This document shows positions 1-64,000 of a stretch of DNA of 64,000 nucleotides, piece after piece. This stretch comes from Pollutimonas nitritireducens (GTDB taxonomy: Bacteria > Pseudomonadota > Gammaproteobacteria > Burkholderiales > Burkholderiaceae_B), in assembly GCF_002849615.1 (NCBI RefSeq), contig NZ_PDNV01000006.1:186001-250000 (forward strand), given 5' to 3'. The notes under the pieces were generated by a model. It had not been told where the DNA came from, made no database searches, and worked only from the letters and a program-made list of their open reading frames with translations. The number at the start of each line of letters is the position of its first letter. The stretch's first letter is position 1. A program made the position numbers and the translations under genes.

Positions 1-477
1 TTCCGTCGCCTTCAGATCGTCGCGACGCAATGCCACCAGGGCGTACAAGGCGAACGACATCAATTCGACACCCAGATACACGGTGAGCATGCTGCCGGCC
101 GAGATCATCACCATCTGGCCCAATAAAGCGAACAATGTCAGCGAATACATTTCGCCGCCGTTCTTCATCATGCTGCGCGCTTCGGCGTACCCGCGTCCGT
201 AGATCAAGGTGGCGCCAACCGCCAAATAAGACAATATCTTCAGGAAGTGCGCCAGCGAGTCGACCACATACAGTCCGCCGAACGAACTGCCCTGCACGCC
301 TTCGCTCCACTGCCAGAAAGACAGACCAGTCAGGGACAGCAGTGTGATAATGCTGAGCGTAAAAGTGACATGACGCGATTCGGCTTTGTTCATCGCGTCG
401 ACGAGCAGTGTGACGGCAGCCAGAATCAGAAGCAGAATCTCGGGCAGAGCCAAGGCGAAGTCATAAGGATTTTGCAT
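1..477 (-). CDS. nuoN: NADH-quinone oxidoreductase subunit N, 3' truncated by window edge
   Basis: This is the first 159 codons of an antiporter-like membrane subunit of complex I, running off the left edge. I translated it from the ATG at 475-477. It begins [17 protein letters not shown] and continues with hydrophobic helices and the NuoN-like segment [19 protein letters not shown]. It lies 12 bp downstream of nuoM as the last gene of the nuo operon. In complex I, NuoL, NuoM and NuoN are the three large proton-pumping subunits. The identification is firm; the C-terminal two thirds cannot be seen. Confidence 0.93.
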
Positions 478-489
478 AATAGTTCGGGT

Positions 490-1989
490 CTACAGTTTCG
501 AGATAGAGACGTGCTGCAACAAGGCTTCCACCGACACGTGCATGACATCTGTAAACGGCTTGGGATAGATACCCATATATAACACCGCGATTGCCATGAC
601 ACCGAGGATGAAGAACTCGCGCGAGCTCAGATCGGTCATGGCCCGTACGTTGTCGTTGGCGATATCGCCGAACGCCACGCGCTTGAGCATCCACAAGGAA
701 TAGGAAGCGCCCAGTATCAGCGCCAGCGCAGCAAGAAGCCCTATCCAGAAGTTATATTGGACGGCGCCCAGAATCACCGTGAATTCGCCCACGAAGCCGC
801 TGGTCGCCGGCAATCCACTGTTGGCCATCGAAAACAGCACGAAAAAGGTCACAAACCGCGGCATGACATTGACTACGCCGCCGTAATCATCAATACGCCG
901 CGTGTGCATACGGTCGTACAACACGCCGATACACAGGAACATTGCGCCCGACACGAAACCGTGCGAGATCATCTGGATGATCGCGCCTTCGAGGCCAGCC
1001 GTATTGAACAAGAAGAAACCCAGCGTCACGAAGCCCATGTGGGCCACCGATGAATAAGCAACCAGCTTCTTCATATCATCCTGAACGATGGCGACCAGTC
1101 CGATATAAATGACGGCAATCAGCGACAAGGCGATCATCATGCCTGCGAGGCTTTGCGATGCATCAGGGGTGATAGGCAGAGAAAACCGAAGAAATCCGTA
1201 TGCGCCCAACTTGAGCATGATGGCTGCCAGCACGACGGAGCCGCCTGTCGGCGCCTCGACGTGTGCGTCCGGCAACCAGGTATGGACCGGCCACATCGGC
1301 ACTTTGACGGCAAAAGCAGCCAGTAGCGCAAGGAAAACCATGATTTGTGGCGTATACCCCAACTTCAATTGATGCCAGGTCAGAATGTCGAAGGAGCCGC
1401 CGGATGCATGCCAGAGGTAGATGAATGCAATCAGGGTCAGCAACGAACCCATCAACGTGTACAGGAAGAACTTGAATGCGGCGTATACGCGGTTAGGACC
1501 GCCCCACACCCCGATAATCAGGTACATCGGAATCAGGGTGGCTTCAAAAAAGACGTAAAACAGCATGCCATCGAGCGAGGCAAACACGCCCACCATCAGG
1601 CCCGACAGGATCAGGAAGGACGCCATGTACTGCCCGACCCGGCTGGTGATGACTTTCCAGCCGGACAATACTACGATGATCGTGATAAAGGCGGTGAGCA
1701 GGACGAACCAGATGGAAATCCCATCGATGCCGACGTGATAGTTGACTGCGAAAGTCTCTATCCACGATGTCTTCTCGACGAACTGCATGTCGGCCGTATT
1801 GGAATTGAAGCCGAAGTACAAGGGCAAGGTTACCAGGAAGCCCGCCACGGAGCCCACTAGTGCCAGCATACGCGTGAGTCCCGGCCGGTCGTCGCGACCA
1901 ACCATTAGTACGATCAGGCCAGCAATAATCGGTACGAAGATCGCAAGCGTTAACCAAGGGAGAGTAGAAGACGCCATATCGCTAGCCAT
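490..1989 (-). CDS. nuoM: NADH-quinone oxidoreductase subunit M
   Basis: A 499-residue polytopic membrane protein, normal length for NuoM. It is one of three Mrp-antiporter-like proton-translocating subunits of complex I. Landmarks are the conserved PMWPVHTWLPDAHVEAPTGG segment (about residues 235-255), the Glu/Lys-bearing helices typical of the family, and VAYSSVAHMGFVTLGFF. The start overlaps the nuoL stop by one base (TGATG), which suggests translational coupling. A second in-frame Met five residues in (MASSTLPW) is a possible alternative start. Nothing is unusual compared with betaproteobacterial nuo operons. Confidence 0.97.
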   Translation of the reverse strand: MASDMASSTLPWLTLAIFVPIIAGLIVLMVGRDDRPGLTRMLALVGSVAGFLVTLPLYFGFNSNTADMQFVEKTSWIETFAVNYHVGIDGISIWFVLLTAFITIIVVLSGWKVITSRVGQYMASFLILSGLMVGVFASLDGMLFYVFFEATLIPMYLIIGVWGGPNRVYAAFKFFLYTLMGSLLTLIAFIYLWHASGGSFDILTWHQLKLGYTPQIMVFLALLAAFAVKVPMWPVHTWLPDAHVEAPTGGSVVLAAIMLKLGAYGFLRFSLPITPDASQSLAGMMIALSLIAVIYIGLVAIVQDDMKKLVAYSSVAHMGFVTLGFFLFNTAGLEGAIIQMISHGFVSGAMFLCIGVLYDRMHTRRIDDYGGVVNVMPRFVTFFVLFSMANSGLPATSGFVGEFTVILGAVQYNFWIGLLAALALILGASYSLWMLKRVAFGDIANDNVRAMTDLSSREFFILGVMAIAVLYMGIYPKPFTDVMHVSVEALLQHVSISKL

Positions 1990-3989
1990 CAGAGAACCGT
2001 CAGTACAAAAAAGGTTAATAAAGCCATGATCCCGATGATCATCGCGAAGGCATAGTGATAGATATAGCCGGATTGCAAGTGGCGGCTGGCGGCTGCCAAC
2101 AGGCCTATGAATCGCGCACTTCCATTGATCATGATGCCGTCTATCAGGCCGCGATCACCCGCCTGCCAGAACCCTCTACCCAAGCCGCGCACGGCGCGTG
2201 CAATAACTTGCTCGTTGAACCAGTCGGCATAGTATTTGTTGTCCAGCACGCGGTTGATGAACGACAGCTTCTTATGTATGGCGGCCGGAACCTTCGGATT
2301 AATGAGGTAGCAATACCAGGCCACGACCAGACCCGCGATCATGAGCCAGAAAGGCAGCGTCACAAAGCCATGCAGCGCGTAGGCGACCCAGCCATGCCAA
2401 TGCCCGGCCAGTTCGGCCATGGCGGGATGCGCCGGCAACACCTTGATTACGCCATCGAAGAAGCCGTCGAACAGGAGCGGATCGATGAAGCAAATGCCAG
2501 CGATGACGGACGGAATGGCCAACAGCACCAAAGGCAGGGTCACGACCCACGGCGATTCATGAGGCGTACCGCCATGATGGCCGTGTTCGTCGTGCCCATG
2601 TGCGGCATGATCATGAGCATGGAACCGCTCTTTGCCATGGAACACCAGGAAGTACACACGGAAGGAGTACAGGGAAGTGACGAACACGCCGATCAATGTC
2701 GCGTAATAGGCAAAGTTTGCACCCCAGACATTAGCAGCGCCCGCCGCTTCGATGATGTGCTCCTTGGAGTAGAACCCTGAGAAAAAGGGTGTACCAACCA
2801 AGGCCAGCGTTCCCACCAGGAAGGTAATCCATGTAATCGGCATGTACTTGCGCAGGCCACCCATGTTGCGGATATCCTGGTCATGGTGCATGCCGATGAT
2901 CACCGAGCCTGCGCCCAGGAACAGCAATGCCTTGAAGAATGCGTGCGTCATCAGGTGGAAAATGGCGCCTGAATAGGCCGACGCGCCAAGCGCGACAGTC
3001 ATGTAGCCCAGTTGCGACAAAGTAGAGTACGCAATGACCCGCTTGATATCGGTCTGGACGATGCCCAGTATGCCCAGGAACAAGGCTCCGATCGCGCCAA
3101 TGACTATCATCACCGACAGCGCGGTGTCGGAGTACTCGAACACGGGTGAAAACCGGGCCACCATGAAGATGCCGGCTGTAACCATGGTTGCCGCGTGGAT
3201 CAGTGCCGAAATCGGCGTCGGGCCTTCCATCGAATCGGGAAGCCAGGAGTGCAATGGAACTTGTGCCGACTTACCCATGGCTCCAACGAACAAGGCTATG
3301 CAGGCCACGGTAAGCAGTTGCCAGTCGGTACCCGGGAAAGTCATGCCTGCCAGCTTTTCGGTCTGGGCGAACACGTCACCGTAGTGCATGCTGCCTGTGT
3401 AGGCAAACAACAGCGCAATACCGAGCAAGAACCCGAAATCGCCTACGCGATTCATCAAGAAAGCCTTCATGTTGGCAAAAATGGCAGTTGGACGCGTGTA
3501 CCAGAAACCAATCAACAAGTAGGACACCAGACCCACGGCTTCCCAGCCGAAGAACAACTGAACCATGTTGTTGGACATGACCAGCATCAACATGGAAAAG
3601 GTGAACAGCGAAATATAGGAAAAGAAACGCTGGTAGCCCGGATCGTCGGCCATGTATCCGATGGTATAGATATGCACCATGAGCGACACCGATGTAACCA
3701 CCACCATCATCAGCGCTGAGAGGGAATCTATGAGAAACCCCAGTTCAAGCTTGGTCGTGCCGATGACACTCCAGGTGTAGAGCGCGCCGTCGAAGGTCTG
3801 CCCGTCCAGCACCTGCAGCAAGACAATGACGGAACCAATGAAGGAGATCAGTACGCCCAGAATGGTAATAAGATGAGAGCCGCGCCGGCTGACGAAGCGG
3901 CCTAGAAACCCCGTACCGAAAAATCCGGCCAATATGGCTCCCACCAAGGGAGCCAGCGCAATCAATAAATATAGATTTGGTGAATTCAT
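1989..3989 (-). CDS. nuoL: NADH-quinone oxidoreductase subunit L
   Basis: A 666-residue membrane subunit of complex I with the NuoL architecture: an antiporter core (WEAVGLVSYLLIGFWYTRP, QVPLHSWLPDSMEGPTPISA, AYSTLSQLGYM) and a C-terminal lateral helix region. I take the start as MNSPNLYLL at 3989, because this matches family N-termini and leaves a normal 16-bp gap from nuoK. An open frame extends 15 codons further upstream, but that would run into nuoK. A His-rich loop (about 20 residues with HDHAAHGHDEHGHHGG) lies near the middle; such loops occur in NuoL of related organisms. Confidence 0.96.
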   Translation of the reverse strand: MNSPNLYLLIALAPLVGAILAGFFGTGFLGRFVSRRGSHLITILGVLISFIGSVIVLLQVLDGQTFDGALYTWSVIGTTKLELGFLIDSLSALMMVVVTSVSLMVHIYTIGYMADDPGYQRFFSYISLFTFSMLMLVMSNNMVQLFFGWEAVGLVSYLLIGFWYTRPTAIFANMKAFLMNRVGDFGFLLGIALLFAYTGSMHYGDVFAQTEKLAGMTFPGTDWQLLTVACIALFVGAMGKSAQVPLHSWLPDSMEGPTPISALIHAATMVTAGIFMVARFSPVFEYSDTALSVMIVIGAIGALFLGILGIVQTDIKRVIAYSTLSQLGYMTVALGASAYSGAIFHLMTHAFFKALLFLGAGSVIIGMHHDQDIRNMGGLRKYMPITWITFLVGTLALVGTPFFSGFYSKEHIIEAAGAANVWGANFAYYATLIGVFVTSLYSFRVYFLVFHGKERFHAHDHAAHGHDEHGHHGGTPHESPWVVTLPLVLLAIPSVIAGICFIDPLLFDGFFDGVIKVLPAHPAMAELAGHWHGWVAYALHGFVTLPFWLMIAGLVVAWYCYLINPKVPAAIHKKLSFINRVLDNKYYADWFNEQVIARAVRGLGRGFWQAGDRGLIDGIMINGSARFIGLLAAASRHLQSGYIYHYAFAMIIGIMALLTFFVLTVL

Positions 3990-4005
3990 AGTATGTGCAA
4001 TCCCA

Positions 4006-4314
4006 TCAACCCTTGAGCTGGTCAAGTTCTTCAACGTTGATCGTATTCAGGTTGCGGAACAGCAGCACCAAAATCGCCAATCCGATGGCCGCTTCAGCGG
4101 CCGCCACCGTAAGAATAAAGAAAACGAACACCTGGCCGGCGGTGTCTCCGAACCAGGTAGAAAACGCCACGAAGTTCATATTGACCGCGAGCAACATGAG
4201 CTCGATGGACATCAAAAGAATGATGATATTGCGACGGTTCAGGAAGAATCCAAAGATACCGGTCGCAAACAGGATAGCGCCAAGTATCAGGTAATGAGCG
4301 AGCGTCAGTGTCAT
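4006..4314 (-). CDS. nuoK: NADH-quinone oxidoreductase subunit K
   Basis: A 102-residue, three-helix membrane subunit of complex I, exactly the usual size. The conserved Glu residues of NuoK helices are visible in [19 protein letters not shown] and [17 protein letters not shown], which take part in the charged axis of proton translocation. The start codon overlaps the nuoJ stop by four bases (ATGA), as expected for tightly coupled nuo genes. No anomalies. Confidence 0.96.
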
Positions 4315-4952
4315 TTCTTGTCCCCATGGTCTTGATTGGCGCCGGGTACCGCGGAAGGCAATTCGGTTTGCGAAGGAATGCTGACCATGCGCAGGCGATC
4401 ACTGGCACGCACTTTCACCTGTTCGGATGGACGTGTCCGCTTGACATCAGTGCGGCGACGCAAGGTAAGCGCAATCGCCGACACCATGCCGACCAGCAGA
4501 ATGACACCTCCAACCTGCACGGCAAACACGTAGTCGGTATACATTGCCACGCCCAACGCGTAGGTATTATCGTAGTCGTCGGCCACAGCGGCCTGTGGGC
4601 CGGCATCGAACCAGGTCTTGGCCAGCACGAAGGCCATTTCCAACACCATGATCAACCCAATGACCAGGCCGAGCGGCAGGTAAGTCTTGAGGCCGGTACG
4701 CAACGCTTCCAGGCGCACGTCCATCATCATGACGACGAACAGGAACAGGACCATGACGGCGCCGACATAGACCACGACCAGCAGCAGGGCGAGAAATTCG
4801 GCACCCAGCAACATCCAGATCATGGATGCCGTGAAAAACGTCAGAATAAGGTGCAGGACACCGGTGACCGGGCTGGTTGCGGTGATAACGCGAAACGCGG
4901 CCACTACCAGCACCAACGCCAATATATAAAACAGGACTGTAGAAAAAATCAT
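4311..4952 (-). CDS. nuoJ: NADH-quinone oxidoreductase subunit J
   Basis: A 213-residue membrane subunit of complex I. The N-terminal four to five hydrophobic helices include the conserved [19 protein letters not shown] stretch, which forms the flexible pi-bulge helix region in NuoJ. The C-terminal about 45 residues are hydrophilic and weakly conserved, as in other members. It sits between nuoI (18 bp away) and nuoK (4-base overlap). The identification rests on the motif, length and operon position. Confidence 0.95.
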
Positions 4953-4970
4953 GAGTGTCGGGTCCGGGCA

Positions 4971-5459
4971 TCAACGATAAGGGGCGTCTTCGGAACGACG
5001 GCGTGCAATCTCGGGCTCGTAACGATCACCGATCGCCAGCAGCATGTCTTTGGTGTAGTACAGGTCGCCACGCTTTTCGCCGTGATATTCGGAGATGTGC
5101 GTTTCAACGATGGAATCCACCGGACAGCTTTCTTCGCAGAAGCCACAGAAAATGCATTTGGCCAGATCGATGTCGTAACGCGTCGTGCGCCGCGTACCGT
5201 CGTCGCGTTCTTCCGATTCGATGGAGATGGCCAGGGCCGGGCACACCGCTTCGCACAGCTTGCAGGCAATGCAGCGCTCTTCCCCGTTGGGATATCGGCG
5301 CAGCGCATGCAGCCCCCGAAAACGTGGCGATGCAGGCGTTTTCTCCTGCGGATAGCGCAAGGTAACCTTGCGCTTGAAGAAATACTTGCCCGTCAGGCGC
5401 ATACCCTTCAACATCTCGGACAGCATCAAGCTGCCGAAGAAATCTTTAATTGCTTCCAT
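4971..5459 (-). CDS. nuoI: NADH-quinone oxidoreductase subunit I (two 4Fe-4S ferredoxin-like)
   Basis: A 162-residue peripheral-arm subunit carrying the N6a and N6b clusters of complex I. Two classical CxxCxxCxxxCP motifs are present: [12 protein letters not shown] and [12 protein letters not shown]. The N-terminus has the amphipathic segment usual for betaproteobacterial NuoI, and the length is standard. It lies between nuoH (17 bp) and nuoJ. All eight cluster-ligating cysteines are intact. Confidence 0.97.
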
Positions 5460-5476
5460 AATCTAGCCCCTGTGTC

Positions 5477-6550
5477 CTATTGCCATATATTCCATGGCGT
5501 TTGCATCCAGATCGCGACCACCAGCAACCATATGCCGGTGAACGGAATGAACACTTTCCAGCCCAGACGCATGATCTGATCGTAGCGATAACGAGGGAAC
5601 GTCGCACGGAACCACACAAACATCGAAACCACTACAAAGGTCTTGAGTCCCAACCACAGCCACCCCGGTATCCAGGTCAGCGGCGCAATTTCCAGGGGAG
5701 GCATCCAACCGCCCAGAAACATGATGGAAGCCAAGGCCGAAAGCAAGATCATGTTGGCGTATTCGCCAAGGAAGAACAACGCGAAGCCCATGCCCGAATA
5801 CTCAACCATGTGACCCGCCACAATTTCCGACTCGCCCTCTACAACGTCGAAGGGATGCCGATTGGTTTCGGCCACCGCGGACACGACGTAGATTACGAAC
5901 AAAGGCAACAAGGGCAACCAGTTCCAGGACATGAAGTTCACGCCCTTATCGGCAAACCAGCCCTGCCCCTGGCCATTGACGATCCCGCTTAAATTCAGCG
6001 TACCCGACACCAGCAGGACGGTGATCAACACGAAACCGATAGCAAGTTCGTAAGAAACCATTTGCGCCGCGGCGCGCAAGGCACCCAGAAAGGCATACTT
6101 GGAATTGGACGCCCAACCCGCCACGATGACCCCATATACGCCTATCGAGGTAATGGCCATAACATAGAGCAGTCCCGCATTCACGTTGGCGAGGACGATT
6201 TCCGGGCCAAACGGAATGACGGCCCATGCTGCCAGCGCCGGCATAAGCGTGACCACGGGTGCCAGGACATACAAGACCTTATTGGCCTTGGCGGGCATGA
6301 TCACTTCTTTGGTAAGAAGCTTGAATACGTCGGCGAACGGTTGCAACAGACCGCGATAACCCACCCGGTTGGGGCCCCGGCGCACGTGCATGGCGCCTAT
6401 CATCTTGCGTTCCCAGTATGTCAGGTAGGCAACGGACAAAATGATGGGCACGGCGATGACGACGATTTTGACGATCGTCCAGACCACCAGCCAGGCGGTG
6501 GGGCCGATGAGACCTGTACCGTAATTATTGAGAAGAGTAAGCCACTCCAT
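5477..6550 (-). CDS. nuoH: NADH-quinone oxidoreductase subunit H
   Basis: A 357-residue membrane subunit of complex I that forms the quinone-access chamber. Eight hydrophobic helices are evident. Conserved loops include [20 protein letters not shown] near residue 45 and [20 protein letters not shown] near residue 210, the latter with the Glu/Asp cluster facing the quinone tunnel. The start overlaps the end of nuoG by a single base. Length and order (nuoG-nuoH-nuoI) are standard. Confidence 0.97.
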
Positions 6551-8877
6551 TAGGCACGCTCCACCGTCAGTTGGCCGAAACCGCTACCCAGCGCCAGCGT
6601 TTCATTGAACGCTGTGGCGACCCGCACACATCCCGGCGCTACCGTATCGTCCAGGAAAGCCGCAAGAACCACTTGTCCTTGCGCCGAGCCGATGCGCACA
6701 GCTGTACCCGCTTCGATGCCCAGGCCGGCCAGCGTACTGGATGCCATGCGGGCGTGGGGTGCCTGGGATGCAGTCGTATCCTGCAAGGGCTGCGAACGAC
6801 GCACCAGAGCGTCGCTGCGGTAAATCGGTACATCAGCAACCCGTTCGAGGCCTTCGCGCTTGCTGGACAAACCCGCGCTGGCAGTCACGTCATTGGACAG
6901 ACGCCCATCGATGCCGCTGACCAGTACGGTCTCGCGGACGGATTCAGAGGTCTCGTCATCGAATCCCTGCAACTGGAACAGGTTGCCCAGAACGCGCAAG
7001 ACCTTCCAGGCCGGACGTGTGTCGGCAAACGGCGCCGCGGCACCCTTGAAGCTTTGGACCCGCCCTTCCGCATTGACGAACGTGCCAGATGTTTCGGTGA
7101 ACGGCGAAATTGGCAACATCACATCGGCCCACTCTTGCGCCGCCGATTTGAAGGAAGTCAGTGCAACGGCGAAGCCCGCCGCCTTCAGGACTTCGAGCGC
7201 GCGGGCGCCATTGTCGCTGTCGAAGGCAGGTTCGGCATGCAGGACCAGATACGCTTTAAGCGGCTGAGCGAGCATTTGCTCGGCGGTCAGTCCTCCTTTG
7301 CCCGGAGTCGCGCCGGCAAGATAGCCGCCCACGGTATTAGCGCCAGGGGTAAGGAATCCGAATTTGGCGCTGGCGGACCGAGCCACGGCGTAGGCGTTGG
7401 CGGCGATAAGGCCGGCCTTATCGGAACCGACCGCCATGTTACCAAGCAGCACGGCCACGCGTTGGCCCGACGAAAGGCTGGCCGCGATGAGCTGCGCGGC
7501 AGGCGATGGCTCTACCTTGGCAAACGCCTCGGGAACAGGTTGATCTTTGGCTTGCGCCAAAGCAACGAGCACTTCCGCAAGTGCATTCGGCAACAGGCTG
7601 GGCGCCACCGTCATGCGGCCGCTTACGGGGAAAAGCGGATCGTCTGCAGCGGAGTCGATAAACGATACCTGGGTACCGTGCTTGACGGCCTGGCGCAAGC
7701 GCTGCGCCATCAGTGGATGGTCCTTGCGCAGGAAAGAACCAACAATCAGCACCCGGTCCAGTTGGCCGAGTTCCGCAATAGGCATGCCCAGCCACGGCAC
7801 ACCGGCCACAGCCTGTTCGAATGTGGGGTCGATGCCGCGCAGGCGGAAGTCCACGTTTTCGGATCCGAGCGCACGCATGAGCCGCGCCAGCAAGGCGAGT
7901 TCTTCAGTCGTTGCGTTATGGTTTCCTATTCCGCCAATCTGTTCGGCACCAAACTGATCGCGCACAGTATTGAAGCCATGCACGACCACCTGCAAGGCAT
8001 CGCTCCAGGATGCTTCCCGCCACTGGCCATCTTCGCCCTTGAGCATGGGATGAGCCAACCGATCTTCGGTATACAGCCCTTCGTACGAAAAACGATCGCG
8101 ATCGCTGATCCAGCATTCGTTCACGTCCTCATTTTCGAACGGTACGACGCGCAGGACGCGGTCAAGCTTCGCCTGCACGACCAGATTCGCGCCCAGGCTG
8201 TCATGCGGACTTACTGAACGGCGCCGCCCCATTTCCCAGGTGCGGGCCGTGAATTTGAACGGTTTGGACAGCAAGGCGCCAACCGGGCAGATGTCGATCA
8301 TGTTTCCGGAAAGCTCGGACTCCACCGCCTCGCCGACGAAAGTCGTGATCTCGGAGAACTCGCCCCGATTGATCATGCCCACTTCCATGATGCCGCCGAT
8401 CTCCTGACCAAAGCGCACGCAACGCGTGCAATGGATGCAGCGTTGCATGCCGTCGGTCGAAATGAGCGGGCCCATGGATTTGGCGACGACCACGCGCTTC
8501 TCCTCGCGGTAGCGCGATGCCGATGCGCCATAGCCCACGGCAAGATCCTGAAGCTGGCACTCACCGCCCTGGTCGCACACCGGGCAATCCAGCGGGTGAT
8601 TGATGAGCAGGAATTCCATGACGCTTTTCTGGGCCGCAATGGCTTTTTCCGAACGCGTGTGCACGATCATGCCGTTGGTCACGGGCGTGGCACAGGCCGG
8701 CAGCGCCTTGGGCGCTTTCTCGACGTCGACCAGGCACATGCGGCAATTGGCAGCAATGGACAGTTTCTTGTGATAGCAGAAGTGCGGCACATAGACGCCG
8801 AGTTTGTGCGCGGCCTGTATGACCATGCTGCCCTCGGGCGCTTCTACTTTAATGCCGTCGATGGTGAGTTCAACCAT
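6550..8877 (-). CDS. nuoG: NADH-quinone oxidoreductase subunit G
   Basis: A 775-residue iron-sulfur subunit of the peripheral arm. The N-terminal 2Fe-2S domain has [15 protein letters not shown]. It is followed by the His-Cys3 4Fe-4S site [17 protein letters not shown] and the third site [16 protein letters not shown] with a downstream CPVGAL. The C-terminal molybdopterin-oxidoreductase-like domain, catalytically inactive in complex I, fills residues about 220-775. The start is fixed by [16 protein letters not shown], and the gene follows nuoF by 15 bp. Confidence 0.96.
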
Positions 8878-8892
8878 TAGCGTATCCTGAAC

Positions 8893-10260
8893 CTACAAAT
8901 ATTTTGGCACCACACAGCTTTTATGCTCGATGTGGTGTGCGAACTCGTCGCGGAAATGCTTGATAAAGCTGCGTACCGGCATGGCGGCGGCGTCGCCCAG
9001 CGCACAGATTGTGCGCCCCATGATGTTATGGGCCACTGAATCGAGGACATCGAGGTCTTCGGGACGACCCTGGCCGTTTTCAATGCGCTCGACCATGCGG
9101 TACAACCAACCCGTCCCTTCCCGGCACGGTGTGCACTGACCGCAGCTTTCTTCGAAGTAGAAGTACGAAAGGCGCATCAACGACTTGACCATGCAACGTG
9201 TTTCATCCATGACAATGACGGCGCCCGACCCCAGCATGGATCCTGCCTTTGCAATGGAATCGTAGTCCATCGTGGTCTGCATCATGATGTCGGCCGGCAA
9301 CACCGGGGCACTGGATCCGCCAGGAATCACCGCCTTGAGCTTGCGACCACCGCGCATGCCGCCGGCCAGCTCGAGCAGCTTGCTGAACGGCGTTCCCAAC
9401 GGAATTTCATAGTTGCCAGGCAGCTCGACATCGCCCGATACCGAGAACAGCTTGGTTCCGCCATTATTGGGCAGACCGATCTCGAGGTACTCTTGTGCAC
9501 TATTGCGGAAAATCCATGGCACGGCGGCGAACGTTTCAGTGTTATTGATCGTGGTCGGCTTACCATAGAGACCAAAACTGGCAGGGAAAGGCGGCTTGAA
9601 GCGCGGCTGTCCTTTCTTGCCTTCCAGCGATTCCAGCAAGGCTGTTTCTTCGCCGCATATATAGGCGCCGTAGCCGTGGAATGCATGCAACTGGAAGCTG
9701 AATTCCGAACTCAGGATTTTATCGCCCAGGAAACCGGCTGCTCGGGCCTCTTCCAATGCCTGTTCGAAACGCTGGTAAATCTCGAAAATTTCGCCGTGTA
9801 TGTAGTTGTAGCCCACTGTGATGCCCATCGCGTAAGCCGCGATGGCCATCCCCTCGATCACGATATGCGGATTGAAACGCAGAATATCGCGATCTTTGAA
9901 GGTGCCAGGCTCGCCTTCATCGGAGTTGCAAACCAAATACTTCTGGCCAGGCAACGTTCGCGGCATGAAGCTCCACTTCAGGCCGGTCGGGAAACCCGCA
10001 CCGCCGCGGCCGCGTAAACCGGATGCCTTGACCGTGGCGATAACGTCATCGGGCGTCATTCCTGTGGACAGTATCTTGCGCAGTGCTTCATAACCACCGC
10101 GCTTAACGTAATCTTCAAGACCCCAGTTCGCGCCATCCAGTCCGGCAATGATTTGCGGGCTGAGGTGGCGGTTGTGGAATATCATGCTGTTTTCCAGGTT
10201 TCCGGCAGGGTCTGGAACTAGCCCTTGGGAAAACTGCTGCAGTAGACCCGACGCGCTCAT
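8893..10260 (-). CDS. nuoF: NADH-quinone oxidoreductase subunit F (NADH/FMN-binding)
   Basis: A 455-residue flavoprotein subunit that oxidises NADH and passes electrons to the N3 cluster. Visible sites are the FMN/NADH glycine-rich segment [18 protein letters not shown], the acidic [12 protein letters not shown] motif, and the N3 ligands [15 protein letters not shown] with a distal Cys (TICALGDAA). The start used overlaps nuoE by four bases (ATGA). An internal Met at [11 protein letters not shown], 26 codons downstream, is an alternative. The upstream start is favoured by coupling, but protein data are lacking. Confidence 0.96.
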
Positions 10261-10751
10261 GCCGACTCCCCGTGCTGTTTGAGTTCCTGGATCATCGCGT
10301 CTATTTTTTCATGCGACATGCGTACACACATATGCTTGTTGTTCATGGTCATGACAGGCGAATCGCCGCAAGCACCCATGCATTCGCCTTCCATCAAGGT
10401 AAAGAGACCGTCGGGCGTGGTTTCGTGAAAACCAATGCCGAGCTTTTGCTTGAGGTAGTCGGCCGCCTTGACGCCATCGCGCAGCGCACAGGGCAGGTTC
10501 GTGCATACCGTGATCTTGAACCGACCCGTGGGATGCGTATTGAACATATTGTAGAAAGTGGCGACCTCTTGCACGGCGATGGGGGGCACATGCAGATACG
10601 CGGCGATGTCGGTGATGACGTCGGCCGAAACCCACCCTTTCTCGTCCTGGGCGACGGCCAAGGCGGCCATGATGGCCGACTGTTGCCTGTCGCCAGGGAA
10701 CTTGGTGAGCTCCTGGTCGATCTTTTGGTACGCTTGTTCGGAAAGCAGCAT
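10257..10751 (-). CDS. nuoE: NADH-quinone oxidoreductase subunit E (2Fe-2S)
   Basis: A 164-residue thioredoxin-fold 2Fe-2S subunit carrying the off-pathway N1a cluster of complex I. The four ligands lie in [12 protein letters not shown] (about residues 85-95) and in [11 protein letters not shown] (about 125-135), in the usual Cx4C...CxxxC spacing. The helical N-terminal domain ([16 protein letters not shown]) precedes them. Standard length; it sits between nuoD (35 bp) and nuoF (overlap). Confidence 0.96.
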
Positions 10752-10786
10752 AGTTTGAATCCGGTTTTTACCTTGGCTGGTGCCGG

Positions 10787-12043
10787 TTAACGGTCGATTT
10801 CGCCAAACACAATGTCCAGGGTGCCGATAATGGTCACCGCGTCGGCAATCATGTGGCCGCGCGACATTTCATCGAGAGACTGCAAATGGGCGAAGCCGGG
10901 CGCGCGAATTTTCATGCGATACGGCTTGTTGGCGCCATCGGACACCATATAGATGCCGAACTCGCCCTTGGGATGTTCTACCGCGGCGTAAGTTTCGCCG
11001 GCAGGCACATGCATGCCTTCGGTAAAAAGTTTGAAATGGTGAATCAGGTCTTCCATGCCGGTTTTCATGCGTTCGCGCTTGGGCGGCGCAACCTTGTGAT
11101 TCTCCACAATGACCGGGCCGGGATTGTTGCGCAACCACTCGACGCATTGGCGGATGATGCGGTTGCTTTCGCGCATTTCGGCAATACGCACCAGGTAGCG
11201 ATCATAGCAATCACCGTTGGTCCCTACGGGAATGTCGAAATCGAGGCGGTCGTAGACTTCGTAGGGCTGCATCTTGCGCAAATCCCATTCCACGCCGGAA
11301 CCGCGCAGCATGGGCCCGGTCATGCCCAGCGCCTTGGCGCGCTCGGGGTCAACCACGCCAATACCCACAAGACGCTGTTTCCAGATGCGGTTATCGGTGA
11401 GCAGGGATTCGTATTCGTCGACACAGGCCGGGAACCGATTGGTGAAATCTTCGATGAAATCCAGCAGCGATCCCGAGCGCGCGTCGTTCATGGCACGCAT
11501 TTCCTTGGCGCCACGATATTTGCTGGAATCGCCATACTGCGGCATGGCGCCAGGAAGGTCGCGGTATACGCCGCCCGGACGATAATAGGCCGCATGCATG
11601 CGGGCGCCGGACACCGCTTCGTAGCAATCCATCAGGTCTTCGCGTTCGCGGAACGCATACAGAAACACTGCCATGGCACCGACGTCGAGCGCATGCGAAC
11701 CTATCGACATGAGGTGGTTCAGCACGCGGGTGATTTCGTCGAACATGACGCGTATGTACTGCGCGCGCAGCGGCACCTCAATCCCCAGCAGATTCTCGAC
11801 GGCCATGACATAAGCATGTTCATTGCACATCATGGACACGTAGTCCAGGCGATCCATGTAAGGAAGCGCCTGCAAATAGGTTTTATGCTCGGCCAGCTTT
11901 TCAGTAGCCCTGTGCAGCAAGCCAATATGCGGATCGGCCCGCTGGATGACTTCGCCGTCCAGTTCAAGAACCAGCCGCAACACGCCGTGAGCGGCGGGAT
12001 GCTGGGGACCAAAGTTCAGTGTGTAGTTTTTAATTTCAGCCAT
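10787..12043 (-). CDS. nuoD: NADH-quinone oxidoreductase subunit D
   Basis: A 418-residue 49-kDa-type subunit, related to the large subunit of NiFe hydrogenases, which with NuoB forms the quinone-reduction site. The N-terminal loop [20 protein letters not shown] carries the conserved His residues that contact the quinone head group. The C-terminus has the family motif [25 protein letters not shown] (split here only in description). The gene lies 3 bp after nuoC. Length is as expected for a separate, non-fused NuoD. Confidence 0.96.
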
Positions 12044-12046
12044 GTT

Positions 12047-12658
12047 TTAGCGCCCTGCTCCGTAGCCTTCTTCACGCACGACACGCGGAGTGATCTCACG
12101 CGGTTCGATCGTAACGGGTTGGTATATGACCCGTTGCTGTTCGGTGTCGTAGCGCATTTCCACTGTGCCTGACAAAGGAAAATCCTTGCGGAAGGGATGT
12201 CCGATGAATCCGTAGTCGGTAAGTATGCGGCGCAGATCGGGGTGGCCTTCAAACACAATGCCGTAAAGATCGAAGGCTTCGCGCTCGAACCAGTTCACAG
12301 ATGGCCAGACGTCGATCAACGAGGGCAAAACAGGGAACTCGTCGTTGGGAACAAAGGCACGGACGCGCAGGCGCCAGTTATGCTTGACGGACAGCAAATG
12401 GGTCACCACCGCGAACCGCTGGGGATGCAAACCGGGGTCCACCACCAAGGTAGGCGCACCCCAACCGGAGTAATCGACACCGCAGACGTCGATACAGGTA
12501 TCAAAGCCCAGCGACGCATTATCGCGCAGGGCAGTACAGGTATCGATCCAGTCTTTGGCGGGAACCTCGAGCGTCAGCTCGTTCAGGGCCAGCTTAAGCA
12601 TGGCGGATTCGCCAAAGGCAGCCAACAGGTTAGTTTGTAGCGTTTCAAGCCGAGTCAT
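12047..12658 (-). CDS. nuoC: NADH-quinone oxidoreductase subunit C
   Basis: A 203-residue 30-kDa-type subunit of the peripheral arm, separate from NuoD as in most proteobacteria outside the enterics. The signature [20 protein letters not shown] and the following [20 protein letters not shown] are intact. No cofactors are bound; it scaffolds NuoD and NuoB. Start [16 protein letters not shown] at 12658 follows nuoB by 41 bp. Confidence 0.96.
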
Positions 12659-12699
12659 AATTCAAGCAGTTCAACGTTAAGGGTGACAGCCAAATCGGC

Positions 12700-13176
12700 T
12701 TAGCGCGCAATGGTGTTTGTCAAACGGATCTTGTTCTGCAACTGCAACAGCGCGTACACCAGTGCTTCTGCCGTCGGAGGACACCCGGGCACGTAGACGT
12801 CCACTGGAACGATGCGATCACAGCCGCGAACCACCGAGTACGAGTAGTGATAATAGCCACCCCCGTTGGCACAGGAGCCCATGGACACCACCCAACGGGG
12901 CTCGGCCATCTGGTCGTAAACTTTGCGCAAGGCCGGCGCCATTTTATTGCACAAGGTGCCTGCAACGATCATGAGATCGGATTGCCGGGGACTTGGGCGA
13001 AATATAATGCCGAATTGATCCAGGTCGTAGCGTGCCGCGCCGGCGTGCATCATCTCGACCGCGCAACAGGCAAGTCCGAAGCTCATGGGCCACAGGGAAC
13101 CCGTCTTCGCCCAGTTCAGAAACTTGTCTGCGCTGGTGGTTACAAAACCTTCTTTCATAATGCCGTCGATAGCCAT
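12700..13176 (-). CDS. nuoB: NADH-quinone oxidoreductase subunit B (N2 cluster)
   Basis: A 158-residue subunit holding the terminal N2 4Fe-4S cluster that reduces quinone. The tandem cysteines in [19 protein letters not shown], the third Cys in [15 protein letters not shown] and the fourth in [12 protein letters not shown] are all present. It is encoded 39 bp after nuoA. Length is standard for a betaproteobacterial NuoB. Confidence 0.97.
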
Positions 13177-13215
13177 AATATTGCCTATTTACCATTCAAT
13201 ACAGGAGCGGGGCTA

Positions 13216-13575
13216 CTATTCCCAATCCAGCGCACCTTTCTTCCACTCGTAGATGAATCCTACGGTGAGCAGGCTCAAAAACACGAGCACCGTCCAGAAC
13301 CCAACCATGCCGATAGTGCCATTGGCAATTGCCCATGGGAACAGGAAAGCGATCTCCAGGTCGAACATGATGAAGAGGATGGCGACCAGGTAATAGCGCA
13401 CATCGAACTTCATGCGCGAATCGCTGAATGCGTCGAAACCGCACTCGTAGGGAGAAAGTTTTTCAGCATAGGGACGATGCGGCCCTAGCAGGCGCCCAGC
13501 GCCCAGCAAGGCGAACCCGATGACGGTCGCAACGATAATAAACAGTAGAACGGGAAAGTACTCTTGCAGATTCAT
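13216..13575 (-). CDS. nuoA: NADH-quinone oxidoreductase subunit A
   Basis: A 119-residue, three-helix membrane subunit and the first gene of the nuo operon. I chose the start [17 protein letters not shown] at 13575, because a longer open frame of over 120 extra codons upstream has no resemblance to NuoA and lies in the intergenic region. The conserved loop [20 protein letters not shown] is intact (the Cys in this loop is the active/deactive switch residue in mitochondria). The promoter should lie between here and the terminator at 13856-13883. Confidence 0.95.
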
Positions 13576-13855
13576 GCCAAGCAACCAATCACGATAAGTA
13601 AACCCTCGGATTGTAGCATTTTGATATCGGCATTCGGGCGAAGACGGCCGAACTGAAACATGTTGATGATATAAATCAAAGGCGCTTGAGGGATGATACG
13701 CAGGCGCTTCCAAATTTTTGCAATCAAAAGGCAGGCGACCATTCTTCACAACTGCCAGACCTGCCGCCATGGCACATTTTTTTCCGCACAGAAGGCCGCT
13801 CCAAGGCCCTGAATCAATACGTTGATCCAACCCTATAACAACGGCCCGGCCATAC
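13576..13855. other. Intergenic leader upstream of the nuo operon
   Basis: About 280 bp between nuoA and the porin terminator. It must hold the nuo promoter(s) on the minus strand. It is A/T-richer near 13660-13730. I did not find a -35/-10 pair good enough to call, and I see no small gene or RNA. Confidence 0.5.
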
Positions 13856-13883
13856 AAAAAGCCACTCCGAAGAGTGGCTTTTT
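13856..13883. terminator. Rho-independent terminator behind the porin gene
   Basis: A perfect 12-bp stem (AAAAAGCCACTC / GAGTGGCTTTTT) with a CGAA tetraloop, A-tract on one side and T-tract on the other, so it can work in both directions. It lies about 85 bp past the porin stop and would insulate nuo from porin read-through. A second GC-rich hairpin (ACCCGG-CGAA-CCGGGT, flanked by GGC/GCC) sits at 13915-13938 in the porin 3' untranslated region. Confidence 0.9.
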
Positions 13884-13967
13884 GTTGCAAGATTGCGCTT
13901 GCTTCACTTAGCTCGGCAACCCGGCGAACCGGGTCGCCTCGGCGCATAGACTAGCTATGCAATCCGA

Positions 13968-15125
13968 TTAGAACTGGTGACGCAGACCAACACCGACCAG
14001 AGTCGAATCCAGGTCGTCTTGGAATACTACGTTCTTGGCGTACGAACCAATCGCGTAAACGTTGGTGCGCTTCGACAGGGCGTATGTGTAGCCCAAGCTG
14101 TATGTGTGCTGCTTTTCGAACTCACCAAGAGCGCCGTCAGGCGAGTTGGAAGGATCAGCCATTTGCCACGAAGCCAACAGCTTGCCGTTACCAATAGGGG
14201 CAGTCAGACCAACCAGGTAAGAGTTAACCTTCAGGCCGTCAAGCGAGCGGAAAGTACCAGTGCTTGTATCTGCAACGCCACCAGCGTTAACAGCGGGACC
14301 GAAGTCAGTACCCTGGAACCAGCCATCACGCGTCTGACCGAAGGCAACCATGGCTTTCACAACTTCGAAATCGTAGCTTGCACCCAAGTTCCACTGAGTG
14401 AACTTCGCATCGTCTGCGTCAAATTCGATACGGTCATAAGTAGCCGCTACACCGATAGGGCCGTTTGCATAACGCAATCCGGTAGTGATGCCTTTACCGT
14501 TGGCTTCGTCAGGATTGTTGACCAAACCGGGACGGTCGATATCCCAACCCTGGTTGCCGCTTACGTTAAACGAGTAACCAACACCGAACTGGAAGCCGGA
14601 GAAGTTAGGCGTTTGATACATAACCAAGTTGTCCCAACGCATTGTGTTGGCTGCGCTGAACGATGTACCGATGTTGGCTTGGCCAAAACCGGCGCCGAAA
14701 GGATCAGCCACGCCTGGCAGGTACTTGGAGGCAATATTGGTTTGACGACCAACGTCCAACTGACCCCAGGAATCGCCAGCCAAGCCCAATGTGGCTTGAC
14801 GACCGAACAGACGGCCACCTTGGGCGCTGTTGCCAGTGCCGAGGTCAAAGCCGCTTTCCAATTGGAACACAGCGCGCAGGCCATTACCCAGATCTTCGGA
14901 ACCTTTCAGGCCCCAACGATTGCCAGACTGAACGCCATTGATCATTCCGGTTTTCTTGGCCGAATAGTCGGTACGAACACCGGTTGTGCGGTTAACGACT
15001 GTGCCGTCAACTTTGTTGTAACCGATACCACCGTCCAGGATACCGTACAAGGTAACCGATGTTTCTGCCTGAGCAACGCCAGCGAAGCCAGCAATTAGAG
15101 CAGCAGCGAGCAGAGTCTTTTTCAT
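13968..15125 (-). CDS. Gram-negative trimeric porin (general outer-membrane porin)
   Basis: A 385-residue outer-membrane beta-barrel porin of the betaproteobacterial family. The Sec signal peptide MKKTLLAAALIAGFAGVAQA is followed by ETSVTLYGILDGGIGYNK. The family signature appears in SGNRWGLKGSEDLGNGLRAVF and SWGQLDVGRQTN. The protein ends in the aromatic RHQF, needed for BAM-mediated insertion. A GGAGA ribosome-binding site lies just upstream of the ATG. It would be an abundant diffusion channel for small hydrophilic solutes; the specificity cannot be read from sequence. Confidence 0.93.
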   Translation of the reverse strand: MKKTLLAAALIAGFAGVAQAETSVTLYGILDGGIGYNKVDGTVVNRTTGVRTDYSAKKTGMINGVQSGNRWGLKGSEDLGNGLRAVFQLESGFDLGTGNSAQGGRLFGRQATLGLAGDSWGQLDVGRQTNIASKYLPGVADPFGAGFGQANIGTSFSAANTMRWDNLVMYQTPNFSGFQFGVGYSFNVSGNQGWDIDRPGLVNNPDEANGKGITTGLRYANGPIGVAATYDRIEFDADDAKFTQWNLGASYDFEVVKAMVAFGQTRDGWFQGTDFGPAVNAGGVADTSTGTFRSLDGLKVNSYLVGLTAPIGNGKLLASWQMADPSNSPDGALGEFEKQHTYSLGYTYALSKRTNVYAIGSYAKNVVFQDDLDSTLVGVGLRHQF

Positions 15126-15531
15126 GTAAGAAATCTCCGTAGATTTGAGTAAACAGAGCAGCGACTTCCAAAACGAGTGCTGCTGCTCTTTCTAACTCCG
15201 CGATGGGAAGTTGAAGCTATTGCATCAAAATTCCGGGGCGCTGGCTATGGTGACGTTAGCAAAAGCGCTTGTTTTCTTTGTTTGTGTTGGGTGACAGCAA
15301 CAAACAGTCAATTTTCACTCGAACCAGCAAGGGTTTACCCTAGGTTTGGGTGTGGCCTCTCAGACACAAATTGCGTTGCAGCCCCATATTAATATTTATT
15401 TTAATTAGCCCGCACAAGCATCTGTTTTCATTACTGTTTGCTCGCATTCACCGACCGTGTCTAAACGCTTTCTTTTCAATGATTTGCGACCCTTTGGACG
15501 CGTTCTATCTGCAACCTTGGGGCGATTGAAG
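15126..15531. other. Gene-free spacer upstream of the porin
   Basis: About 400 bp between the porin start and the end of the DUF1513 gene. It holds the porin leader and an A/T-rich block near 15388-15408, suitable for a promoter on the minus strand. I could not fix -35/-10 boxes. No convincing coding frame, terminator or repeat was seen. Confidence 0.5.
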
Positions 15532-16683
15532 TCAGCCTTGTGTGGTTGCTGCAGCAGAATACCGCAACCGGCGAAGGTGGTTGTCCCAGGAAATTCCGGG
15601 GGACTGTTGGATCGTTTCGTCGCCACCCGGTACAGTCAGCCTCTGGAGTGTGCCTCTGCCACTACTAACGATGAACTGATATTCCTGCGCCGAGGCGACG
15701 CCGCAGCCGTCGGAAATATCGCGGCTTTCCAGAAACTTACCGCTTTGGGCATCCCAGAACAACACTTTTCCGCCAACCGGGCTTGACGTAGCAATAACAG
15801 TGCCCGCCAGGTTCGCTGCCATGGAACCCACATAATTGTTCATGCTGCGCAAGGCTTCATCAGGGCCAGTGAACAACTGTAGAGGCATCCCGCGACGATG
15901 GCGCCCTACCAATGGAGGACGATCCTGCGCAGTACCGGTGTACTGGCATCCAAACCACACTGCGCCAGCGGCATCGACAACCAGATGGCGAATGGACAGC
16001 TTACGCAAGGAGGGCTCCAGAAACACTTGCTCCAATAATTCACCGCTATGCATATCGACGTAGGCAAGCGAAGGGTGCATGGTGTCGCCATTCAGCTGCA
16101 GCTTTCCGTAGTCGGGATGCGTCAGGATGCCGCCATTTGCGACGCACACGGTGCGTCCATCGGGCATCAGCACGATTTCGTGTGGGCCGATTCCGCCGCT
16201 CGACCACTCGCCGAGACGTCGGTATTGCCCTTTTCCGCTGCTGTCGTATATACCCAGTACGCCCTGCCCCGCTTCGTACACGTTCTCTGTGGCCACCATG
16301 ATGTCGCCGTTCGGCGAATACACGCCGTGACCGTAGAAATGACGGCCGGGTGATGCCTGCATGGTCTGCGGGGGACTCTTGCCGGCAACATCGAACGTGA
16401 TCGCGAAAAAACCAGGTTGCCGCTCGAAGACGGTGGCTCGGCCACGGACGGGATCCAGGGCAAAGCTGTGCCCCCGGTCCGGCATGGGGATGACCAGCCG
16501 GTCGTTGCCCTTTTCATCGAAAACGGCCGCCTCATAGCGACCGTCATTCTTGCGTGCCGACAGATATAAGGAGCGGGAGTCGGTGCCGACAGGCGACGGT
16601 TGCGCACGCGCCGCGCCGATCGCAGTCGGCCCTGCCCCATACGCCGCCAATAGCGCCAGGAAGCGTCGACGGCTAATCTCCAT
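15532..16683 (-). CDS. Tat-exported DUF1513 beta-propeller-like protein
   Basis: About 383 residues from the ATG at 16683. It begins MEISRRRFLALLAAYGAG, a twin-arginine (SRRRFL) signal, so it is folded before export. The body has repeated beta-blade-like segments (GHSFALDPVRGRATVFERQPG, FYGHGVYSPNGDIMVATEN) typical of DUF1513. It overlaps the end of the imelysin gene by 11 bp, showing translational coupling. DUF1513 proteins are commonly the last gene of imelysin / di-heme oxidoreductase iron-related clusters, but their biochemical role is unknown. An in-frame start 14 codons upstream would add no signal features. Confidence 0.85.
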   Translation of the reverse strand: MEISRRRFLALLAAYGAGPTAIGAARAQPSPVGTDSRSLYLSARKNDGRYEAAVFDEKGNDRLVIPMPDRGHSFALDPVRGRATVFERQPGFFAITFDVAGKSPPQTMQASPGRHFYGHGVYSPNGDIMVATENVYEAGQGVLGIYDSSGKGQYRRLGEWSSGGIGPHEIVLMPDGRTVCVANGGILTHPDYGKLQLNGDTMHPSLAYVDMHSGELLEQVFLEPSLRKLSIRHLVVDAAGAVWFGCQYTGTAQDRPPLVGRHRRGMPLQLFTGPDEALRSMNNYVGSMAANLAGTVIATSSPVGGKVLFWDAQSGKFLESRDISDGCGVASAQEYQFIVSSGRGTLQRLTVPGGDETIQQSPGISWDNHLRRLRYSAAATTQG

Positions 16684-17806
16684 CGAGCGCATTGAAACCC
16701 ATTCTGACGTCGAACGCCGTCGCAACGTGCTCGTCGACCAGGACCTTGGCGTTCTTAGTCAATAAAGCAGCCAGCGTCAACTGACGGTACCCATCTTCGC
16801 TACTGATGAACTCGACAAATTCAACTGCACCACCGCTGTCAGGCATTGCCTTGAAGGTGTCATCGATGCGACGCAACTCCGCAAGTACGCTGTCATTTAT
16901 CCAAGCTTCGTCGCTGCCATATCGGTATCCACCGGCCCGGTAGAAGCGCAGCATACCTTGCGCGGAAGCGGCCATCGATGCCATGGACTGCCCGCTGCGC
17001 CAAAACGGAGCGCGCTTCGGCTTCACCGAGCCAATACCGTCGCCCAACACCGGCAAAAGCTTGACGTCGCGCGCAAATTGCAAACCAGTGGATAGGGCCT
17101 TGATGGCCTCTGCCGCAACTTCCTGCTCGGTACGATATAAGGAGTTGCCTTGTGACGGCCGCGCAAATTGCTGGGCGTAAATTCCCCCAGGCCGCCACTC
17201 GCTGGCCAATTCAGAGCCCAATTTTTCCAGATTGCCGGCGATCGACATCGCATACGAGCACGCCTCCGGACTCACCTTGACGGGGGTGGCGCCGGTCGCC
17301 ATGCCGGCCAGCAGACCATCTTCGCGATACAGTATGTATTCGAGCGCAGGCAGGCCTTGTATGGCCACGCTATGAGTAGAGAGCTCGGACGCATTCGGGA
17401 TCGCCTCGGGCTTCGTCAACACGCCTTGCACCTGACGCAGGGTGATGCCGCGCGGATCGGGCCAGAAATTGAGCTTTTCATAGCGGTTGGCTTTTACCAA
17501 CGGCCCGAAGCGCAGAAACTCAATACCGGCCCAGGCCTTGACCAGCCTGGCGAAGTCCTTATCGATACGTCGAGCGCCATTTTTGTCGGGTGCGACACAC
17601 CAGCCCTGCAAGGTGGCATTCAGGTGATCGGCAGCCAAGTGGAAGCCCTGCATGGCGGGGCTGATGTAGCCAGTAGTAAGCCGTTTTCCAAAATCGGCGG
17701 GAAGCTCGCCCGCAGCCGATGACATGGCTGGAAGAAGTGCGGCAGCGCACAACACGGGGCGCAGCCACACGAAGCACAAGCGGGAAATCGAGAACGTTCT
17801 AGTCAT
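16673..17806 (-). CDS. Imelysin-family periplasmic protein (second copy, variant motif)
   Basis: A 377-residue exported protein with a signal peptide (positively charged start, hydrophobic stretch ending LLPAMSSAAG). The imelysin fold is suggested by a bundle of amphipathic helices and the region SVAIQGLPALEYILYRE, which aligns with the family GxHxxE site (GYHAIE in the neighbour at 19330). Here it reads GLPALE, so the motif His is replaced while the Glu is kept. It lies 5 bp from the di-heme oxidoreductase gene and overlaps the DUF1513 gene. Likely periplasmic and iron-related; the lost His suggests a structural or altered metal role. Confidence 0.85.
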   Translation of the reverse strand: MTRTFSISRLCFVWLRPVLCAAALLPAMSSAAGELPADFGKRLTTGYISPAMQGFHLAADHLNATLQGWCVAPDKNGARRIDKDFARLVKAWAGIEFLRFGPLVKANRYEKLNFWPDPRGITLRQVQGVLTKPEAIPNASELSTHSVAIQGLPALEYILYREDGLLAGMATGATPVKVSPEACSYAMSIAGNLEKLGSELASEWRPGGIYAQQFARPSQGNSLYRTEQEVAAEAIKALSTGLQFARDVKLLPVLGDGIGSVKPKRAPFWRSGQSMASMAASAQGMLRFYRAGGYRYGSDEAWINDSVLAELRRIDDTFKAMPDSGGAVEFVEFISSEDGYRQLTLAALLTKNAKVLVDEHVATAFDVRMGFNALDGD

Positions 17807-17811
17807 TAGGC

Positions 17812-19320
17812 CTACAAGGATTCCAGGAACAATATCAGGTCTGCGCGCTGTGCAGGGGTCATGGCCACAACACGATCACGCGCAACCTGCGCCTCGCCGC
17901 CATGCCACAAAATGGCTTCCAGCAGGGAGCGCGCCCGTCCATCGTGCAGCCAGGTTGCATTGGGGTTCACCGTTTTAGTCAGCCCTATACCCCACAATGG
18001 CGGAGTGCGCCATTCGCGCCCGCCGGCGTCGCCCTCGTCCTGGCCGTCGGCCAGGCCGGAGCCCATATCATGCAACAGTAAGTCGGTATAAGGCCAGATC
18101 AATTGAAAACGATGTTCGGCGCGTTTGGCGTCGCGGCTCGTCACATATTTAGGTACATGACAGGCTACGCAATTGGACTCGTAGAACAAGCGCTTCCCGG
18201 CCAGCACCCGCTCATCGTTCACGTTGCGTCGCTGTGGCAAGGCAAGATTTTGAGAGTACGTCGTCACGAACTCCATGAGCCGTCCCGGCACCTCATGCTC
18301 ACCCAAATGCTCTTGTGCTCCATGAGGGAACTCAAAACAGGAGGTCTGCGCCGGCATACAATCGCCGTAGTGGCTCGGAAACATGGGCGTGGACAGGCCC
18401 ATGTCGCCAGAAAATGCGTTGGCGGACTGATGTTCGACCGTCGGCTGACCCGCCTTCCAGTTGAAGCGGCCCAGCACCTGCTTGCCTGTGCGCACGTCGG
18501 TTATCCAGTTCGGCCGTCCGGATATACCGTCAGGTTTAGCGACGGCAGCATGGGCCAGGATGTCATCTTGGTGTATGGACTCAAGCAGTCCAAGGCCTAG
18601 CATGGGGGGTGCCAGCCGTGGCGAGAAGCGCACATCGGGATGCAAGGGGCCATAACCCAGATCATTAACACGATAGGTCGGCTCCATCAGTGCCACTGTT
18701 TCGCCTCCGTTGAGCTTGACGGGAACTTCGCGATAATCAATCTGTATGCTGCCTTCAGCAGCCATTCCGGGTACGGCAAAGGGCTGCAGCTGGTGCCCGT
18801 AAACCGGATCGGGTAATGAGGCTACTTCGCCCTGGTGCAGGCGTTTGCGCGCCTCCTCGCTGCTGCCCGGTATGGAGAGCCTCAGTAATAAAGCAACCAC
18901 ATCGCTACGCTCCAGCGGATCGAACCCAGGGACGGTACCCCTACCGTCCTTCACGTGACACGCCTGGCAGGATCGTGCATTCGACAAGGGTCCGAGCCCA
19001 TCCGACGCCTGGGTAGACGATGGCGAAGACACCCAATCTTTCCTGAACAAGCCATTTCCCACCATGAATTCCTGCCGGCCTTCGAAGGTCAGATTGGCGG
19101 CTGGATGCGAAAAAATATCCGGATTGATCAGCTTCTTGACCGTGCCCGCGCCGCCTTGCATTGTTTCAAACTGTTCGGCTTGCGAAAAATCCGCCGTGGG
19201 ACGAGTGATCTCCAGGACCCGCGCGCGATCTTCTGCATTCAGATCGGAGCGCAGCACAGGGACAGCCGCGAACGCTGCCGTCGCCGTTGCCATGAAAACA
19301 ATACCAATTACGAATTTCAC
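17812..19320 (-). CDS. Di-heme oxidoreductase family (DUF1111/DHOR) c-type cytochrome
   Basis: A 502-residue periplasmic protein with signal peptide MKFVIGIVFMATATAAFAA. It has two c-type heme sites: ARSCQACHVKDGRG at about residue 137 and YESNCVACHVPKYV at about 385. This two-domain layout matches the di-heme oxidoreductase family that accompanies imelysin proteins in Fur-regulated clusters. An electron-transfer or metal/thiol redox role in periplasmic iron handling is likely, but the substrate is not known. Neighbours are 9 bp (19330) and 5 bp (17806) away, so it is co-transcribed. Confidence 0.88.
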   Translation of the reverse strand: MKFVIGIVFMATATAAFAAVPVLRSDLNAEDRARVLEITRPTADFSQAEQFETMQGGAGTVKKLINPDIFSHPAANLTFEGRQEFMVGNGLFRKDWVSSPSSTQASDGLGPLSNARSCQACHVKDGRGTVPGFDPLERSDVVALLLRLSIPGSSEEARKRLHQGEVASLPDPVYGHQLQPFAVPGMAAEGSIQIDYREVPVKLNGGETVALMEPTYRVNDLGYGPLHPDVRFSPRLAPPMLGLGLLESIHQDDILAHAAVAKPDGISGRPNWITDVRTGKQVLGRFNWKAGQPTVEHQSANAFSGDMGLSTPMFPSHYGDCMPAQTSCFEFPHGAQEHLGEHEVPGRLMEFVTTYSQNLALPQRRNVNDERVLAGKRLFYESNCVACHVPKYVTSRDAKRAEHRFQLIWPYTDLLLHDMGSGLADGQDEGDAGGREWRTPPLWGIGLTKTVNPNATWLHDGRARSLLEAILWHGGEAQVARDRVVAMTPAQRADLILFLESL

Positions 19321-19329
19321 TGTTTCACA

Positions 19330-20625
19330 CTATTTGAAAATGGCGTCAGGTTGATCCAGACTGTCGGAGCCTTCCAGTTCGATAGCACCAAGCTCAAGCG
19401 CCGCTATGACGCGCTCGATGCTGCGTGTCTGCGCTACCAGGCCATCCACCACGGCCTGTACGACGGCATTGCCCTTCTCATTGCCCTGCGCGATCATCTG
19501 GTCGTAGGTTTCAACAGTTTCAGCATGATGCTTCATCGCCTGCATCGCCTTGAGCGTGGCATTGAGCTTCTCGTGCATTTCTGCATCCAGCTTTGGATCA
19601 CGCTCCTTGACGAGCCCGGAAAGACTTGCGCCTTGGACCACGGACCCGTCCACGCGCTTGTAGTGTCCTTGGTACACATTCATCATTCCTACCTGATCGT
19701 AGAAATGAGAGTTGTGAGTATTATCGGAAAAGCAGTCGTGCTCTTCTTCTGGATCGTGCAGCATCAGGCCAAGCTTGATACGCTCGCCGGCAAGTTCACC
19801 ATACGACAGGCTACCCAGTCCGGTAAGCATGGCCGTCAACCCGGCCTTCGGGTTCTCTTGCACAGCCTTGCGCGCTTCACCCTGCGCCTGCCAGTTAGCT
19901 ACCATTTCTTCCAGGTCGGCAATAAGCAGTTCTGTGGCGACCTTCAGGTACTGGCCGCGGCGCTCGCAGTTTCCACCGGTGCAGTTGGCCGTGTCGTAGT
20001 CAGTGTGCGGACGGTTGCCCGCATGCCGCTGTTGCGGTGTACCGCTGCGATCGACCGGGGCCGGTCCGGTACCGTTGACATCCTGACCCCACAGCAAAAA
20101 CTCGATGGCGTGATAGCCGGAAGATACGTTGGCTTCGTTGCCATCGGCTTCATGCAGCACGTCTCGCAACAACGCGGTGCTAATGTTGCTGGCATCCATC
20201 TTCTTCCCGCCAACGCTCAAGTTTTTGTTGGCGATGACGTTGACAACATAATAGGCGTTGGCGTCGGAATCGGTGCCGTACGAGGCGTCCACATAATCGA
20301 TCATGCCTTCGTCAAGTGGCCACGCATTGACGCGACCTTCCCAGTCGTCGACTATCGGATTGCCGAAGCGGTACGCTTCTGTCTGCTGGTAAGGAACACG
20401 TGCCAGTATCCAGGCATCGCGGGCTGCTTCCAACGTGGCGGGACTCGGCTTGGCAAGCAGACCCGCAATGGACTTTTGCAAATCGCGTGCGGTGCGGAGT
20501 GCGTCTTCATAACTGGCCTGCGCGACATCGGCATACGTCTTGACGACCGCCTTGGGTTCCACAGCGGCATACGCCCCCGTGCTTATCAGGGCCGCCATTG
20601 TGGCTGCCAGCAAGAATTTATGCAT
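19330..20625 (-). CDS. Imelysin-family iron-regulated protein (IrpA-like)
   Basis: About 431 residues from the ATG at 20625, preceded by a GGGGG-rich ribosome-binding site and starting with signal peptide MHKFLLAATMAALISTGAYA. The canonical imelysin GxHxxE motif is present in SSGYHAIEFLLWGQD. A Cys pair (NCTGGNCERRG) lies mid-protein. It is the first gene of a four-gene operon. A Fur-like palindrome sits 76 bp upstream. IrpA-type imelysins are periplasmic or envelope proteins induced by iron limitation; the direct metal-binding role in this organism is inferred. Confidence 0.88.
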   Translation of the reverse strand: MHKFLLAATMAALISTGAYAAVEPKAVVKTYADVAQASYEDALRTARDLQKSIAGLLAKPSPATLEAARDAWILARVPYQQTEAYRFGNPIVDDWEGRVNAWPLDEGMIDYVDASYGTDSDANAYYVVNVIANKNLSVGGKKMDASNISTALLRDVLHEADGNEANVSSGYHAIEFLLWGQDVNGTGPAPVDRSGTPQQRHAGNRPHTDYDTANCTGGNCERRGQYLKVATELLIADLEEMVANWQAQGEARKAVQENPKAGLTAMLTGLGSLSYGELAGERIKLGLMLHDPEEEHDCFSDNTHNSHFYDQVGMMNVYQGHYKRVDGSVVQGASLSGLVKERDPKLDAEMHEKLNATLKAMQAMKHHAETVETYDQMIAQGNEKGNAVVQAVVDGLVAQTRSIERVIAALELGAIELEGSDSLDQPDAIFK

Positions 20626-20700
20626 ATATATCGATCCCCCCGGGCCACGCCCGATTCCTGAAATTATTGAACCTTTCCCCAGGTTCAGCAGATTGGAAGT

Positions 20701-20719
20701 GTAAACGATTTGCATTTAC
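20701..20719. promoter_or_regulatory. Candidate Fur box upstream of the imelysin operon
   Basis: The 19-mer GTAAACGATTTGCATTTAC is an imperfect palindrome (GTAAA...TTTAC). Read on the minus strand it matches 12 of 19 positions of the E. coli Fur consensus by my count. It lies 76 bp upstream of the first imelysin gene, a location suited to iron-dependent repression. The adjacent Ku gene on the other strand starts 110 bp away. Confidence 0.6.
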
Positions 20720-20828
20720 GCAGACAAACGTCGGATGCAATAGGTCGTAGCGCAACCGGTCTGATGGGCACGTTAATTGCTTTGCTATTCAGCCGTCCTT
20801 AGAGACTTCTACGCAGCAAGGGGATGAT

Positions 20829-21860
20829 GTGGCAACCACCAGCAAAAGAGCCCTGTGGAAGGGCGCGATTTCATTCGGACTTGTGCATATCCCTATTGCC
20901 CTGCACTCGGCGACTGCCGAGCAAGGCTTGGACTTTGACTGGCTGGACAAACGCAGCATGGATCCGGTCGGCTACAAGCGCATCAACAAGGCGACAGGCA
21001 AAGAGATCACCAAGGAAAACATTGTCAAAGGCATCGAATACGAAGACGGGCAGTACGTCGTCCTTTCTGCCGACGAGATACAGGCCGCCTATCCCAAGAC
21101 GACGCAGACGGTGGAGATAGAAGCATTTGTTCCCATTAGCGAGATCCCTTTCGTTTACCTAGAACGCCCCTATTACATCTCGCCGATCAATAAGGGAGCC
21201 AAGGTCTACGCCTTGTTGCGCGAAGTGCTGCACAAGACCAAGAAAGTCGGGGTGGCAAAAGTGGTCATCCAGACAAAGCAGCATCTGGCCATACTGATGC
21301 CTTGCGGACCAGCGCTCATTCTGAATCTATTGCGATGGGAAGACGAAATCCGGTCCTGGGAAGACTTGAACCTTCCGCCACAAGGTGTAAAAGCCGCCGG
21401 CTTGACGGATAAGGAAATGACCATGGGTGAACAGCTGGTTGCCGACATGAGCGCCAAATGGAAACCCGATTCATTCACGGATTCGTTCAAGGAACAAATC
21501 CTGCAGTTGGTGAAAGAGAAAGTCGAAGCGGGAGAAACCGAATCCGTGACCCAGCCCGATACAGAGGAAAGCGAAGGTGGCGGTGCTAAGATTCTGGACT
21601 TGACCGAAATGCTGCAGCGAAGTTTGAACAAGGGAACACGGACGCCGGCGAAAGACACCGACGCATCGAAAGCCTCAACAAAGGCCCCGGCGAAGCGCGC
21701 CTCAAAAGCGGCATTGAAGGCGACCGGCAAATCCGCTGCAAGTAAGGCGACAGCGCCTGCGCCAAAGAAAGCACCTGCCCCCGCCAAGAAGCCTGAAAAG
21801 AAAGCTGCAGCGGCAAAAAAAGATACGAAATCGAAACCTTCCGGACGAAAAGCGGCTTGA
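20829..21860 (+). CDS. ku: Bacterial Ku, non-homologous end-joining protein
   Basis: A 343-residue Ku homodimer subunit that binds DNA double-strand ends and recruits LigD. The start is GTG at 20829, placed five bases after an AAGGGG ribosome-binding site. It gives MATTSKRALWKGAISFGLVHIP, the typical Ku opening (residues 7-20). The core bridge domain runs to about residue 260. The last 80 residues are an Ala/Lys/Pro-rich tail resembling the extended basic C-termini that aid DNA binding and threading. It is only 3 bp from ligD, so the two form an operon. Confidence 0.95.
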   Translation: MATTSKRALWKGAISFGLVHIPIALHSATAEQGLDFDWLDKRSMDPVGYKRINKATGKEITKENIVKGIEYEDGQYVVLSADEIQAAYPKTTQTVEIEAFVPISEIPFVYLERPYYISPINKGAKVYALLREVLHKTKKVGVAKVVIQTKQHLAILMPCGPALILNLLRWEDEIRSWEDLNLPPQGVKAAGLTDKEMTMGEQLVADMSAKWKPDSFTDSFKEQILQLVKEKVEAGETESVTQPDTEESEGGGAKILDLTEMLQRSLNKGTRTPAKDTDASKASTKAPAKRASKAALKATGKSAASKATAPAPKKAPAPAKKPEKKAAAAKKDTKSKPSGRKAA

Positions 21861-21863
21861 CCC

Positions 21864-24344
21864 ATGGCCAAATCCGACTCCCTCGAGCGCTATAAAGCCA
21901 AACGCGACTTTTCACTGACCAGCGAACCATCCGACGGCGGGGCTGCTAACGATGCAGCGCCCTCCTTTGTGGTTCAGAAACACTGGGCGTCCCGCCTGCA
22001 CTACGATTTTCGACTGGAACTTGAAGGCACCATGAAAAGCTGGGCGGTGCCCAAGGGGCCGAGCTTCGATCCTTCCGACAAGCGGATGGCCGTCCATGTC
22101 GAGGATCACCCAATTTCCTACAACACTTTTGAAGGCACCATCCCGCCCAAGCAATATGGGGCGGGCAAGGTCATCATTTGGGATAGAGGCATTTGGGAGC
22201 CTTTGGACGACGCCGCCAGGGGCTATCGCGACGGCAAGCTCAAATTCGCGTTGCATGGCCAGAAACTGCACGGACGCTGGACACTGGTCCGCATGCACGG
22301 AAAGTCCGGAAAACAGGAACCCTGGCTGCTTATCAAGGAAAAGGACGAGTTCGCACGGGACGCATCCGAATTCAGTGTGGTCGATGAAAGGCCCGAGAGC
22401 GTGGCCGCACTGGATGATGTGTCCAGGAAGGCTGCTCTGCCGCGAAAGAAAGCAGCGGGCGCCGGCAATAAGGCGCCTATGCCTGCCACGTTCAGACCGC
22501 AGCTTGCAACCCTGGCCGACGGTCCTCCGGGCAATGCACAGGACTGGCTTTATGAAATCAAGTTTGACGGCTATCGCATACTGGCACGGATAGAGAAGAA
22601 CAGTATCCAGCTGTTCACGCGCAATGGTCACGATTGGACTTCCAAGCTGTCGCGCCTGGCCAAGGACCTGGCGGCGATGAAACTGCCGGATGGGTGGTAT
22701 GACGGTGAGATCGCTGTCAACAACGACAAGGGATTGCCCGACTTCCAACTTCTGCAAGGCGCGTTTGACAGCAATAAGACCGAAACCATCGTGTACTACC
22801 TGTTCGACCTGCCTTTCTGCAATGGCTACGACCTGCGCGAACTGCCCCTGGTCGAGCGCCGCGAAAAGCTGCGAGCGCTACTCGCGGAAGATGATTCGAA
22901 AGGGTCGGGACAGCGCAAGGTGCAGAATCCAGAGACCATCCGGTTCAGCGACACATTCGACGTGGCGGCGCGCGACATTATCGCATCGGCCTGCAAACTC
23001 GGACTCGAAGGGGTTATCGGCAAACGAAAAGACTCGCCGTATGTGTGCCGGCGATCCGCCGATTGGATCAAGCTCAAATGCAGCTTGCGCCAGGAGTTCG
23101 TGATTGGCGGTTATACCAAGCCGCAGGGGTCGCGTTCAGGCATAGGCTCCCTGCTGCTGGGCGTGCACGACGATACCGGCGCGCTGCGCTATGCTGGCAA
23201 TGTCGGCACCGGTTTCAATGCAAAGACGCTGACTGACATCCGTAAGAAACTCGACACCCTGCAGAGCGAGATCAACCCGTTCTCCACCTCCACAGGAATA
23301 GACAGGAAAGCCCAGTGGGTCGAGCCCGTATTGCTGGCTGAAGTCTCTTTCGGCCAATGGACAAATACTGGGCGCATCCGCCATTCTGTGTTTCACGGAC
23401 TGCGCACCGACAAACCCGCTGAAGCGATTACACGCGAGGACAGCATGTCGACGACGCCTTCGAAGTTGGGAAACCTTAAAATCACCAGTCCCGAACGGGT
23501 CATCGACGATTCAACGGGAATTACAAAAATCGATCTGATCCGGTACTACGCACTGGTGGCGCCTCTTATGATGGAACACCTGAAGGGCCGGCCGGTATCG
23601 CTGGTACGCGCGCCAGATGGAGTCAAGGGAGAGATATTCTTTCAAAAACATTTAGAGACCAACAAGATGACGGGTATCCGGCTTTTGCCGAAAGAACTCG
23701 ATCCCGACCACGAACCCTTGATGGAGGTGGCCACGGAGCAAGGCCTGGCCAGCGCCGCCCAGATGAACGTTATCGAGTTTCACACCTGGAACGCCGTCAA
23801 GACCCGCATAGATAAACCTGATCGCATGACATTTGACCTGGACCCCGGCACGGGTGTTGAATGGCCCGCCATGCAAGAAGCCGCTTTAGTGTTGCGGGCC
23901 TTCTTGAATGAACTTGGCTTGTCCTCTTTTGTAAAGACCAGCGGCGGGAAAGGTCTGCATGTGGTGGTACCTGTCAAGCGACGGCACGACTGGGACACCG
24001 TCAAGGATTTCTCGCATGCCATTGTGGAGCACCTTGCCCAAACACTGCCAAAACGCTATGTCGCCAAGAGCGGCCCCCGTAACCGCGTGGGAAAGATCTT
24101 TATTGATTATCTGCGCAACGGTTTCGGCGCCACGACCGCGGCAGCATGGTCGGCGCGCGCGCGCCCCGGCATGGGCGTTTCGGTTCCAATTTCCTGGGAC
24201 GAGGTGGAAAAAATAAAAAGTTCCGCACACTGGCACGTGCGAAACATTCATGAACGCCTGGATGCCGGCAACACACCCTGGAACGAATATCAGGCGAGTG
24301 CGAAGACGCTGACCGCGGCAATGAAAACGCTAGGGTTCAAATAG
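21864..24344 (+). CDS. ligD: Multifunctional NHEJ ligase LigD (phosphoesterase-ligase-polymerase)
   Basis: An 826-residue three-domain end-joining enzyme in the Pseudomonas order. Residues about 10-190 are the 3'-phosphoesterase domain (SRLHYDFRLELEG, VEDHPISYNTFEG). Residues about 210-520 are the ATP-dependent ligase domain, with adenylation motif YEIKFDGYR and the active Lys at residue 233. Residues about 540-826 are the AEP/primase-type polymerase with the metal motif FDLDPG (Asp658 and Asp660). It is coupled to ku. All key catalytic residues I can place are intact. It converges on the LysR gene with only 17 bp between them. Confidence 0.96.
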   Translation: MAKSDSLERYKAKRDFSLTSEPSDGGAANDAAPSFVVQKHWASRLHYDFRLELEGTMKSWAVPKGPSFDPSDKRMAVHVEDHPISYNTFEGTIPPKQYGAGKVIIWDRGIWEPLDDAARGYRDGKLKFALHGQKLHGRWTLVRMHGKSGKQEPWLLIKEKDEFARDASEFSVVDERPESVAALDDVSRKAALPRKKAAGAGNKAPMPATFRPQLATLADGPPGNAQDWLYEIKFDGYRILARIEKNSIQLFTRNGHDWTSKLSRLAKDLAAMKLPDGWYDGEIAVNNDKGLPDFQLLQGAFDSNKTETIVYYLFDLPFCNGYDLRELPLVERREKLRALLAEDDSKGSGQRKVQNPETIRFSDTFDVAARDIIASACKLGLEGVIGKRKDSPYVCRRSADWIKLKCSLRQEFVIGGYTKPQGSRSGIGSLLLGVHDDTGALRYAGNVGTGFNAKTLTDIRKKLDTLQSEINPFSTSTGIDRKAQWVEPVLLAEVSFGQWTNTGRIRHSVFHGLRTDKPAEAITREDSMSTTPSKLGNLKITSPERVIDDSTGITKIDLIRYYALVAPLMMEHLKGRPVSLVRAPDGVKGEIFFQKHLETNKMTGIRLLPKELDPDHEPLMEVATEQGLASAAQMNVIEFHTWNAVKTRIDKPDRMTFDLDPGTGVEWPAMQEAALVLRAFLNELGLSSFVKTSGGKGLHVVVPVKRRHDWDTVKDFSHAIVEHLAQTLPKRYVAKSGPRNRVGKIFIDYLRNGFGATTAAAWSARARPGMGVSVPISWDEVEKIKSSAHWHVRNIHERLDAGNTPWNEYQASAKTLTAAMKTLGFK

Positions 24345-24361
24345 CCGCCCGGTCTTCCGGC

Positions 24362-25273
24362 TCAGGCCCAGGTATTGATGAGAGGCGCGGCACTTGTCAA
24401 CAGGAACTCCTTGAACATTAATGCCGCCGGCGCGAGCCGCTTGGAGCGCAGATGCGCGACGTGCCAGTGGCGCACCAGTGGCAAGCCCTGGATATCCAGC
24501 AGCGCCAGATGGCCACCGGCCAATTCGCGGCGAACGGTGCGCAGCGACAGGAATGTCAAGCCCATGCCAGCCATGACCGATTGCTTAATGGATTCGTTGC
24601 TGGGCATTTCCATCACGATGCGGGGAGTGATCGCATTATCCTTGAACATACGCTCCATGGCCACGCGTGTCCCCGACCCTTTCTCGCGGACGACAAAATC
24701 CACGTCATTGAGGATATCGAGCGGTGCCTTGTTCCGTCTGGACAGGGAGTGGCCAGGCGCGCTGACTACGCCCAAGGGATTGGTTGCAAATGCCGACGAT
24801 GAACAATCGAGTACCGCTGGCACACTACCCATGATTACCAGGTCAAGTTCATTGCGCTGCAGCAGGTCCAGGATGTGTTCACGGTTGTGGATCTGAAGCG
24901 TGACGTCGACACCCGGATAGAGCCGGCGAAAGTGGACCAGCAACATCGGCACAAAATACTTCGCGGTGCCCACGATGCCCAGGTCAATTTTCCCGCGGCG
25001 CAGACCCCGCAGATCGGCAACCGTATCGTCGAGTTGACGCAATTGCGTAATGGCTGCGATGGCGAATTGCTCTACCTCGCGACCTGCCGGCGTCAAACGG
25101 ATATTTCGCCCCACCGATTCGACCAGTGCAACCCCCAGAGCGTCTTCGAGTTGCCGAAGCTGCATGGAGACCGCCGGCTGTGTGACATGAAGCGTAGCAG
25201 CCGCCTTGGACACGGACTCGGCCCGCGCGATGGCCAGGAAGGTGTCCAGCTGACGAACGGTATATCGACGCAT
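24362..25273 (-). CDS. cbbR: LysR-type regulator of the Calvin-cycle operon
   Basis: A 303-residue LysR-family protein with an N-terminal winged HTH (YTVRQLDTFLAIARAESVSK, ATLHVTQPAVSMQLRQLE) and a C-terminal periplasmic-binding-like effector domain. It is divergent from cbbL with 138 bp between the start codons, the classical cbbR position. The effector domain of CbbR proteins senses Calvin-cycle or redox metabolites such as RuBP, PEP or NADPH; which one applies here is unknown. The assignment comes mainly from context plus family resemblance. Confidence 0.88.
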   Translation of the reverse strand: MRRYTVRQLDTFLAIARAESVSKAAATLHVTQPAVSMQLRQLEDALGVALVESVGRNIRLTPAGREVEQFAIAAITQLRQLDDTVADLRGLRRGKIDLGIVGTAKYFVPMLLVHFRRLYPGVDVTLQIHNREHILDLLQRNELDLVIMGSVPAVLDCSSSAFATNPLGVVSAPGHSLSRRNKAPLDILNDVDFVVREKGSGTRVAMERMFKDNAITPRIVMEMPSNESIKQSVMAGMGLTFLSLRTVRRELAGGHLALLDIQGLPLVRHWHVAHLRSKRLAPAALMFKEFLLTSAAPLINTWA

Positions 25274-25314
25274 GGCATTCCATAAGCAATAGCTGATCTA
25301 TTCAGCATGAATTC

Positions 25315-26875
<1,561 letters not shown>

Positions 26876-26930
26876 GCAAGGTCCGTACCACCTGCGGCTA
26901 CGGCCATCATCCGATACACAAGGGGACAAC

Positions 26931-27350
26931 ATGCGTATTACACAAGGTACTTTCTCATTCCTGCCGGACCTGACCAATGTCCAGATCAGCAGTCAAATCC
27001 AGTACTGCCTCGACAACGGCTGGGCTGTAGGAATTGAATACACGGACGACCCTCACCCACGCAACACGTATTGGGAAATGTTCGGCATGCCCATGTTCGA
27101 CATTAGGGACGCGGTCGCCATCATGCAAGAAATCGAAAACGCGCGCCAGACCTTTCCAGGACATTACATCCGTGTCACGGCGTTCGACTCGACCCATACA
27201 GTAGAGTCGGTGGTGATATCGTTCATGGTGAACCGGCCATCCGTCGAAGCGAGCTTCCGGATGGTGCGCCAGGAAGCCGACGGCCGGAGAATCCGCTACA
27301 GCATCGAACCGGGGAGCCTGACATGCCAGACACCTTCGACGCCACATTGA
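26931..27350 (+). CDS. cbbS: RuBisCO small subunit, red type
   Basis: A 139-residue small subunit from ATG 26931 with a GGGGAC ribosome-binding site. It begins [19 protein letters not shown], and [11 protein letters not shown] is the conserved core. Red-type small subunits are longer than green ones because of a C-terminal beta-hairpin that fills the central channel; the length here agrees. The last nine codons overlap the start of cbbX by 28 bp in another frame, an unusually long overlap that couples their translation. The gap to cbbL is 55 bp. Confidence 0.96.
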
Positions 27351-28237
27351 CATTGGAAGACAACGACGCCGCCTCGCCGTTGCGGGATTCCGGCATACTC
27401 GATTTGCTGGCACAGCTCGATGAGGAACTGATCGGCTTGGCACCGGTCAAGGCGCGCATTCGCGACATTGCTGCGCTGCTGCTGGTTGACAAGTTGCGCG
27501 CCCAGCGTGGCTACAACACCGGCGCACCGAGCTTGCATATGAGCTTCACCGGCAACCCTGGTACAGGAAAAACCACTGTTGCGCTGCGCATGGCGGAAAT
27601 CCTGCATCGCCTCGGACACCTGCGTAGAGGTCATTTGGTGGCGGTGACACGCGACGATCTCGTTGGTCAGTACATCGGACACACCGCACCAAAGACGCGG
27701 GAAGTCCTTAAGAAAGCAATGGGCGGCGTCCTGTTCATCGATGAAGCGTATTACCTTTACCGCCCAGAGAACGAGCGCGACTATGGACAGGAGGCCATCG
27801 AAATTCTGCTGCAAGTCATGGAGAACAATCGCGACGACCTCGTGGTGATATTTGCAGGTTATAAAAATCGTATGGACACGTTCTTCAGTTCAAATCCGGG
27901 AATGTCGTCCAGGGTGGCACACCACATTGACTTTCCTGATTATCAACCGGACGAATTGCAGCAGATTGCCACCTTGATGCTCGATACGATGCAATATCGG
28001 TTTGATGCCGAGGCCAGGAACGTTTTCGCGGACTATATCGGGCGGCGAATGGCTCAGCCCCACTTTGCTAATGCACGTAGCGTGCGCAATGCGTTAGATC
28101 GCGCGCGGCTGCGACACGCCTCCCGCCTGATGCAGACAGACAGCACGCTCAGCGACGAAGCCTTGCAGACCATCGTTGCCGCTGATCTATTGGCAAGCCG
28201 AGTCTTCGACACGGATACCGGCCAGCCGGCCGAATGA
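27323..28237 (+). CDS. cbbX: Red-type RuBisCO activase CbbX
   Basis: A 304-residue AAA+ ATPase that remodels inhibited red-type RuBisCO by transiently pulling the large-subunit C-terminus. The Walker A motif [18 protein letters not shown] is near residue 73. Walker B appears in [15 protein letters not shown], and the following AAA+ motifs are intact. The pore-loop region [17 protein letters not shown] matches CbbX. The start lies inside cbbS with a GGGAG sequence before it. Its presence confirms that the RuBisCO is red type. Confidence 0.96.
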
Positions 28238-28259
28238 TATTGATTCTGGAGGCAGGCAA

Positions 28260-29342
28260 ATGAAAAACGATAACCGTATGACCTTGACTCAGTTCCTGAT
28301 TGAGGAAAGACGCCGCTTTCCTCAGGCCGCGGGCGATTTCAACAGTCTCATCCTGAACGTCGCCCTAGTGTGCAAACGCATCGCTGGTCACGTCGCGGCG
28401 GGGGAACTGGGCGGTATGATGGGCAGTGCATCGGCCACCAATGTTCAAGGAGAAGAACAGAAAAAGCTCGACGTCGTCAGCAACGACCTATTCGTCCAGG
28501 GTAATAACTGGGGCGGCTATCTTGCCGGCATGGTGTCCGAGGAAATGGACCTCCCCTACCACATCCCGGACCACTATGACCGGGGGCCCTACCTCCTGCT
28601 CTTCGACCCGCTTGACGGGTCTTCCAATATTGATATAAACATTTCGGTCGGCAGCATCTTCTCGGTATTGCGCGCAGCGGCAACGGACCGCCCGCCGACC
28701 GAACAGGATTTCCTGCAACCTGGAAAGAACCAGGTGGCAGCGGGTTATGCGCTTTATGGCCCCTGCACCATGTTCGTGCTGTCGGTCGGATCGGGCGTCC
28801 ATGGCTTCACCTTATGTCCCCAGCTCGGTGAGTTTATGTTGACCCACCCGAATATGAAAATACCACCCGAAACGCAGGAATTTGCGATCAATGCATCCAA
28901 CGGCCGTTTCTGGGAGGATCCCGTGCGCCGTTATGTGGATGAATGCATCGCCGGAAAAAGCGGAATACGGGGTAAAGACTTCAATATGCGCTGGATCGCC
29001 TCGATGGTGGCGGATGCCCACCGCATTCTCATGCGCGGCGGGGTATTCCTTTACCCGCGCGATACCAAAGACCCGGCCAAGGCGGGCCGATTGCGCCTGC
29101 TGTACGAAGCCAATCCCATCGGCTACCTGATCGAACAGGCAGGCGGAAGGGCAAGTTGCGGCGGCCATCCCGTACTTGAAGTGAAGCCCACTGACATACA
29201 TCAGCGCATAGGCTTGGTATTTGGGTCGAAGAAAGAAGTTGAACGGATAGAGGATTATCACGCCCATCCGCGTGAAGAGGCATCCAGCAATCCACTATTC
29301 CATGCCAGCAGCCTGTTCCGGGTCGCGGAAAGCCAGGCCTGA
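28260..29342 (+). CDS. cbbF: Fructose-1,6-bisphosphatase class I (Calvin-cycle copy)
   Basis: A 360-residue class I fructose-1,6-bisphosphatase from ATG 28260, with a TGGAGG ribosome-binding site. The metal/substrate motif LLLFDPLDGSSNIDINISVGSIF (described in parts: FDPLDGSSNID) is intact, as are the Glu ligands upstream (SEEMDLPYHIP). The C-terminal sugar-phosphate site appears near LRLLYEANPIGYLIEQAGG. It regenerates fructose-6-phosphate in the Calvin cycle and may also act in gluconeogenesis. It lies 22 bp after cbbX within the operon. An open frame extends upstream into cbbX, but the chosen start has the ribosome-binding site. Confidence 0.95.
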   Translation: MKNDNRMTLTQFLIEERRRFPQAAGDFNSLILNVALVCKRIAGHVAAGELGGMMGSASATNVQGEEQKKLDVVSNDLFVQGNNWGGYLAGMVSEEMDLPYHIPDHYDRGPYLLLFDPLDGSSNIDINISVGSIFSVLRAAATDRPPTEQDFLQPGKNQVAAGYALYGPCTMFVLSVGSGVHGFTLCPQLGEFMLTHPNMKIPPETQEFAINASNGRFWEDPVRRYVDECIAGKSGIRGKDFNMRWIASMVADAHRILMRGGVFLYPRDTKDPAKAGRLRLLYEANPIGYLIEQAGGRASCGGHPVLEVKPTDIHQRIGLVFGSKKEVERIEDYHAHPREEASSNPLFHASSLFRVAESQA

Positions 29343-29395
29343 CCTCGGTGCCGAGCTCAGGAGCACCTCCATCTTTTCATTTCTGAGGCATCTTC

Positions 29396-30289
29396 ATGTC
29401 AGAACGATTTCCCATTATTGCCATAACCGGATCATCCGGAGCGGGCACGACATCAGTGACCCGGACGTTCGAAAACATATTCCGACGCGAGAAAATAAGC
29501 GCTGCAATGATCGAGGGTGACAGTTTTCACCGCTACGATCGAAATGAAATGAGTGAGCGCCTTGCCGCGGCAGAGAAGGAACACACGAATTTCAGCCACT
29601 TCGGTCCTACCACCAATCTGTTCGCCGAACTGGAAGATCTATTCAGCACTTATGGTGAAACGGGAACAGGCATGCGGCGTAAATACCTGCACGATCCGGA
29701 CGAAGCGGCACCTTACCAGCAGCCGCCGGGAACCTTTACACCTTGGGAATCGCTTGCCCCCGATACCGATCTGCTGTTCTACGAAGGACTGCATGGGGCG
29801 GTGGTGTACGGCGATATCAATATCGCCCGCCATCCCGATCTGCTTATCGGCGTCGTGCCGGTCATCAACCTGGAATGGATACAGAAACTGTGGCGCGACA
29901 AGTCAAAGCGGGGCTACTCCACGGAAGCCGTAACTGACACTATCCTGCGGCGCATGCCCGACTACGTGAACTACATTTGCCCCCAATTTGCCCTCACCCA
30001 TGTCAATTTCCAACGAGTGCCGTGCGTGGACACATCAAATCCGTTCATCGCCCGGGACATTCCCGCGCCGGACGAGAGCTTTGTCGTGATCCGATTTGCA
30101 AATCCTAAAGGAATCGACTTTCAATATTTGCTGAACATGATCAATGACTCGTTCATGTCGCGCGCCAATACCATAGTGGTTCCCGGAGGGAAAATGGAAT
30201 TGGCGATGCAACTGATCTTCACGCCCTTCGTGTGGCGCATGATGGAGCGCAAGAAGCGCGTAAGCCAGGCCGCGCTGGAAATGAACTGA
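29396..30289 (+). CDS. cbbP: Phosphoribulokinase
   Basis: A 297-residue proteobacterial-type phosphoribulokinase that makes ribulose-1,5-bisphosphate from ribulose-5-phosphate. The P-loop is AITGSSGAGTTSVTRTFE near residue 12. The substrate segments DSFHRYDR and FSHFGPTTNLF are intact, as is YEGLHGAVVYGDINIARHPD, with the catalytic-region Asp/His. It is the last gene of the cbb operon, 53 bp after cbbF. No transketolase, phosphoglycolate phosphatase or aldolase gene follows, so those steps must be encoded elsewhere. Confidence 0.96.
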   Translation: MSERFPIIAITGSSGAGTTSVTRTFENIFRREKISAAMIEGDSFHRYDRNEMSERLAAAEKEHTNFSHFGPTTNLFAELEDLFSTYGETGTGMRRKYLHDPDEAAPYQQPPGTFTPWESLAPDTDLLFYEGLHGAVVYGDINIARHPDLLIGVVPVINLEWIQKLWRDKSKRGYSTEAVTDTILRRMPDYVNYICPQFALTHVNFQRVPCVDTSNPFIARDIPAPDESFVVIRFANPKGIDFQYLLNMINDSFMSRANTIVVPGGKMELAMQLIFTPFVWRMMERKKRVSQAALEMN

Positions 30290-30309
30290 CGCGGCCTTCA
30301 GATGCCGGA

Positions 30310-31149
30310 CTACAGGTGGGCGGAATGATGCCGCAGGTGATCCTCGATGAAGGTGGCAATGAAGAAGTAGCTATGGTCGTAACCTGGCTGCATGCGCAGG
30401 TTCAATCGGACATTCGCCTCGTTGCAGGCGGCTGTCAGCAGTTCGGGCTTCAGTTGCTCCTGGAGAAACTGGTCGGCCGTACCCTGGTCGACCAGCAACT
30501 CAGGACCAGCCCACCCCTGCTTCTGGATCAACAACGTGGCATCGTAATCCGCCCACGAAGCACGATCGCTGCCAAGGTACCCGGTCAGCGCCTTCTCACC
30601 CCACGGACACCGTGTAGGCGATACGATGGGTGAAAAGGCAGAGATGGTCTTGAACTGGTCTGGATTTTTCAGACCGATTGTCAGTGCGCCGTGCCCGCCC
30701 ATGGAATGTCCGAAGATACCCGCACGCGTGGCATCGACTGCAAATTCGTCCGCAATAAGGTCGAAAAATTCCTTGGTGATATACGAATACATGCGATAGC
30801 CTTTGGACCACGGGGCTTCTGTCGCGTCGACATAGAAGCCGGCTCCGACACCAAAGTCGTAGCTTTCGGACTCTCCGGGGTAATTCAGCCCGCGCGGACT
30901 CGTGTCGGGCGTCACGATCGCAATACCGAGCTCAGCGGCCACGCGTTGCGCGCCGGCCTTGACGATGAAATTTTCTTCGGTGCAAGTAAGGCCCGACAAC
31001 CAGAACACGACAGGCACAGGGGCTTTTTCTGCTGCTGGAGGCAGGTACACGCCAAAGCGCATGGTGCAGCTGGTCTCGGTGGATTCATGGCTGTACACAC
31101 CCTGCGTTCCACCAAAGCTTTTGTTTTGCGTTAGGGTTTTCATGGTCAT
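30310..31149 (-). CDS. fghA: S-formylglutathione hydrolase
   Basis: About 279 residues from ATG 31149 (GGAACG upstream), start MTMKTLTQNKSFGGTQ. It is an alpha/beta hydrolase of the esterase D family that hydrolyses S-formylglutathione to formate and glutathione. The nucleophile elbow GIFGHSMGGHGALTIG holds the catalytic Ser, and the catalytic Asp/His region appears late in the protein (DQGTADQFL, GYDHSYFFI). It follows adhI by 84 bp, with a hairpin in the gap. It is the last step of GSH-dependent formaldehyde oxidation and converges on the cbb operon. Confidence 0.95.
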   Translation of the reverse strand: MTMKTLTQNKSFGGTQGVYSHESTETSCTMRFGVYLPPAAEKAPVPVVFWLSGLTCTEENFIVKAGAQRVAAELGIAIVTPDTSPRGLNYPGESESYDFGVGAGFYVDATEAPWSKGYRMYSYITKEFFDLIADEFAVDATRAGIFGHSMGGHGALTIGLKNPDQFKTISAFSPIVSPTRCPWGEKALTGYLGSDRASWADYDATLLIQKQGWAGPELLVDQGTADQFLQEQLKPELLTAACNEANVRLNLRMQPGYDHSYFFIATFIEDHLRHHSAHL

Positions 31150-31184
31150 TTTTTCGTTCCGTTTTTGTGGCCAATAAGAAAATA

Positions 31185-31216
31185 GCCCATATGACGCGGC
31201 AACGCGGCATATGGGC
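31185..31216 (-). terminator. Intergenic hairpin / possible attenuator between adhI and fghA
   Basis: GCCCATATG and CATATGGGC form a perfect 9-bp stem around a 14-nt loop. On the minus strand it is followed by the T-rich TATTTTCTTATT. It lies between two genes of one operon, so it may reduce read-through or stabilise the upstream message rather than end transcription fully. Confidence 0.5.
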
Positions 31217-31233
31217 CCCATGGAGATGTCAGG

Positions 31234-32343
31234 TCAGAAGGTGACGACGGATCGAATGGACGTACCGTCTTTCATCAACTGGAAAGCATCGTTGATCTTG
31301 TCGATCGGCATAACGTGCGTAATGAGATCATCGATATTGATCTTTCCCTCCATGTACCAGTCAACGATCTTGGGCACATCCGTGCGACCACGAGCACCGC
31401 CAAAGGCCGACCCTTGCCACACGCGGCCGGTCACCAATTGGAATGGCCGCGTTGCGATCTCCTGTCCGGCTCCAGCGACGCCAATAATCGTGCTTTTGCC
31501 CCAGCCTTTATGGGCGCACTCAAGGGCCTGCCGCATGAGCTTGACGTTGCCGATGCATTCGAATGTATGGTCGGCGCCGCCTTTTGTGAGTCCGACCAGA
31601 TACTGAACGAGATCCCCTTCCACTTCTTTCGAGTTCACGAAATGGGTAAGGCCGAACTTGCGGGCAAGCGCTTCGCGGGCCGGATTAATGTCGACCCCTA
31701 CGATCATGTCGGCGCCCGCGATGCGCGCACCCTGGATCACATTCAAGCCGATGCCGCCGAGACCGAAAACAATGACATTGTCGCCCGGCTGGACCTTCGC
31801 CGTATTGATGACAGCCCCAATGCCCGTGGTAACACCGCAGCCGATATAGCAAACTTTTTCAAATGGCGCATCTTCGCGGATTTTAGCAAGCGCGATCTCG
31901 GGTACGACCGTATAGTTGGAGAAGGTCGATGTACCCATGTAATGGAGCACCTCCTTGCCTCCCATCTTGAAACGACTGGTACCGTCCGGCATCACGCCGC
32001 GCCCCTGCGTTTCACGTATGGCCTGGCACAGATTGGTCTTGCGCGATAGGCAGTAGGAGCATGTCCGGCATTCGGGCGTATACAAGGGGATCACGTGGTC
32101 GCCCGGTTTCAGCGTAGTAACTCCGGCGCCTACCTCTACGACCACGCCGGCTCCTTCGTGACCCAGTATGGCTGGAAACAACCCTTCCGGATCATCGCCC
32201 GAAAGCGTGAACAAATCGGTGTGGCATACCCCCGACGCCTTGATCTCGACGAGGACTTCGCCGGCACGCGGTCCCTCAAGCTGTACGGTTTCGATAGTAA
32301 GCGGAGCGCCGGCCTTGGTGGCTACTGCTGCACGTACGTCCAT
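31234..32343 (-). CDS. adhI: S-(hydroxymethyl)glutathione dehydrogenase (class III alcohol dehydrogenase)
   Basis: A 369-residue zinc alcohol dehydrogenase from ATG 32343, after AAAGGA. It oxidises S-hydroxymethylglutathione to S-formylglutathione with NAD+. The catalytic zinc site is in [13 protein letters not shown] and [12 protein letters not shown]. The structural zinc Cys cluster is [15 protein letters not shown]. The nucleotide fold is [19 protein letters not shown]. The class III signature is strong throughout. It sits between gfa (71 bp upstream) and fghA. Together these three genes detoxify and oxidise formaldehyde produced by methanol dehydrogenase. An upstream extension of 20 codons has no family resemblance. 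Confidence 0.95.
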
Positions 32344-32414
32344 GTGTATAGATCCTTTTGTTGAATTGGCCTTGCGAAGCGGCATAGCCGCTCCTTCGAG
32401 CATAAAGCATGAGC

Positions 32415-32972
32415 TTATCTGGATTTCGCTACGTGAGTGGCGATTGCATCCATAAGCGGTGGCGAGAGGCAGTCGTAGGGGGGCAGACCGAGTTCGTTGA
32501 GACGAGCCCGGATGGCTCCCATCTGTTCAGGCGGCGTACCGGTTTCGATAATTGACGAGACAAAAGCCGCGAATTCCGGAGCAGCCCACCCAGTTTGGGG
32601 AGACCGCTCGGTATGGACGAAATCCAGCCCGTAGAATGGATGATTCTGGTTCTCGATGCGACCGAACATATGTACTCCGCACCCGGAACACGCATGGCGC
32701 TGGATCGTGGCCGTCGGATCGACGACCTTGAGCTTGTGGCCATTGGCTGTCACGCTGACGGCGTCTTTGGAAACCACTGCGACCTGGGAAAACAGGGCTC
32801 CAGCAGGTTTCCAGCATTTTGAACATCCGCATACGTGATTGTGCGCCGTCTGCGACTTGATGGTCACTTCCACTTTGTCCTCTGGGCAGTCGCACAGCAA
32901 GGTGCCACCTGAAAATCCGGGTGTTGCAGGCCGAATGCCATTATCAACAGCGGGATGGATGTTTATACTCAT
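32415..32972 (-). CDS. gfa: S-(hydroxymethyl)glutathione synthase (glutathione-dependent formaldehyde-activating)
   Basis: A 185-residue Gfa-family zinc protein that captures formaldehyde with glutathione. Cys motifs of the fold are present: [26 protein letters not shown] and [15 protein letters not shown], together building the two zinc sites. The full-length form (about 185-190 residues) matches the Paracoccus-type Gfa. It is the first gene of gfa-adhI-fghA. A sigma-54-type promoter lies about 94 bp upstream, suggesting it is induced with methanol dehydrogenase. Confidence 0.93.
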
Positions 32973-33064
32973 TAATGTCTCCTGATAGGCGTCTTGGACC
33001 GTACGGCTCGCTACTGGATTGAACCGTGGGTAAATGGCTGTTTTTTGCCATCCCTGGGTTACCT

Positions 33065-33081
33065 AGCAAAAACCGAGCCGG
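33065..33081 (-). promoter_or_regulatory. Candidate sigma-54 promoter for gfa-adhI-fghA
   Basis: Minus strand CCGGCTCGGTTTTTGCT has GG and GC exactly ten bases apart, with a perfect TTGC at -12. The -24 element is CGGCT instead of TGGCA (two mismatches). The distance from the -12 GC to the gfa ATG is about 94 bp, nearly the same as for xoxF (96 bp). Confidence 0.55.
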
Positions 33082-33160
33082 TTTGGAGACTTGGTGAAAA
33101 TATAAATGCAACCGCGGTTTCGGTATCGTTCTCGAAACGATTGCGCCGCCTCATGCTCAT

Positions 33161-34216
33161 TTATTGAACATGGGGCGGGATCTCAGGTTTCCCTTTTAGC
33201 TCACCATCGAGAATGCGTCGCTCCACCTCGAGATATTGGTGTTCCACATTTATATCATGCACATTGTCGTACAACGGCCAATGCTCATATTGCGGCAGCT
33301 GCGACGATTCAGCAACGCTTCCCAGACCGATTCCAGCCTGGAAGGTTTGCTCGACCACCTCTTGCAGTGCATTCAGGTAATCGACTAGGTTATCCAACTC
33401 CGCCACTGAAGAAATGGGTCCCTCACCAGGAACTATCCTGGAAGGCCTGCGTTTCTTGAAATCTTCGAGCGCCACTAGCCAGGCGTAAATGCGCGCATCT
33501 TTGGCATCAGGGATCCGGCCAATTGATGCGAGGCCTCCAGCAAACAGGACACCAGACTTGCGGTCGACCACGGCGATAGAACCGGGCGACGAACTATGTC
33601 CGTAATAGAGTATGTCCAGGTGACGCCCTGCAATGTCAATACTCATGGCGCCATCCACGGTCCGGGTAGGAACTACGACCCGTGTTCCCTCCATCTCCTC
33701 GGGTCCCAGGATATGATTGAGTTTCTGCAGGCATTTTTCGCAACGCTGGCTGATCAGCGCGGCCACATCCTCGTGTGCAAGAATCGGAACACCCTGTAGC
33801 GCCAGTGTGCCGTTTCCAAATACAAACGCAGGGTTCTGGTGCGTATTGATCGCCAGCATGATGGGTTTGGGAGTTAAACCTCGGACCGCGGCGAGAATGT
33901 CAGTCATATGACGCGCGCTAGTACCTGTGCCGATGAGGATAACGCCGTCCTCTCCGACGATAATGCCCTGATTGGCGACTACGCCTCGGTTTTGCGGTGT
34001 TGCCACGCTAATTTGCCCTAGTGCCGCATAGATGCCGGGCGCCACCTGCTGCAACGAAGTAACCCGCGACGTCTGCGCTTGTACTGACATACTGCAGGCA
34101 AGCACGCCCCCTATTGCGACAGCTTGCAACAATGGCATGACTATTGCTAAGAAAATAAGTAACGGTCCGTCTGTCCCGTAGCGCCGGGCCGCGAATGGGT
34201 CTGTCATGAGATACAT
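33161..34216 (-). CDS. Quinoprotein relay system metallo-hydrolase-fold protein 2 (degenerate metal site)
   Basis: A 351-residue exported protein of the metallo-beta-lactamase fold, SoxH-related, of the type that accompanies PQQ dehydrogenases. An N-terminal hydrophobic segment (about residues 19-47) should act as a signal or anchor. The position of the HxHxDH metal motif reads NTHQNPAF (residues 124-131), so only the first His remains. The usual Asp is Gly (AGGLAS) and the later His is Glu (VPGEGP). The sister protein at 36023 keeps all of these. It is probably a binding or structural protein rather than a hydrolase. Start could also be the Met at codon 4. It is divergent from 34234. Confidence 0.85.
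   Translation of the reverse strand: MYLMTDPFAARRYGTDGPLLIFLAIVMPLLQAVAIGGVLACSMSVQAQTSRVTSLQQVAPGIYAALGQISVATPQNRGVVANQGIIVGEDGVILIGTGTSARHMTDILAAVRGLTPKPIMLAINTHQNPAFVFGNGTLALQGVPILAHEDVAALISQRCEKCLQKLNHILGPEEMEGTRVVVPTRTVDGAMSIDIAGRHLDILYYGHSSSPGSIAVVDRKSGVLFAGGLASIGRIPDAKDARIYAWLVALEDFKKRRPSRIVPGEGPISSVAELDNLVDYLNALQEVVEQTFQAGIGLGSVAESSQLPQYEHWPLYDNVHDINVEHQYLEVERRILDGELKGKPEIPPHVQ
34132..34148 (+). promoter_or_regulatory. Candidate sigma-54 promoter for the 34234-35131 gene pair
   Basis: ATGGCATGACTATTGCT has TGGCA, then TTGC, with GG (34134-34135) and GC (34146-34147) ten bases apart. It lies inside the 5' part of the relay-2 gene on the opposite strand, 87 bp before the ATG at 34234. 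Confidence 0.65.
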
Positions 34217-34233
34217 CGCTTATAGGGAAAAAC

Positions 34234-34596
34234 ATGAAGCTTTTACCGTCTGCCATCTTGTCACTGCTTTTAGCAAGCGTTATGCCAGTTACCGCAAACG
34301 CCGCCGCGCACGTTAGCGATTTCCCCACTACCACGCGCGTGGAATACGTACTGGAATGCATGCAGGCACATCCGGGCAAAAATTATGAATCCTTCTATAA
34401 ATGTTCGTGCGCCATCGACGAAATCGCCAAGCAGGCTGCATTCAACGAATACGCCGAAATATCGACAGCATCCAAGTACCTGCGACTAGGGGGCGAGCGC
34501 GGAGCCGAGTTCCGTGACCCCGCGCAGGTAAAGGTCATGGCCAAGAAGTACAAAGACATCGAAACGAGGGCCGCTAATGCCTGTTTCCTTAAATAG
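34234..34596 (+). CDS. Small exported four-Cys protein of unknown function
   Basis: A 120-residue protein with signal peptide MKLLPSAILSLLLASVMPVT ending near ANAAA, and an AGGGAAA ribosome-binding site. The mature part is charged and helical, with four Cys (ECMQAHPG, YKCSCAIDE, NACFLK). The Cys are compatible with periplasmic disulfides or a metal or heme-related site, although no CxxCH is present. I do not recognise the family. It overlaps the next gene by 20 bp, lies among methanol-dehydrogenase accessory genes, and has a sigma-54 type promoter, so a role in periplasmic quinoprotein function is inferred. Confidence 0.8.
   Translation: MKLLPSAILSLLLASVMPVTANAAAHVSDFPTTTRVEYVLECMQAHPGKNYESFYKCSCAIDEIAKQAAFNEYAEISTASKYLRLGGERGAEFRDPAQVKVMAKKYKDIETRAANACFLK
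34272..34288 (-). promoter_or_regulatory. Candidate sigma-54 promoter for relay protein 2
   Basis: Minus strand CTGGCATAACGCTTGCT contains TGGCA and TTGC with GG (34286-34285) and GC (34274-34273) ten bases apart. It lies within the coding start of the divergent 34234 gene, about 57 bp upstream of the relay-2 ATG. With the promoter at 34132 the two transcripts would overlap at their 5' ends by about 100 nt. Confidence 0.62.
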
Positions 34597-35131
34597 CGGG
34601 CTCGCAACGCTTTTGCTTAAGGGCGGCCAGTGTCTCGCCGCCCTTGTCATCCTGGCCCCGTTTGCGGTTTGCGCTGCCGAGAGCGCGGTACAGTCTATTG
34701 CAATAATGGATTTCGAGCTGATCGACAACACGGGTGAAACCGACAAAGATGCCGAACAGAAGCTGCGCCTGGCCAAGATCACCCAGCAATTACGCCACGA
34801 CATTGCCGACAAGGAACTGTACGCGGTGATTGACAACGCGCCGGCTGCAACTCTCATCAAAGATCTACAAAAGCGTTTCAACTTGTATAGCTGCAACGGC
34901 TGCGATGTGGAAATCGGGCGGGCGCTGCACACCAACCGTGTCCTGACCGGATGGGTGCAGAAAGTCAGCAACCTGATTCTGAACATCAACTTCCAGGTCC
35001 GCGACGTGGAAGGCGGCAATATCGTCCTGAACAAATCGGTGGATATCCGGGGCAATACCGATCAAACGTGGAGTCGCGGCATTCGCTATATGGTCCGTAG
35101 CATGGTCGAGAAAAACCAGGCCGGACTTTAG
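34577..35131 (+). CDS. DUF2380-type exported protein of the methanol dehydrogenase cluster
   Basis: A 184-residue protein with an N-terminal hydrophobic signal (residues about 11-34, ending VCAAES). The mature part starts VQSIAIMDFELIDNTGET, which resembles DUF2380-like proteins with a CsgG/TolB-type N-terminal strand. A Cys pair occurs in YSCNGCDVEIGRALHTNRVL. The function is unknown. Such proteins recur beside PQQ-dependent alcohol dehydrogenase genes. Its start lies within the previous gene (20-bp overlap), so the two are translationally coupled. Confidence 0.75.
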   Translation: MPVSLNSGLATLLLKGGQCLAALVILAPFAVCAAESAVQSIAIMDFELIDNTGETDKDAEQKLRLAKITQQLRHDIADKELYAVIDNAPAATLIKDLQKRFNLYSCNGCDVEIGRALHTNRVLTGWVQKVSNLILNINFQVRDVEGGNIVLNKSVDIRGNTDQTWSRGIRYMVRSMVEKNQAGL

Positions 35132-35144
35132 CGGCCTTAAGTCC

Positions 35145-35966
35145 TTATTCAGGAGTGACCTTTAATGACGTGTCGAAGACAAGGTCGTTGGAGTCCTGGG
35201 CTCGTGCCGTTAACACGCCTTCCGCTTGCGGCGTGAAGTAGAACCTGAAATTGGGATTCTCACTGATCCCGAAATCCACGTCAGCGGTCATGACCGGCTC
35301 GCCGGCGTAAGCCACTTCCAGCCGGCGCACGTAATGGGGCGGTTCGTATAGCCGGGTCGCCTGATCCATGACCATGCCCGACGCGTTCGGGTGGCGGATC
35401 ATGAGCTGGGCCATCACGGGCTGGTTCAACCGCGGATTGTCCTGGGTCATCAGTTTCATCTTGCCCAGATTATCATCGCCACCAGGTGCCCTGTTGGCAG
35501 GAGCCGAACAGCCGCCTGAGGCTTTTACATATGCCTTGGCCATGGTCAGTTTGCCGTCACTGGTTTCGACGATTGCGCGCACATAGGTGTACTGCTCGAC
35601 CCTCACCCTCGTTTCAATATCCGCAAGACCGCTTGCGGGCGTCAGGTGAAATACCGCAGCGACCGGTGCGGGGTTGTCGTCGACAATAAGGTGTATGGTC
35701 TTGATATAGCCTTGCTGCGTCTGGGGTATGAGGGCTTTGATCGATACCGGCACAACAGCCGCATCTTGAGCTCGTTTTGGGACCGTCAGGGCGATCAGTT
35801 GATCACCATCATTGCTGATGGCTCGTTCCTGGAACAAGCCCGCACGCAGTTTCGGCCACATTGGGCTGTCGGGCGGCAAGTCCGGTTCGGCCGCAAACGA
35901 CAGCATGGGAACCAGCACGATAATAGCGGCGATGCGAAACCGGAACTTGCGGTACATGCTATGCAT
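35145..35966 (-). CDS. Quinoprotein dehydrogenase-associated SoxYZ-like carrier
   Basis: About 273 residues from ATG 35966, after an AGGAG site. A signal peptide (RFRIAAIIVLVPMLSFAAE) is followed by a SoxY-like half with the Cys-bearing loop VKASGGCSAPANRAPGG, and then a SoxZ-like half (LNQPVMAQLMIRHPNASGM). The single Cys resembles the substrate-carrying Cys of SoxY, but it is internal because the two domains are fused. It lies 56 bp downstream of relay protein 1 and is probably co-transcribed. The family is tied to PQQ dehydrogenases, but its cargo is unknown. Confidence 0.87.
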   Translation of the reverse strand: MHSMYRKFRFRIAAIIVLVPMLSFAAEPDLPPDSPMWPKLRAGLFQERAISNDGDQLIALTVPKRAQDAAVVPVSIKALIPQTQQGYIKTIHLIVDDNPAPVAAVFHLTPASGLADIETRVRVEQYTYVRAIVETSDGKLTMAKAYVKASGGCSAPANRAPGGDDNLGKMKLMTQDNPRLNQPVMAQLMIRHPNASGMVMDQATRLYEPPHYVRRLEVAYAGEPVMTADVDFGISENPNFRFYFTPQAEGVLTARAQDSNDLVFDTSLKVTPE

Positions 35967-36022
35967 AAGAGTCTCCTGACACTTTATCGTTGTACTGCGC
36001 TTATCCAAACCTATCAAGTACA

Positions 36023-37024
36023 TCAATCTTCCCATTCCAGTTCCGTGAATGCCGCTGTCACGTTTTGTCGATGAGAGCCGTCAAATAGCTGCCATTGCGA
36101 CGGATTCAAGGCGCCGATCTCGGACATGGCCTGCTGTATGGAACGCTTGGCCTTTAGCGCGGCGCGCACGTCTGCCTGCAATTGTTGTAGATACTGCTGC
36201 TGCGGCTTCATTACCGCGGGCCAATCCGTGCTGACGGAACCATGGCCTGGCACGACAAGCCTGGCCGGGATCCCGGCCAGGCTTTCCATGGTGGACAGCC
36301 AGCCCGAAAGCTTGCCATCAAGCGATGGAATACGCTCGCGGAACACCAGGTCGCCTGTCCAGAGCGTGGCCGTCGTTTCGTCCAGGACCGTTAAATCATT
36401 GTCCGTATGAGAAGTGGGCCAGGCCTGGATGGTAAGCGTGCGTTCACCCAGGTCAAGCTGGTGCACTTCCTTTACCGGCACGTTGGGGGGAACGAGAATA
36501 CTTTGCCGCGCCAGGTCCGGACCGATCGTGCGTTCCAGGTACGCGGCATAGTAGCCGTCCCGCGAACGCATCGACGCGGCAAGATTGTGGTGGCCGACAA
36601 ATTCGGCTTGGTCGGCGGTAAACGCCGCATTTCCATATACATGATCGGGATGAACATGGGTATTGATCACATAACAAACCGGCAATGAGGTTTGTCTGCT
36701 TATTGCGGCGCGCAAGGCTTTACCCTGCGCAAAACTTCCGCCTGTGTCAATGACCGCCACGCATTCGCCACCTACGATGAAGCCCACATTGGCGATTGCT
36801 CCATAATTGCCGGGCATGGCGTCCTGATGCACACCTTGATGCACAAAAACGCCAGCAGCCACCTCTTGTACGGGCAAGGGATCGTCGGCACCCAATACCA
36901 CGGACGGGATCGCGCAGCACAACAGCGGCGCACATAGCCACTTTGCAACGCCGGTGAACGCCTGCGCCGCCCATGGCGCAATAGGCGATGACGCGTGCAC
37001 GCCGCACTGGTTCATTCTTTCCAT
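36023..37024 (-). CDS. Quinoprotein relay system zinc metallohydrolase 1
   Basis: A 333-residue exported metallo-beta-lactamase-fold protein, SoxH-related. A hydrophobic N-terminal stretch (about residues 25-45) precedes the domain. The metal site is complete: NTHVHPDHVYGN (His123, His125, Asp127, His128), SHTDNDL, TGDLVF with the bridging Asp, and VPGHGS. It is divergent from xoxF, with the SoxYZ-like gene behind it. A start at codon 4 (37015) has a better GGAAAG ribosome-binding site. The role proposed for the family is supporting PQQ-dehydrogenase electron relay; this is not biochemically settled. Confidence 0.88.
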   Translation of the reverse strand: MERMNQCGVHASSPIAPWAAQAFTGVAKWLCAPLLCCAIPSVVLGADDPLPVQEVAAGVFVHQGVHQDAMPGNYGAIANVGFIVGGECVAVIDTGGSFAQGKALRAAISRQTSLPVCYVINTHVHPDHVYGNAAFTADQAEFVGHHNLAASMRSRDGYYAAYLERTIGPDLARQSILVPPNVPVKEVHQLDLGERTLTIQAWPTSHTDNDLTVLDETTATLWTGDLVFRERIPSLDGKLSGWLSTMESLAGIPARLVVPGHGSVSTDWPAVMKPQQQYLQQLQADVRAALKAKRSIQQAMSEIGALNPSQWQLFDGSHRQNVTAAFTELEWED

Positions 37025-37059
37025 TTCATCCCTGCTTCATCGTCGGATAGTGTGGCCAC

Positions 37060-37076
37060 CGCAATAGCCGTGCCAA
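37060..37076 (-). promoter_or_regulatory. Sigma-54 promoter for relay protein 1 / SoxYZ-like operon
   Basis: Minus strand TTGGCACGGCTATTGCG matches the sigma-54 consensus TTGGCACG-N4-TTGC at every fixed position, with GG and GC ten bases apart. The expected transcription start is about 12 bp on, giving a leader of roughly 25-35 nt to the ATG at 37024 or 37015. This is the strongest of five such sites in the cluster. Confidence 0.75.
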
Positions 37077-37125
37077 TACAACCGATGCTTACCATACGAA
37101 CAGAGACGTGCCAGACGCTGAGAAA

Positions 37126-37147
37126 TGTGTTGACTAAACGGAACACA
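37126..37147. promoter_or_regulatory. Candidate enhancer (upstream activating) site between the divergent sigma-54 promoters
   Basis: TGTGTT-N10-AACACA is a perfect inverted repeat. It lies 50 bp from the relay-1 -24 element and about 118 bp from the xoxF -24 element, typical for an NtrC-family activator site serving both. A second repeat (GAACA-N15-TGTTC) overlaps it at 37141-37165. The activator is probably the one encoded at 42770. The link is inferred. Confidence 0.5.
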
Positions 37148-37263
37148 AGATCAGCCGGATTGTTCAGGTGGCAGGACATTCTTGAAACAGATGTCGTCCA
37201 GACAGACGTCAACGCTCCAGCGACTGTCGTCAGTTCCCGCCTGACATTGCTCGATCATCAAAA

Positions 37264-37280
37264 TTGGCACGATAAGTGCT
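37264..37280 (+). promoter_or_regulatory. Sigma-54 promoter for the xoxF operon
   Basis: TTGGCACGATAAGTGCT has a perfect TTGGCACG -24 element, and GC ten bases after GG (37266-37267 and 37278-37279). The -12 box is GTGC rather than TTGC. It lies 96 bp upstream of the xoxF ATG. The rest of the 37025-37374 intergenic region holds the divergent relay-1 promoter and the inverted repeats; I see no gene in it. Confidence 0.7.
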
Positions 37281-37374
37281 TGATTGATCATGCAACAAGT
37301 CGTCGGGGTGCTATAGCGCTGAACTGAGTTTCATCTCTTGGATGCCTCGCCGTATAACCACACCGGAGGAAGAC

Positions 37375-39213
37375 ATGTCATTTAAGGTAACTCTGAAAAC
37401 CGCGTTATGCATCGCCGGGGTCATTATGGCAACCGGCCACGCACAAGCAGACCCTATGCTCGACAAAGCCGCAGCCGACCCCGCCAATTGGGCTATGCAA
37501 GCCGGAAATATCCAGAATCATCGCTATAGCGAACTAAAGCAGATCACTAGCGATAACGTCAAAGATCTTCAGGTGGCCTGGACATTCTCGACGGGCGTGT
37601 TGCGAGGGCATGAAGGCGGTCCTTTGGTCATTGGCGACACGATGTATGTGCACAGCCCATTCCCCAACAAAGTCTTTGCCATCAATCTCGAAGACCACTC
37701 CATGATCTGGAAGTACGAACCTAAGCAGGACCCATCCGTGATCGCCGTCATGTGTTGCGACACGGTCAATCGCGGACTGGCTTATGGCGATGGCAAGATC
37801 ATCCTGGGGCAGGCGGACACAACGCTCGTCGCGCTCGATGCAAAAACAGGCGAGGAAGTCTGGAAAATCGTTAACGGCAATCCCAAAATCGGCGAGACCA
37901 ACACCAATGCCCCTCATATCTTCAAAGATAAAGTCATCACCGGCATCAGCGGCGGCGAGTTCGGGGTGCGTGGCCATTTAACCGCTTACGACCTAAAAAC
38001 CGGCAAAGAGGTCTGGAAGGGTTATTCGGTTGGACCTGATGACGAAATGCTGTTTGACCCAGAGAAAACAATGACCTGGACGGACGGCAAAATGGCGCCA
38101 GTCGGCAAGGACTCCTCGCTCAAGACTTGGGAAGGCGACCAATGGAAGATAGGCGGCGGCACGACATGGGGCTGGTTCAGCTACGATCCGGAAACCAACC
38201 TCGTCTACTACGGCTCGGCAAATCCCAGCACCTGGAATCCCAAACAGCGTCCCGGCGACAATAAATGGACGATGTCCATCATTGCGCGCGATCTTGATAC
38301 CGGTGTAGCAAAATGGGTCTATCAAATGACTCCTCATGACGAATGGGATTACGACGGTGTCAACGAAATGATACTGGCCGATATCAAAGTCAAGGGCCAG
38401 GATCGCAAGGCGCTGGTGCACCTGGATCGCAACGGCTTCGGCTACACACTGGACCGCGTAACCGGCGAACTGCTGGTGGCCGAGAAATTCGACCCGACCG
38501 TCAACTGGGCGACCCATGTCGACATGAAAACCGGCCGGCCACAAGTCGATCCCAAGTACAGCACCTTGCAAAATGGTGAAGACGTCAATACCAAAGGCAT
38601 CTGCCCTGCCGCTCTTGGCACCAAAGACCAGCAGCCTGCCGCCTTTTCGCCCAAAACCGGCTTGTTCTATGTACCGACCAACCACGTGTGTATGGATTAT
38701 GAGCCGTACCAGGTCGAATACATCGCCGGGCAGCCTTATGTCGGCGCAACCCTGTCCATGTATCCAACTCCCGGAAGCCATGGCGGTATGGGCAACTTCA
38801 TTGCCTGGGATGCTGGTACTGGCAAGATCGTCTGGTCAAAGCCCGAGAAATTCTCGGTCTGGAGCGGCGCCCTGGCTACCGCAGGCGATGTCAACTTCTA
38901 CGGAACACTTGAAGGATTCATCAAAGCGGTCGACAACGATGGCAAGGAACTATGGAAGTTCAAAACCCCATCCGGCGTGATTGGCAATGTAACCACATGG
39001 GAACGCAAGGGCAAGCAGTACATCGGCGTACTGTCGGGAATTGGCGGTTGGGCAGGTATTGGCCTTGCCGCTGCTCTTGAAAAATCCACAGACGGCCTGG
39101 GCGCTGTCGGGGGCTACAAAGAGCTGGCACGCTACACCGAACTCGGTGGTGTGCTGATGGTCTTTGCACTGCCGGACAGCGTCATCAAAAAGACCACGGT
39201 CGCAGCCAAGTAA
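37375..39213 (+). CDS. xoxF: Lanthanide-type PQQ-dependent methanol dehydrogenase XoxF
   Basis: A 612-residue periplasmic quinoprotein from ATG 37375, after GGAGGA. The signal peptide ends AHAQA. The eight-blade propeller contains the vicinal Cys pair [10 protein letters not shown] (Cys127-Cys128) that sits on PQQ. The catalytic region is [14 protein letters not shown], with catalytic Asp325 and, two residues on, Asp327. This DxD is the mark of lanthanide-dependent XoxF; the calcium enzyme MxaF has Ala there. No mxaI gene is present. It oxidises methanol, perhaps directly to formate for some members, and passes electrons to cytochrome c. It heads an operon with xoxG and xoxJ. Confidence 0.96.
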
Positions 39214-39278
39214 GCGCAGCATCGCAGCCGGAGTCCACCCCGACCCGGCTGCTTTCGATGCCCGTTCATAATGCTGGA

Positions 39279-39310
39279 AATTGGCGTCGCGGCTCGCCGC
39301 CACGCCAATT
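39279..39310 (+). terminator. Hairpin between xoxF and xoxG
   Basis: AATTGGCGT and ACGCCAATT make a perfect 9-bp stem with a GC-rich 14-nt loop, followed by CTTTATT. It is a weak terminator or, more likely, a 3'-stabilising element that lets xoxF mRNA exceed that of downstream genes. Confidence 0.6.
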
Positions 39311-39331
39311 CTTTATTAAGGATATGTCGGT

Positions 39332-39799
39332 ATGTTGTCACGCTTCACCCTAATTAACGCAAGCCTGCTGATCGCTGTTGCTTGCTCAATGTCAGCTCAC
39401 GCCATCGCAAATAACGACGGTGCCAAGGCCAAGCCAGCCACCGAGTCTCCGCCCGCGCAAAGCGAGGCGTCCGCAGACAAAAAGCTGTACACCGTCGTCG
39501 ATAAGAGTCACGTCGACGGGAACACACTCGAGGGTTGGAAAACCTGGCGTGCGCTTGCCTGCGCCCGATGCCATGGTGCGCAACAAGAAGGAATGGTAGG
39601 ACCTTCCTTGATAGAAAGCCTCAAGACAATGAGCAAATCAGATTTCGAGCATACGATAAAAGAGGGGCGAATCGAAAAAGGCATGCCACCATTCGGCGGC
39701 GTACCTCGCGTCGTGGAGAATATCGACAATCTTTATGCGTACCTGAAGGGACGCTCAGAAGGCGATATAGCACCCGGCCGACTTGAAGCAATCGAGTAA
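39332..39799 (+). CDS. xoxG: Cytochrome c of the methanol dehydrogenase (XoxG-type)
   Basis: A 155-residue mono-heme c-type cytochrome with signal peptide ending MSAHAIA. The heme-binding motif ACARCHGAQQEG has Cys77, Cys80 and His81. A probable Met axial ligand lies in KGMPPFGGVPR. A Pro/Ala/Lys linker (about residues 28-50) precedes the heme domain. Placement 118 bp after xoxF makes it the likely physiological electron acceptor. The symbol is by position and type; cytochromes of this role are sequence-diverse. Confidence 0.88.
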   Translation: MLSRFTLINASLLIAVACSMSAHAIANNDGAKAKPATESPPAQSEASADKKLYTVVDKSHVDGNTLEGWKTWRALACARCHGAQQEGMVGPSLIESLKTMSKSDFEHTIKEGRIEKGMPPFGGVPRVVENIDNLYAYLKGRSEGDIAPGRLEAIE

Positions 39800-39853
39800 C
39801 CGCCACCGGCGCAGCCCGGACGTGTGGCATCGGCCATGTAAAGGAAGTCATCC

Positions 39854-40753
39854 ATGTTTTCAAGAAAATCATATGCAACCGCTATCCTGCGCAGCGCGGG
39901 CGCCATGGTAGCCATATTCGTCGCCTGTTCCGCGAATGCGCAGCAAAAAGCGCCCGTTGATACTCAAGAAAAGGTACTACGGGTCTGTCAAGATCCGAAG
40001 AACCTGCCTATGTCGGACGAACAGGAACGCGGATTCGAGAACAAGATAGCCGCCCTGTTCGCCAAGAAGCTGGGCTGGAAGCTCGAACATACCTGGTCGC
40101 CACAGCGCGTTGGATTCATTCGCAACACCTTGCGAGCAAAGATTCCTGATACCGATACCTACAAATGTGACCTGGTGACCAGCGTATCACCCGGCTTCGA
40201 AATGGGCATTGCTACCAAGCCGTATTTCAGTTCAACCTATGCCATGGCTTACGTAAAAGGAAAGGGACTGGATTCCATTCGCACACCGCAAGACATTCAC
40301 AAACTAGACAAAGCAACGCTCGAAAGGCTCAAGATCGGTATCTTTACTGGTACGCCGGCGGCCGACTGGTTGGTCAAGAACAAACTTACCAAGCAAATGG
40401 TGTCGTATCAGTTACAGACCGGTGATCGCGATCAATATCCAGGCCAGATCATCGAGAACGACCTCGCCTCCGGTAAGCTGGATATAGCAATTGCCTGGGG
40501 TCCTATCACGGGCTACTTCGCCAAGAACGCGCACGGCGTACCGATCGAAGTTGTTCCTTTTCCCGCCGAGGCTGATGGGATCAGATACGGCTTCAGCATC
40601 GCTATGGGAGTGCGTCATGGAGAGCAGGAATTCCGTGATCAGATCAATACGCTCATTGATACGAACCGACCGGCAATCGATGCGATTCTTCAAGAGTACA
40701 GCGTACCGATAGTGTCGCCGGCACCGTCGTCAAGCAAAGCTGCTTCTTCCTGA
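39854..40753 (+). CDS. xoxJ: XoxJ-type periplasmic binding protein
   Basis: A 299-residue protein with signal peptide (AMVAIFVACSANAQQ) and a type-2 periplasmic solute-binding fold: KVLRVCQDPKNLPMSDEQERGF at the mature N-terminus, and QLQTGDRDQYPGQIIENDLASG in the second lobe. It belongs to the quinoprotein-dehydrogenase-associated binding proteins (MxaJ/XoxJ). No ABC permease is nearby. XoxJ is thought to help activate or mature XoxF. It is preceded by xoxG (54 bp) and followed by a hairpin and an unknown gene. Confidence 0.9.
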   Translation: MFSRKSYATAILRSAGAMVAIFVACSANAQQKAPVDTQEKVLRVCQDPKNLPMSDEQERGFENKIAALFAKKLGWKLEHTWSPQRVGFIRNTLRAKIPDTDTYKCDLVTSVSPGFEMGIATKPYFSSTYAMAYVKGKGLDSIRTPQDIHKLDKATLERLKIGIFTGTPAADWLVKNKLTKQMVSYQLQTGDRDQYPGQIIENDLASGKLDIAIAWGPITGYFAKNAHGVPIEVVPFPAEADGIRYGFSIAMGVRHGEQEFRDQINTLIDTNRPAIDAILQEYSVPIVSPAPSSSKAASS

Positions 40754-40763
40754 TGTGCAACCA

Positions 40764-40792
40764 TTGCTCTGCGTGCAACGCACGCAGAGCAA
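40764..40792 (+). repeat. Strong inverted repeat just before the 40801 gene
   Basis: A 13-bp perfect stem (TTGCTCTGCGTGC / GCACGCAGAGCAA) with a three-base AAC loop, ending next to the AAGGAG ribosome-binding site of the next gene. There is no T-tract. It may stabilise upstream mRNA or hinder ribosome access to the next gene. It starts about 10 bp after the xoxJ stop. Confidence 0.75.
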
Positions 40793-40800
40793 GGAGCGTA

Positions 40801-41502
40801 ATGCCAATGATGCGCCTGAAACTAAAAGATCGCAGCGGCACGATACTGCTTGCGCTGGCAGCTGCGAGCGCTGGCATGAACATGTCGACCGTGGCAGCAC
40901 AAGAAATCACTATTGCAGAACGCACGCTATTTCTGGACAAGCACTTCAGTGTTACCGGGAAGCAGAAACTCACTTATCTATTCCATCAGGAAACAAGTGA
41001 TGTCCCGGCATTCAACGACACGGCGACGGTAGAGGTGCACGAACTTGGCCCAGACGGAACGGCCTCGGTCACTACCCAATTCCTGTCAGACGAACATGCC
41101 TTTCCCATCCCGCCTCTTGAACGCGCAACGGGCAATCCCGTAATCCTCGGCTTTCTGGAAAGCGATATCGCAAAGATGAAGCGCTTGACGGGCGGTTCGA
41201 CCAACTATTTTCGTAAGCACATCCGGATGGCACTCGCGGCGGCGGATGTGCGTATCCGGCAAACCCATATTGATTACAACAGCAATACTGTCCAGGCGCA
41301 GGAAATCACCATAGTCCCCTATTCAGGAGAATCTCAAAATAACCGTTTGGGCCGGTACACCGACAAGGCATATGTTTTCGTCACAAGTGCCGACATACCG
41401 GGCGTGGTGTACTGCATTTATACGAAGATGAGCGGAACACCTGATCAGACTGTCGACTCCAGCATAACGATTGCCGGTGGCGATCCGAAGCAATGTAAAT
41501 AA
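40801..41502 (+). CDS. Exported protein of unknown function in the xox operon
   Basis: About 233 residues from ATG 40801, placed after AAGGAG. A signal peptide (residues about 12-37, ending STVAAQE) precedes a mature part rich in beta-strand-like segments (KLTYLFHQETSDVPAFND, SVTTQFLSDEHAFPIPP). Two Cys occur near the end (VVYCIYTK, PKQCK). I do not recognise a family. Expression with xoxFGJ suggests a periplasmic accessory role. An upstream in-frame Met at 40753 would sit inside the hairpin region and lacks a ribosome-binding site. Confidence 0.75.
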   Translation: MPMMRLKLKDRSGTILLALAAASAGMNMSTVAAQEITIAERTLFLDKHFSVTGKQKLTYLFHQETSDVPAFNDTATVEVHELGPDGTASVTTQFLSDEHAFPIPPLERATGNPVILGFLESDIAKMKRLTGGSTNYFRKHIRMALAAADVRIRQTHIDYNSNTVQAQEITIVPYSGESQNNRLGRYTDKAYVFVTSADIPGVVYCIYTKMSGTPDQTVDSSITIAGGDPKQCK

Positions 41503-41562
41503 GAACATCAAGCAATCGTTTTATGGCAACTGTAGTATCGGACCGCAAATCGGGACTGCATC

Positions 41563-42597
41563 GTGAAAATCTTCATTTTTGAACATACCCACGCAGTGGC
41601 GCCCAACGCAATGGCTTCGGTCGGTAATGGCGCCTCGTCCTCATCAGGGTTTCGTGGCGATATCATGCTGCGTTCCCTGTTGGCCGACATCGCAAGTATT
41701 GACGCCGTCGACGTGCTGACGCTGCAGGACACGGCTCCACGAATACCTCGACTTTCAAGTCGTAGCACCCTCCAAAGCGTGCAATCCGAAGAAGTCATTG
41801 ATGCCATAGACGACTGCATTGAGCAAGCCGATGCGGTCTGGCCGCTTGCGCCCGAGTCGAATGGCCTGCTGGAAGCCATTTCAAAAAAAACAATCCAGCA
41901 CAACAAGATACTACTTGGCAGCACTGGTGCTGCGGTGCGGGCGACCGCGAGTAAATACAATAACGCACTGGCACTACAAGCCAACGATATTCCAGTGGTT
42001 CCTACCTATAAAGCCCAGATGCCGCTACCGCCAGATTCGCAGGGGTGGGTCGTCAAGCCTGACGACGGGGCTGGATGCTCCGACACCCACATTTTTTTGC
42101 ACTCGAAGGCGGCCGTCGAGTGGGTAGCTGCGCGCGAGCAAGGCGGCTATGTAATGCAGCCCTATATAACCGGCCGCCCCTGCAATTTGTCGTTGCTATG
42201 CCGAGACGGAGAAGTGTTGCTTATGGCATGCAACGATCAGCGCGTGGCCGTGTCCGACAATCAATTTCACTACATGGGGAGCATCGTAAACAGCTTTGAG
42301 GACGCCAATGGGGAGCTCAAGCGCCTGGCTCTTCGCGTTCTCGCTACGATTCCCGGATTGTGGGGCTACGTCGGCATAGATTTCATCGTAACAGAGCACG
42401 GTCCGGTAGTGCTCGAAGTCAATCCGCGCATGACTGTTTCACATGTCGGTCTGCATGCCTCGGTCGGGGTTAATCCCATCCAGATAATGCTCGATAGCAT
42501 AAATGAAAATAAACGCAGCGTTCCGATCCGTAGCAGAACCAGGAAGATCAGTGTCGATATCGGCGCGCGGCAAAGCAACCGCCATGTCGTTGAATAG
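41563..42597 (+). CDS. ATP-grasp ligase-like enzyme
   Basis: A 344-residue cytoplasmic protein with GTG start at 41563. The ATP-grasp fold is visible: GWVVKPDDGAGCSDTHIFL (nucleotide loop), YVMQPYITGRPCNLSLLCRD, and GYVGIDFIVTEHGPVVLEVNPR with the metal-binding Glu/Asn. It resembles the tyramine-glutamate ligase (MfnD-like) group found in methylotrophs, but no methanofuran or H4MPT-pathway gene is present in this window. It more likely makes a small amide or peptide product. The substrate is unknown. It follows 40801 by 60 bp in the xox operon. Confidence 0.75.
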   Translation: MKIFIFEHTHAVAPNAMASVGNGASSSSGFRGDIMLRSLLADIASIDAVDVLTLQDTAPRIPRLSSRSTLQSVQSEEVIDAIDDCIEQADAVWPLAPESNGLLEAISKKTIQHNKILLGSTGAAVRATASKYNNALALQANDIPVVPTYKAQMPLPPDSQGWVVKPDDGAGCSDTHIFLHSKAAVEWVAAREQGGYVMQPYITGRPCNLSLLCRDGEVLLMACNDQRVAVSDNQFHYMGSIVNSFEDANGELKRLALRVLATIPGLWGYVGIDFIVTEHGPVVLEVNPRMTVSHVGLHASVGVNPIQIMLDSINENKRSVPIRSRTRKISVDIGARQSNRHVVE

Positions 42598-42769
42598 CTT
42601 GAGAAATTTACGAAACGCCATGGATCTTCACCTGTAACACAGATAGCGCTCTAAGCTGTGGCTTTCGGCAGCGAAATCGTATACCGTATTGCTTTCAAGC
42701 TCATCATCCATACCGGGGCTGCATTTTATAGAACTCCGGACGGTTCGATCAAAGAGTAAGGAGACAAAA

Positions 42770-44737
42770 ATGGTCAGCGTGCACAGTCATGGCGCCCGCG
42801 TACGCGAGGTAGTAGAGTCGTCGCCAGCCCCCTATTCGCGCGTACCGCCTCATATTACCGAGTCCTGGATCCGGTGTATCAGCGAGTATCAGCTCGATCC
42901 CACGATACCTCATGAACTCTACGTGGTCGAAAGCCACGAACTACTAGAGCGGCAAGAGCAGGTCGCGCCTGTCATGCGGGCAGCCAAAAGCGAAATGACT
43001 GTTTTGTTCCAGCAAATCGCCAAATCCGATTACGCCATCATGCTGACGGATACCGAAGGGGTCCTGTTGAACTTCTTTGGCGACCCGGGATTTACCCATG
43101 CAGCATCAAAGTCTGGTCTTATGCCTGGCGCCGTCTGGTCCGAGCGCTTCCAGGGAACCAACGGCATGGGCACATGCCTGGCGGAACAACGTCCGATGAT
43201 GATCCACCAGGACGATCATTTCCTGTTCCGCAATACCGGCCTCACCTGTGCGGCCGCACCCATTTTCGACTGGCGCGGCCAGATTCTGGCTGTACTCGAT
43301 GCTTCCGGAGAAACCCACAGAGTTCCAAGCCATGTACTGGATCTGGTCAACATGACAGTCCAGGAGATCGAAAATAAGGTATTCGTCAACGAATTCTCCG
43401 GCCGTCCACTATTTGTATTCCATAGTCGTCCAGAGTTCGTGGGCACCTTGAACAAAGGTATTATTGCGCTGGATTCCGACAGCTGTGTGCTTGCCGCCAG
43501 TCGTAATTGCCTGGCACAGCTCGGCGTCACTTCGAACGAAATCATCGGCCAGCCCCTGGACGCGCTCTTTAACGTATCATTCAAGTCGCTGCTGCGCGAG
43601 AGTCAAAAGCACGGGCCTGCCCCATTCATTGTGTTTGATGCTCACCATGGTCGCCGCTTCTTCGCAACCGCTACGTCCGGACAATCCGATGGCAAGTCGC
43701 CGTTGCAAGTCTTCGCCACACAAGCGTCGGCACCGACACTCAGCAACGTGCCGGCATCCGACAGGCTGACACCGCTTTACGAGCTCCAACGGGGCCATGA
43801 TGCCCGTATGGAACACAACATCCAGACCGCCATGCGCGTATTTGACCGAGATGTCGCCATTTTGCTCTGCGGCGAAACGGGAACTGGCAAAGAACTCTTC
43901 GCGAAGGCCATACATCTGTCCAGCAATCGGGCCGATCAGCCCTACGTGGCAATCAATTGCGCCTCCATCCCGGAACAGTTGATTGAAAGCGAGTTATTCG
44001 GTTACAAGCCGGGTGCCTTTACCGGTGCCAATAAAGAAGGCCAGATAGGCAAAATATGCCAGGCCAATGGTGGCACATTATTTCTCGACGAAATCGGCGA
44101 TATGCCACTGGCACTACAAACGCGTCTACTGCGCGTACTCGAAGAACGAGAGATCGCTCCATTAGGCGGAAAGACGCCGACCAAGCTGGATATACGCCTT
44201 ATCAGTGCAACGCACTGCGATTTGCCGGAAAAGATTGCGAACAACCTGTTTCGTGAAGACCTCTATTATCGTATTCAGGGCGTCACACTCACGCTTCCTC
44301 CCTTACGCGAACGCGCGGACCGCAAAGAATTGATTCAGTTCGTGCTTGAGCAGGAATCGCCAGACGATGGCATCGTCACCATAAGCGACGAGTTGATGGA
44401 TCTCCTGGAACGCCATCAATGGCCAGGCAATATCCGGCAACTGCGCAACGTCTTGCGCGTCATGATGGCATTGCGTGACGGAAATGTGCTGACTCGGGAC
44501 TGCCTACCGGCTGATTTCCTTACCGGGCCTAAGGAAAATTCGGCAGCTTCAGCGCCAATAACGTCCAGTTTGCTCAATCCATTGGAACTGGCCGAGCGTG
44601 AAGCGTTGATTCAGGAACTACGAATTTCACACTGGAATCTGAGCAAACTGGCGCGTCAACTTAAAGTAAGCCGCAACACGCTTTATAGAAAGCTTGAGCG
44701 CCTGGATATCAACGTTGCCTCACGCGAGGCCTGTTAG
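42770..44737 (+). CDS. Sigma-54-dependent transcriptional activator, AcoR-like
   Basis: 655 residues from ATG 42770, after AAGGAG. The N-terminal sensor is AcoR-type: VPPHITESWIRC, then a GAF-like domain (about residues 70-210) and a possible PAS segment (about 225-330). The central AAA+ domain has Walker A GETGTGKE (from residue 368) and the intact sigma-54 contact loop GAFTGAN (residues 415-421). The C-terminal Fis-type HTH is SKLARQLKVSRNTLYRKLER. AcoR-type sensors respond to small alcohols, aldehydes or ketones. It is the last gene of the xox block and the natural candidate to activate the five sigma-54 sites. Confidence 0.92.
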   Translation: MVSVHSHGARVREVVESSPAPYSRVPPHITESWIRCISEYQLDPTIPHELYVVESHELLERQEQVAPVMRAAKSEMTVLFQQIAKSDYAIMLTDTEGVLLNFFGDPGFTHAASKSGLMPGAVWSERFQGTNGMGTCLAEQRPMMIHQDDHFLFRNTGLTCAAAPIFDWRGQILAVLDASGETHRVPSHVLDLVNMTVQEIENKVFVNEFSGRPLFVFHSRPEFVGTLNKGIIALDSDSCVLAASRNCLAQLGVTSNEIIGQPLDALFNVSFKSLLRESQKHGPAPFIVFDAHHGRRFFATATSGQSDGKSPLQVFATQASAPTLSNVPASDRLTPLYELQRGHDARMEHNIQTAMRVFDRDVAILLCGETGTGKELFAKAIHLSSNRADQPYVAINCASIPEQLIESELFGYKPGAFTGANKEGQIGKICQANGGTLFLDEIGDMPLALQTRLLRVLEEREIAPLGGKTPTKLDIRLISATHCDLPEKIANNLFREDLYYRIQGVTLTLPPLRERADRKELIQFVLEQESPDDGIVTISDELMDLLERHQWPGNIRQLRNVLRVMMALRDGNVLTRDCLPADFLTGPKENSAASAPITSSLLNPLELAEREALIQELRISHWNLSKLARQLKVSRNTLYRKLERLDINVASREAC

Positions 44738-44748
44738 AGGTGTACATC

Positions 44749-44786
44749 AAGCGAAAGGTCCGCGACATGCCGCGGACCTTTCGCTT
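44749..44786. terminator. Bidirectional terminator between the convergent regulator and beta-propeller genes
   Basis: A 16-bp perfect stem (AAGCGAAAGGTCCGCG / CGCGGACCTTTCGCTT) with loop ACATGC, placed between two converging genes. The T-tract is short (CTTT within the stem), but the stem is exceptionally stable. Confidence 0.8.
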
Positions 44787-44833
44787 ACATGACCCGGGCA
44801 ATCCAGGACCATGTGGTTTTCGTGAGCCCGCGA

Positions 44834-45778
44834 TTACTTGATCACCACCCCCCACGGGCGCACGCCAACGGTGATGTCCTGTAGCTTGACGTTTTTCTCG
44901 GTATCGATCACCGACACACTGTCAGATCGGCCATTTGCCACGTACAACTTCTTGCCATCCGGAGTAATTGCCATATTCCATGGGCGCTGTCCAACCGGCA
45001 CTGTCGCGATGATCTTGTTGCTAGCCGTATCAAGTACCGACACTGTGCCATCGCCACCATTGGATATATAGACACGTTTACCATCTGGATGGACGGTGAC
45101 GCCATTGGATCGTGTTCCACCTTTCAGATGGGTAAGCACCTTATGAGTCGCCATATCGATGACATAGATCTCACTGCTGTTTTCCGCCGCCACATAGGCC
45201 CGGCTGCCATCGGGTAGAAAACCGATGCCGCGCGGGCGATCACCAATCTTCAGTTGTGCAACCTGCTTGCGTGTCGCAAAATCAATGATATCCAGCGCGC
45301 CGCCGTCCTCCGCGCTGACAAGCAATGTCTTGCCGTCGGGACTGAAGACCGCGTGCTCGGGGTTTTCTCCCTGCACCTTGATATTGGAATCCAGCTTGTT
45401 GGTCTTGGTGTCGATAATTGTCACCTCATCGTTTTCTTCAACGGCGGCAGCAATCCAGCGACCATCGGAAGAAGCATAGACGCCCTCGGGAGACTTGCCC
45501 AAATCGACAGCCGGACCCATCTTGCGGGTTTCGATATCGATCAGCTGGACACTGTTATTGGGCTGGTCACTGACATATAGCCAATTGCCACTGAACGCCA
45601 GCCCTCGCGGCTTCTTCCCCGCCGGCATATCGCCGACCACCTTATCGGTCGCAGTATCGATGATCGAGATAGTGCCCGACCCCTCGTTCGGAACATAGGC
45701 AAATGGTGCGGCGAGCGCCAGCACGGAAAATGACATCAATCCTATTGCTGCAAGGTGCTGGAAGTGTGGACGTCTCAT
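44834..45778 (-). CDS. PQQ-dependent catabolism-associated YVTN beta-propeller protein
   Basis: A 314-residue exported protein (signal ending ALAAPFAYVPN) made of seven or so repeated blades of the YVTN type. Examples are YVPNEGSGTISIIDTATDKV, YISNGGDGTVSVLDTASNKI and YVANGRSDSVSVIDTEKNV. It belongs to a family tied to PQQ-dependent alcohol catabolism. No catalytic site is evident; a scaffold or binding role is inferred. The cytochrome b561 gene ends 36 bp upstream on the same strand, so the two are probably co-transcribed. Confidence 0.9.
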   Translation of the reverse strand: MRRPHFQHLAAIGLMSFSVLALAAPFAYVPNEGSGTISIIDTATDKVVGDMPAGKKPRGLAFSGNWLYVSDQPNNSVQLIDIETRKMGPAVDLGKSPEGVYASSDGRWIAAAVEENDEVTIIDTKTNKLDSNIKVQGENPEHAVFSPDGKTLLVSAEDGGALDIIDFATRKQVAQLKIGDRPRGIGFLPDGSRAYVAAENSSEIYVIDMATHKVLTHLKGGTRSNGVTVHPDGKRVYISNGGDGTVSVLDTASNKIIATVPVGQRPWNMAITPDGKKLYVANGRSDSVSVIDTEKNVKLQDITVGVRPWGVVIK

Positions 45779-45814
45779 CAGTTTGTCTCCAATCTATTTT
45801 TAGAAAATGCGCTA

Positions 45815-46363
45815 TTACCGTTCCGGGAAACAACGCGGCAACATTCGCGAAAAAACTCGATCGCGATCGACAAGCAAGTGCTTGAGCCCTGCGAACACAT
45901 GCAAAATAACCAGTGCAAGCAGCAACCAGGAAGCCACCTTGTGGGTCTGGTTGAAGATTGCATAGATAAGTTTGCTTTCAACACCCCAGGGAGGAAAGGT
46001 GACCACATTGAAAAACTTGACGCCCCATTTGCTGTAATTGGATGCGATATAACCCGACAAGGGCATGACGACCATGAGGACATACAGGAGAATATGGGTG
46101 GCTGAAGCGATACGCTGCTGGACGCGAGGAATGGTGTCTGGTAGCGGAGGGGGCTTGTGCGTAAGCCGCCAACCCACACGAACCAGTATCAATAAACCAA
46201 TCAGGATACCGCTGCTCTTGTGGAGATTGACGAAAAAGCTACGCTCGGGCACTCCGCGCGGAATCTCCTGCAAGTACCATCCAAACGCGAACTGGCCTAG
46301 CAAAAGAACTGCAATAAGCCAATGCAGCACTATTGCCGTACGCGTGTACTGTTGAACCATCAC
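45815..46363 (-). CDS. Cytochrome b561
   Basis: A 182-residue four-helix di-heme b membrane protein. Helices carry the His ligands: RTAIVLHWLIAVLLLGQFAF, VNLHKSSGILIGLLILVRVG, ATHILLYVLMVVMPLSGY and the last helix LALVILHVFAGLKHLLVDRD. Cytochrome b561 proteins move electrons between quinone and periplasmic partners. Its place next to quinoprotein genes suggests coupling of methanol oxidation to the quinone pool. Inference from context only. Confidence 0.9.
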   Translation of the reverse strand: MMVQQYTRTAIVLHWLIAVLLLGQFAFGWYLQEIPRGVPERSFFVNLHKSSGILIGLLILVRVGWRLTHKPPPLPDTIPRVQQRIASATHILLYVLMVVMPLSGYIASNYSKWGVKFFNVVTFPPWGVESKLIYAIFNQTHKVASWLLLALVILHVFAGLKHLLVDRDRVFSRMLPRCFPER

Positions 46364-46411
46364 ACCATCCCCCTTTTGTTACTCGAGCATTCTTATTGTT
46401 GTGCCAAATCA

Positions 46412-47329
46412 CTACGTACGCTCGCAGTCTTTCACGGCCAGCCGCAAAGCGTCGCGGATCAATGGGTCTTCCGTAGTATGCGTGCCCCGGAGGACCCATC
46501 TGACCTCCGCCTTCGGCAAAACTTCCAACAACCTGACCACGTTACCCGGTGGACAAATCCAGTCATGAGTCCCATGGACAAAGACAGGAACGACCGTCAT
46601 ACGACGCAATGCAGAATGGAGCTCTTCTTCGTTAACGAAACAGCCCTGCGAAAGGTAGTGAGACTGAACACGATATTTGTCCAACTCCGTTATTTGCCGC
46701 CCGTTCGACCTTACACGCCTGCCCAGCATCGCCGCCATGATTTCTTCCTCGTAGCGTCCCCAGCGCGCTGCCGCATCCAACGCGATGTCGGGCGCTCCAA
46801 TTAGCAAGCGCTCTGCCAATGTTGGCAGAACCGCCCTGTTTTCATTAACGCTCATCCCCTCGGTCAGATTGCTCCATGCCAGGGGCGCCAAAGCTTTCAG
46901 ATCCTGGAAGAACCATTCCAGCTGTTCATCACAAGGAATGAATACGCCACGCAGCACCATTCCATCTACGGAAGCAGGATGCGTGCCAGCATAAAGCAGA
47001 CCAAGCAAGGCCCCCCAGGATCCGCCGACAACCAGCCAGGTTGAGATGTCCAGATGCCGTCGCAGCTGTTCCAAATCCTGGATGAGGTGATGTGTGGTAT
47101 TGGCGGCGAGGCTTCCTTTTGGAGTGCTGCGGCCGCAGCCTCGCTGATCAAACAGCACTACCCGATGCCGGGTCAGGTCGAACCATTCCAACATTCCGCT
47201 ATGGCAGGAGCTTCCGGGCCCTCCGTGCAAGACCACTACAGCGGGTGCCTTCGGGGTTCCAAACTCGGCGTAATACAGTTGATGGCCATCGCCTACATCA
47301 AGGACACCTTGCGAAAACGGGACGGTCAT
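46412..47329 (-). CDS. pip: Prolyl aminopeptidase (proline iminopeptidase)
   Basis: About 305 residues from ATG 47329 (MTVPFSQGVLDVGDGHQLYY). An alpha/beta hydrolase of the S33 family: oxyanion motif VVLHGGPGSS, signature FDQRGCGRSTPKG, and nucleophile elbow VVGGSWGALLGL. The catalytic Asp/His lie in GTHDWICPP and RGTHTTEDP. It removes N-terminal proline. It is divergent from pqqA with 271 bp between them. Peptidases accompany some pqq operons, so a role in PqqA processing is possible but unproven. The open frame extends upstream by 113 codons without family resemblance. Confidence 0.88.
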   Translation of the reverse strand: MTVPFSQGVLDVGDGHQLYYAEFGTPKAPAVVVLHGGPGSSCHSGMLEWFDLTRHRVVLFDQRGCGRSTPKGSLAANTTHHLIQDLEQLRRHLDISTWLVVGGSWGALLGLLYAGTHPASVDGMVLRGVFIPCDEQLEWFFQDLKALAPLAWSNLTEGMSVNENRAVLPTLAERLLIGAPDIALDAAARWGRYEEEIMAAMLGRRVRSNGRQITELDKYRVQSHYLSQGCFVNEEELHSALRRMTVVPVFVHGTHDWICPPGNVVRLLEVLPKAEVRWVLRGTHTTEDPLIRDALRLAVKDCERT

Positions 47330-47480
47330 GAGGGATGTTTTCCTTATATTTTTTGGACTTGTGTCAGCTTTGGCACACGTGCTCCATATATGCAACAAGC
47401 TGCTACGTTGACTAACTTCCAACATCCTGATGCTAAAAGCGCCTTTTTTAACGATAACCCTATTTGCGTGTCCGGGTTGC

Positions 47481-47508
47481 TTGACAACCGGGTCGTGCGT
47501 GATATTAT
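47481..47508 (+). promoter_or_regulatory. Sigma-70 promoter for pqqA
   Basis: TTGACA (47481-47486), 16-bp spacer, TATTAT (47503-47508). This is nearly consensus and lies 93 bp before the pqqA ATG. It indicates housekeeping expression of PQQ synthesis, unlike the sigma-54 sites seen upstream of xoxF. Confidence 0.75.
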
Positions 47509-47600
47509 CAAATCGACTGCAGCGATTAGAGCAATACAGCATTAGTCCAAGCGGTCGCCGATCTTTAGAAAAGTGACGCAAACTTTCGCCAGGAGATGCC

Positions 47601-47675
47601 ATGAAATGGAGTAAACCGGAGTTTTCCGACCTACGCTTTGGCTTTGAAATCACCATGTACATTGCCAATCGTTGA
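47601..47675 (+). CDS. pqqA: PQQ precursor peptide PqqA
   Basis: A 24-residue ribosomally made precursor of the cofactor pyrroloquinoline quinone, too short for routine gene calling. I read it from ATG 47601 (AGGAG at 47591-47595): [20 protein letters not shown] then IANR. Glu16 and Tyr20, the two residues joined by PqqE and built into PQQ, have the obligatory ExxxY spacing. It is followed by a terminator before pqqB. Length matches other PqqA (22-29 residues). Confidence 0.96.
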
Positions 47676-47696
47676 TACGATCTTAATATCGCGAAC

Positions 47697-47733
47697 AGCG
47701 CGGCGCTAGTAAAAACCGGCGCCGCGCTTTTTT
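47697..47733 (+). terminator. Terminator/attenuator between pqqA and pqqB
   Basis: A 9-bp GC-rich stem (AGCGCGGCG / CGCCGCGCT) followed by six T residues, 22 bp after the pqqA stop and 13 bp before pqqB. Partial termination here would give a high pqqA-to-pqqB ratio, as known for pqq operons where the precursor is needed in excess. Confidence 0.88.
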
Positions 47734-47745
47734 GTCGGATGGACT

Positions 47746-48666
47746 ATGAAAGTTATTGTTCTCGGCTCCGCTGCCGGCGGTGGATTTCCTCAATGGAACT
47801 GCAACTGCCCCAACTGCGATGGCATGCGCAAAGGAGCCATTCAGGCCAAAGCCCGGACGCAATCGTCCATCGCCGTCTCCGACAACGGCAAAGAATGGGT
47901 ACTGATCAATGCGTCCCCCGACATCCTGGCTCAAATTCGGGCCACACCGGCACTGCAGCCAGGCCGCAGCATCCGTGATACAGGAATAGTCGCCGTAATG
48001 CTCATGGATGCGCAAATCGACCACGTCACTGGCTTGCTCATGCTGCGTGAGGGAAAGCCCATACCTCTGTATTGCACCGCATCCGTCTGGGACGACCTTT
48101 CCACCGGGCTGCCTCTGACCAACGTGCTATCGCACTATTGCGGCGTTGAATGGAAAAACCTGTTGACCGACACGGATCAGGCACAGGCAATACAAGTGCC
48201 CGGCGTGGCCAATATCAGCTTTACCGCCCTGCCGCTCAAGAGCAAGGCTCCGCCCTATTCACCACGGCGAAACTCACCCGAGCCGGGCGATAACGTAGGA
48301 CTGCTCATTGAAAACACCATAACAGGAAAAAAACTGTTCTATGCACCCGGCTTGGGCGAAATCGAACCTCACATCAAGAACGCAATGCGAGAGGCGGACT
48401 GTGTGCTAGTAGACGGTACGCTCTGGACCGAAGACGAAATGATACGCCTGGGACTGTCGAAGAAAACATCCGCCGATATGGGGCACCTGCCCCAATCCGG
48501 CCCTGGCGGCATGATAGAAATACTCGATACGCTCGGCTCCCAGCGCAAGATTCTTATTCATATCAACAACAGCAACCCGATACTCAACGAAAATTCGGAA
48601 CAGGCAGCCATACTGAAAAGTCACGAGATCGAGGTCGCATTCGATGGCATGGAGATAAACCTGTGA
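47746..48666 (+). CDS. pqqB: PQQ biosynthesis protein PqqB
   Basis: A 306-residue metallo-beta-lactamase-fold protein that hydroxylates the tyrosine moiety of the PQQ precursor. The start [20 protein letters not shown] is characteristic, with the CxCxxC-like structural zinc site (NCNCPNC). The metal region includes [17 protein letters not shown]. The length is standard. Its end overlaps the pqqC start by four bases. Confidence 0.96.
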
Positions 48667-49379
48667 ACGCCCCGCCCCCCTTGCATACCACAACCAGCCC
48701 CGCCTGGGACCGCATAGAATTTGAAGCGCAACTACGTGCGAAAGGTGTGGGTTATCACATCAATCATCCGTTCAACGTCAAGATGAACAATGGCGAACTC
48801 CGCCCGGACCAAATTCGTACCTGGGTCGCAAACCGCTTTTACTATCAGATCAGCATTCCTCGCAAAGACGCGGCCGTCATCGCCAATTGTCCAGACCGCG
48901 AGACACGCCGAAAATGGGTCGAGCGCATACTCGATCACGACGGCCACAACGGCAATCCGGGCGGCATCGAAGCATGGGCGCGCCTTGGCGAGGCGGTTGG
49001 AATCGAATCCGCCGAACTTTGGTCTTTGAAGCACCTGGCGCCGGGGGTACGCTTCGCCGTTGACGCCTATGTCAATTTCGCCCGGCAGGCGCCCTGGCAG
49101 GAAGCAGTCTGTTCATCGCTCACGGAAATGTTTGCACCCAAGATACACAAGGACCGTCTGGCCAACTGGCCGCAGCATTACCCCTGGATAAATGCCGACG
49201 GCCTGCAATACTTCCGCAGCCGTATTTCGCTTGCGGAACGGGATGTCGAACATGGCTTGCAAGTGACGCTGGATCATTTCACACGTCGTGAACAGCAAGA
49301 GCGCGCGCTTGAAATCCTGCAGTTCAAACTCGATGTATTATGGTCCATGATGGACGCCATCGAGAAAGCCAATCCCTGA
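48663..49379 (+). CDS. pqqC: PQQ synthase PqqC
   Basis: A 238-residue cofactor-less oxidase that performs the final ring closure and eight-electron oxidation to PQQ. It has the all-helical TenA/HO-like fold with conserved [36 protein letters not shown] and [20 protein letters not shown]. The GTG start overlaps pqqB (ATGA-like). No changes in the conserved His/Arg/Tyr blocks are evident. Confidence 0.96.
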
Positions 49380-49393
49380 CCAGGCTATCAATC

Positions 49394-49657
49394 ATGAGCG
49401 AGATTCCCGAAAGGCCCAAGTTGTCCAGACTGTTCCGACTCCAGTGGGAGGAAACGCAAGACAACTATGTGCTCCTGTATCCCGAAGGAATGGTCAAGCT
49501 CAATACCAGCGCCGCCGAAATTCTGAAACGGTGTAATGGCGAGCGTGACATCGCCGCCATTGTCAATGATCTTGAAATTACGTTTTCCGCCACTGGTCTG
49601 CAGGCTGACGTTGAAGATTTCATGCAAACCGCTCACGAGCGCGGGTGGATACGCTAA
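49394..49657 (+). CDS. pqqD: PQQ peptide chaperone PqqD
   Basis: An 87-residue RRE-fold protein that binds PqqA and presents it to PqqE. From ATG 49394 it reads [20 protein letters not shown], and [19 protein letters not shown] is the core. It is a separate gene, not fused to PqqC or PqqE as in some methylotrophs. It lies 14 bp after pqqC and 11 bp before pqqE. Confidence 0.94.
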
Positions 49658-49668
49658 AGGGTGCCAAG

Positions 49669-50835
49669 ATGAATGCCAATTACGCCCCACAGTCGATCAC
49701 ACCCCCGCTTTGGCTCTTGGCTGAACTGACTTACAAATGTCCTCTGCACTGCGTGTTTTGCTATAACCCGCTGAACTATGCACAAAACTCGCACGAACTG
49801 ACCACGGCCCAATGGGTCGACGTAATGCAGCAGGCGCGCAAGCTGGGCGCTGCGCAACTGGGCTTTTCTGGCGGTGAACCCTTGCAACGCCCTGATCTCG
49901 AAGAACTTGTCGAAGAAGGAAGCCGGCTAGGCTATTACACCAATCTAATCACCTCGGGTGTGGGCCTTACCGAACCGCGCATTGCGCGCATGAAGGAAGC
50001 AGGGCTGGATCACATACAGCTATCGTTCCAGGACTCCACCAAAGAAATGAACGATTTCCTGTCCAGCACCAAGACGTTCGACTTGAAAATGCGCGTAGCC
50101 AAACTGATCAAACAGTATGACTACCCCATGGTCCTGAACGTCGTGCTGCATCGCCATAATCTGGACCACGTCGGCCGCATCATCCAGATGGCCGACGACA
50201 TGGGTGTGGAATACCTGGAACTGGCCAACACCCAGTATTATGGCTGGGGACTTGTCAACCGCGCCCAGCTTCTTCCCGATCGCGAACAGCTCGTGCGAGC
50301 AGAAGCCGTTGTGAACGACTACCGCGAAAAATTCGGACACAAGATGCGTATATTCTTCGTCGTACCGGACTATTTCGAAACGCGGCCCAAGGCGTGCATG
50401 AACGGATGGGCCTCGGTATTTCTGGGGATTGCGCCTGACGGTTCCGCACTGCCTTGCCATGCGGCCAAGACGCTGCCCGGCATCGAATTCCCCAACGTGA
50501 CTGAACATAGCCTGCAGCATATCTGGTACGACAGCGACGCTTTCAACAAATACCGTGGCGACGGCTGGATGAAAGAACCTTGCAGGTCGTGCCCGGAGAA
50601 GGACAAAGATTTCGGTGGTTGCCGCTGCCAGGCCCTGGCATTGACTGGCGATGCCAGTAACGCTGACCCGGTCTGCGATAAATCGCCATTCCATCAAACC
50701 TTGCAGGACATCGTCGCGGCGGCGCAAAGCAAGCCGACAGTCACCTCATCCGACAAACCCATCGTCTTTCGCACCGACGCGAACTCAAGAGCGTTAAGCG
50801 GCCTCGCCGCAACTGGCCAATTCGACCCGGAATAG
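49669..50835 (+). CDS. pqqE: Radical SAM PqqA glutamate-tyrosine cross-linking enzyme PqqE
   Basis: 388 residues from ATG 49669 with AAAGGG before it. A radical-SAM enzyme joining Glu16 to Tyr20 of PqqA. The radical-SAM cluster ligands are in [11 protein letters not shown] (Cys24, Cys28, Cys31), followed by [14 protein letters not shown]. The SPASM auxiliary-cluster cysteines appear late: [40 protein letters not shown]. It is the last pqq gene here; no pqqF peptidase gene is adjacent. Confidence 0.96.
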
Positions 50836-50883
50836 CTTTTCCATAGTGTTGCGGCGTTGCGCGGACCGGCTGGGTCGGCCCGG

Positions 50884-52209
50884 TCAACGCATCTCGAACG
50901 CTTCCCGATGCATCCGCAGGCCTCGACCGAGCAGCCGTCGCAGGCTTTCATCCAGACTCCGCGCAAAGCCGGCCGGACCGCAGAACCAGACGTCCATCTT
51001 GCCATTACGCGGCGAGCCGGCGGCTAACAGCCTACTGGCGCCCAGACGTTCAGAATGGCTCGCATCATGCAGGTGCAGGCTCACGTTGGGCAAGGTGGCG
51101 CACAAGTTGCGGATATGTTTCACGAAGGGGTCGGTCTTCGCGTCACGCACGCAGTAGTGCATCTGCACGGGGACTGCCGAAGGAGTGTCCTGCATGCTTT
51201 CCAGCCATGCCAGGAACGGCGTCACCCCGATACCGCCGGCAACCCACACCTGGGCGGCGTCCTTGCGGCCACGACGCCAGTCCAGCCGGCCGTATGGGCC
51301 TTCCAGCATCACGGGCTGGCCCGCATAAAGGCGGCCGGACAGCTTGCGGGTATAGTCGCCCAGCGCCTTGATCTGGAAGGTAATAAGGCGTGAATCCCGT
51401 TTTGGGGCGCTGGCGATCGTGAAGGGATGAGCGCCCTCAAGACGATCGAATCTCACAAACGCGAACTGGCCGGGGCGATGGACGGTCCAGCCAGTCCCGG
51501 GATCACAAACAACTTCCAACACGTCGCCATGCTGATTGAAGGAGTCAATACGGCCCGCATGCTGGTGATGACGACCGATGCGCTGGGCCAGTGCAATCGC
51601 TGCAGCCACCGTTCCTCCCGCCAGCAATACAGCTTGCAGCAAGCCGGTCTGGCCGGACCAATACGCAAGAGGCATCAGCGCCACCACATGCATCACAAGC
51701 ATCAGATAGAGCACAGGCATGGCCTTGTGCAGCAAGCGCCAGGGGCGATAGGGAAAACGCCTCCACAAGGCGAGTACGAGCAGGCCAAGAAGCAGATATA
51801 TTGCGATTTCGCCCACGTCCTTGGCTTCGGAGCGCAAGGGCTGGAAGAGATAGAAGACGGCCTCTTTTGCCGGACGGCCTGACTTGCCGATCAGGTCGCG
51901 CAGCAAGTCGCCGGCCATCTCTATCAGCCAATGGGCAGCAGCAAACAGAATTGAAAGAATGCCGCCCCACTTGTGCAGATGATAAATTTTATCCATGCCC
52001 CCGAGCGGGCCCTCGAGCCAAGCGGGGCGCGTGGCCAGCACCATGACCAGGGACATCAGGCTGATGGACCAGATGCCAGTGAGGTAAAGACCGTGCTGCC
52101 GCAGCAACCAGGGCCAATCCCCATACATCGGGTTAACGTAGAGCGCATCCCAGGCCCAGGCAGCCGTCAGAATGCCGAGAAATCCGACAAGCAAAGTTCT
52201 GGTTTTCAT
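50884..52209 (-). CDS. Ferric-reductase-like transmembrane flavoprotein
   Basis: About 441 residues from ATG 52209 (AGGAG upstream). An N-terminal membrane heme-b domain (six helices; His in YHLHKWGGILSILFAAAHWL and HKAMPVLYLMLVMHVVAL) is followed by an FAD domain (HPFTIASAPKRDS) and an NAD(P) domain (VWVAGGIGVTPFLAWLE, WFCGPAGFARSL). This is the ferric reductase / NOX-type arrangement, which moves electrons from cytosolic NAD(P)H across the membrane. The PepSY gene lies upstream in the same direction, and a two-component system is divergent. Iron or other metal reduction is likely but not proven. Confidence 0.85.
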   Translation of the reverse strand: MKTRTLLVGFLGILTAAWAWDALYVNPMYGDWPWLLRQHGLYLTGIWSISLMSLVMVLATRPAWLEGPLGGMDKIYHLHKWGGILSILFAAAHWLIEMAGDLLRDLIGKSGRPAKEAVFYLFQPLRSEAKDVGEIAIYLLLGLLVLALWRRFPYRPWRLLHKAMPVLYLMLVMHVVALMPLAYWSGQTGLLQAVLLAGGTVAAAIALAQRIGRHHQHAGRIDSFNQHGDVLEVVCDPGTGWTVHRPGQFAFVRFDRLEGAHPFTIASAPKRDSRLITFQIKALGDYTRKLSGRLYAGQPVMLEGPYGRLDWRRGRKDAAQVWVAGGIGVTPFLAWLESMQDTPSAVPVQMHYCVRDAKTDPFVKHIRNLCATLPNVSLHLHDASHSERLGASRLLAAGSPRNGKMDVWFCGPAGFARSLDESLRRLLGRGLRMHREAFEMR

Positions 52210-52335
52210 GAAAAACTCCTGCCGCCGCAGTCTTGCCGGGCGGCACCAATTCAAACCCGCGGGGTGCCTTCGGATTCCGGAGACGATCCCCGTGTTAGAC
52301 GTCCAGGACCTTATGGACAGGGTTCAGATCCAAGC

Positions 52336-52737
52336 TCAACGAAGTTCGCCTGCTCTTTCACGATCACCCCGCTGATCCGGGTCGCTTTCCCGTTTCCGAT
52401 CGCGCAGCTTTTCGCCAACAATCCTGCCTTCCAGCGGTTCAATGTAAAGCTTGACCGTACGCCCTTTACTGTCCCGCGCCTTGGCCTCATAACCATCATT
52501 CTCGCGCTCGATTTCGCGCACGTCGGTATAGCCGGCGGCTTCCAGCCTGTCATAAATTTGCCCCAGGTTGAGCCATGTGTCCTGCTGGCCGGACGTATTG
52601 GGCTGGCCAGCAGGGGCAACAACCGCCCCCCCGGCTTGACTGATGGGACCTTGCGACTGCCCATAGGCAAGGCCGGCCGTGGCTGTGGCGGCGCTCAGTG
52701 CGAGAACAATTGCGGCTTTCGTGTAGCGGTTGGACAT
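52336..52737 (-). CDS. Small periplasmic PepSY-domain protein
   Basis: 133 residues from ATG 52737, with AAGGAG just upstream. Signal peptide MSNRYTKAAIVLALSAATAT. Residues about 60-115 form a PepSY-like unit (QIYDRLEAAGYTDVREIERE, NDGYEAKARDSKGRTVKLYI). The acidic/basic C-terminal tail is DPDQRGDRERAGEL. It lies 126 bp before the ferric-reductase-like gene and is probably co-transcribed. PepSY proteins bind periplasmic ligands or inhibit partner proteins; which applies is unknown. Confidence 0.82.
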   Translation of the reverse strand: MSNRYTKAAIVLALSAATATAGLAYGQSQGPISQAGGAVVAPAGQPNTSGQQDTWLNLGQIYDRLEAAGYTDVREIERENDGYEAKARDSKGRTVKLYIEPLEGRIVGEKLRDRKRESDPDQRGDRERAGELR

Positions 52738-52847
52738 GACATACTCCTTCTTGGTTGTGAGAAACGGCCGCGCCCCTGGATTTGGGGCTGTGCCGGTAAC
52801 GCTTGCCGCCATTCTGCTGCTCGATGCATGAATCCCCCATGAAGCCG

Positions 52848-52867
52848 CCGTTCATGTTCCGTTCATG
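52848..52867. promoter_or_regulatory. Direct repeat, candidate response-regulator operator
   Basis: CCGTTCATG occurs twice with an 11-bp period (52848-52856 and 52859-52867), in the divergent region between the PepSY/ferric-reductase genes and the PepSY/two-component genes. Tandem half-sites one helical turn apart are typical of OmpR/PhoP-family regulators such as the one encoded at 53325. Confidence 0.6.
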
Positions 52868-52941
52868 CTCATAACGGTAAAAGAAAGGCGGAAGACGGGG
52901 TGCACACGACACTCTGCAAAGGTCGGACCAGGAATCAAGCC

Positions 52942-53325
52942 ATGAAAATGACACCCAATTGCATACGCGCACTACCCTCGCGGCGACGCGCCTCCCTCCA
53001 GCTCGTGCTGGCGGCTGTCATGCTGGTGTCGTTGGCGGGTATTCCCGGGACGGCCCATGCGCACGAACATCTGGATCACGATCGGGCGCGGCAGGCGCTG
53101 ATATCAGGCGAGGTACTGTCGCTGCGACAGGTGCTCGATCTGGTCGGACGTGAATATCCCGGTGAGCCGGTCGAGATAGAATTCGAACATGATGATGGTC
53201 TCTACGTGTATGAAATCAAGCTCCTCCAGCCTGGCGGCACCATTGTGAAGATGAAGGTCGACGCCGCGACCGGCACGATCATCAAAATCAAGGGGCGCGG
53301 CATCGAACGAAGGAGCAATGACTGA
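52942..53325 (+). CDS. PepSY-domain periplasmic protein upstream of a two-component system
   Basis: 127 residues from ATG 52942. A long basic N-terminus (PSRRRASLQ) and hydrophobic segment end at GTAHAHEH, a likely signal cleavage near AHA. The PepSY unit runs from HLDHDRARQALISGEVLSLR to the end (YVYEIKLLQPGGTIVKMKVD). The stop overlaps the response-regulator start by one base. Such PepSY genes beside sensor kinases may tune signal perception. Confidence 0.85.
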   Translation: MKMTPNCIRALPSRRRASLQLVLAAVMLVSLAGIPGTAHAHEHLDHDRARQALISGEVLSLRQVLDLVGREYPGEPVEIEFEHDDGLYVYEIKLLQPGGTIVKMKVDAATGTIIKIKGRGIERRSND

Positions 53326-53990
53326 TGCGTATCCTGGTGGTAGAGGACGACCCCGCGCTTTCCGGGCAGCTTAGCCGCGCACTGGCCGATGCTGGCTATG
53401 TCGTGGATAGCGCTGCGGATGGCGCCGAGGCGCATTACAAGGGCGAAATAGAAACCTACGACGCCGTCGTCCTTGATCTCGGGTTGCCGATCATGGACGG
53501 CATCACCGTGCTGCGCAAATGGCGTGACGCGGCGCGCGTCATGCCCGTGCTCATACTCACCGCACGCGATAACTGGCACGAGAAAGTCAATGGCATGGAC
53601 GCGGGGGCGGATGACTACCTCACCAAGCCGTTCCACATGGAAGAACTGCTGGCCCGACTGCGCGCCCTCATCCGGCGCAACGGCAAGCATGCCAGCGCCC
53701 ACTGGGCTAGCGGCAATATCGTGCTCGATACGCGCCAGGCGCGCGCCACTGTCGATGGCCAGGCGCTCAACCTGACGGGCCATGAATACCGCGTCCTGGC
53801 GATACTCATGCAGCGTGCCGGCGACGTAGTGTCGCGCAGTGAACTCGTCGAGCACATCTATGCGCAGGACTTTGAGCGCGACTCCAACACCATAGACGTC
53901 TTCATCGGCCGGTTGCGCAAGAAATTGCCGAAAGGGGCGATCGAGACCGTGCGCGGCCTGGGCTATCGGATGCGTGGAACCGACGTATGA
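53325..53990 (+). CDS. OmpR/PhoP-family response regulator
   Basis: 221 residues. The receiver domain has the acidic pocket (VVEDDPALSGQL), the phospho-acceptor Asp in VVLDLGLPIMDG (near residue 51) and the Lys in DYLTKPFHMEEL. The C-terminal winged HTH includes LNLTGHEYRVLAILMQ and NTIDVFIGRLRKKLP. It overlaps both neighbours (one and four bases), so the PepSY-regulator-kinase genes form a coupled operon. The target is plausibly the adjacent divergent metal-reductase-like operon. Confidence 0.95.
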   Translation: MRILVVEDDPALSGQLSRALADAGYVVDSAADGAEAHYKGEIETYDAVVLDLGLPIMDGITVLRKWRDAARVMPVLILTARDNWHEKVNGMDAGADDYLTKPFHMEELLARLRALIRRNGKHASAHWASGNIVLDTRQARATVDGQALNLTGHEYRVLAILMQRAGDVVSRSELVEHIYAQDFERDSNTIDVFIGRLRKKLPKGAIETVRGLGYRMRGTDV

Positions 53991-55423
53991 AACGCGTGCT
54001 GGGCGAACTGCATCACTCTCTGCGGGGCCGACTGCTGGCCGGCACCCTGACATGGATACTGGTATCGATTCTCGTGGCTGGCTGGGCCCTTTCCGACCTT
54101 TTCGGACAGCACATGGCACGGCAACTGGCATCGGAGCTATCCGTGCACATGAATCAGCTTGTTGCAGCCCTATCTGTCGACGAGCAAGGTCAGGCGAGCC
54201 TAGCCTTCGAATTGTCCGATACGAGGCTGCAACAACCGTATTCGGGGCTGTACTGGCAGATCGACCGGTTGCCCCCGGAGGGCCCACCGTCCGAAGCCCT
54301 CTATCATTCGAGGTCCCTGTGGGACCAGACCCTGCGTCTGCCACCAGCAACGCCTGAGACAACATACGCCGGGCTTGTACCACTTCCCGGTCCGCGTAAT
54401 GGCAGCATGCTTGCCCTGTTGCGTGTGGTCACGCCACCGGAAGGCACCGCTGCCTATCGCCTGATCATCGCCGCCGATAGGCACATCCTCGACGAGCCTT
54501 TGGCCGAGTTCCGCATGCTGTTGGTCGGCTTTCTAGGCTTGCTGGCGCTGGGGCTGACGACGGTTGCCATCGTGCAGGTTGTCGTCGGGCTTAGGCCCCT
54601 GGCTTTGCTGCGGCAACGGTTGGCGGACGTACGTAGCGGACCCGCAAGCCGCATTGAAGGCCGCTTCCCCAACGAAGTCCAGCCGCTGGTTGACGAGTTC
54701 AACGCCGTATTGCACAGAAACGGTGAGATCGTGCAACACGCGCGGACCCAGGCAGGCAACCTGGCCCATGCGATCAAAACCCCCTTATCCATTCTGGCCA
54801 ACGCCGCGGCGCGGGAACAGACGCCCTTCGGTCACCTCGTCGCCGAACAGGTCGACTTGGCCACGCGGCAGGTCGAGCACCACTTGGCGCGAGCTCGCGC
54901 GGCGGCCGCTGTACGAACACCGGGCATGCGCAGTGAGGTCCAACCCGTCATCCGGGGACTGGCCCGGGTGCTGATCAAGCTTTATTCGGACAAAGGCGTG
55001 CAACTGAACACGGATGCGGTTGCGGACAGCTTCATCTTCAAGGGGGAGCAACAGGATCTCCAGGAAATGCTGGGCAACCTCATGGAAAACGCGTGCAAGT
55101 GGGCCGACAGGAATGTGCAGGTGTCCGTTGCTGTCCACGACGGGGACACACCGGGCATGATCGTATTCCACGTCGAGGACGACGGGCCCGGCCTGCCTGA
55201 AGCACAGCGGGAAACGATCTTCCAGCGAGGGGTTCGCATGGACGAACGCATGCCCGGATCAGGACTGGGCTTGGCCATCGTAAGAGATCTTGCCACGGCC
55301 TACGGCGGGTCCGTACAGGCATGCGCCTCGTCCCTCGGCGGCCTGGGCATTAATCTGTATCTGCCCGGCGAATCCCTTTTACCTACGCTGCCACAAAGAT
55401 CCGCATGCAATCCTAAGGTTTGA
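53987..55423 (+). CDS. Sensor histidine kinase
   Basis: 478 residues. A first membrane helix (about 15-35) and a second (about 175-200) flank a periplasmic sensor domain of about 140 residues. A HAMP-like linker precedes the dimerisation box GNLAHAIKTPLSILAN with the phospho-His. ATPase motifs are ENACKWADRN, DDGPGLPEAQ and GSGLGLAIVRDLA. It is partner to the regulator with which it overlaps by four bases. The signal is unknown; the PepSY and reductase neighbours point to a metal or redox cue. Confidence 0.94.
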   Translation: MKRVLGELHHSLRGRLLAGTLTWILVSILVAGWALSDLFGQHMARQLASELSVHMNQLVAALSVDEQGQASLAFELSDTRLQQPYSGLYWQIDRLPPEGPPSEALYHSRSLWDQTLRLPPATPETTYAGLVPLPGPRNGSMLALLRVVTPPEGTAAYRLIIAADRHILDEPLAEFRMLLVGFLGLLALGLTTVAIVQVVVGLRPLALLRQRLADVRSGPASRIEGRFPNEVQPLVDEFNAVLHRNGEIVQHARTQAGNLAHAIKTPLSILANAAAREQTPFGHLVAEQVDLATRQVEHHLARARAAAAVRTPGMRSEVQPVIRGLARVLIKLYSDKGVQLNTDAVADSFIFKGEQQDLQEMLGNLMENACKWADRNVQVSVAVHDGDTPGMIVFHVEDDGPGLPEAQRETIFQRGVRMDERMPGSGLGLAIVRDLATAYGGSVQACASSLGGLGINLYLPGESLLPTLPQRSACNPKV

Positions 55424-55475
55424 GCGCATCTCAGGTAGCGGGCTCCGGCAAGAAAGCGCTCGATCGACGGACGAC

Positions 55476-55510
55476 AAAAAACCCATGTTCCTGTAAGAAT
55501 CATGGGTTTA
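55476..55510. terminator. Terminator behind the sensor-kinase operon
   Basis: AAACCCATG and CATGGGTTT (9-bp stem, 13-nt loop), flanked by an A-tract on the left and TTT on the right. It ends the two-component operon about 55 bp after its stop, just before the mobile-element boundary. Confidence 0.75.
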
Positions 55511-55536
55511 GCGTTTACTTTGAACTGTATTCTAAA

Positions 55537-55565
55537 ATTATTGGTGCGACGGCGAGACTCGAACA
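55537..55565 (-). other. tRNA 3'-end fragment, probable attachment site (left end of element)
   Basis: On the minus strand the sequence reads GTTCGAGTCTCGCCGTCGCACCA, like the T-loop, acceptor stem and CCA of a tRNA (best resemblance tRNA-Leu). The rest of the tRNA body is absent, and the T stem is one base short. Displaced tRNA 3' ends of this kind mark one end of tRNA-integrated elements. The orientation predicts that the element extends to the right. Confidence 0.5.
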
Positions 55566-55720
55566 GTCAATGTTTATGCGGCTTTCAAAGACTGACAGTC
55601 GTGAAAATACCCAAACGCATACCCAAAATGTCAGGCTTGCACAAACCAGCCTGATGTATTGTCGCCTGCGAACAGCGCTAACACAAGGTCACTGAACCAC
55701 CCAACCTACTGGTAAATACC

Positions 55721-56014
55721 ATGAACGAACCTCTCTCCGAGGTCATCCGCATCCGAGTGACCTCATCACATGCTGCCCGCTTGGGCGAGGCGGCCGCCCT
55801 TTCCGGGCTGTCCCTCTCTAACTATATAAGGCGTCGGCTAAGTGCAGACGACACGCTGCAGGAAGAACTTTCGCTGTTACGACAAATCGTGGCGGAACTG
55901 ACCAATCTACGAGACACCCGTAAGGCGGCGATTGAAACGGTCCACTTGGTTCGCGCTATCGCCAAACCCGAGCAGATCGCTATCGCCCATCACAGTCTGC
56001 AACGTCAGATCTGA
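55721..56014 (+). CDS. Ribbon-helix-helix-type small DNA-binding protein (MobC/TraJ-like)
   Basis: 97 residues. The N-terminal half has the pattern of a ribbon-helix-helix or mobilisation accessory protein: VIRIRVTSSHAARLGEAAAL, then SGLSLSNYIRRRLSADD. The C-terminal half is a helical segment (LLRQIVAELTNLRDTRKAAI). Relaxosome accessory proteins of the MobC/TraJ type look like this. Its place at the element's left end, before the T4SS operon, could mean control of transfer or binding at oriT. The family match is approximate. Confidence 0.65.
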   Translation: MNEPLSEVIRIRVTSSHAARLGEAAALSGLSLSNYIRRRLSADDTLQEELSLLRQIVAELTNLRDTRKAAIETVHLVRAIAKPEQIAIAHHSLQRQI

Positions 56015-56063
56015 TTTCCTTGGCCTTCTCACGGCCACCCACTTCTCTCTCCACGGAGTATTC

Positions 56064-56738
56064 ATGAAATCGCACACCCCCTGGGTGGTCGCGCTGGTTT
56101 TCGCCTGCGTGACGACTTTGCCTGCACATGCCCAGCAGACAACCACTTCTGGAAGCAACGTCCTAACCGGCATCCCCCGCCTGGCCTGCGAAGCAACGCT
56201 ATGCCTGTCTTCCAGCTTGCGGCCTGGCGAATGCAGTCCATCCCTGGACCACTACTTCGACATCAGGAAATACAACAAGCACGGCCTGGACTGGTCGGCA
56301 ACCGTCTCAGCGAGACGTTCCTTTCTATCCCAGTGCCCCGCGTCCGACGACCCAGGCATGTCATATCGCATCGACGCCATTTCGCGCGGAGCCGGGAAAT
56401 GTGATGCCGAGTTTTTGAACCAAACCTATGCCGATACTGCGTACAAATGGCGCAAGCGCGATTACGGCGACGACAGCGTGCAGACCGTCTACGAGGTCCA
56501 TCCGCTACCTACTGTCACCCTCGACCAACTGCCCACCTATTGTGTCGCGTACAACGATCATGCCTGGACTTATGAGCTGTCCGTACGCTACGTCGGCAGA
56601 CCAACCATGGGCGGGCACTGGGTCAAAACCGAAGAGTACGAGGCGGCGCAGGCCAAATGGAATGCCGAGCATAGTGGGCTATGGGCTAAAGGCTGGAGTT
56701 TTTCCCTGAGGGACCCCAGGCACCGGGGCGGAAGCTGA
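56064..56738 (+). CDS. TrbM/KikA-like conjugal transfer protein
   Basis: 224 residues from ATG 56064 (CGGAG upstream). Signal peptide MKSHTPWVVALVFACVTTLP ends at AHAQQ. The mature protein has paired Cys typical of TrbM/KikA/MpfK: ACEATLCLSSSLRPGECSPS, LSQCPASDDPG, GKCDAEF, TYCVAYND. Such periplasmic proteins accompany VirB-type transfer operons; their precise role is not established. It is followed after 10 bp by the VirB1-like gene. Confidence 0.8.
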   Translation: MKSHTPWVVALVFACVTTLPAHAQQTTTSGSNVLTGIPRLACEATLCLSSSLRPGECSPSLDHYFDIRKYNKHGLDWSATVSARRSFLSQCPASDDPGMSYRIDAISRGAGKCDAEFLNQTYADTAYKWRKRDYGDDSVQTVYEVHPLPTVTLDQLPTYCVAYNDHAWTYELSVRYVGRPTMGGHWVKTEEYEAAQAKWNAEHSGLWAKGWSFSLRDPRHRGGS

Positions 56739-56748
56739 GGAGCCAGCC

Positions 56749-57414
56749 ATGATCGCAGAACTTGCAGCCCTGGCCCTGAGCTGCGCACCCAACGTCCACC
56801 CGGTCACGCTGAATGCACTGATCCGCCATGAGTCCCGAGCCCGTCAGTTTGCCATCGGCGTAAACCGCAAGGGCCAGCACCTGCGCCAGCAACCTCGATC
56901 CTTGGCCGAAGCGACCGCAGCCGCTGACCGCCTCATTGACCAGAGCATCGACTTCGATGCCGGACTGGGACAGATCAATGTTCGGAACTGGGCTTGGTTG
57001 AACCTGGATAGCACGACCGTCTTTGATCCCTGCCGCAATCTGGCGGCCGCTCAGACAGTACTAGCAGAGTGCTATGCCAGAGCGTTGCCCCGAAAGACGG
57101 ATCCGCAGCATGCCTTACGTGCCGCACTGTCCTGCTACAACACCGGCAATTTCAAGCGCGGCTTCGCCAACGGCTACGTAGGCAAAGTGCTGGCCCAAGC
57201 CAAGATCAAGGTTCCTGCGTTGGCACCCCTGAAAAATGAAACGACTGCGCCCACGACAAAGGCCACGCCGGCAGAGTCGGCGCAAAAAACTGATCAAGAA
57301 CCACCTGCACAACCTGAAGGTACACCGGACGGCTTCAGCGCCAACCCGGCGACCGACGGCTTTTCACAAGCGCGTGACGGCGAACCAGAGATCAACCCGG
57401 ACGCAGACGCCTGA
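56749..57414 (+). CDS. virB1: VirB1-type lytic transglycosylase
   Basis: 221 residues. The SLT domain spans about residues 1-150, with the catalytic Glu in LNALIRHESRARQFAIGVN, then DAGLGQINVRNWAWLN and LSCYNTGNFKRGFANGYVGK. The C-terminal about 65 residues are a Pro/Thr/Ala-rich, low-complexity tail. No classical signal peptide is seen, though the N-terminus is hydrophobic. It opens the peptidoglycan for the secretion channel. Confidence 0.87.
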   Translation: MIAELAALALSCAPNVHPVTLNALIRHESRARQFAIGVNRKGQHLRQQPRSLAEATAAADRLIDQSIDFDAGLGQINVRNWAWLNLDSTTVFDPCRNLAAAQTVLAECYARALPRKTDPQHALRAALSCYNTGNFKRGFANGYVGKVLAQAKIKVPALAPLKNETTAPTTKATPAESAQKTDQEPPAQPEGTPDGFSANPATDGFSQARDGEPEINPDADA

Positions 57415-57504
57415 CGCACCCCTGGCCGGCCCGGCCACGATTATTCCTTTTCTTATCAACCACCACCCCTGCGCCACTTGGTGCCTAGGGGCAGGAGTCT
57501 TTGC

Positions 57505-57825
57505 ATGTCTCTACTGAAACACATCCAAAACGCTACGCCTTTCATGCACATCACCAACAAACTGACTACAGCCGCACTGCTGTTCGGCATCCATCAGGCT
57601 GCATTTGCCCAATCCATCGGCGGGCTTTCCCGAGCGCAAACCACATTACAGACGCTCAGAGACAATCTGGACGTCATCCTGCCCATTGCTGCCATCATCA
57701 TCGGCATCATCATTTTTGTACTGTATTCCGCAGAGGTCATGCGCAAAGACGATGCCATCCGTTGGGGGATCGGCGTGCTTCTGGCAGGTTCCGCTGCCGA
57801 ACTGGTTGTACTGCTTTGGAAGTAA
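57505..57825 (+). CDS. virB2: VirB2-type major pilin
   Basis: 106 residues from ATG 57505 (CAGGAG upstream). A signal-like N-terminus ends near HQAAFAQS, and the mature pilin has two hydrophobic helices (NLDVILPIAAIIIGIIIFVL and WGIGVLLAGSAAELVVLLW) around a short polar loop with Lys/Asp. This is the VirB2/TrbC layout. It forms the conjugative pilus and is followed by virB3 after 3 bp. Confidence 0.85.
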   Translation: MSLLKHIQNATPFMHITNKLTTAALLFGIHQAAFAQSIGGLSRAQTTLQTLRDNLDVILPIAAIIIGIIIFVLYSAEVMRKDDAIRWGIGVLLAGSAAELVVLLWK

Positions 57826-57828
57826 GCC

Positions 57829-58149
57829 ATGGCTGCCAACACTTATCCAGTCTTCAAGGGACTGGGCCGCAAGGCCACATTCATGGGCATTCCAACCAAG
57901 CTGTTACTTGGCGCCTTTACCTGCGTGGCCATGATCGCCATGACAGCAGGCCTGGCTTGGTGGGGCTTGCTCTTCGTAGTCATACCCACGCTTGCCATTC
58001 TCACCCGCGATGACGATAAGGCCCTGGATGTGCTCTGGCTCGAACTGAAAACGCGACGGCGCAACCGCAATCAACGCTTCTGGCGCGGCTCAAGCTACGC
58101 CCTGCAAGGCTATCACCGGCGTCGGCCCTGGCGCGCGCTCATCAAGTAA
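57829..58149 (+). CDS. virB3: VirB3-type inner-membrane protein
   Basis: 106 residues. The opening is AANTYPVFKGLGRKATFMGI, followed by hydrophobic helices (LLLGAFTCVAMIAMTAGLAW, GLLFVVIPTLAILT) and a basic cytoplasmic tail. Size and position between virB2 and virB4 fit VirB3, which works with VirB4 in pilus assembly. Confidence 0.85.
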   Translation: MAANTYPVFKGLGRKATFMGIPTKLLLGAFTCVAMIAMTAGLAWWGLLFVVIPTLAILTRDDDKALDVLWLELKTRRRNRNQRFWRGSSYALQGYHRRRPWRALIK

Positions 58150-58160
58150 AGGATGTTTCC

Positions 58161-60605
58161 ATGACTGCTGCTACCACCCTGGCCGTGGACGAACGGCGCG
58201 TCTCGCGCTACCTGCCCTATTCCCACCATGTCACCGACCAGATCATTTCCTGCGACAACCATGAATACCTGGCTGTCATTAAAGTTACGGGCCGCGCTCC
58301 GGACGCCTATGCACCAGATGAACTTAAAGACTGGATCGAAGCCCTGCATAACGTGCTACGCGGCCTGCCCATGGGATCGCTTGGCCTGTACTCCCACATC
58401 GTGCGCCGCCGCGTCACGGAATACCCCGACAGCACGTTCAACCAGCCTTTTGCCTCCCGGTTCGATGCCGCCTACCGTGCCACATTCGATGCCTCGGGCC
58501 TAATGATCAACGATCTATACCTAACAGTGCTTATTCATCCGGTACAGGATCCGATACTGGGCACATTCGCCAGCCTGGAAAAAGCCGACGCGCAACGCAT
58601 TGCGCACTGGCAGGCCGAATCCATCGATCGCCTGAACGGCATCATACGTGCCTTGAGCGCGGGCCTTTACCGCTACGATCCGCAAACCTTGGGAATCGTT
58701 GATCGTAAAGGCTTTGCTTTTAGCGAAGCCGCCGAGTTCCTGGGATTCCTGCTTTCCGGTACGCACCGGCCCGTACCAATCAGTCGGGAACGCTTACGAG
58801 ACACCCTACCCTACGCCAGGCCGATCTTTGGCCGTCATGGGGAATTGGGCGAACTGCGTACCGTCGCCAGCTCCCGCATCTTCGGCATGATGGAGCTACG
58901 CGACTACCCTGAAGCGACAAAAGCCGGACACATGGATCGGCTGCTGGGCCTGCCACATGAATTCGTACTCACCCAGTCGTGGGGCAGCCATACTGGAGCC
59001 GCAGCAAAGAAGTTGGTCAAGATGCATCACAAGCTGTTGGTGGATTCCGGCGACGATTCGACCAGCCAGGTCATCCAACTGACTGAGGCCATGGACGACC
59101 TGACATCAGCTCGCCTGGGTCTGGGCGACCATCACGCCACGATGCTGATTTATGGCGACACTGCGGAAGCGGTGCGCCAGGCATTGGCCCAGACCGCCAC
59201 GGCACTGGCCGAAGATGCGATCGGCTTCCGGCCACTGGATCGGGCGCTGGAAGCCGGGTTCTGGGCGCAACTGCCCGGTAACTGGCACTGGCGGCCACGC
59301 CCGGTGCCCATCACATCGCTAAACTTCCTGTGCTTCTCCAGCCTGCATAACCAACTGACCGGCAAACCGGTCGGCAACCCCTGGGGGCCAGCGGTCACCC
59401 TGCTCAAAACCCAGACAGGCAGCCCGTTTTTCTTCAACTTCCATGCCTCTACCGAGGACTTGGATGAAACCGGGAAACGTCGTCCGGGCAATACCATGAT
59501 TATTGGGATGACAGGCACGGGTAAGACCGTATTGCAGGGCATGTTACTTACCCAGGCGCAGAAATTTGGTGCAACCTGTGTTGTCTGGGACAAGGATCAG
59601 GGCATGCAAGTGCTCGTCATGGCACTCGGGGGCCGCTACTTCAACATCCGCCTTGGGGAAGCAACAGGCTGGAATCCGTTCCAGATGAAGCCCACCAAAG
59701 GAAACGTCGCCTTCATGGTGCGCCTGGTCGTATTCCTGGCCGAGCGCCGAGGCGAAGCAGTCACCACACGTCAACAGGCCGAGATCACGCAAGCCGTGCA
59801 GCAGCTGACCACCCTGATCGACCGGGAGGCCCGCACCCTATCGACTCTGAATACGCTGCTGCCCAACCCATTTAGTGAGGATGAGACTACAAGCACTGTC
59901 CATGCTCGCCTGGCGCCGTGGTGCCAAGGCGGGGAGTACGGCTGGGTGTTCGATAACCCAGCAGATGACCTGAGCCTAGCCAGCGACACGGGCAAGCCCG
60001 CCATCTTCGGATTTGATCTGACCGAACTGCTGGACGATGACGCGGTACGGGGCGCAGCAACAATGTATCTGAAGCACCGCATTGATGCGCTGCACGATGG
60101 CCGACGCATTATCAACCTGTACGACGAATGCCAGCACCCTCTGAAGGACAAACACTTTCAGGAAGACATGCAAGATGCCAGCCGCACCATTCGCAAGAAA
60201 AACGGAGTGCTGGCCTTCGCCACCCAGGAGCCGGGCGCCATCACGGAAAATCCAGTCGGCCCCTCTTTGGTACAGCAGACGGCCACTTTGATTCTGCTGC
60301 CTAATCCCAGGGCCAAGGCCCGCGACTACATCGAGGGCTTCGGTCTGTCGCCCACTGAATTCGAGCTGTTGAAGTCTTTGGGCGAGGCCAGCCGCAAGTT
60401 CCTCGTCAAGCAAGGTTCAAGCGTCACGGTCGCCCAACTGGACTTGTCCGGCTGCGAAGACGAACTGCTGGTGTTCTCCGGTAGTCCCGACATGGCTGAG
60501 ATAGCCGAACAGGCCGTAGCACAGGCCGGGCATGACCCGGTCGCTTGGCTACCTGTGTACCTGGACGCCGTCAGACGAAACCGTCAGATAACTACCATCC
60601 CATAG
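58161..60605 (+). CDS. virB4: VirB4-type T4SS ATPase
   Basis: An 814-residue conjugation ATPase. The N-terminal domain (about residues 1-430) is of the CagE/TrbE/VirB type. The Walker A motif IIGMTGTGKTVLQGML is near residue 455. Walker B is in RRIINLYDECQHPL, and motifs such as VLAFATQEPGAITENPVG follow. It energises pilus biogenesis and substrate transfer. Full length with both nucleotide motifs intact. Confidence 0.95.
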   Translation: MTAATTLAVDERRVSRYLPYSHHVTDQIISCDNHEYLAVIKVTGRAPDAYAPDELKDWIEALHNVLRGLPMGSLGLYSHIVRRRVTEYPDSTFNQPFASRFDAAYRATFDASGLMINDLYLTVLIHPVQDPILGTFASLEKADAQRIAHWQAESIDRLNGIIRALSAGLYRYDPQTLGIVDRKGFAFSEAAEFLGFLLSGTHRPVPISRERLRDTLPYARPIFGRHGELGELRTVASSRIFGMMELRDYPEATKAGHMDRLLGLPHEFVLTQSWGSHTGAAAKKLVKMHHKLLVDSGDDSTSQVIQLTEAMDDLTSARLGLGDHHATMLIYGDTAEAVRQALAQTATALAEDAIGFRPLDRALEAGFWAQLPGNWHWRPRPVPITSLNFLCFSSLHNQLTGKPVGNPWGPAVTLLKTQTGSPFFFNFHASTEDLDETGKRRPGNTMIIGMTGTGKTVLQGMLLTQAQKFGATCVVWDKDQGMQVLVMALGGRYFNIRLGEATGWNPFQMKPTKGNVAFMVRLVVFLAERRGEAVTTRQQAEITQAVQQLTTLIDREARTLSTLNTLLPNPFSEDETTSTVHARLAPWCQGGEYGWVFDNPADDLSLASDTGKPAIFGFDLTELLDDDAVRGAATMYLKHRIDALHDGRRIINLYDECQHPLKDKHFQEDMQDASRTIRKKNGVLAFATQEPGAITENPVGPSLVQQTATLILLPNPRAKARDYIEGFGLSPTEFELLKSLGEASRKFLVKQGSSVTVAQLDLSGCEDELLVFSGSPDMAEIAEQAVAQAGHDPVAWLPVYLDAVRRNRQITTIP

Positions 60606-60616
60606 AAAGGTAGCCT

Positions 60617-61168
60617 ATGAAACAAGACACTCATGACCAGGAAAAGCAGCGGGCAGCGCTTGAGCACCACCAGCGCCAGGCACAGGCCCGTGACGATCTG
60701 CAGACATTGAAGGATCATGACTTCTATACCCGCCTGGGCCTTGCTGGCCCGGACACCGGCACCCCAGATGATGCGTTTGTCATTTCCATCCATTGTGAAC
60801 GCTGGACTCTTCAAGGCCTGGAAGCAGGTGGAGCCAGTACCCACGATATCGAACTCGACCGCGTCATCGTCGATGCCGATGATCTGTTGCGCCATGGCCG
60901 GGATTACGGAATTTCTGGATCCTCGTGCACCGATCCCAGCATGACCGCGGACATCTGGTTCCGCTCCACGTATCCGCCCGAAGATCGTGCTTATTTTGAG
61001 CAAGGTGTACAGAAATATTACAGCCTGCACATCCACGAAGTGAATGGCCACCCACCTGGCCCTACCGATTATCAAAGGGTGGCTGACTTGATCGGCGTGC
61101 GCTTCGATCAAGCTCTGCAACGGCAGGAACAGGGGCACGAACCAGAAGGGCCAGACCTATGCCCATAA
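60617..61168 (+). CDS. Hypothetical protein within the T4SS operon
   Basis: 183 residues, hydrophilic, no signal peptide. The start MKQDTHDQEKQRAALEHHQR suggests an N-terminal helix. The middle has beta-like segments (AFVISIHCERWTLQGLEAGG) and an acidic region. I do not recognise the family. It is inserted between virB4 and virB5, 11 bp after virB4, so it is co-transcribed with the transfer genes. Confidence 0.7.
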   Translation: MKQDTHDQEKQRAALEHHQRQAQARDDLQTLKDHDFYTRLGLAGPDTGTPDDAFVISIHCERWTLQGLEAGGASTHDIELDRVIVDADDLLRHGRDYGISGSSCTDPSMTADIWFRSTYPPEDRAYFEQGVQKYYSLHIHEVNGHPPGPTDYQRVADLIGVRFDQALQRQEQGHEPEGPDLCP

Positions 61169-61363
61169 ACCCATTCAGCCTGCAACGCGTCCTTCCTTGC
61201 CCCCAATGACGCCAAGCACGTGATTTGCCGGTACATCCTGAAACATGAACAAGGGCTCGACTGGCTTACAAAGGCCGGGCACGTCTGCAGCGTGACCGAC
61301 GCCTGGGCAGCTTTCAAATGCAGCCAGGCCCACCCCAAACAACCGTTCACCATAGGAAACCCA

Positions 61364-61741
61364 ATGAATCGACGACATTTCATCACTGCCGCTAGTATCA
61401 GCGCCCTAGTAATTCTCGCGGGCTGCAAGACCGAACCTTCGGGCGAAAAATTCATTGGGTACTGGTTCTCGGACAATGGTCGTTATCCCCCAAATCTGGT
61501 TCATATCGAACGCAATGGCGAAAGCTTTCTGTTCACAGAAACCGCCTGGAATAATTTGGGCAAAGTTGGCTACCAGTCCAATACTGTACCCGCGACGATC
61601 AAGGGCTCAGAGAATATACTCGTGGTGGCCGACGCGGCTCAGGTCGCCTACAAAGAAGCAGGTGATGAGATTGTTTCCGACAGCCTGAAGGCTCGGCGCA
61701 TCACAGAAGCCGAATACCAGGCCGCCGTTTCCAAAAAGTAG
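61364..61741 (+). CDS. Small lipoprotein within the T4SS operon (possible entry-exclusion protein)
   Basis: 125 residues from ATG 61364. A lipoprotein signal with the lipobox LAGC appears in ISALVILAGCKTEP. The mature part is small and polar, with beta-strand-like segments (EKFIGYWFSDNGRYPPNLV, VHIERNGESFLFTE). It sits between virB4 and virB5. Small lipoproteins at such positions in IncN/IncW-type systems serve entry exclusion (Eex). The role here is inferred from position and type. An open in-frame extension upstream lacks an ATG. Confidence 0.7.
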   Translation: MNRRHFITAASISALVILAGCKTEPSGEKFIGYWFSDNGRYPPNLVHIERNGESFLFTETAWNNLGKVGYQSNTVPATIKGSENILVVADAAQVAYKEAGDEIVSDSLKARRITEAEYQAAVSKK

Positions 61742-61820
61742 ACGTTTACTGCTCTTCTCCGAGCACGACATCAAAAGCGGCGACCCCGTTGGCCGTCATC
61801 ATTTTTCCCCTGGAGTCCTC

Positions 61821-62525
61821 ATGATACGCTGCAAATTCCTTGCGGCGGGCATCACCTTGTCCGTCGCCTTCCTGAGTCCAGCCCACGCCAGTGGTATTCC
61901 CACGGTCGATGCAGCCACCATCGCCCAATTGCAGGAACAACTACTGACTGCCCGAGACCAGTTGCAGAACCTCACCGAACAACTACAAACGGCAAAAAGC
62001 CAACTGGCGGCTTTCACCCAGTCGAGCGGTTACGGTAATCTCGCTGGCGATCCCGATATCCGCAACCAACTACGGGCTGCGCTGCCATCCAGCGCCCAAG
62101 ATCTGCTGGATCGTTCCGGCAGTTCAGGCCTGAACGGTGATGTCTCCCGTATTACTGATGATGTCATGGCACCGGTGGACTTCGGAGAAGATCGCCAACA
62201 GCTCTCAAAACGCGCACTGAACATTGAAGCCACCGCGAAGGCGATGAGCGAACGTGCTTATGACTCCATGACCCGGCGTCTGGCCAATGTGGATACCCTA
62301 CAAGACAAAATCAACCAGACCACCAACCCCAAGGAAATCGCCGAATTACAAGCTCGTATACAGATTGAGCAGGCTAATATCACCGCAGAGCAGACGCGTA
62401 TGCAACTGGCTTCCCAGCAACTGGAAGCAGAGCGTCACCTGCTGCAGGCAAGAGCAGAACGGGTATATGGCGGCTGGTTTGGAAACAGATCAGGATCGGG
62501 TGACGCCACCGACGCCACAGAGTAG
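61821..62525 (+). CDS. virB5: VirB5-type minor pilin / pilus-tip protein
   Basis: 234 residues with signal peptide (LAAGITLSVAFLSPAHASG). The mature protein is mostly helical coiled-coil (QLQEQLLTARDQLQNLTEQL, QTAKSQLAAF), with a Gly/Ala-rich middle. It belongs to the VirB5/TrbJ class placed just before virB6. It probably sits at the pilus tip and mediates contact with recipients. Confidence 0.83.
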   Translation: MIRCKFLAAGITLSVAFLSPAHASGIPTVDAATIAQLQEQLLTARDQLQNLTEQLQTAKSQLAAFTQSSGYGNLAGDPDIRNQLRAALPSSAQDLLDRSGSSGLNGDVSRITDDVMAPVDFGEDRQQLSKRALNIEATAKAMSERAYDSMTRRLANVDTLQDKINQTTNPKEIAELQARIQIEQANITAEQTRMQLASQQLEAERHLLQARAERVYGGWFGNRSGSGDATDATE

Positions 62526-62536
62526 GCCTGAACATT

Positions 62537-63487
62537 ATGGCCAGTCTCAATCCTCCCGTCGCACCTCCGTCAGCCCCTAGCGACATCGCACAATGGGTGA
62601 CAACTCAAACTGAAAGCATCCTGAGCGATGCCGTCAACGGCCCCATGCAGGCGCTGTTCGAAGCACTCATGCCAGTTATTGTGGTGGGACTCACACTCCA
62701 GTTTGTCGTGTACGCATTTGCCCTTATGCACGGACAGAGCAATATGACGGTCACAGAGTTCTTTCGCAAAGCAATTCTCGTGGTCATCATTTCGATGATT
62801 TTTGGAGCTGGTGGTCTGTATCAGGCCGGCATCGCCAAGGCCATGATTGCACTACCGGATGATGTTACACAGCTGGCACTCGGCACAGGTAACGTGGCCT
62901 TGGAAGTAGACAGACTGCAGAATGAAACCAGTGAAGCCTCCAATGCCATGCTCGGTGCGAGTGACCGTCCCTGGTACAACTTCATGCCTTCAACGAAGGA
63001 AGTCCTGGTCAGCATCCTGGCGACACTGTTGCGCATTAATGCCGCCGTGGTAGGCAGCATCATCATGGTGATTGTCGTGGTCTGCAAAGTAGGAATGGCC
63101 CTAGTCGTGGCCGCAGGCCCAATCTTCATTGCCGCCACGTTGTTTGAACCAACCAAGCAGCTTTTCAACAGTTGGGTGTCTCAGGCACTGAACTTCATAT
63201 TCTTGGCCCTGCTCGCGGGCCTTGTCTTTGGCCTCATCCTGCAACTCAATATTCAGCTGATCCGCATGATCGCCGATCAGATAGAAACGGGTGTTTCTGA
63301 CGTTCTCTCGCTGTTCGGAGCCCAAGTGCTGGTTGGCGCAGCAAGCCTTGTAATCATGGTCATGATCCCAGGCCTCGCAGCCGGGCTATCCAATGGCTTC
63401 GGCGCGCAGCTCGGTGTGGGTACCGCTGCCAGAGGGGTGTTTTCCATCATGCGACTGCGCAGCATGATGCGTCCGCGCGCCAAATAG
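62537..63487 (+). CDS. virB6: VirB6-type polytopic channel protein
   Basis: 316 residues with at least five membrane segments (for example AILVVIISMIFGAGGLYQAG, VGSIIMVIVVVCKVGMALVV, ALNFIFLALLAGLVFGLILQ), and the TrbL/VirB6 GPIFIAATLFEPTKQLFNSW region. It forms part of the inner-membrane channel. It starts 11 bp after virB5. Confidence 0.87.
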   Translation: MASLNPPVAPPSAPSDIAQWVTTQTESILSDAVNGPMQALFEALMPVIVVGLTLQFVVYAFALMHGQSNMTVTEFFRKAILVVIISMIFGAGGLYQAGIAKAMIALPDDVTQLALGTGNVALEVDRLQNETSEASNAMLGASDRPWYNFMPSTKEVLVSILATLLRINAAVVGSIIMVIVVVCKVGMALVVAAGPIFIAATLFEPTKQLFNSWVSQALNFIFLALLAGLVFGLILQLNIQLIRMIADQIETGVSDVLSLFGAQVLVGAASLVIMVMIPGLAAGLSNGFGAQLGVGTAARGVFSIMRLRSMMRPRAK

Positions 63488-63575
63488 GCAATCTGCCTGT
63501 CGGCCCATGCAGGGCCAATCGAACTGCTTTCCATCCCCAATCCCTCTGCCACTCCGGCAGAAGAGGAGTCCTTCC

Positions 63576-63713
63576 ATGAATAACCTCTTTGCCGCCTTGG
63601 CGCTGGCCGGGCTGCTGGCTGGCTGCGCCTTTCATGCGCCTCAGCCGCCGCAACCCGCCGACACTCCCCGCGTGCCAGTCAATGCCACGCCGCCTCTTTC
63701 CAAAGGAGTCTGA
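63576..63713 (+). CDS. virB7: VirB7-type small lipoprotein
   Basis: 45 residues from ATG 63576, preceded by AGAGGAG. The lipoprotein signal is MNNLFAALALAGLLAGCAFH, with the lipid-attachment Cys in LAGC. It is followed by a short Pro-rich tail. Very short lipoproteins of this kind stabilise the outer-membrane core with VirB9. It lies 3 bp before virB8. Confidence 0.8.
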   Translation: MNNLFAALALAGLLAGCAFHAPQPPQPADTPRVPVNATPPLSKGV

Positions 63714-63716
63714 CTC

Positions 63717-64000
63717 GTGTCCGCACCCCTCAAATCCGAAGACGTTGCCGCCTACCTGGAGCAGTCGCGCGGCCTGGAGCGTGATCATCTCAGCGAGCTC
63801 GTCAGCAGCCGCAAACGCGCCTGGCAGGTGGCCATCGGCGCTGGTCTCATCGCCTTAGCTTCCGTCGCCGCTGTAGCGGGCCTCACCCCCCTGAAGCAGC
63901 CGCCCGAAATGTATGTGGTCCGCGTGGATAGCGCCACCGGCACCATCGAGCATGTCAGCAGTCTCGGCCAGCCGCTTGAAGACTACGGCCAGCGCATCGC
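63717..64000 (+). CDS. virB8: VirB8-type inner-membrane protein, cut by window edge
   Basis: The first about 95 residues from GTG 63717 (CAAAGGAG at 63700-63707, inside virB7). It reads MSAPLKSEDVAAYLEQSRGL, a cytoplasmic segment, then one membrane helix (WQVAIGAGLIALASVAAVAG), then the start of a periplasmic domain (MYVVRVDSATGTIEHV), matching VirB8. The 3' end is beyond the window. Confidence 0.88.
   Translation, partial: MSAPLKSEDVAAYLEQSRGLERDHLSELVSSRKRAWQVAIGAGLIALASVAAVAGLTPLKQPPEMYVVRVDSATGTIEHVSSLGQPLEDYGQRI

What the first reader, a model, noticed from the sequence alone, without database searches (positions are those of the whole stretch)
33065..44737. A sigma-54 regulon covering lanthanide-type methanol oxidation and formaldehyde oxidation
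Five GG-N10-GC elements precede every divergent transcription unit of the cluster: xoxF (37264), relay 1/SoxYZ (37060), relay 2 (34272), the unknown/DUF2380 pair (34132) and gfa-adhI-fghA (33065). Three have TGGCA and TTGC both exact. Nine fixed bases would be met by chance about once per 130 kb over both strands (my arithmetic, equal base use). An AcoR-like sigma-54 activator with intact GAFTGA is encoded in the same cluster. Known xoxF control in model methylotrophs uses two-component systems and lanthanide signals; AcoR-type sigma-54 control of a full XoxF-to-formate module is, as far as I know, little or not described.
Basis: partly seen in the sequence, partly recalled or inferred. Interest (0 to 1): 0.88.

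Follow-up and report, generated by a model that had tools for sequence, protein, structure and literature searches.

The report
Sigma-54 control of methanol oxidation genes
A bacterial gene cluster for burning methanol with a rare-earth enzyme appears to be switched on by a specialised promoter system (sigma-54 plus its own activator protein), and relatives of that activator sit beside either the rare-earth or the calcium version of the enzyme, which suggests it senses the fuel rather than the metal.

Summary
Five GG-N10-GC (-24/-12) elements lie 35-94 bp upstream of five annotated starts, well above chance. In a diverged genus mate 43 of 45 core bases are kept, against 103 of 235 neighbouring bases. 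Two elements overlap coding sequence and the gfa one is weak here. A likely activator site (two palindromes) lies between the divergent xoxF and MBL/SoxYZ promoters. The cluster's activator is a GAF-PAS-AAA+-Fis protein. Its clade (support 98/95) has a methanol dehydrogenase gene within about 23 kb in 13 of 13 members, with an element before it in 11.

The activator thus probably reads methanol or formaldehyde, not lanthanides. There are no transcript data; activator control of the gfa, MBL2b and unknown-gene promoters is inferred. I found no held paper describing such control of xoxF or mxaF.

The parts
30310..31221 (-). S-formylglutathione hydrolase gene (fghA), third gene of the gfa unit
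   Evidence: Esterase PF00756 2.5e-61; adjacent and co-directional
31234..32403 (-). GSH-dependent formaldehyde dehydrogenase gene (adhI)
   Evidence: ADH_N and ADH_zinc_N; 95.8% and 94.6% in the two genus mates
32415..32972 (-). S-(hydroxymethyl)glutathione synthase gene (gfa)
   Evidence: TIGR02820 equivalog over cut-off
33065..33080 (-). sigma-54 -24/-12 element of gfa-adhI-fghA (CGGCT...TTGC, weak here; TGGCG...TTGC in G028)
33161..34216 (-). second quinoprotein-relay-like metallohydrolase (MBL2b); probable true start near 34138
   Evidence: TIGR04559 189 bits, below its cut-off 280
34133..34148 (+). sigma-54 element of the unknown gene/DUF3280 pair; overlaps the probable MBL2b start codon
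   Evidence: score 7/7; kept in G028
34234..34596 (+). unknown 120-aa 4-Cys protein, probably secreted (by eye), common neighbour of xoxF
   Evidence: no Pfam or NCBIfam match; similar gene in 20 of 29 class-level xoxF stretches
34272..34287 (-). sigma-54 element of MBL2b; lies inside the first codons of the unknown gene
   Evidence: score 7/7; kept in G028
34577..35131 (+). DUF3280 (PF11684, described by Pfam as DUF2380) protein gene
   Evidence: 4.4e-44
35145..36035 (-). SoxYZ-like fused carrier of the quinoprotein relay
   Evidence: TIGR04557 over cut-off
36023..37024 (-). quinoprotein relay zinc metallohydrolase 2 (MBL2a)
   Evidence: TIGR04559 over cut-off
37060..37075 (-). sigma-54 element of the MBL2a-SoxYZ unit (TGGCACGGCTATTGC)
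   Evidence: core kept in G028 while spacer and flanks changed
37128..37145 (.). candidate activator site 2 (TGTTGACTAAACGGAACA)
   Evidence: kept in G028 as TGTCCATTAAACGGAACA
37161..37178 (.). candidate activator site 1, palindrome TGTTCAGGTGGCAGGACA, 86 bp from the xoxF element and 85 bp from the MBL2a element
   Evidence: one of two exact places in the 4.3 Mb genome, the other inside an ABC ATPase gene
37265..37280 (+). sigma-54 element of xoxF (TGGCACGATAAGTGC)
37375..39213 (+). xoxF, lanthanide-type methanol dehydrogenase (ORF open from 37342)
   Evidence: 6oc5 XoxF 4.7e-290; [12 protein letters not shown] with the extra Asp
39332..39799 (+). c-type cytochrome (xoxG-like)
   Evidence: TIGR03874 46.7 bits, below its cut-off 161.75
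39854..40753 (+). xoxJ periplasmic binding protein
   Evidence: TIGR03871 over cut-off
42770..44737 (+). AcoR/DhaR-type sigma-54 activator (GAF-PAS-AAA+-Fis HTH, GAFTGA present)
   Evidence: PF01590, PF00158, PF02954; GAFTGA; model and fold matches

Best explanation
The five elements are real sigma-54 promoters, and xoxF, MBL2a-SoxYZ and gfa-adhI-fghA (probably also MBL2b and the unknown gene/DUF3280 pair) form a sigma-54 regulon. RNA polymerase with sigma-54 waits at the -24/-12 elements (inferred). The activator encoded at 42770-44737 binds the paired palindromes at 37128-37178, detects a product of methanol metabolism through its GAF-PAS half, and opens the xoxF and MBL2a promoters with ATP (inferred). 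Because its relatives are coupled to XoxF in some species and to Ca-dependent MxaFI in others, the signal is most likely methanol, formaldehyde or S-hydroxymethylglutathione and not the lanthanide. Shown: elements, conservation, an activator gene with all its domains, two rpoN genes, clade linkage, xoxF/mxaF alternation. Inferred: promoter activity, binding, ligand, and activator control of the three promoters without a visible site.
For: Element score and chance tests. Core kept 43/45 against 103/235 elsewhere (p 7e-12); for the three strictly intergenic elements 25/27 against 61/141 (p 9e-7). In seven related genomes 17 of 17 tested starts (6 gfa, 3 xoxF, 4 mxaF, 3 of the unknown gene, 1 mfnE-like gene) have an element of 6-7/7 within 250 bp, while only 31 such elements exist in 539 kb of strand (the mfnE-like gene was added after seeing it, the genomes are close kin, and G044 and G037 were not in this count). 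Clade of 13 activators, 13 of 13 with an MDH gene within about 23 kb. MxaF motif and MxaI in the same six genomes. 20.6 kb backbone at 92% identity with different MDH cassettes. Two rpoN genes in open frames of 511 and 492 aa. Paired palindromes kept in G028.
Against: No transcript or mutant data. No activator site found at the gfa, MBL2b or unknown-gene promoters of the window. With one mismatch allowed the palindrome is hardly enriched in the genome (62 places, 46 for the reversed control). Two clade members, G044 (mxaF) and Paraburkholderia L004 (xoxF), lack an element before the MDH gene, as does mxaF of G037. Among class-level xoxF genes without a long activator match nearby, 3 of 26 have an element. 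Conservation of two of the five elements is confounded by coding sequence. The activator of G188 is matched in two different reading frames, so that copy may be broken. L209, L179 and L141 entered the tree through a dehydrogenase-first search.
Confidence: 0.77

Rival explanations
1. The promoters are sigma-54-dependent, but the activator at 42770 controls only the xoxF/MBL2a pair; gfa, MBL2b and the unknown gene answer to another activator of the cell.
For: Sites seen only at the xoxF/MBL2a intergenic region; the genome has at least one more protein of this kind (C29:164262-166073, 36%).
Against: In the second genus gfa itself has a site-like palindrome TGTATCGTATTCTGAACA 109-111 bp upstream in 6 of 6 genomes, which are close kin, and the same activator clade sits with gfa-adhI there. 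Weak sites or looping from a distance are possible.
Confidence: 0.22
2. The activator senses lanthanide status (directly or through XoxF) and this is a rare-earth switch.
For: In the window the target is a lanthanide-type XoxF.
Against: Same clade linked to Ca-type mxaFI in G061, G133, G177, G095 and G044; no mxaI in the window's genome, so there is nothing to switch to. None of the domains matched is a membrane or periplasmic one; no membrane predictor was run.
Confidence: 0.08
3. The elements are chance or non-promoter conserved sequence.
For: GG-N10-GC is short; two lie in coding sequence; the gfa one is degenerate; a 2-mismatch scan of the window is not enriched; one further element of score 6 lies inside the gfa gene.
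Against: Shuffles, conservation and recurrence in a second genus; genome-wide 33 strong matches against 6 for the reversed pattern.
Confidence: 0.03

Closest known systems
AcoR/DhaR-type sigma-54 activators (acetoin and dihydroxyacetone operons; roles recalled)
   Same: GAF-PAS-AAA+-Fis layout; the N-terminal half matches solved DhaR (4lrx, E 1e-5)
   Different: Genes governed are methanol and formaldehyde oxidation; below the cut-off of all 25 NCBIfam families shown of 29 matched, DhaR included (282.8 of 551 bits)
MmoR-sigma-54 control of soluble methane monooxygenase
   Same: Sigma-54 and a dedicated activator drive a C1-oxidation operon (passages of PMC5874634, and PMC6778391)
   Different: First step of methane oxidation, not methanol dehydrogenase or formaldehyde oxidation
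Azospirillum brasilense exaA (PQQ alcohol dehydrogenase, sigma-54 with a LuxR-type regulator)
   Same: A PQQ alcohol dehydrogenase under sigma-54 (cited in PMC6115532, passage seen; original not held)
   Different: LuxR-type partner instead of an AAA+ GAF activator; not a methanol dehydrogenase
Known xox/mxa control: MxbDM, MxcQE, MxaY/MxaB, PedS2/PedR2
   Same: Govern the same or related enzymes (one section and passages of PMC11845868)
   Different: Two-component systems tied to the lanthanide switch; no sigma-54 element described in what I read
GAF-modulated sigma-54 regulator named in the Fig. 1 legend of PMC11845868
   Same: Same kind of protein named in a figure of methanol dehydrogenase clusters
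   Different: Only a legend abbreviation; no promoter elements, targets or function in the passages I read; which species carries it cannot be told from the legend

Membership tests
sigma-54 (RpoN) promoters | GG and GC ten bases apart within TGGCAC-N5-TTGC | tested here: met
   gfa element degenerate at the -24 box
sigma-54 (RpoN) promoters | transcription starts about 12 bp downstream, RpoN-dependent | not testable with these tools
   needs 5'-end mapping and rpoN mutants
sigma-54 (RpoN) promoters | sigma-54 encoded in the genome | tested here: met
   two rpoN genes, open frames of 511 and 492 aa without inner stops
bacterial enhancer-binding proteins | AAA+ domain with GAFTGA loop and Fis-type HTH | tested here: met
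   PF00158, PF02954; GAFTGA in translation; AAA+ fold matches to FleQ, LuxO, NtrX
bacterial enhancer-binding proteins | enhancer-like site about 80-150 bp upstream of the promoter (range recalled) | tested here: inconclusive
   candidate found for xoxF/MBL2a, not for the other three; binding untested
AcoR/DhaR-type activators | GAF then PAS sensor ahead of the AAA+ domain | tested here: met
   GAF PF01590; PAS_2 only 2.2e-4; model; DhaR N-terminus 4lrx
AcoR/DhaR-type activators | membership of the named DhaR equivalog family | tested here: not met
   282.8 bits against cut-off 551
XoxF methanol dehydrogenases | extra Asp for the lanthanide in DEWDxDG, closest to XoxF and not MxaF | tested here: met
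   (role of the Asp recalled)
XoxF methanol dehydrogenases | lanthanide-dependent activity | not testable with these tools
   needs enzyme assay

The most novel reading that the evidence does not exclude
A dedicated clade of GAF-PAS sigma-54 activators is a metal-blind master switch of methanol oxidation. It controls whichever methanol dehydrogenase the species holds, and lanthanide (xoxF) and calcium (mxaFI) cassettes have been exchanged under it while the sigma-54 wiring and the formaldehyde module stayed in place.
Probability: 0.5. Interest if true: 0.77.

Novelty: new variant of a known kind. Interest (0 to 1): 0.64.

Why it matters
The 2024 review that I read in part says that regulation of XoxF-type dehydrogenases still requires further studies, and treats it through the lanthanide switch. 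Here a substrate-type switch is predicted for an XoxF-only organism that also carries RuBisCO, with a named protein, named sites and sister species in which the same activator lineage faces MxaF. That makes the question 'does the cell measure the metal or the fuel?' directly testable, and gives a candidate methanol or formaldehyde sensor for biotechnology.

Tried and rejected
Rejected: chance. Rejected: 'every unit has an element'; the activator, pqqB, ATP-grasp, cytochrome c and three other starts have none of score 4 or more. The element-like matches at 46803 and 46973 lie inside the 46412-47668 peptidase gene, and the one at 32925 inside gfa, so I did not count them as promoters. The 48-52% 'xoxF-like' genes, first taken for XoxF, are MxaF. 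A genome-wide activator-site search gave only one exact place outside the cluster, in coding sequence. One search scanned only the forward strand of each locus, which is wrong for minus-strand matches, and is withdrawn; one search replaces it (6 of 29 loci with an element of 6 or more: 3 of 3 with a long activator match nearby, one of them (G398) cut at a contig edge, against 3 of 26 others). The position-weight scan was trained on the sites it then finds, so only its failure elsewhere is informative. The model of the activator (pTM 0.49) supports domain layout only. A Cys at position 136 in the GAF domain (13/13 in the clade, 27% of the others) is a lead for the sensor but was not pursued. 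Papers: ten searches, of which I saw listings; passages of nine papers and one section of PMC11845868. Papers 10.1007/s00253-014-5766-8 and PMC5472811 are not held.
Full report
What is there. The window (part of a 4.31 Mb genome, contig C35) holds, among other genes, a RuBisCO gene, then gfa-adhI-fghA on the minus strand, two quinoprotein-relay-type metallohydrolases, a SoxYZ-like fused carrier, an unknown 120-aa gene with DUF3280, xoxF, a c-type cytochrome, xoxJ, an ATP-grasp-like gene resembling MfnD and a sigma-54 activator. XoxF is closest to solved lanthanide enzymes (6oc5, 4.7e-290) and keeps [12 protein letters not shown]. MxaI was not found in this genome and only one match to XoxF at E <= 1e-180 was found, so this looks like an XoxF-only organism. 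Fae and Mch were not found, so formaldehyde probably goes through the glutathione route to formate and CO2, with CO2 fixed by RuBisCO (inference).

The elements. My score demands GG-N10-GC and counts seven further consensus letters; the consensus YTGGCACGrNNNTTGCW is also printed in PMC5874634 (passage). Scores are 5 (gfa), 7 (unknown gene), 7 (MBL2b), 6 (MBL2a) and 6 (xoxF). Outside 32900-37400 the window has 8 elements of 6 or more and none of 7 on 119 kb of strand. Inside it there are five of 6 or more: four of the named ones and one at 32925-32940 within the gfa gene; 0 of 300 dinucleotide shuffles of the region reach five, and 2 of 300 reach the observed seven elements of 5 or more. Genome-wide the strict pattern TGGCAYN5TTGCW has 33 matches against 6 for the reversed control; two of the 33 are in this cluster.

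Conservation. Genus mates G087 and G028 have all 16 query genes of the cluster in the same order. G028 is diverged enough to be informative: 43 of 45 core bases are the same, against 24 of 35 spacer and 79 of 200 flanking bases (Fisher p 7e-12). Because the unknown gene's -24 box overlaps the probable MBL2b start codon, and the MBL2b element lies in codons of the unknown gene, I repeated the test on the three intergenic elements: 25 of 27 against 61 of 141 (p 9e-7). Both core changes are in the gfa element, which scores higher in G028 (6 against 5).

The activator site. Between the divergent MBL2a and xoxF promoters lie two 18-bp sites of the form TGTYC-N8-GRACA (one letter off in the second), 33 bp apart, the inner one 86 bp from the xoxF element and 85 bp from the MBL2a element; both persist in G028. 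The exact palindrome TGTYCNGN4CNGRACA occurs at two places in the genome, the other inside an ABC transporter ATPase gene. With one mismatch it is hardly enriched (62 places against 46 in the control). No such site is seen at the other three promoters of the window, while the second genus (g40) shows one at xoxF (3 of 3) and a one-letter-off one at gfa (6 of 6).

The activator. It has GAF, PAS, AAA+ with GAFTGA and a Fis helix-turn-helix. The front half matches DhaR (4lrx) and the AAA+ domain matches FleQ, LuxO and NtrX. Two rpoN genes are present.

Relatives. I aligned 65 activators: the window's, and those of 64 of the 145 larger loci examined, which gave a match from residue 120 or before to residue 600 or beyond; rows over 760 aa were cut to their last 680. 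Most loci came from activator-first searches; L209, L179 and L141 came from dehydrogenase-first searches. The window protein falls in a clade of 13 (98/95 support). All 13 have a methanol dehydrogenase gene within about 23 kb; in L004 only its first 120 matched residues are held. Eleven of 13 have an element of 6 or more before it; G044 and Paraburkholderia L004 do not. Dyella L003 and G542 carry the same pairing, with an element before xoxF, but their activators lie in the neighbouring group of 28 rows, most of which have no methanol dehydrogenase in the locus. In seven g40 and own-genus genomes 17 of 17 starts tested have an element within 250 bp, out of 31 elements in 539 kb of strand. That count leaves out G044 and G037, where mxaF has none, and includes one mfnE-like gene noticed afterwards. 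In G188 the activator is matched in two reading frames; it is not in the tree.

XoxF or MxaF. The dehydrogenases of G095, G177, G133, G061, G044 and G037 carry PHDEWDYAGVN, the MxaF form (meaning of the motif recalled), and these six of 16 genomes tested have MxaI. In G037 only a short weak activator match at the edge of the stretch was seen. G071 (xoxF) and G095 (mxaF) are 92% identical over 20.6 kb, including activator, gfa and adhI; G188 (xoxF) and G095 are 89-90% identical over two stretches of 10 and 11 kb; in both pairs identity stops beside the dehydrogenase cassettes. An element TGGTAYGRATATTGCTT stands at the cassette edge in all six g40 genomes although the sequence on both sides no longer aligns between the xoxF and the mxaF group. 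In the xoxF species that edge element precedes an mfnE-like gene (37 of 300 bits, scanned in G071 only) and xoxF has its own element. The activator lineage therefore goes with the substrate, methanol, whichever metal the enzyme uses.

Class-wide control. One search gave 34 further xoxF matches in 27 of 368 other genomes; 29 of them became loci and were examined. Six of 29 have an element of 6 or more within 400 bp: G542, G617 and G398, which have a long activator match nearby (G398's is cut at a contig edge), and three of the other 26 (G600, G388, G508). G600, G400 and G513 have activator matches to the AAA+ half only. Several contigs are short, so 'no activator' means none in the stretch held. 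One search made this count on the wrong strand for minus-strand matches and is withdrawn.

What is known. In ten searches of the held library I saw, among the listings and the passages I opened, no paper on sigma-54 control of xoxF or mxaF; most subscription papers are not held. The nearest are a figure legend naming a GAF sigma-54 regulator among dehydrogenase clusters (PMC11845868, section 6 and passages), MmoR for soluble methane monooxygenase (PMC5874634 and PMC6778391, passages) and exaA of Azospirillum (cited in PMC6115532, passage). AcoR-like activators of other clades also sit beside other PQQ alcohol dehydrogenases, with an element of 6 or more in 6 of 11 cases (one had only 14 bp of upstream sequence). 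The design is thus a branch of a wider theme, hence 'new variant of a known kind'.

Verdict. The regulon reading is well supported for xoxF, MBL2a-SoxYZ and gfa, and plausible for the other two. The lanthanide emphasis should be dropped in favour of a methanol or formaldehyde signal.

Noticed in passing
34234-34596: Unknown 120-aa protein with four Cys and no Pfam or NCBIfam family has a similar gene in 20 of 29 class-level xoxF stretches: an undescribed xoxF companion.
   Followed up: partly
41563-42597: ATP-grasp-like protein resembling MfnD (79 of 400 bits), and an mfnE-like kinase in the g40 xoxF cassette (37 of 300 bits), although Fae and Mch were not found in the window's genome: a methanofuran-like cofactor without the H4MPT pathway?
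   Followed up: partly
40753-41502: 249-aa protein without NCBIfam family recurs beside xoxF in 12 of 29 class-level stretches.
   Followed up: no
L001 and L002: Two rpoN genes in the genome; which one serves the methanol promoters is open.
   Followed up: no
L012, L014, L015, L025, L052, L121: AcoR-like activators of other clades beside other PQQ alcohol dehydrogenases with an element of 6-7/7 upstream in 6 of 11 loci.
   Followed up: partly
G000:C11:477644-517019: Eight strict sigma-54 matches within 40 kb, an unusually dense stretch elsewhere in the genome.
   Followed up: no
33161-34216: Second, diverged copy of the relay metallohydrolase (189 bits, below the family cut-off 280) with its own sigma-54 element.
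   Followed up: no
20829-24344: Ku and LigD end-joining genes next to the RuBisCO region.
   Followed up: no
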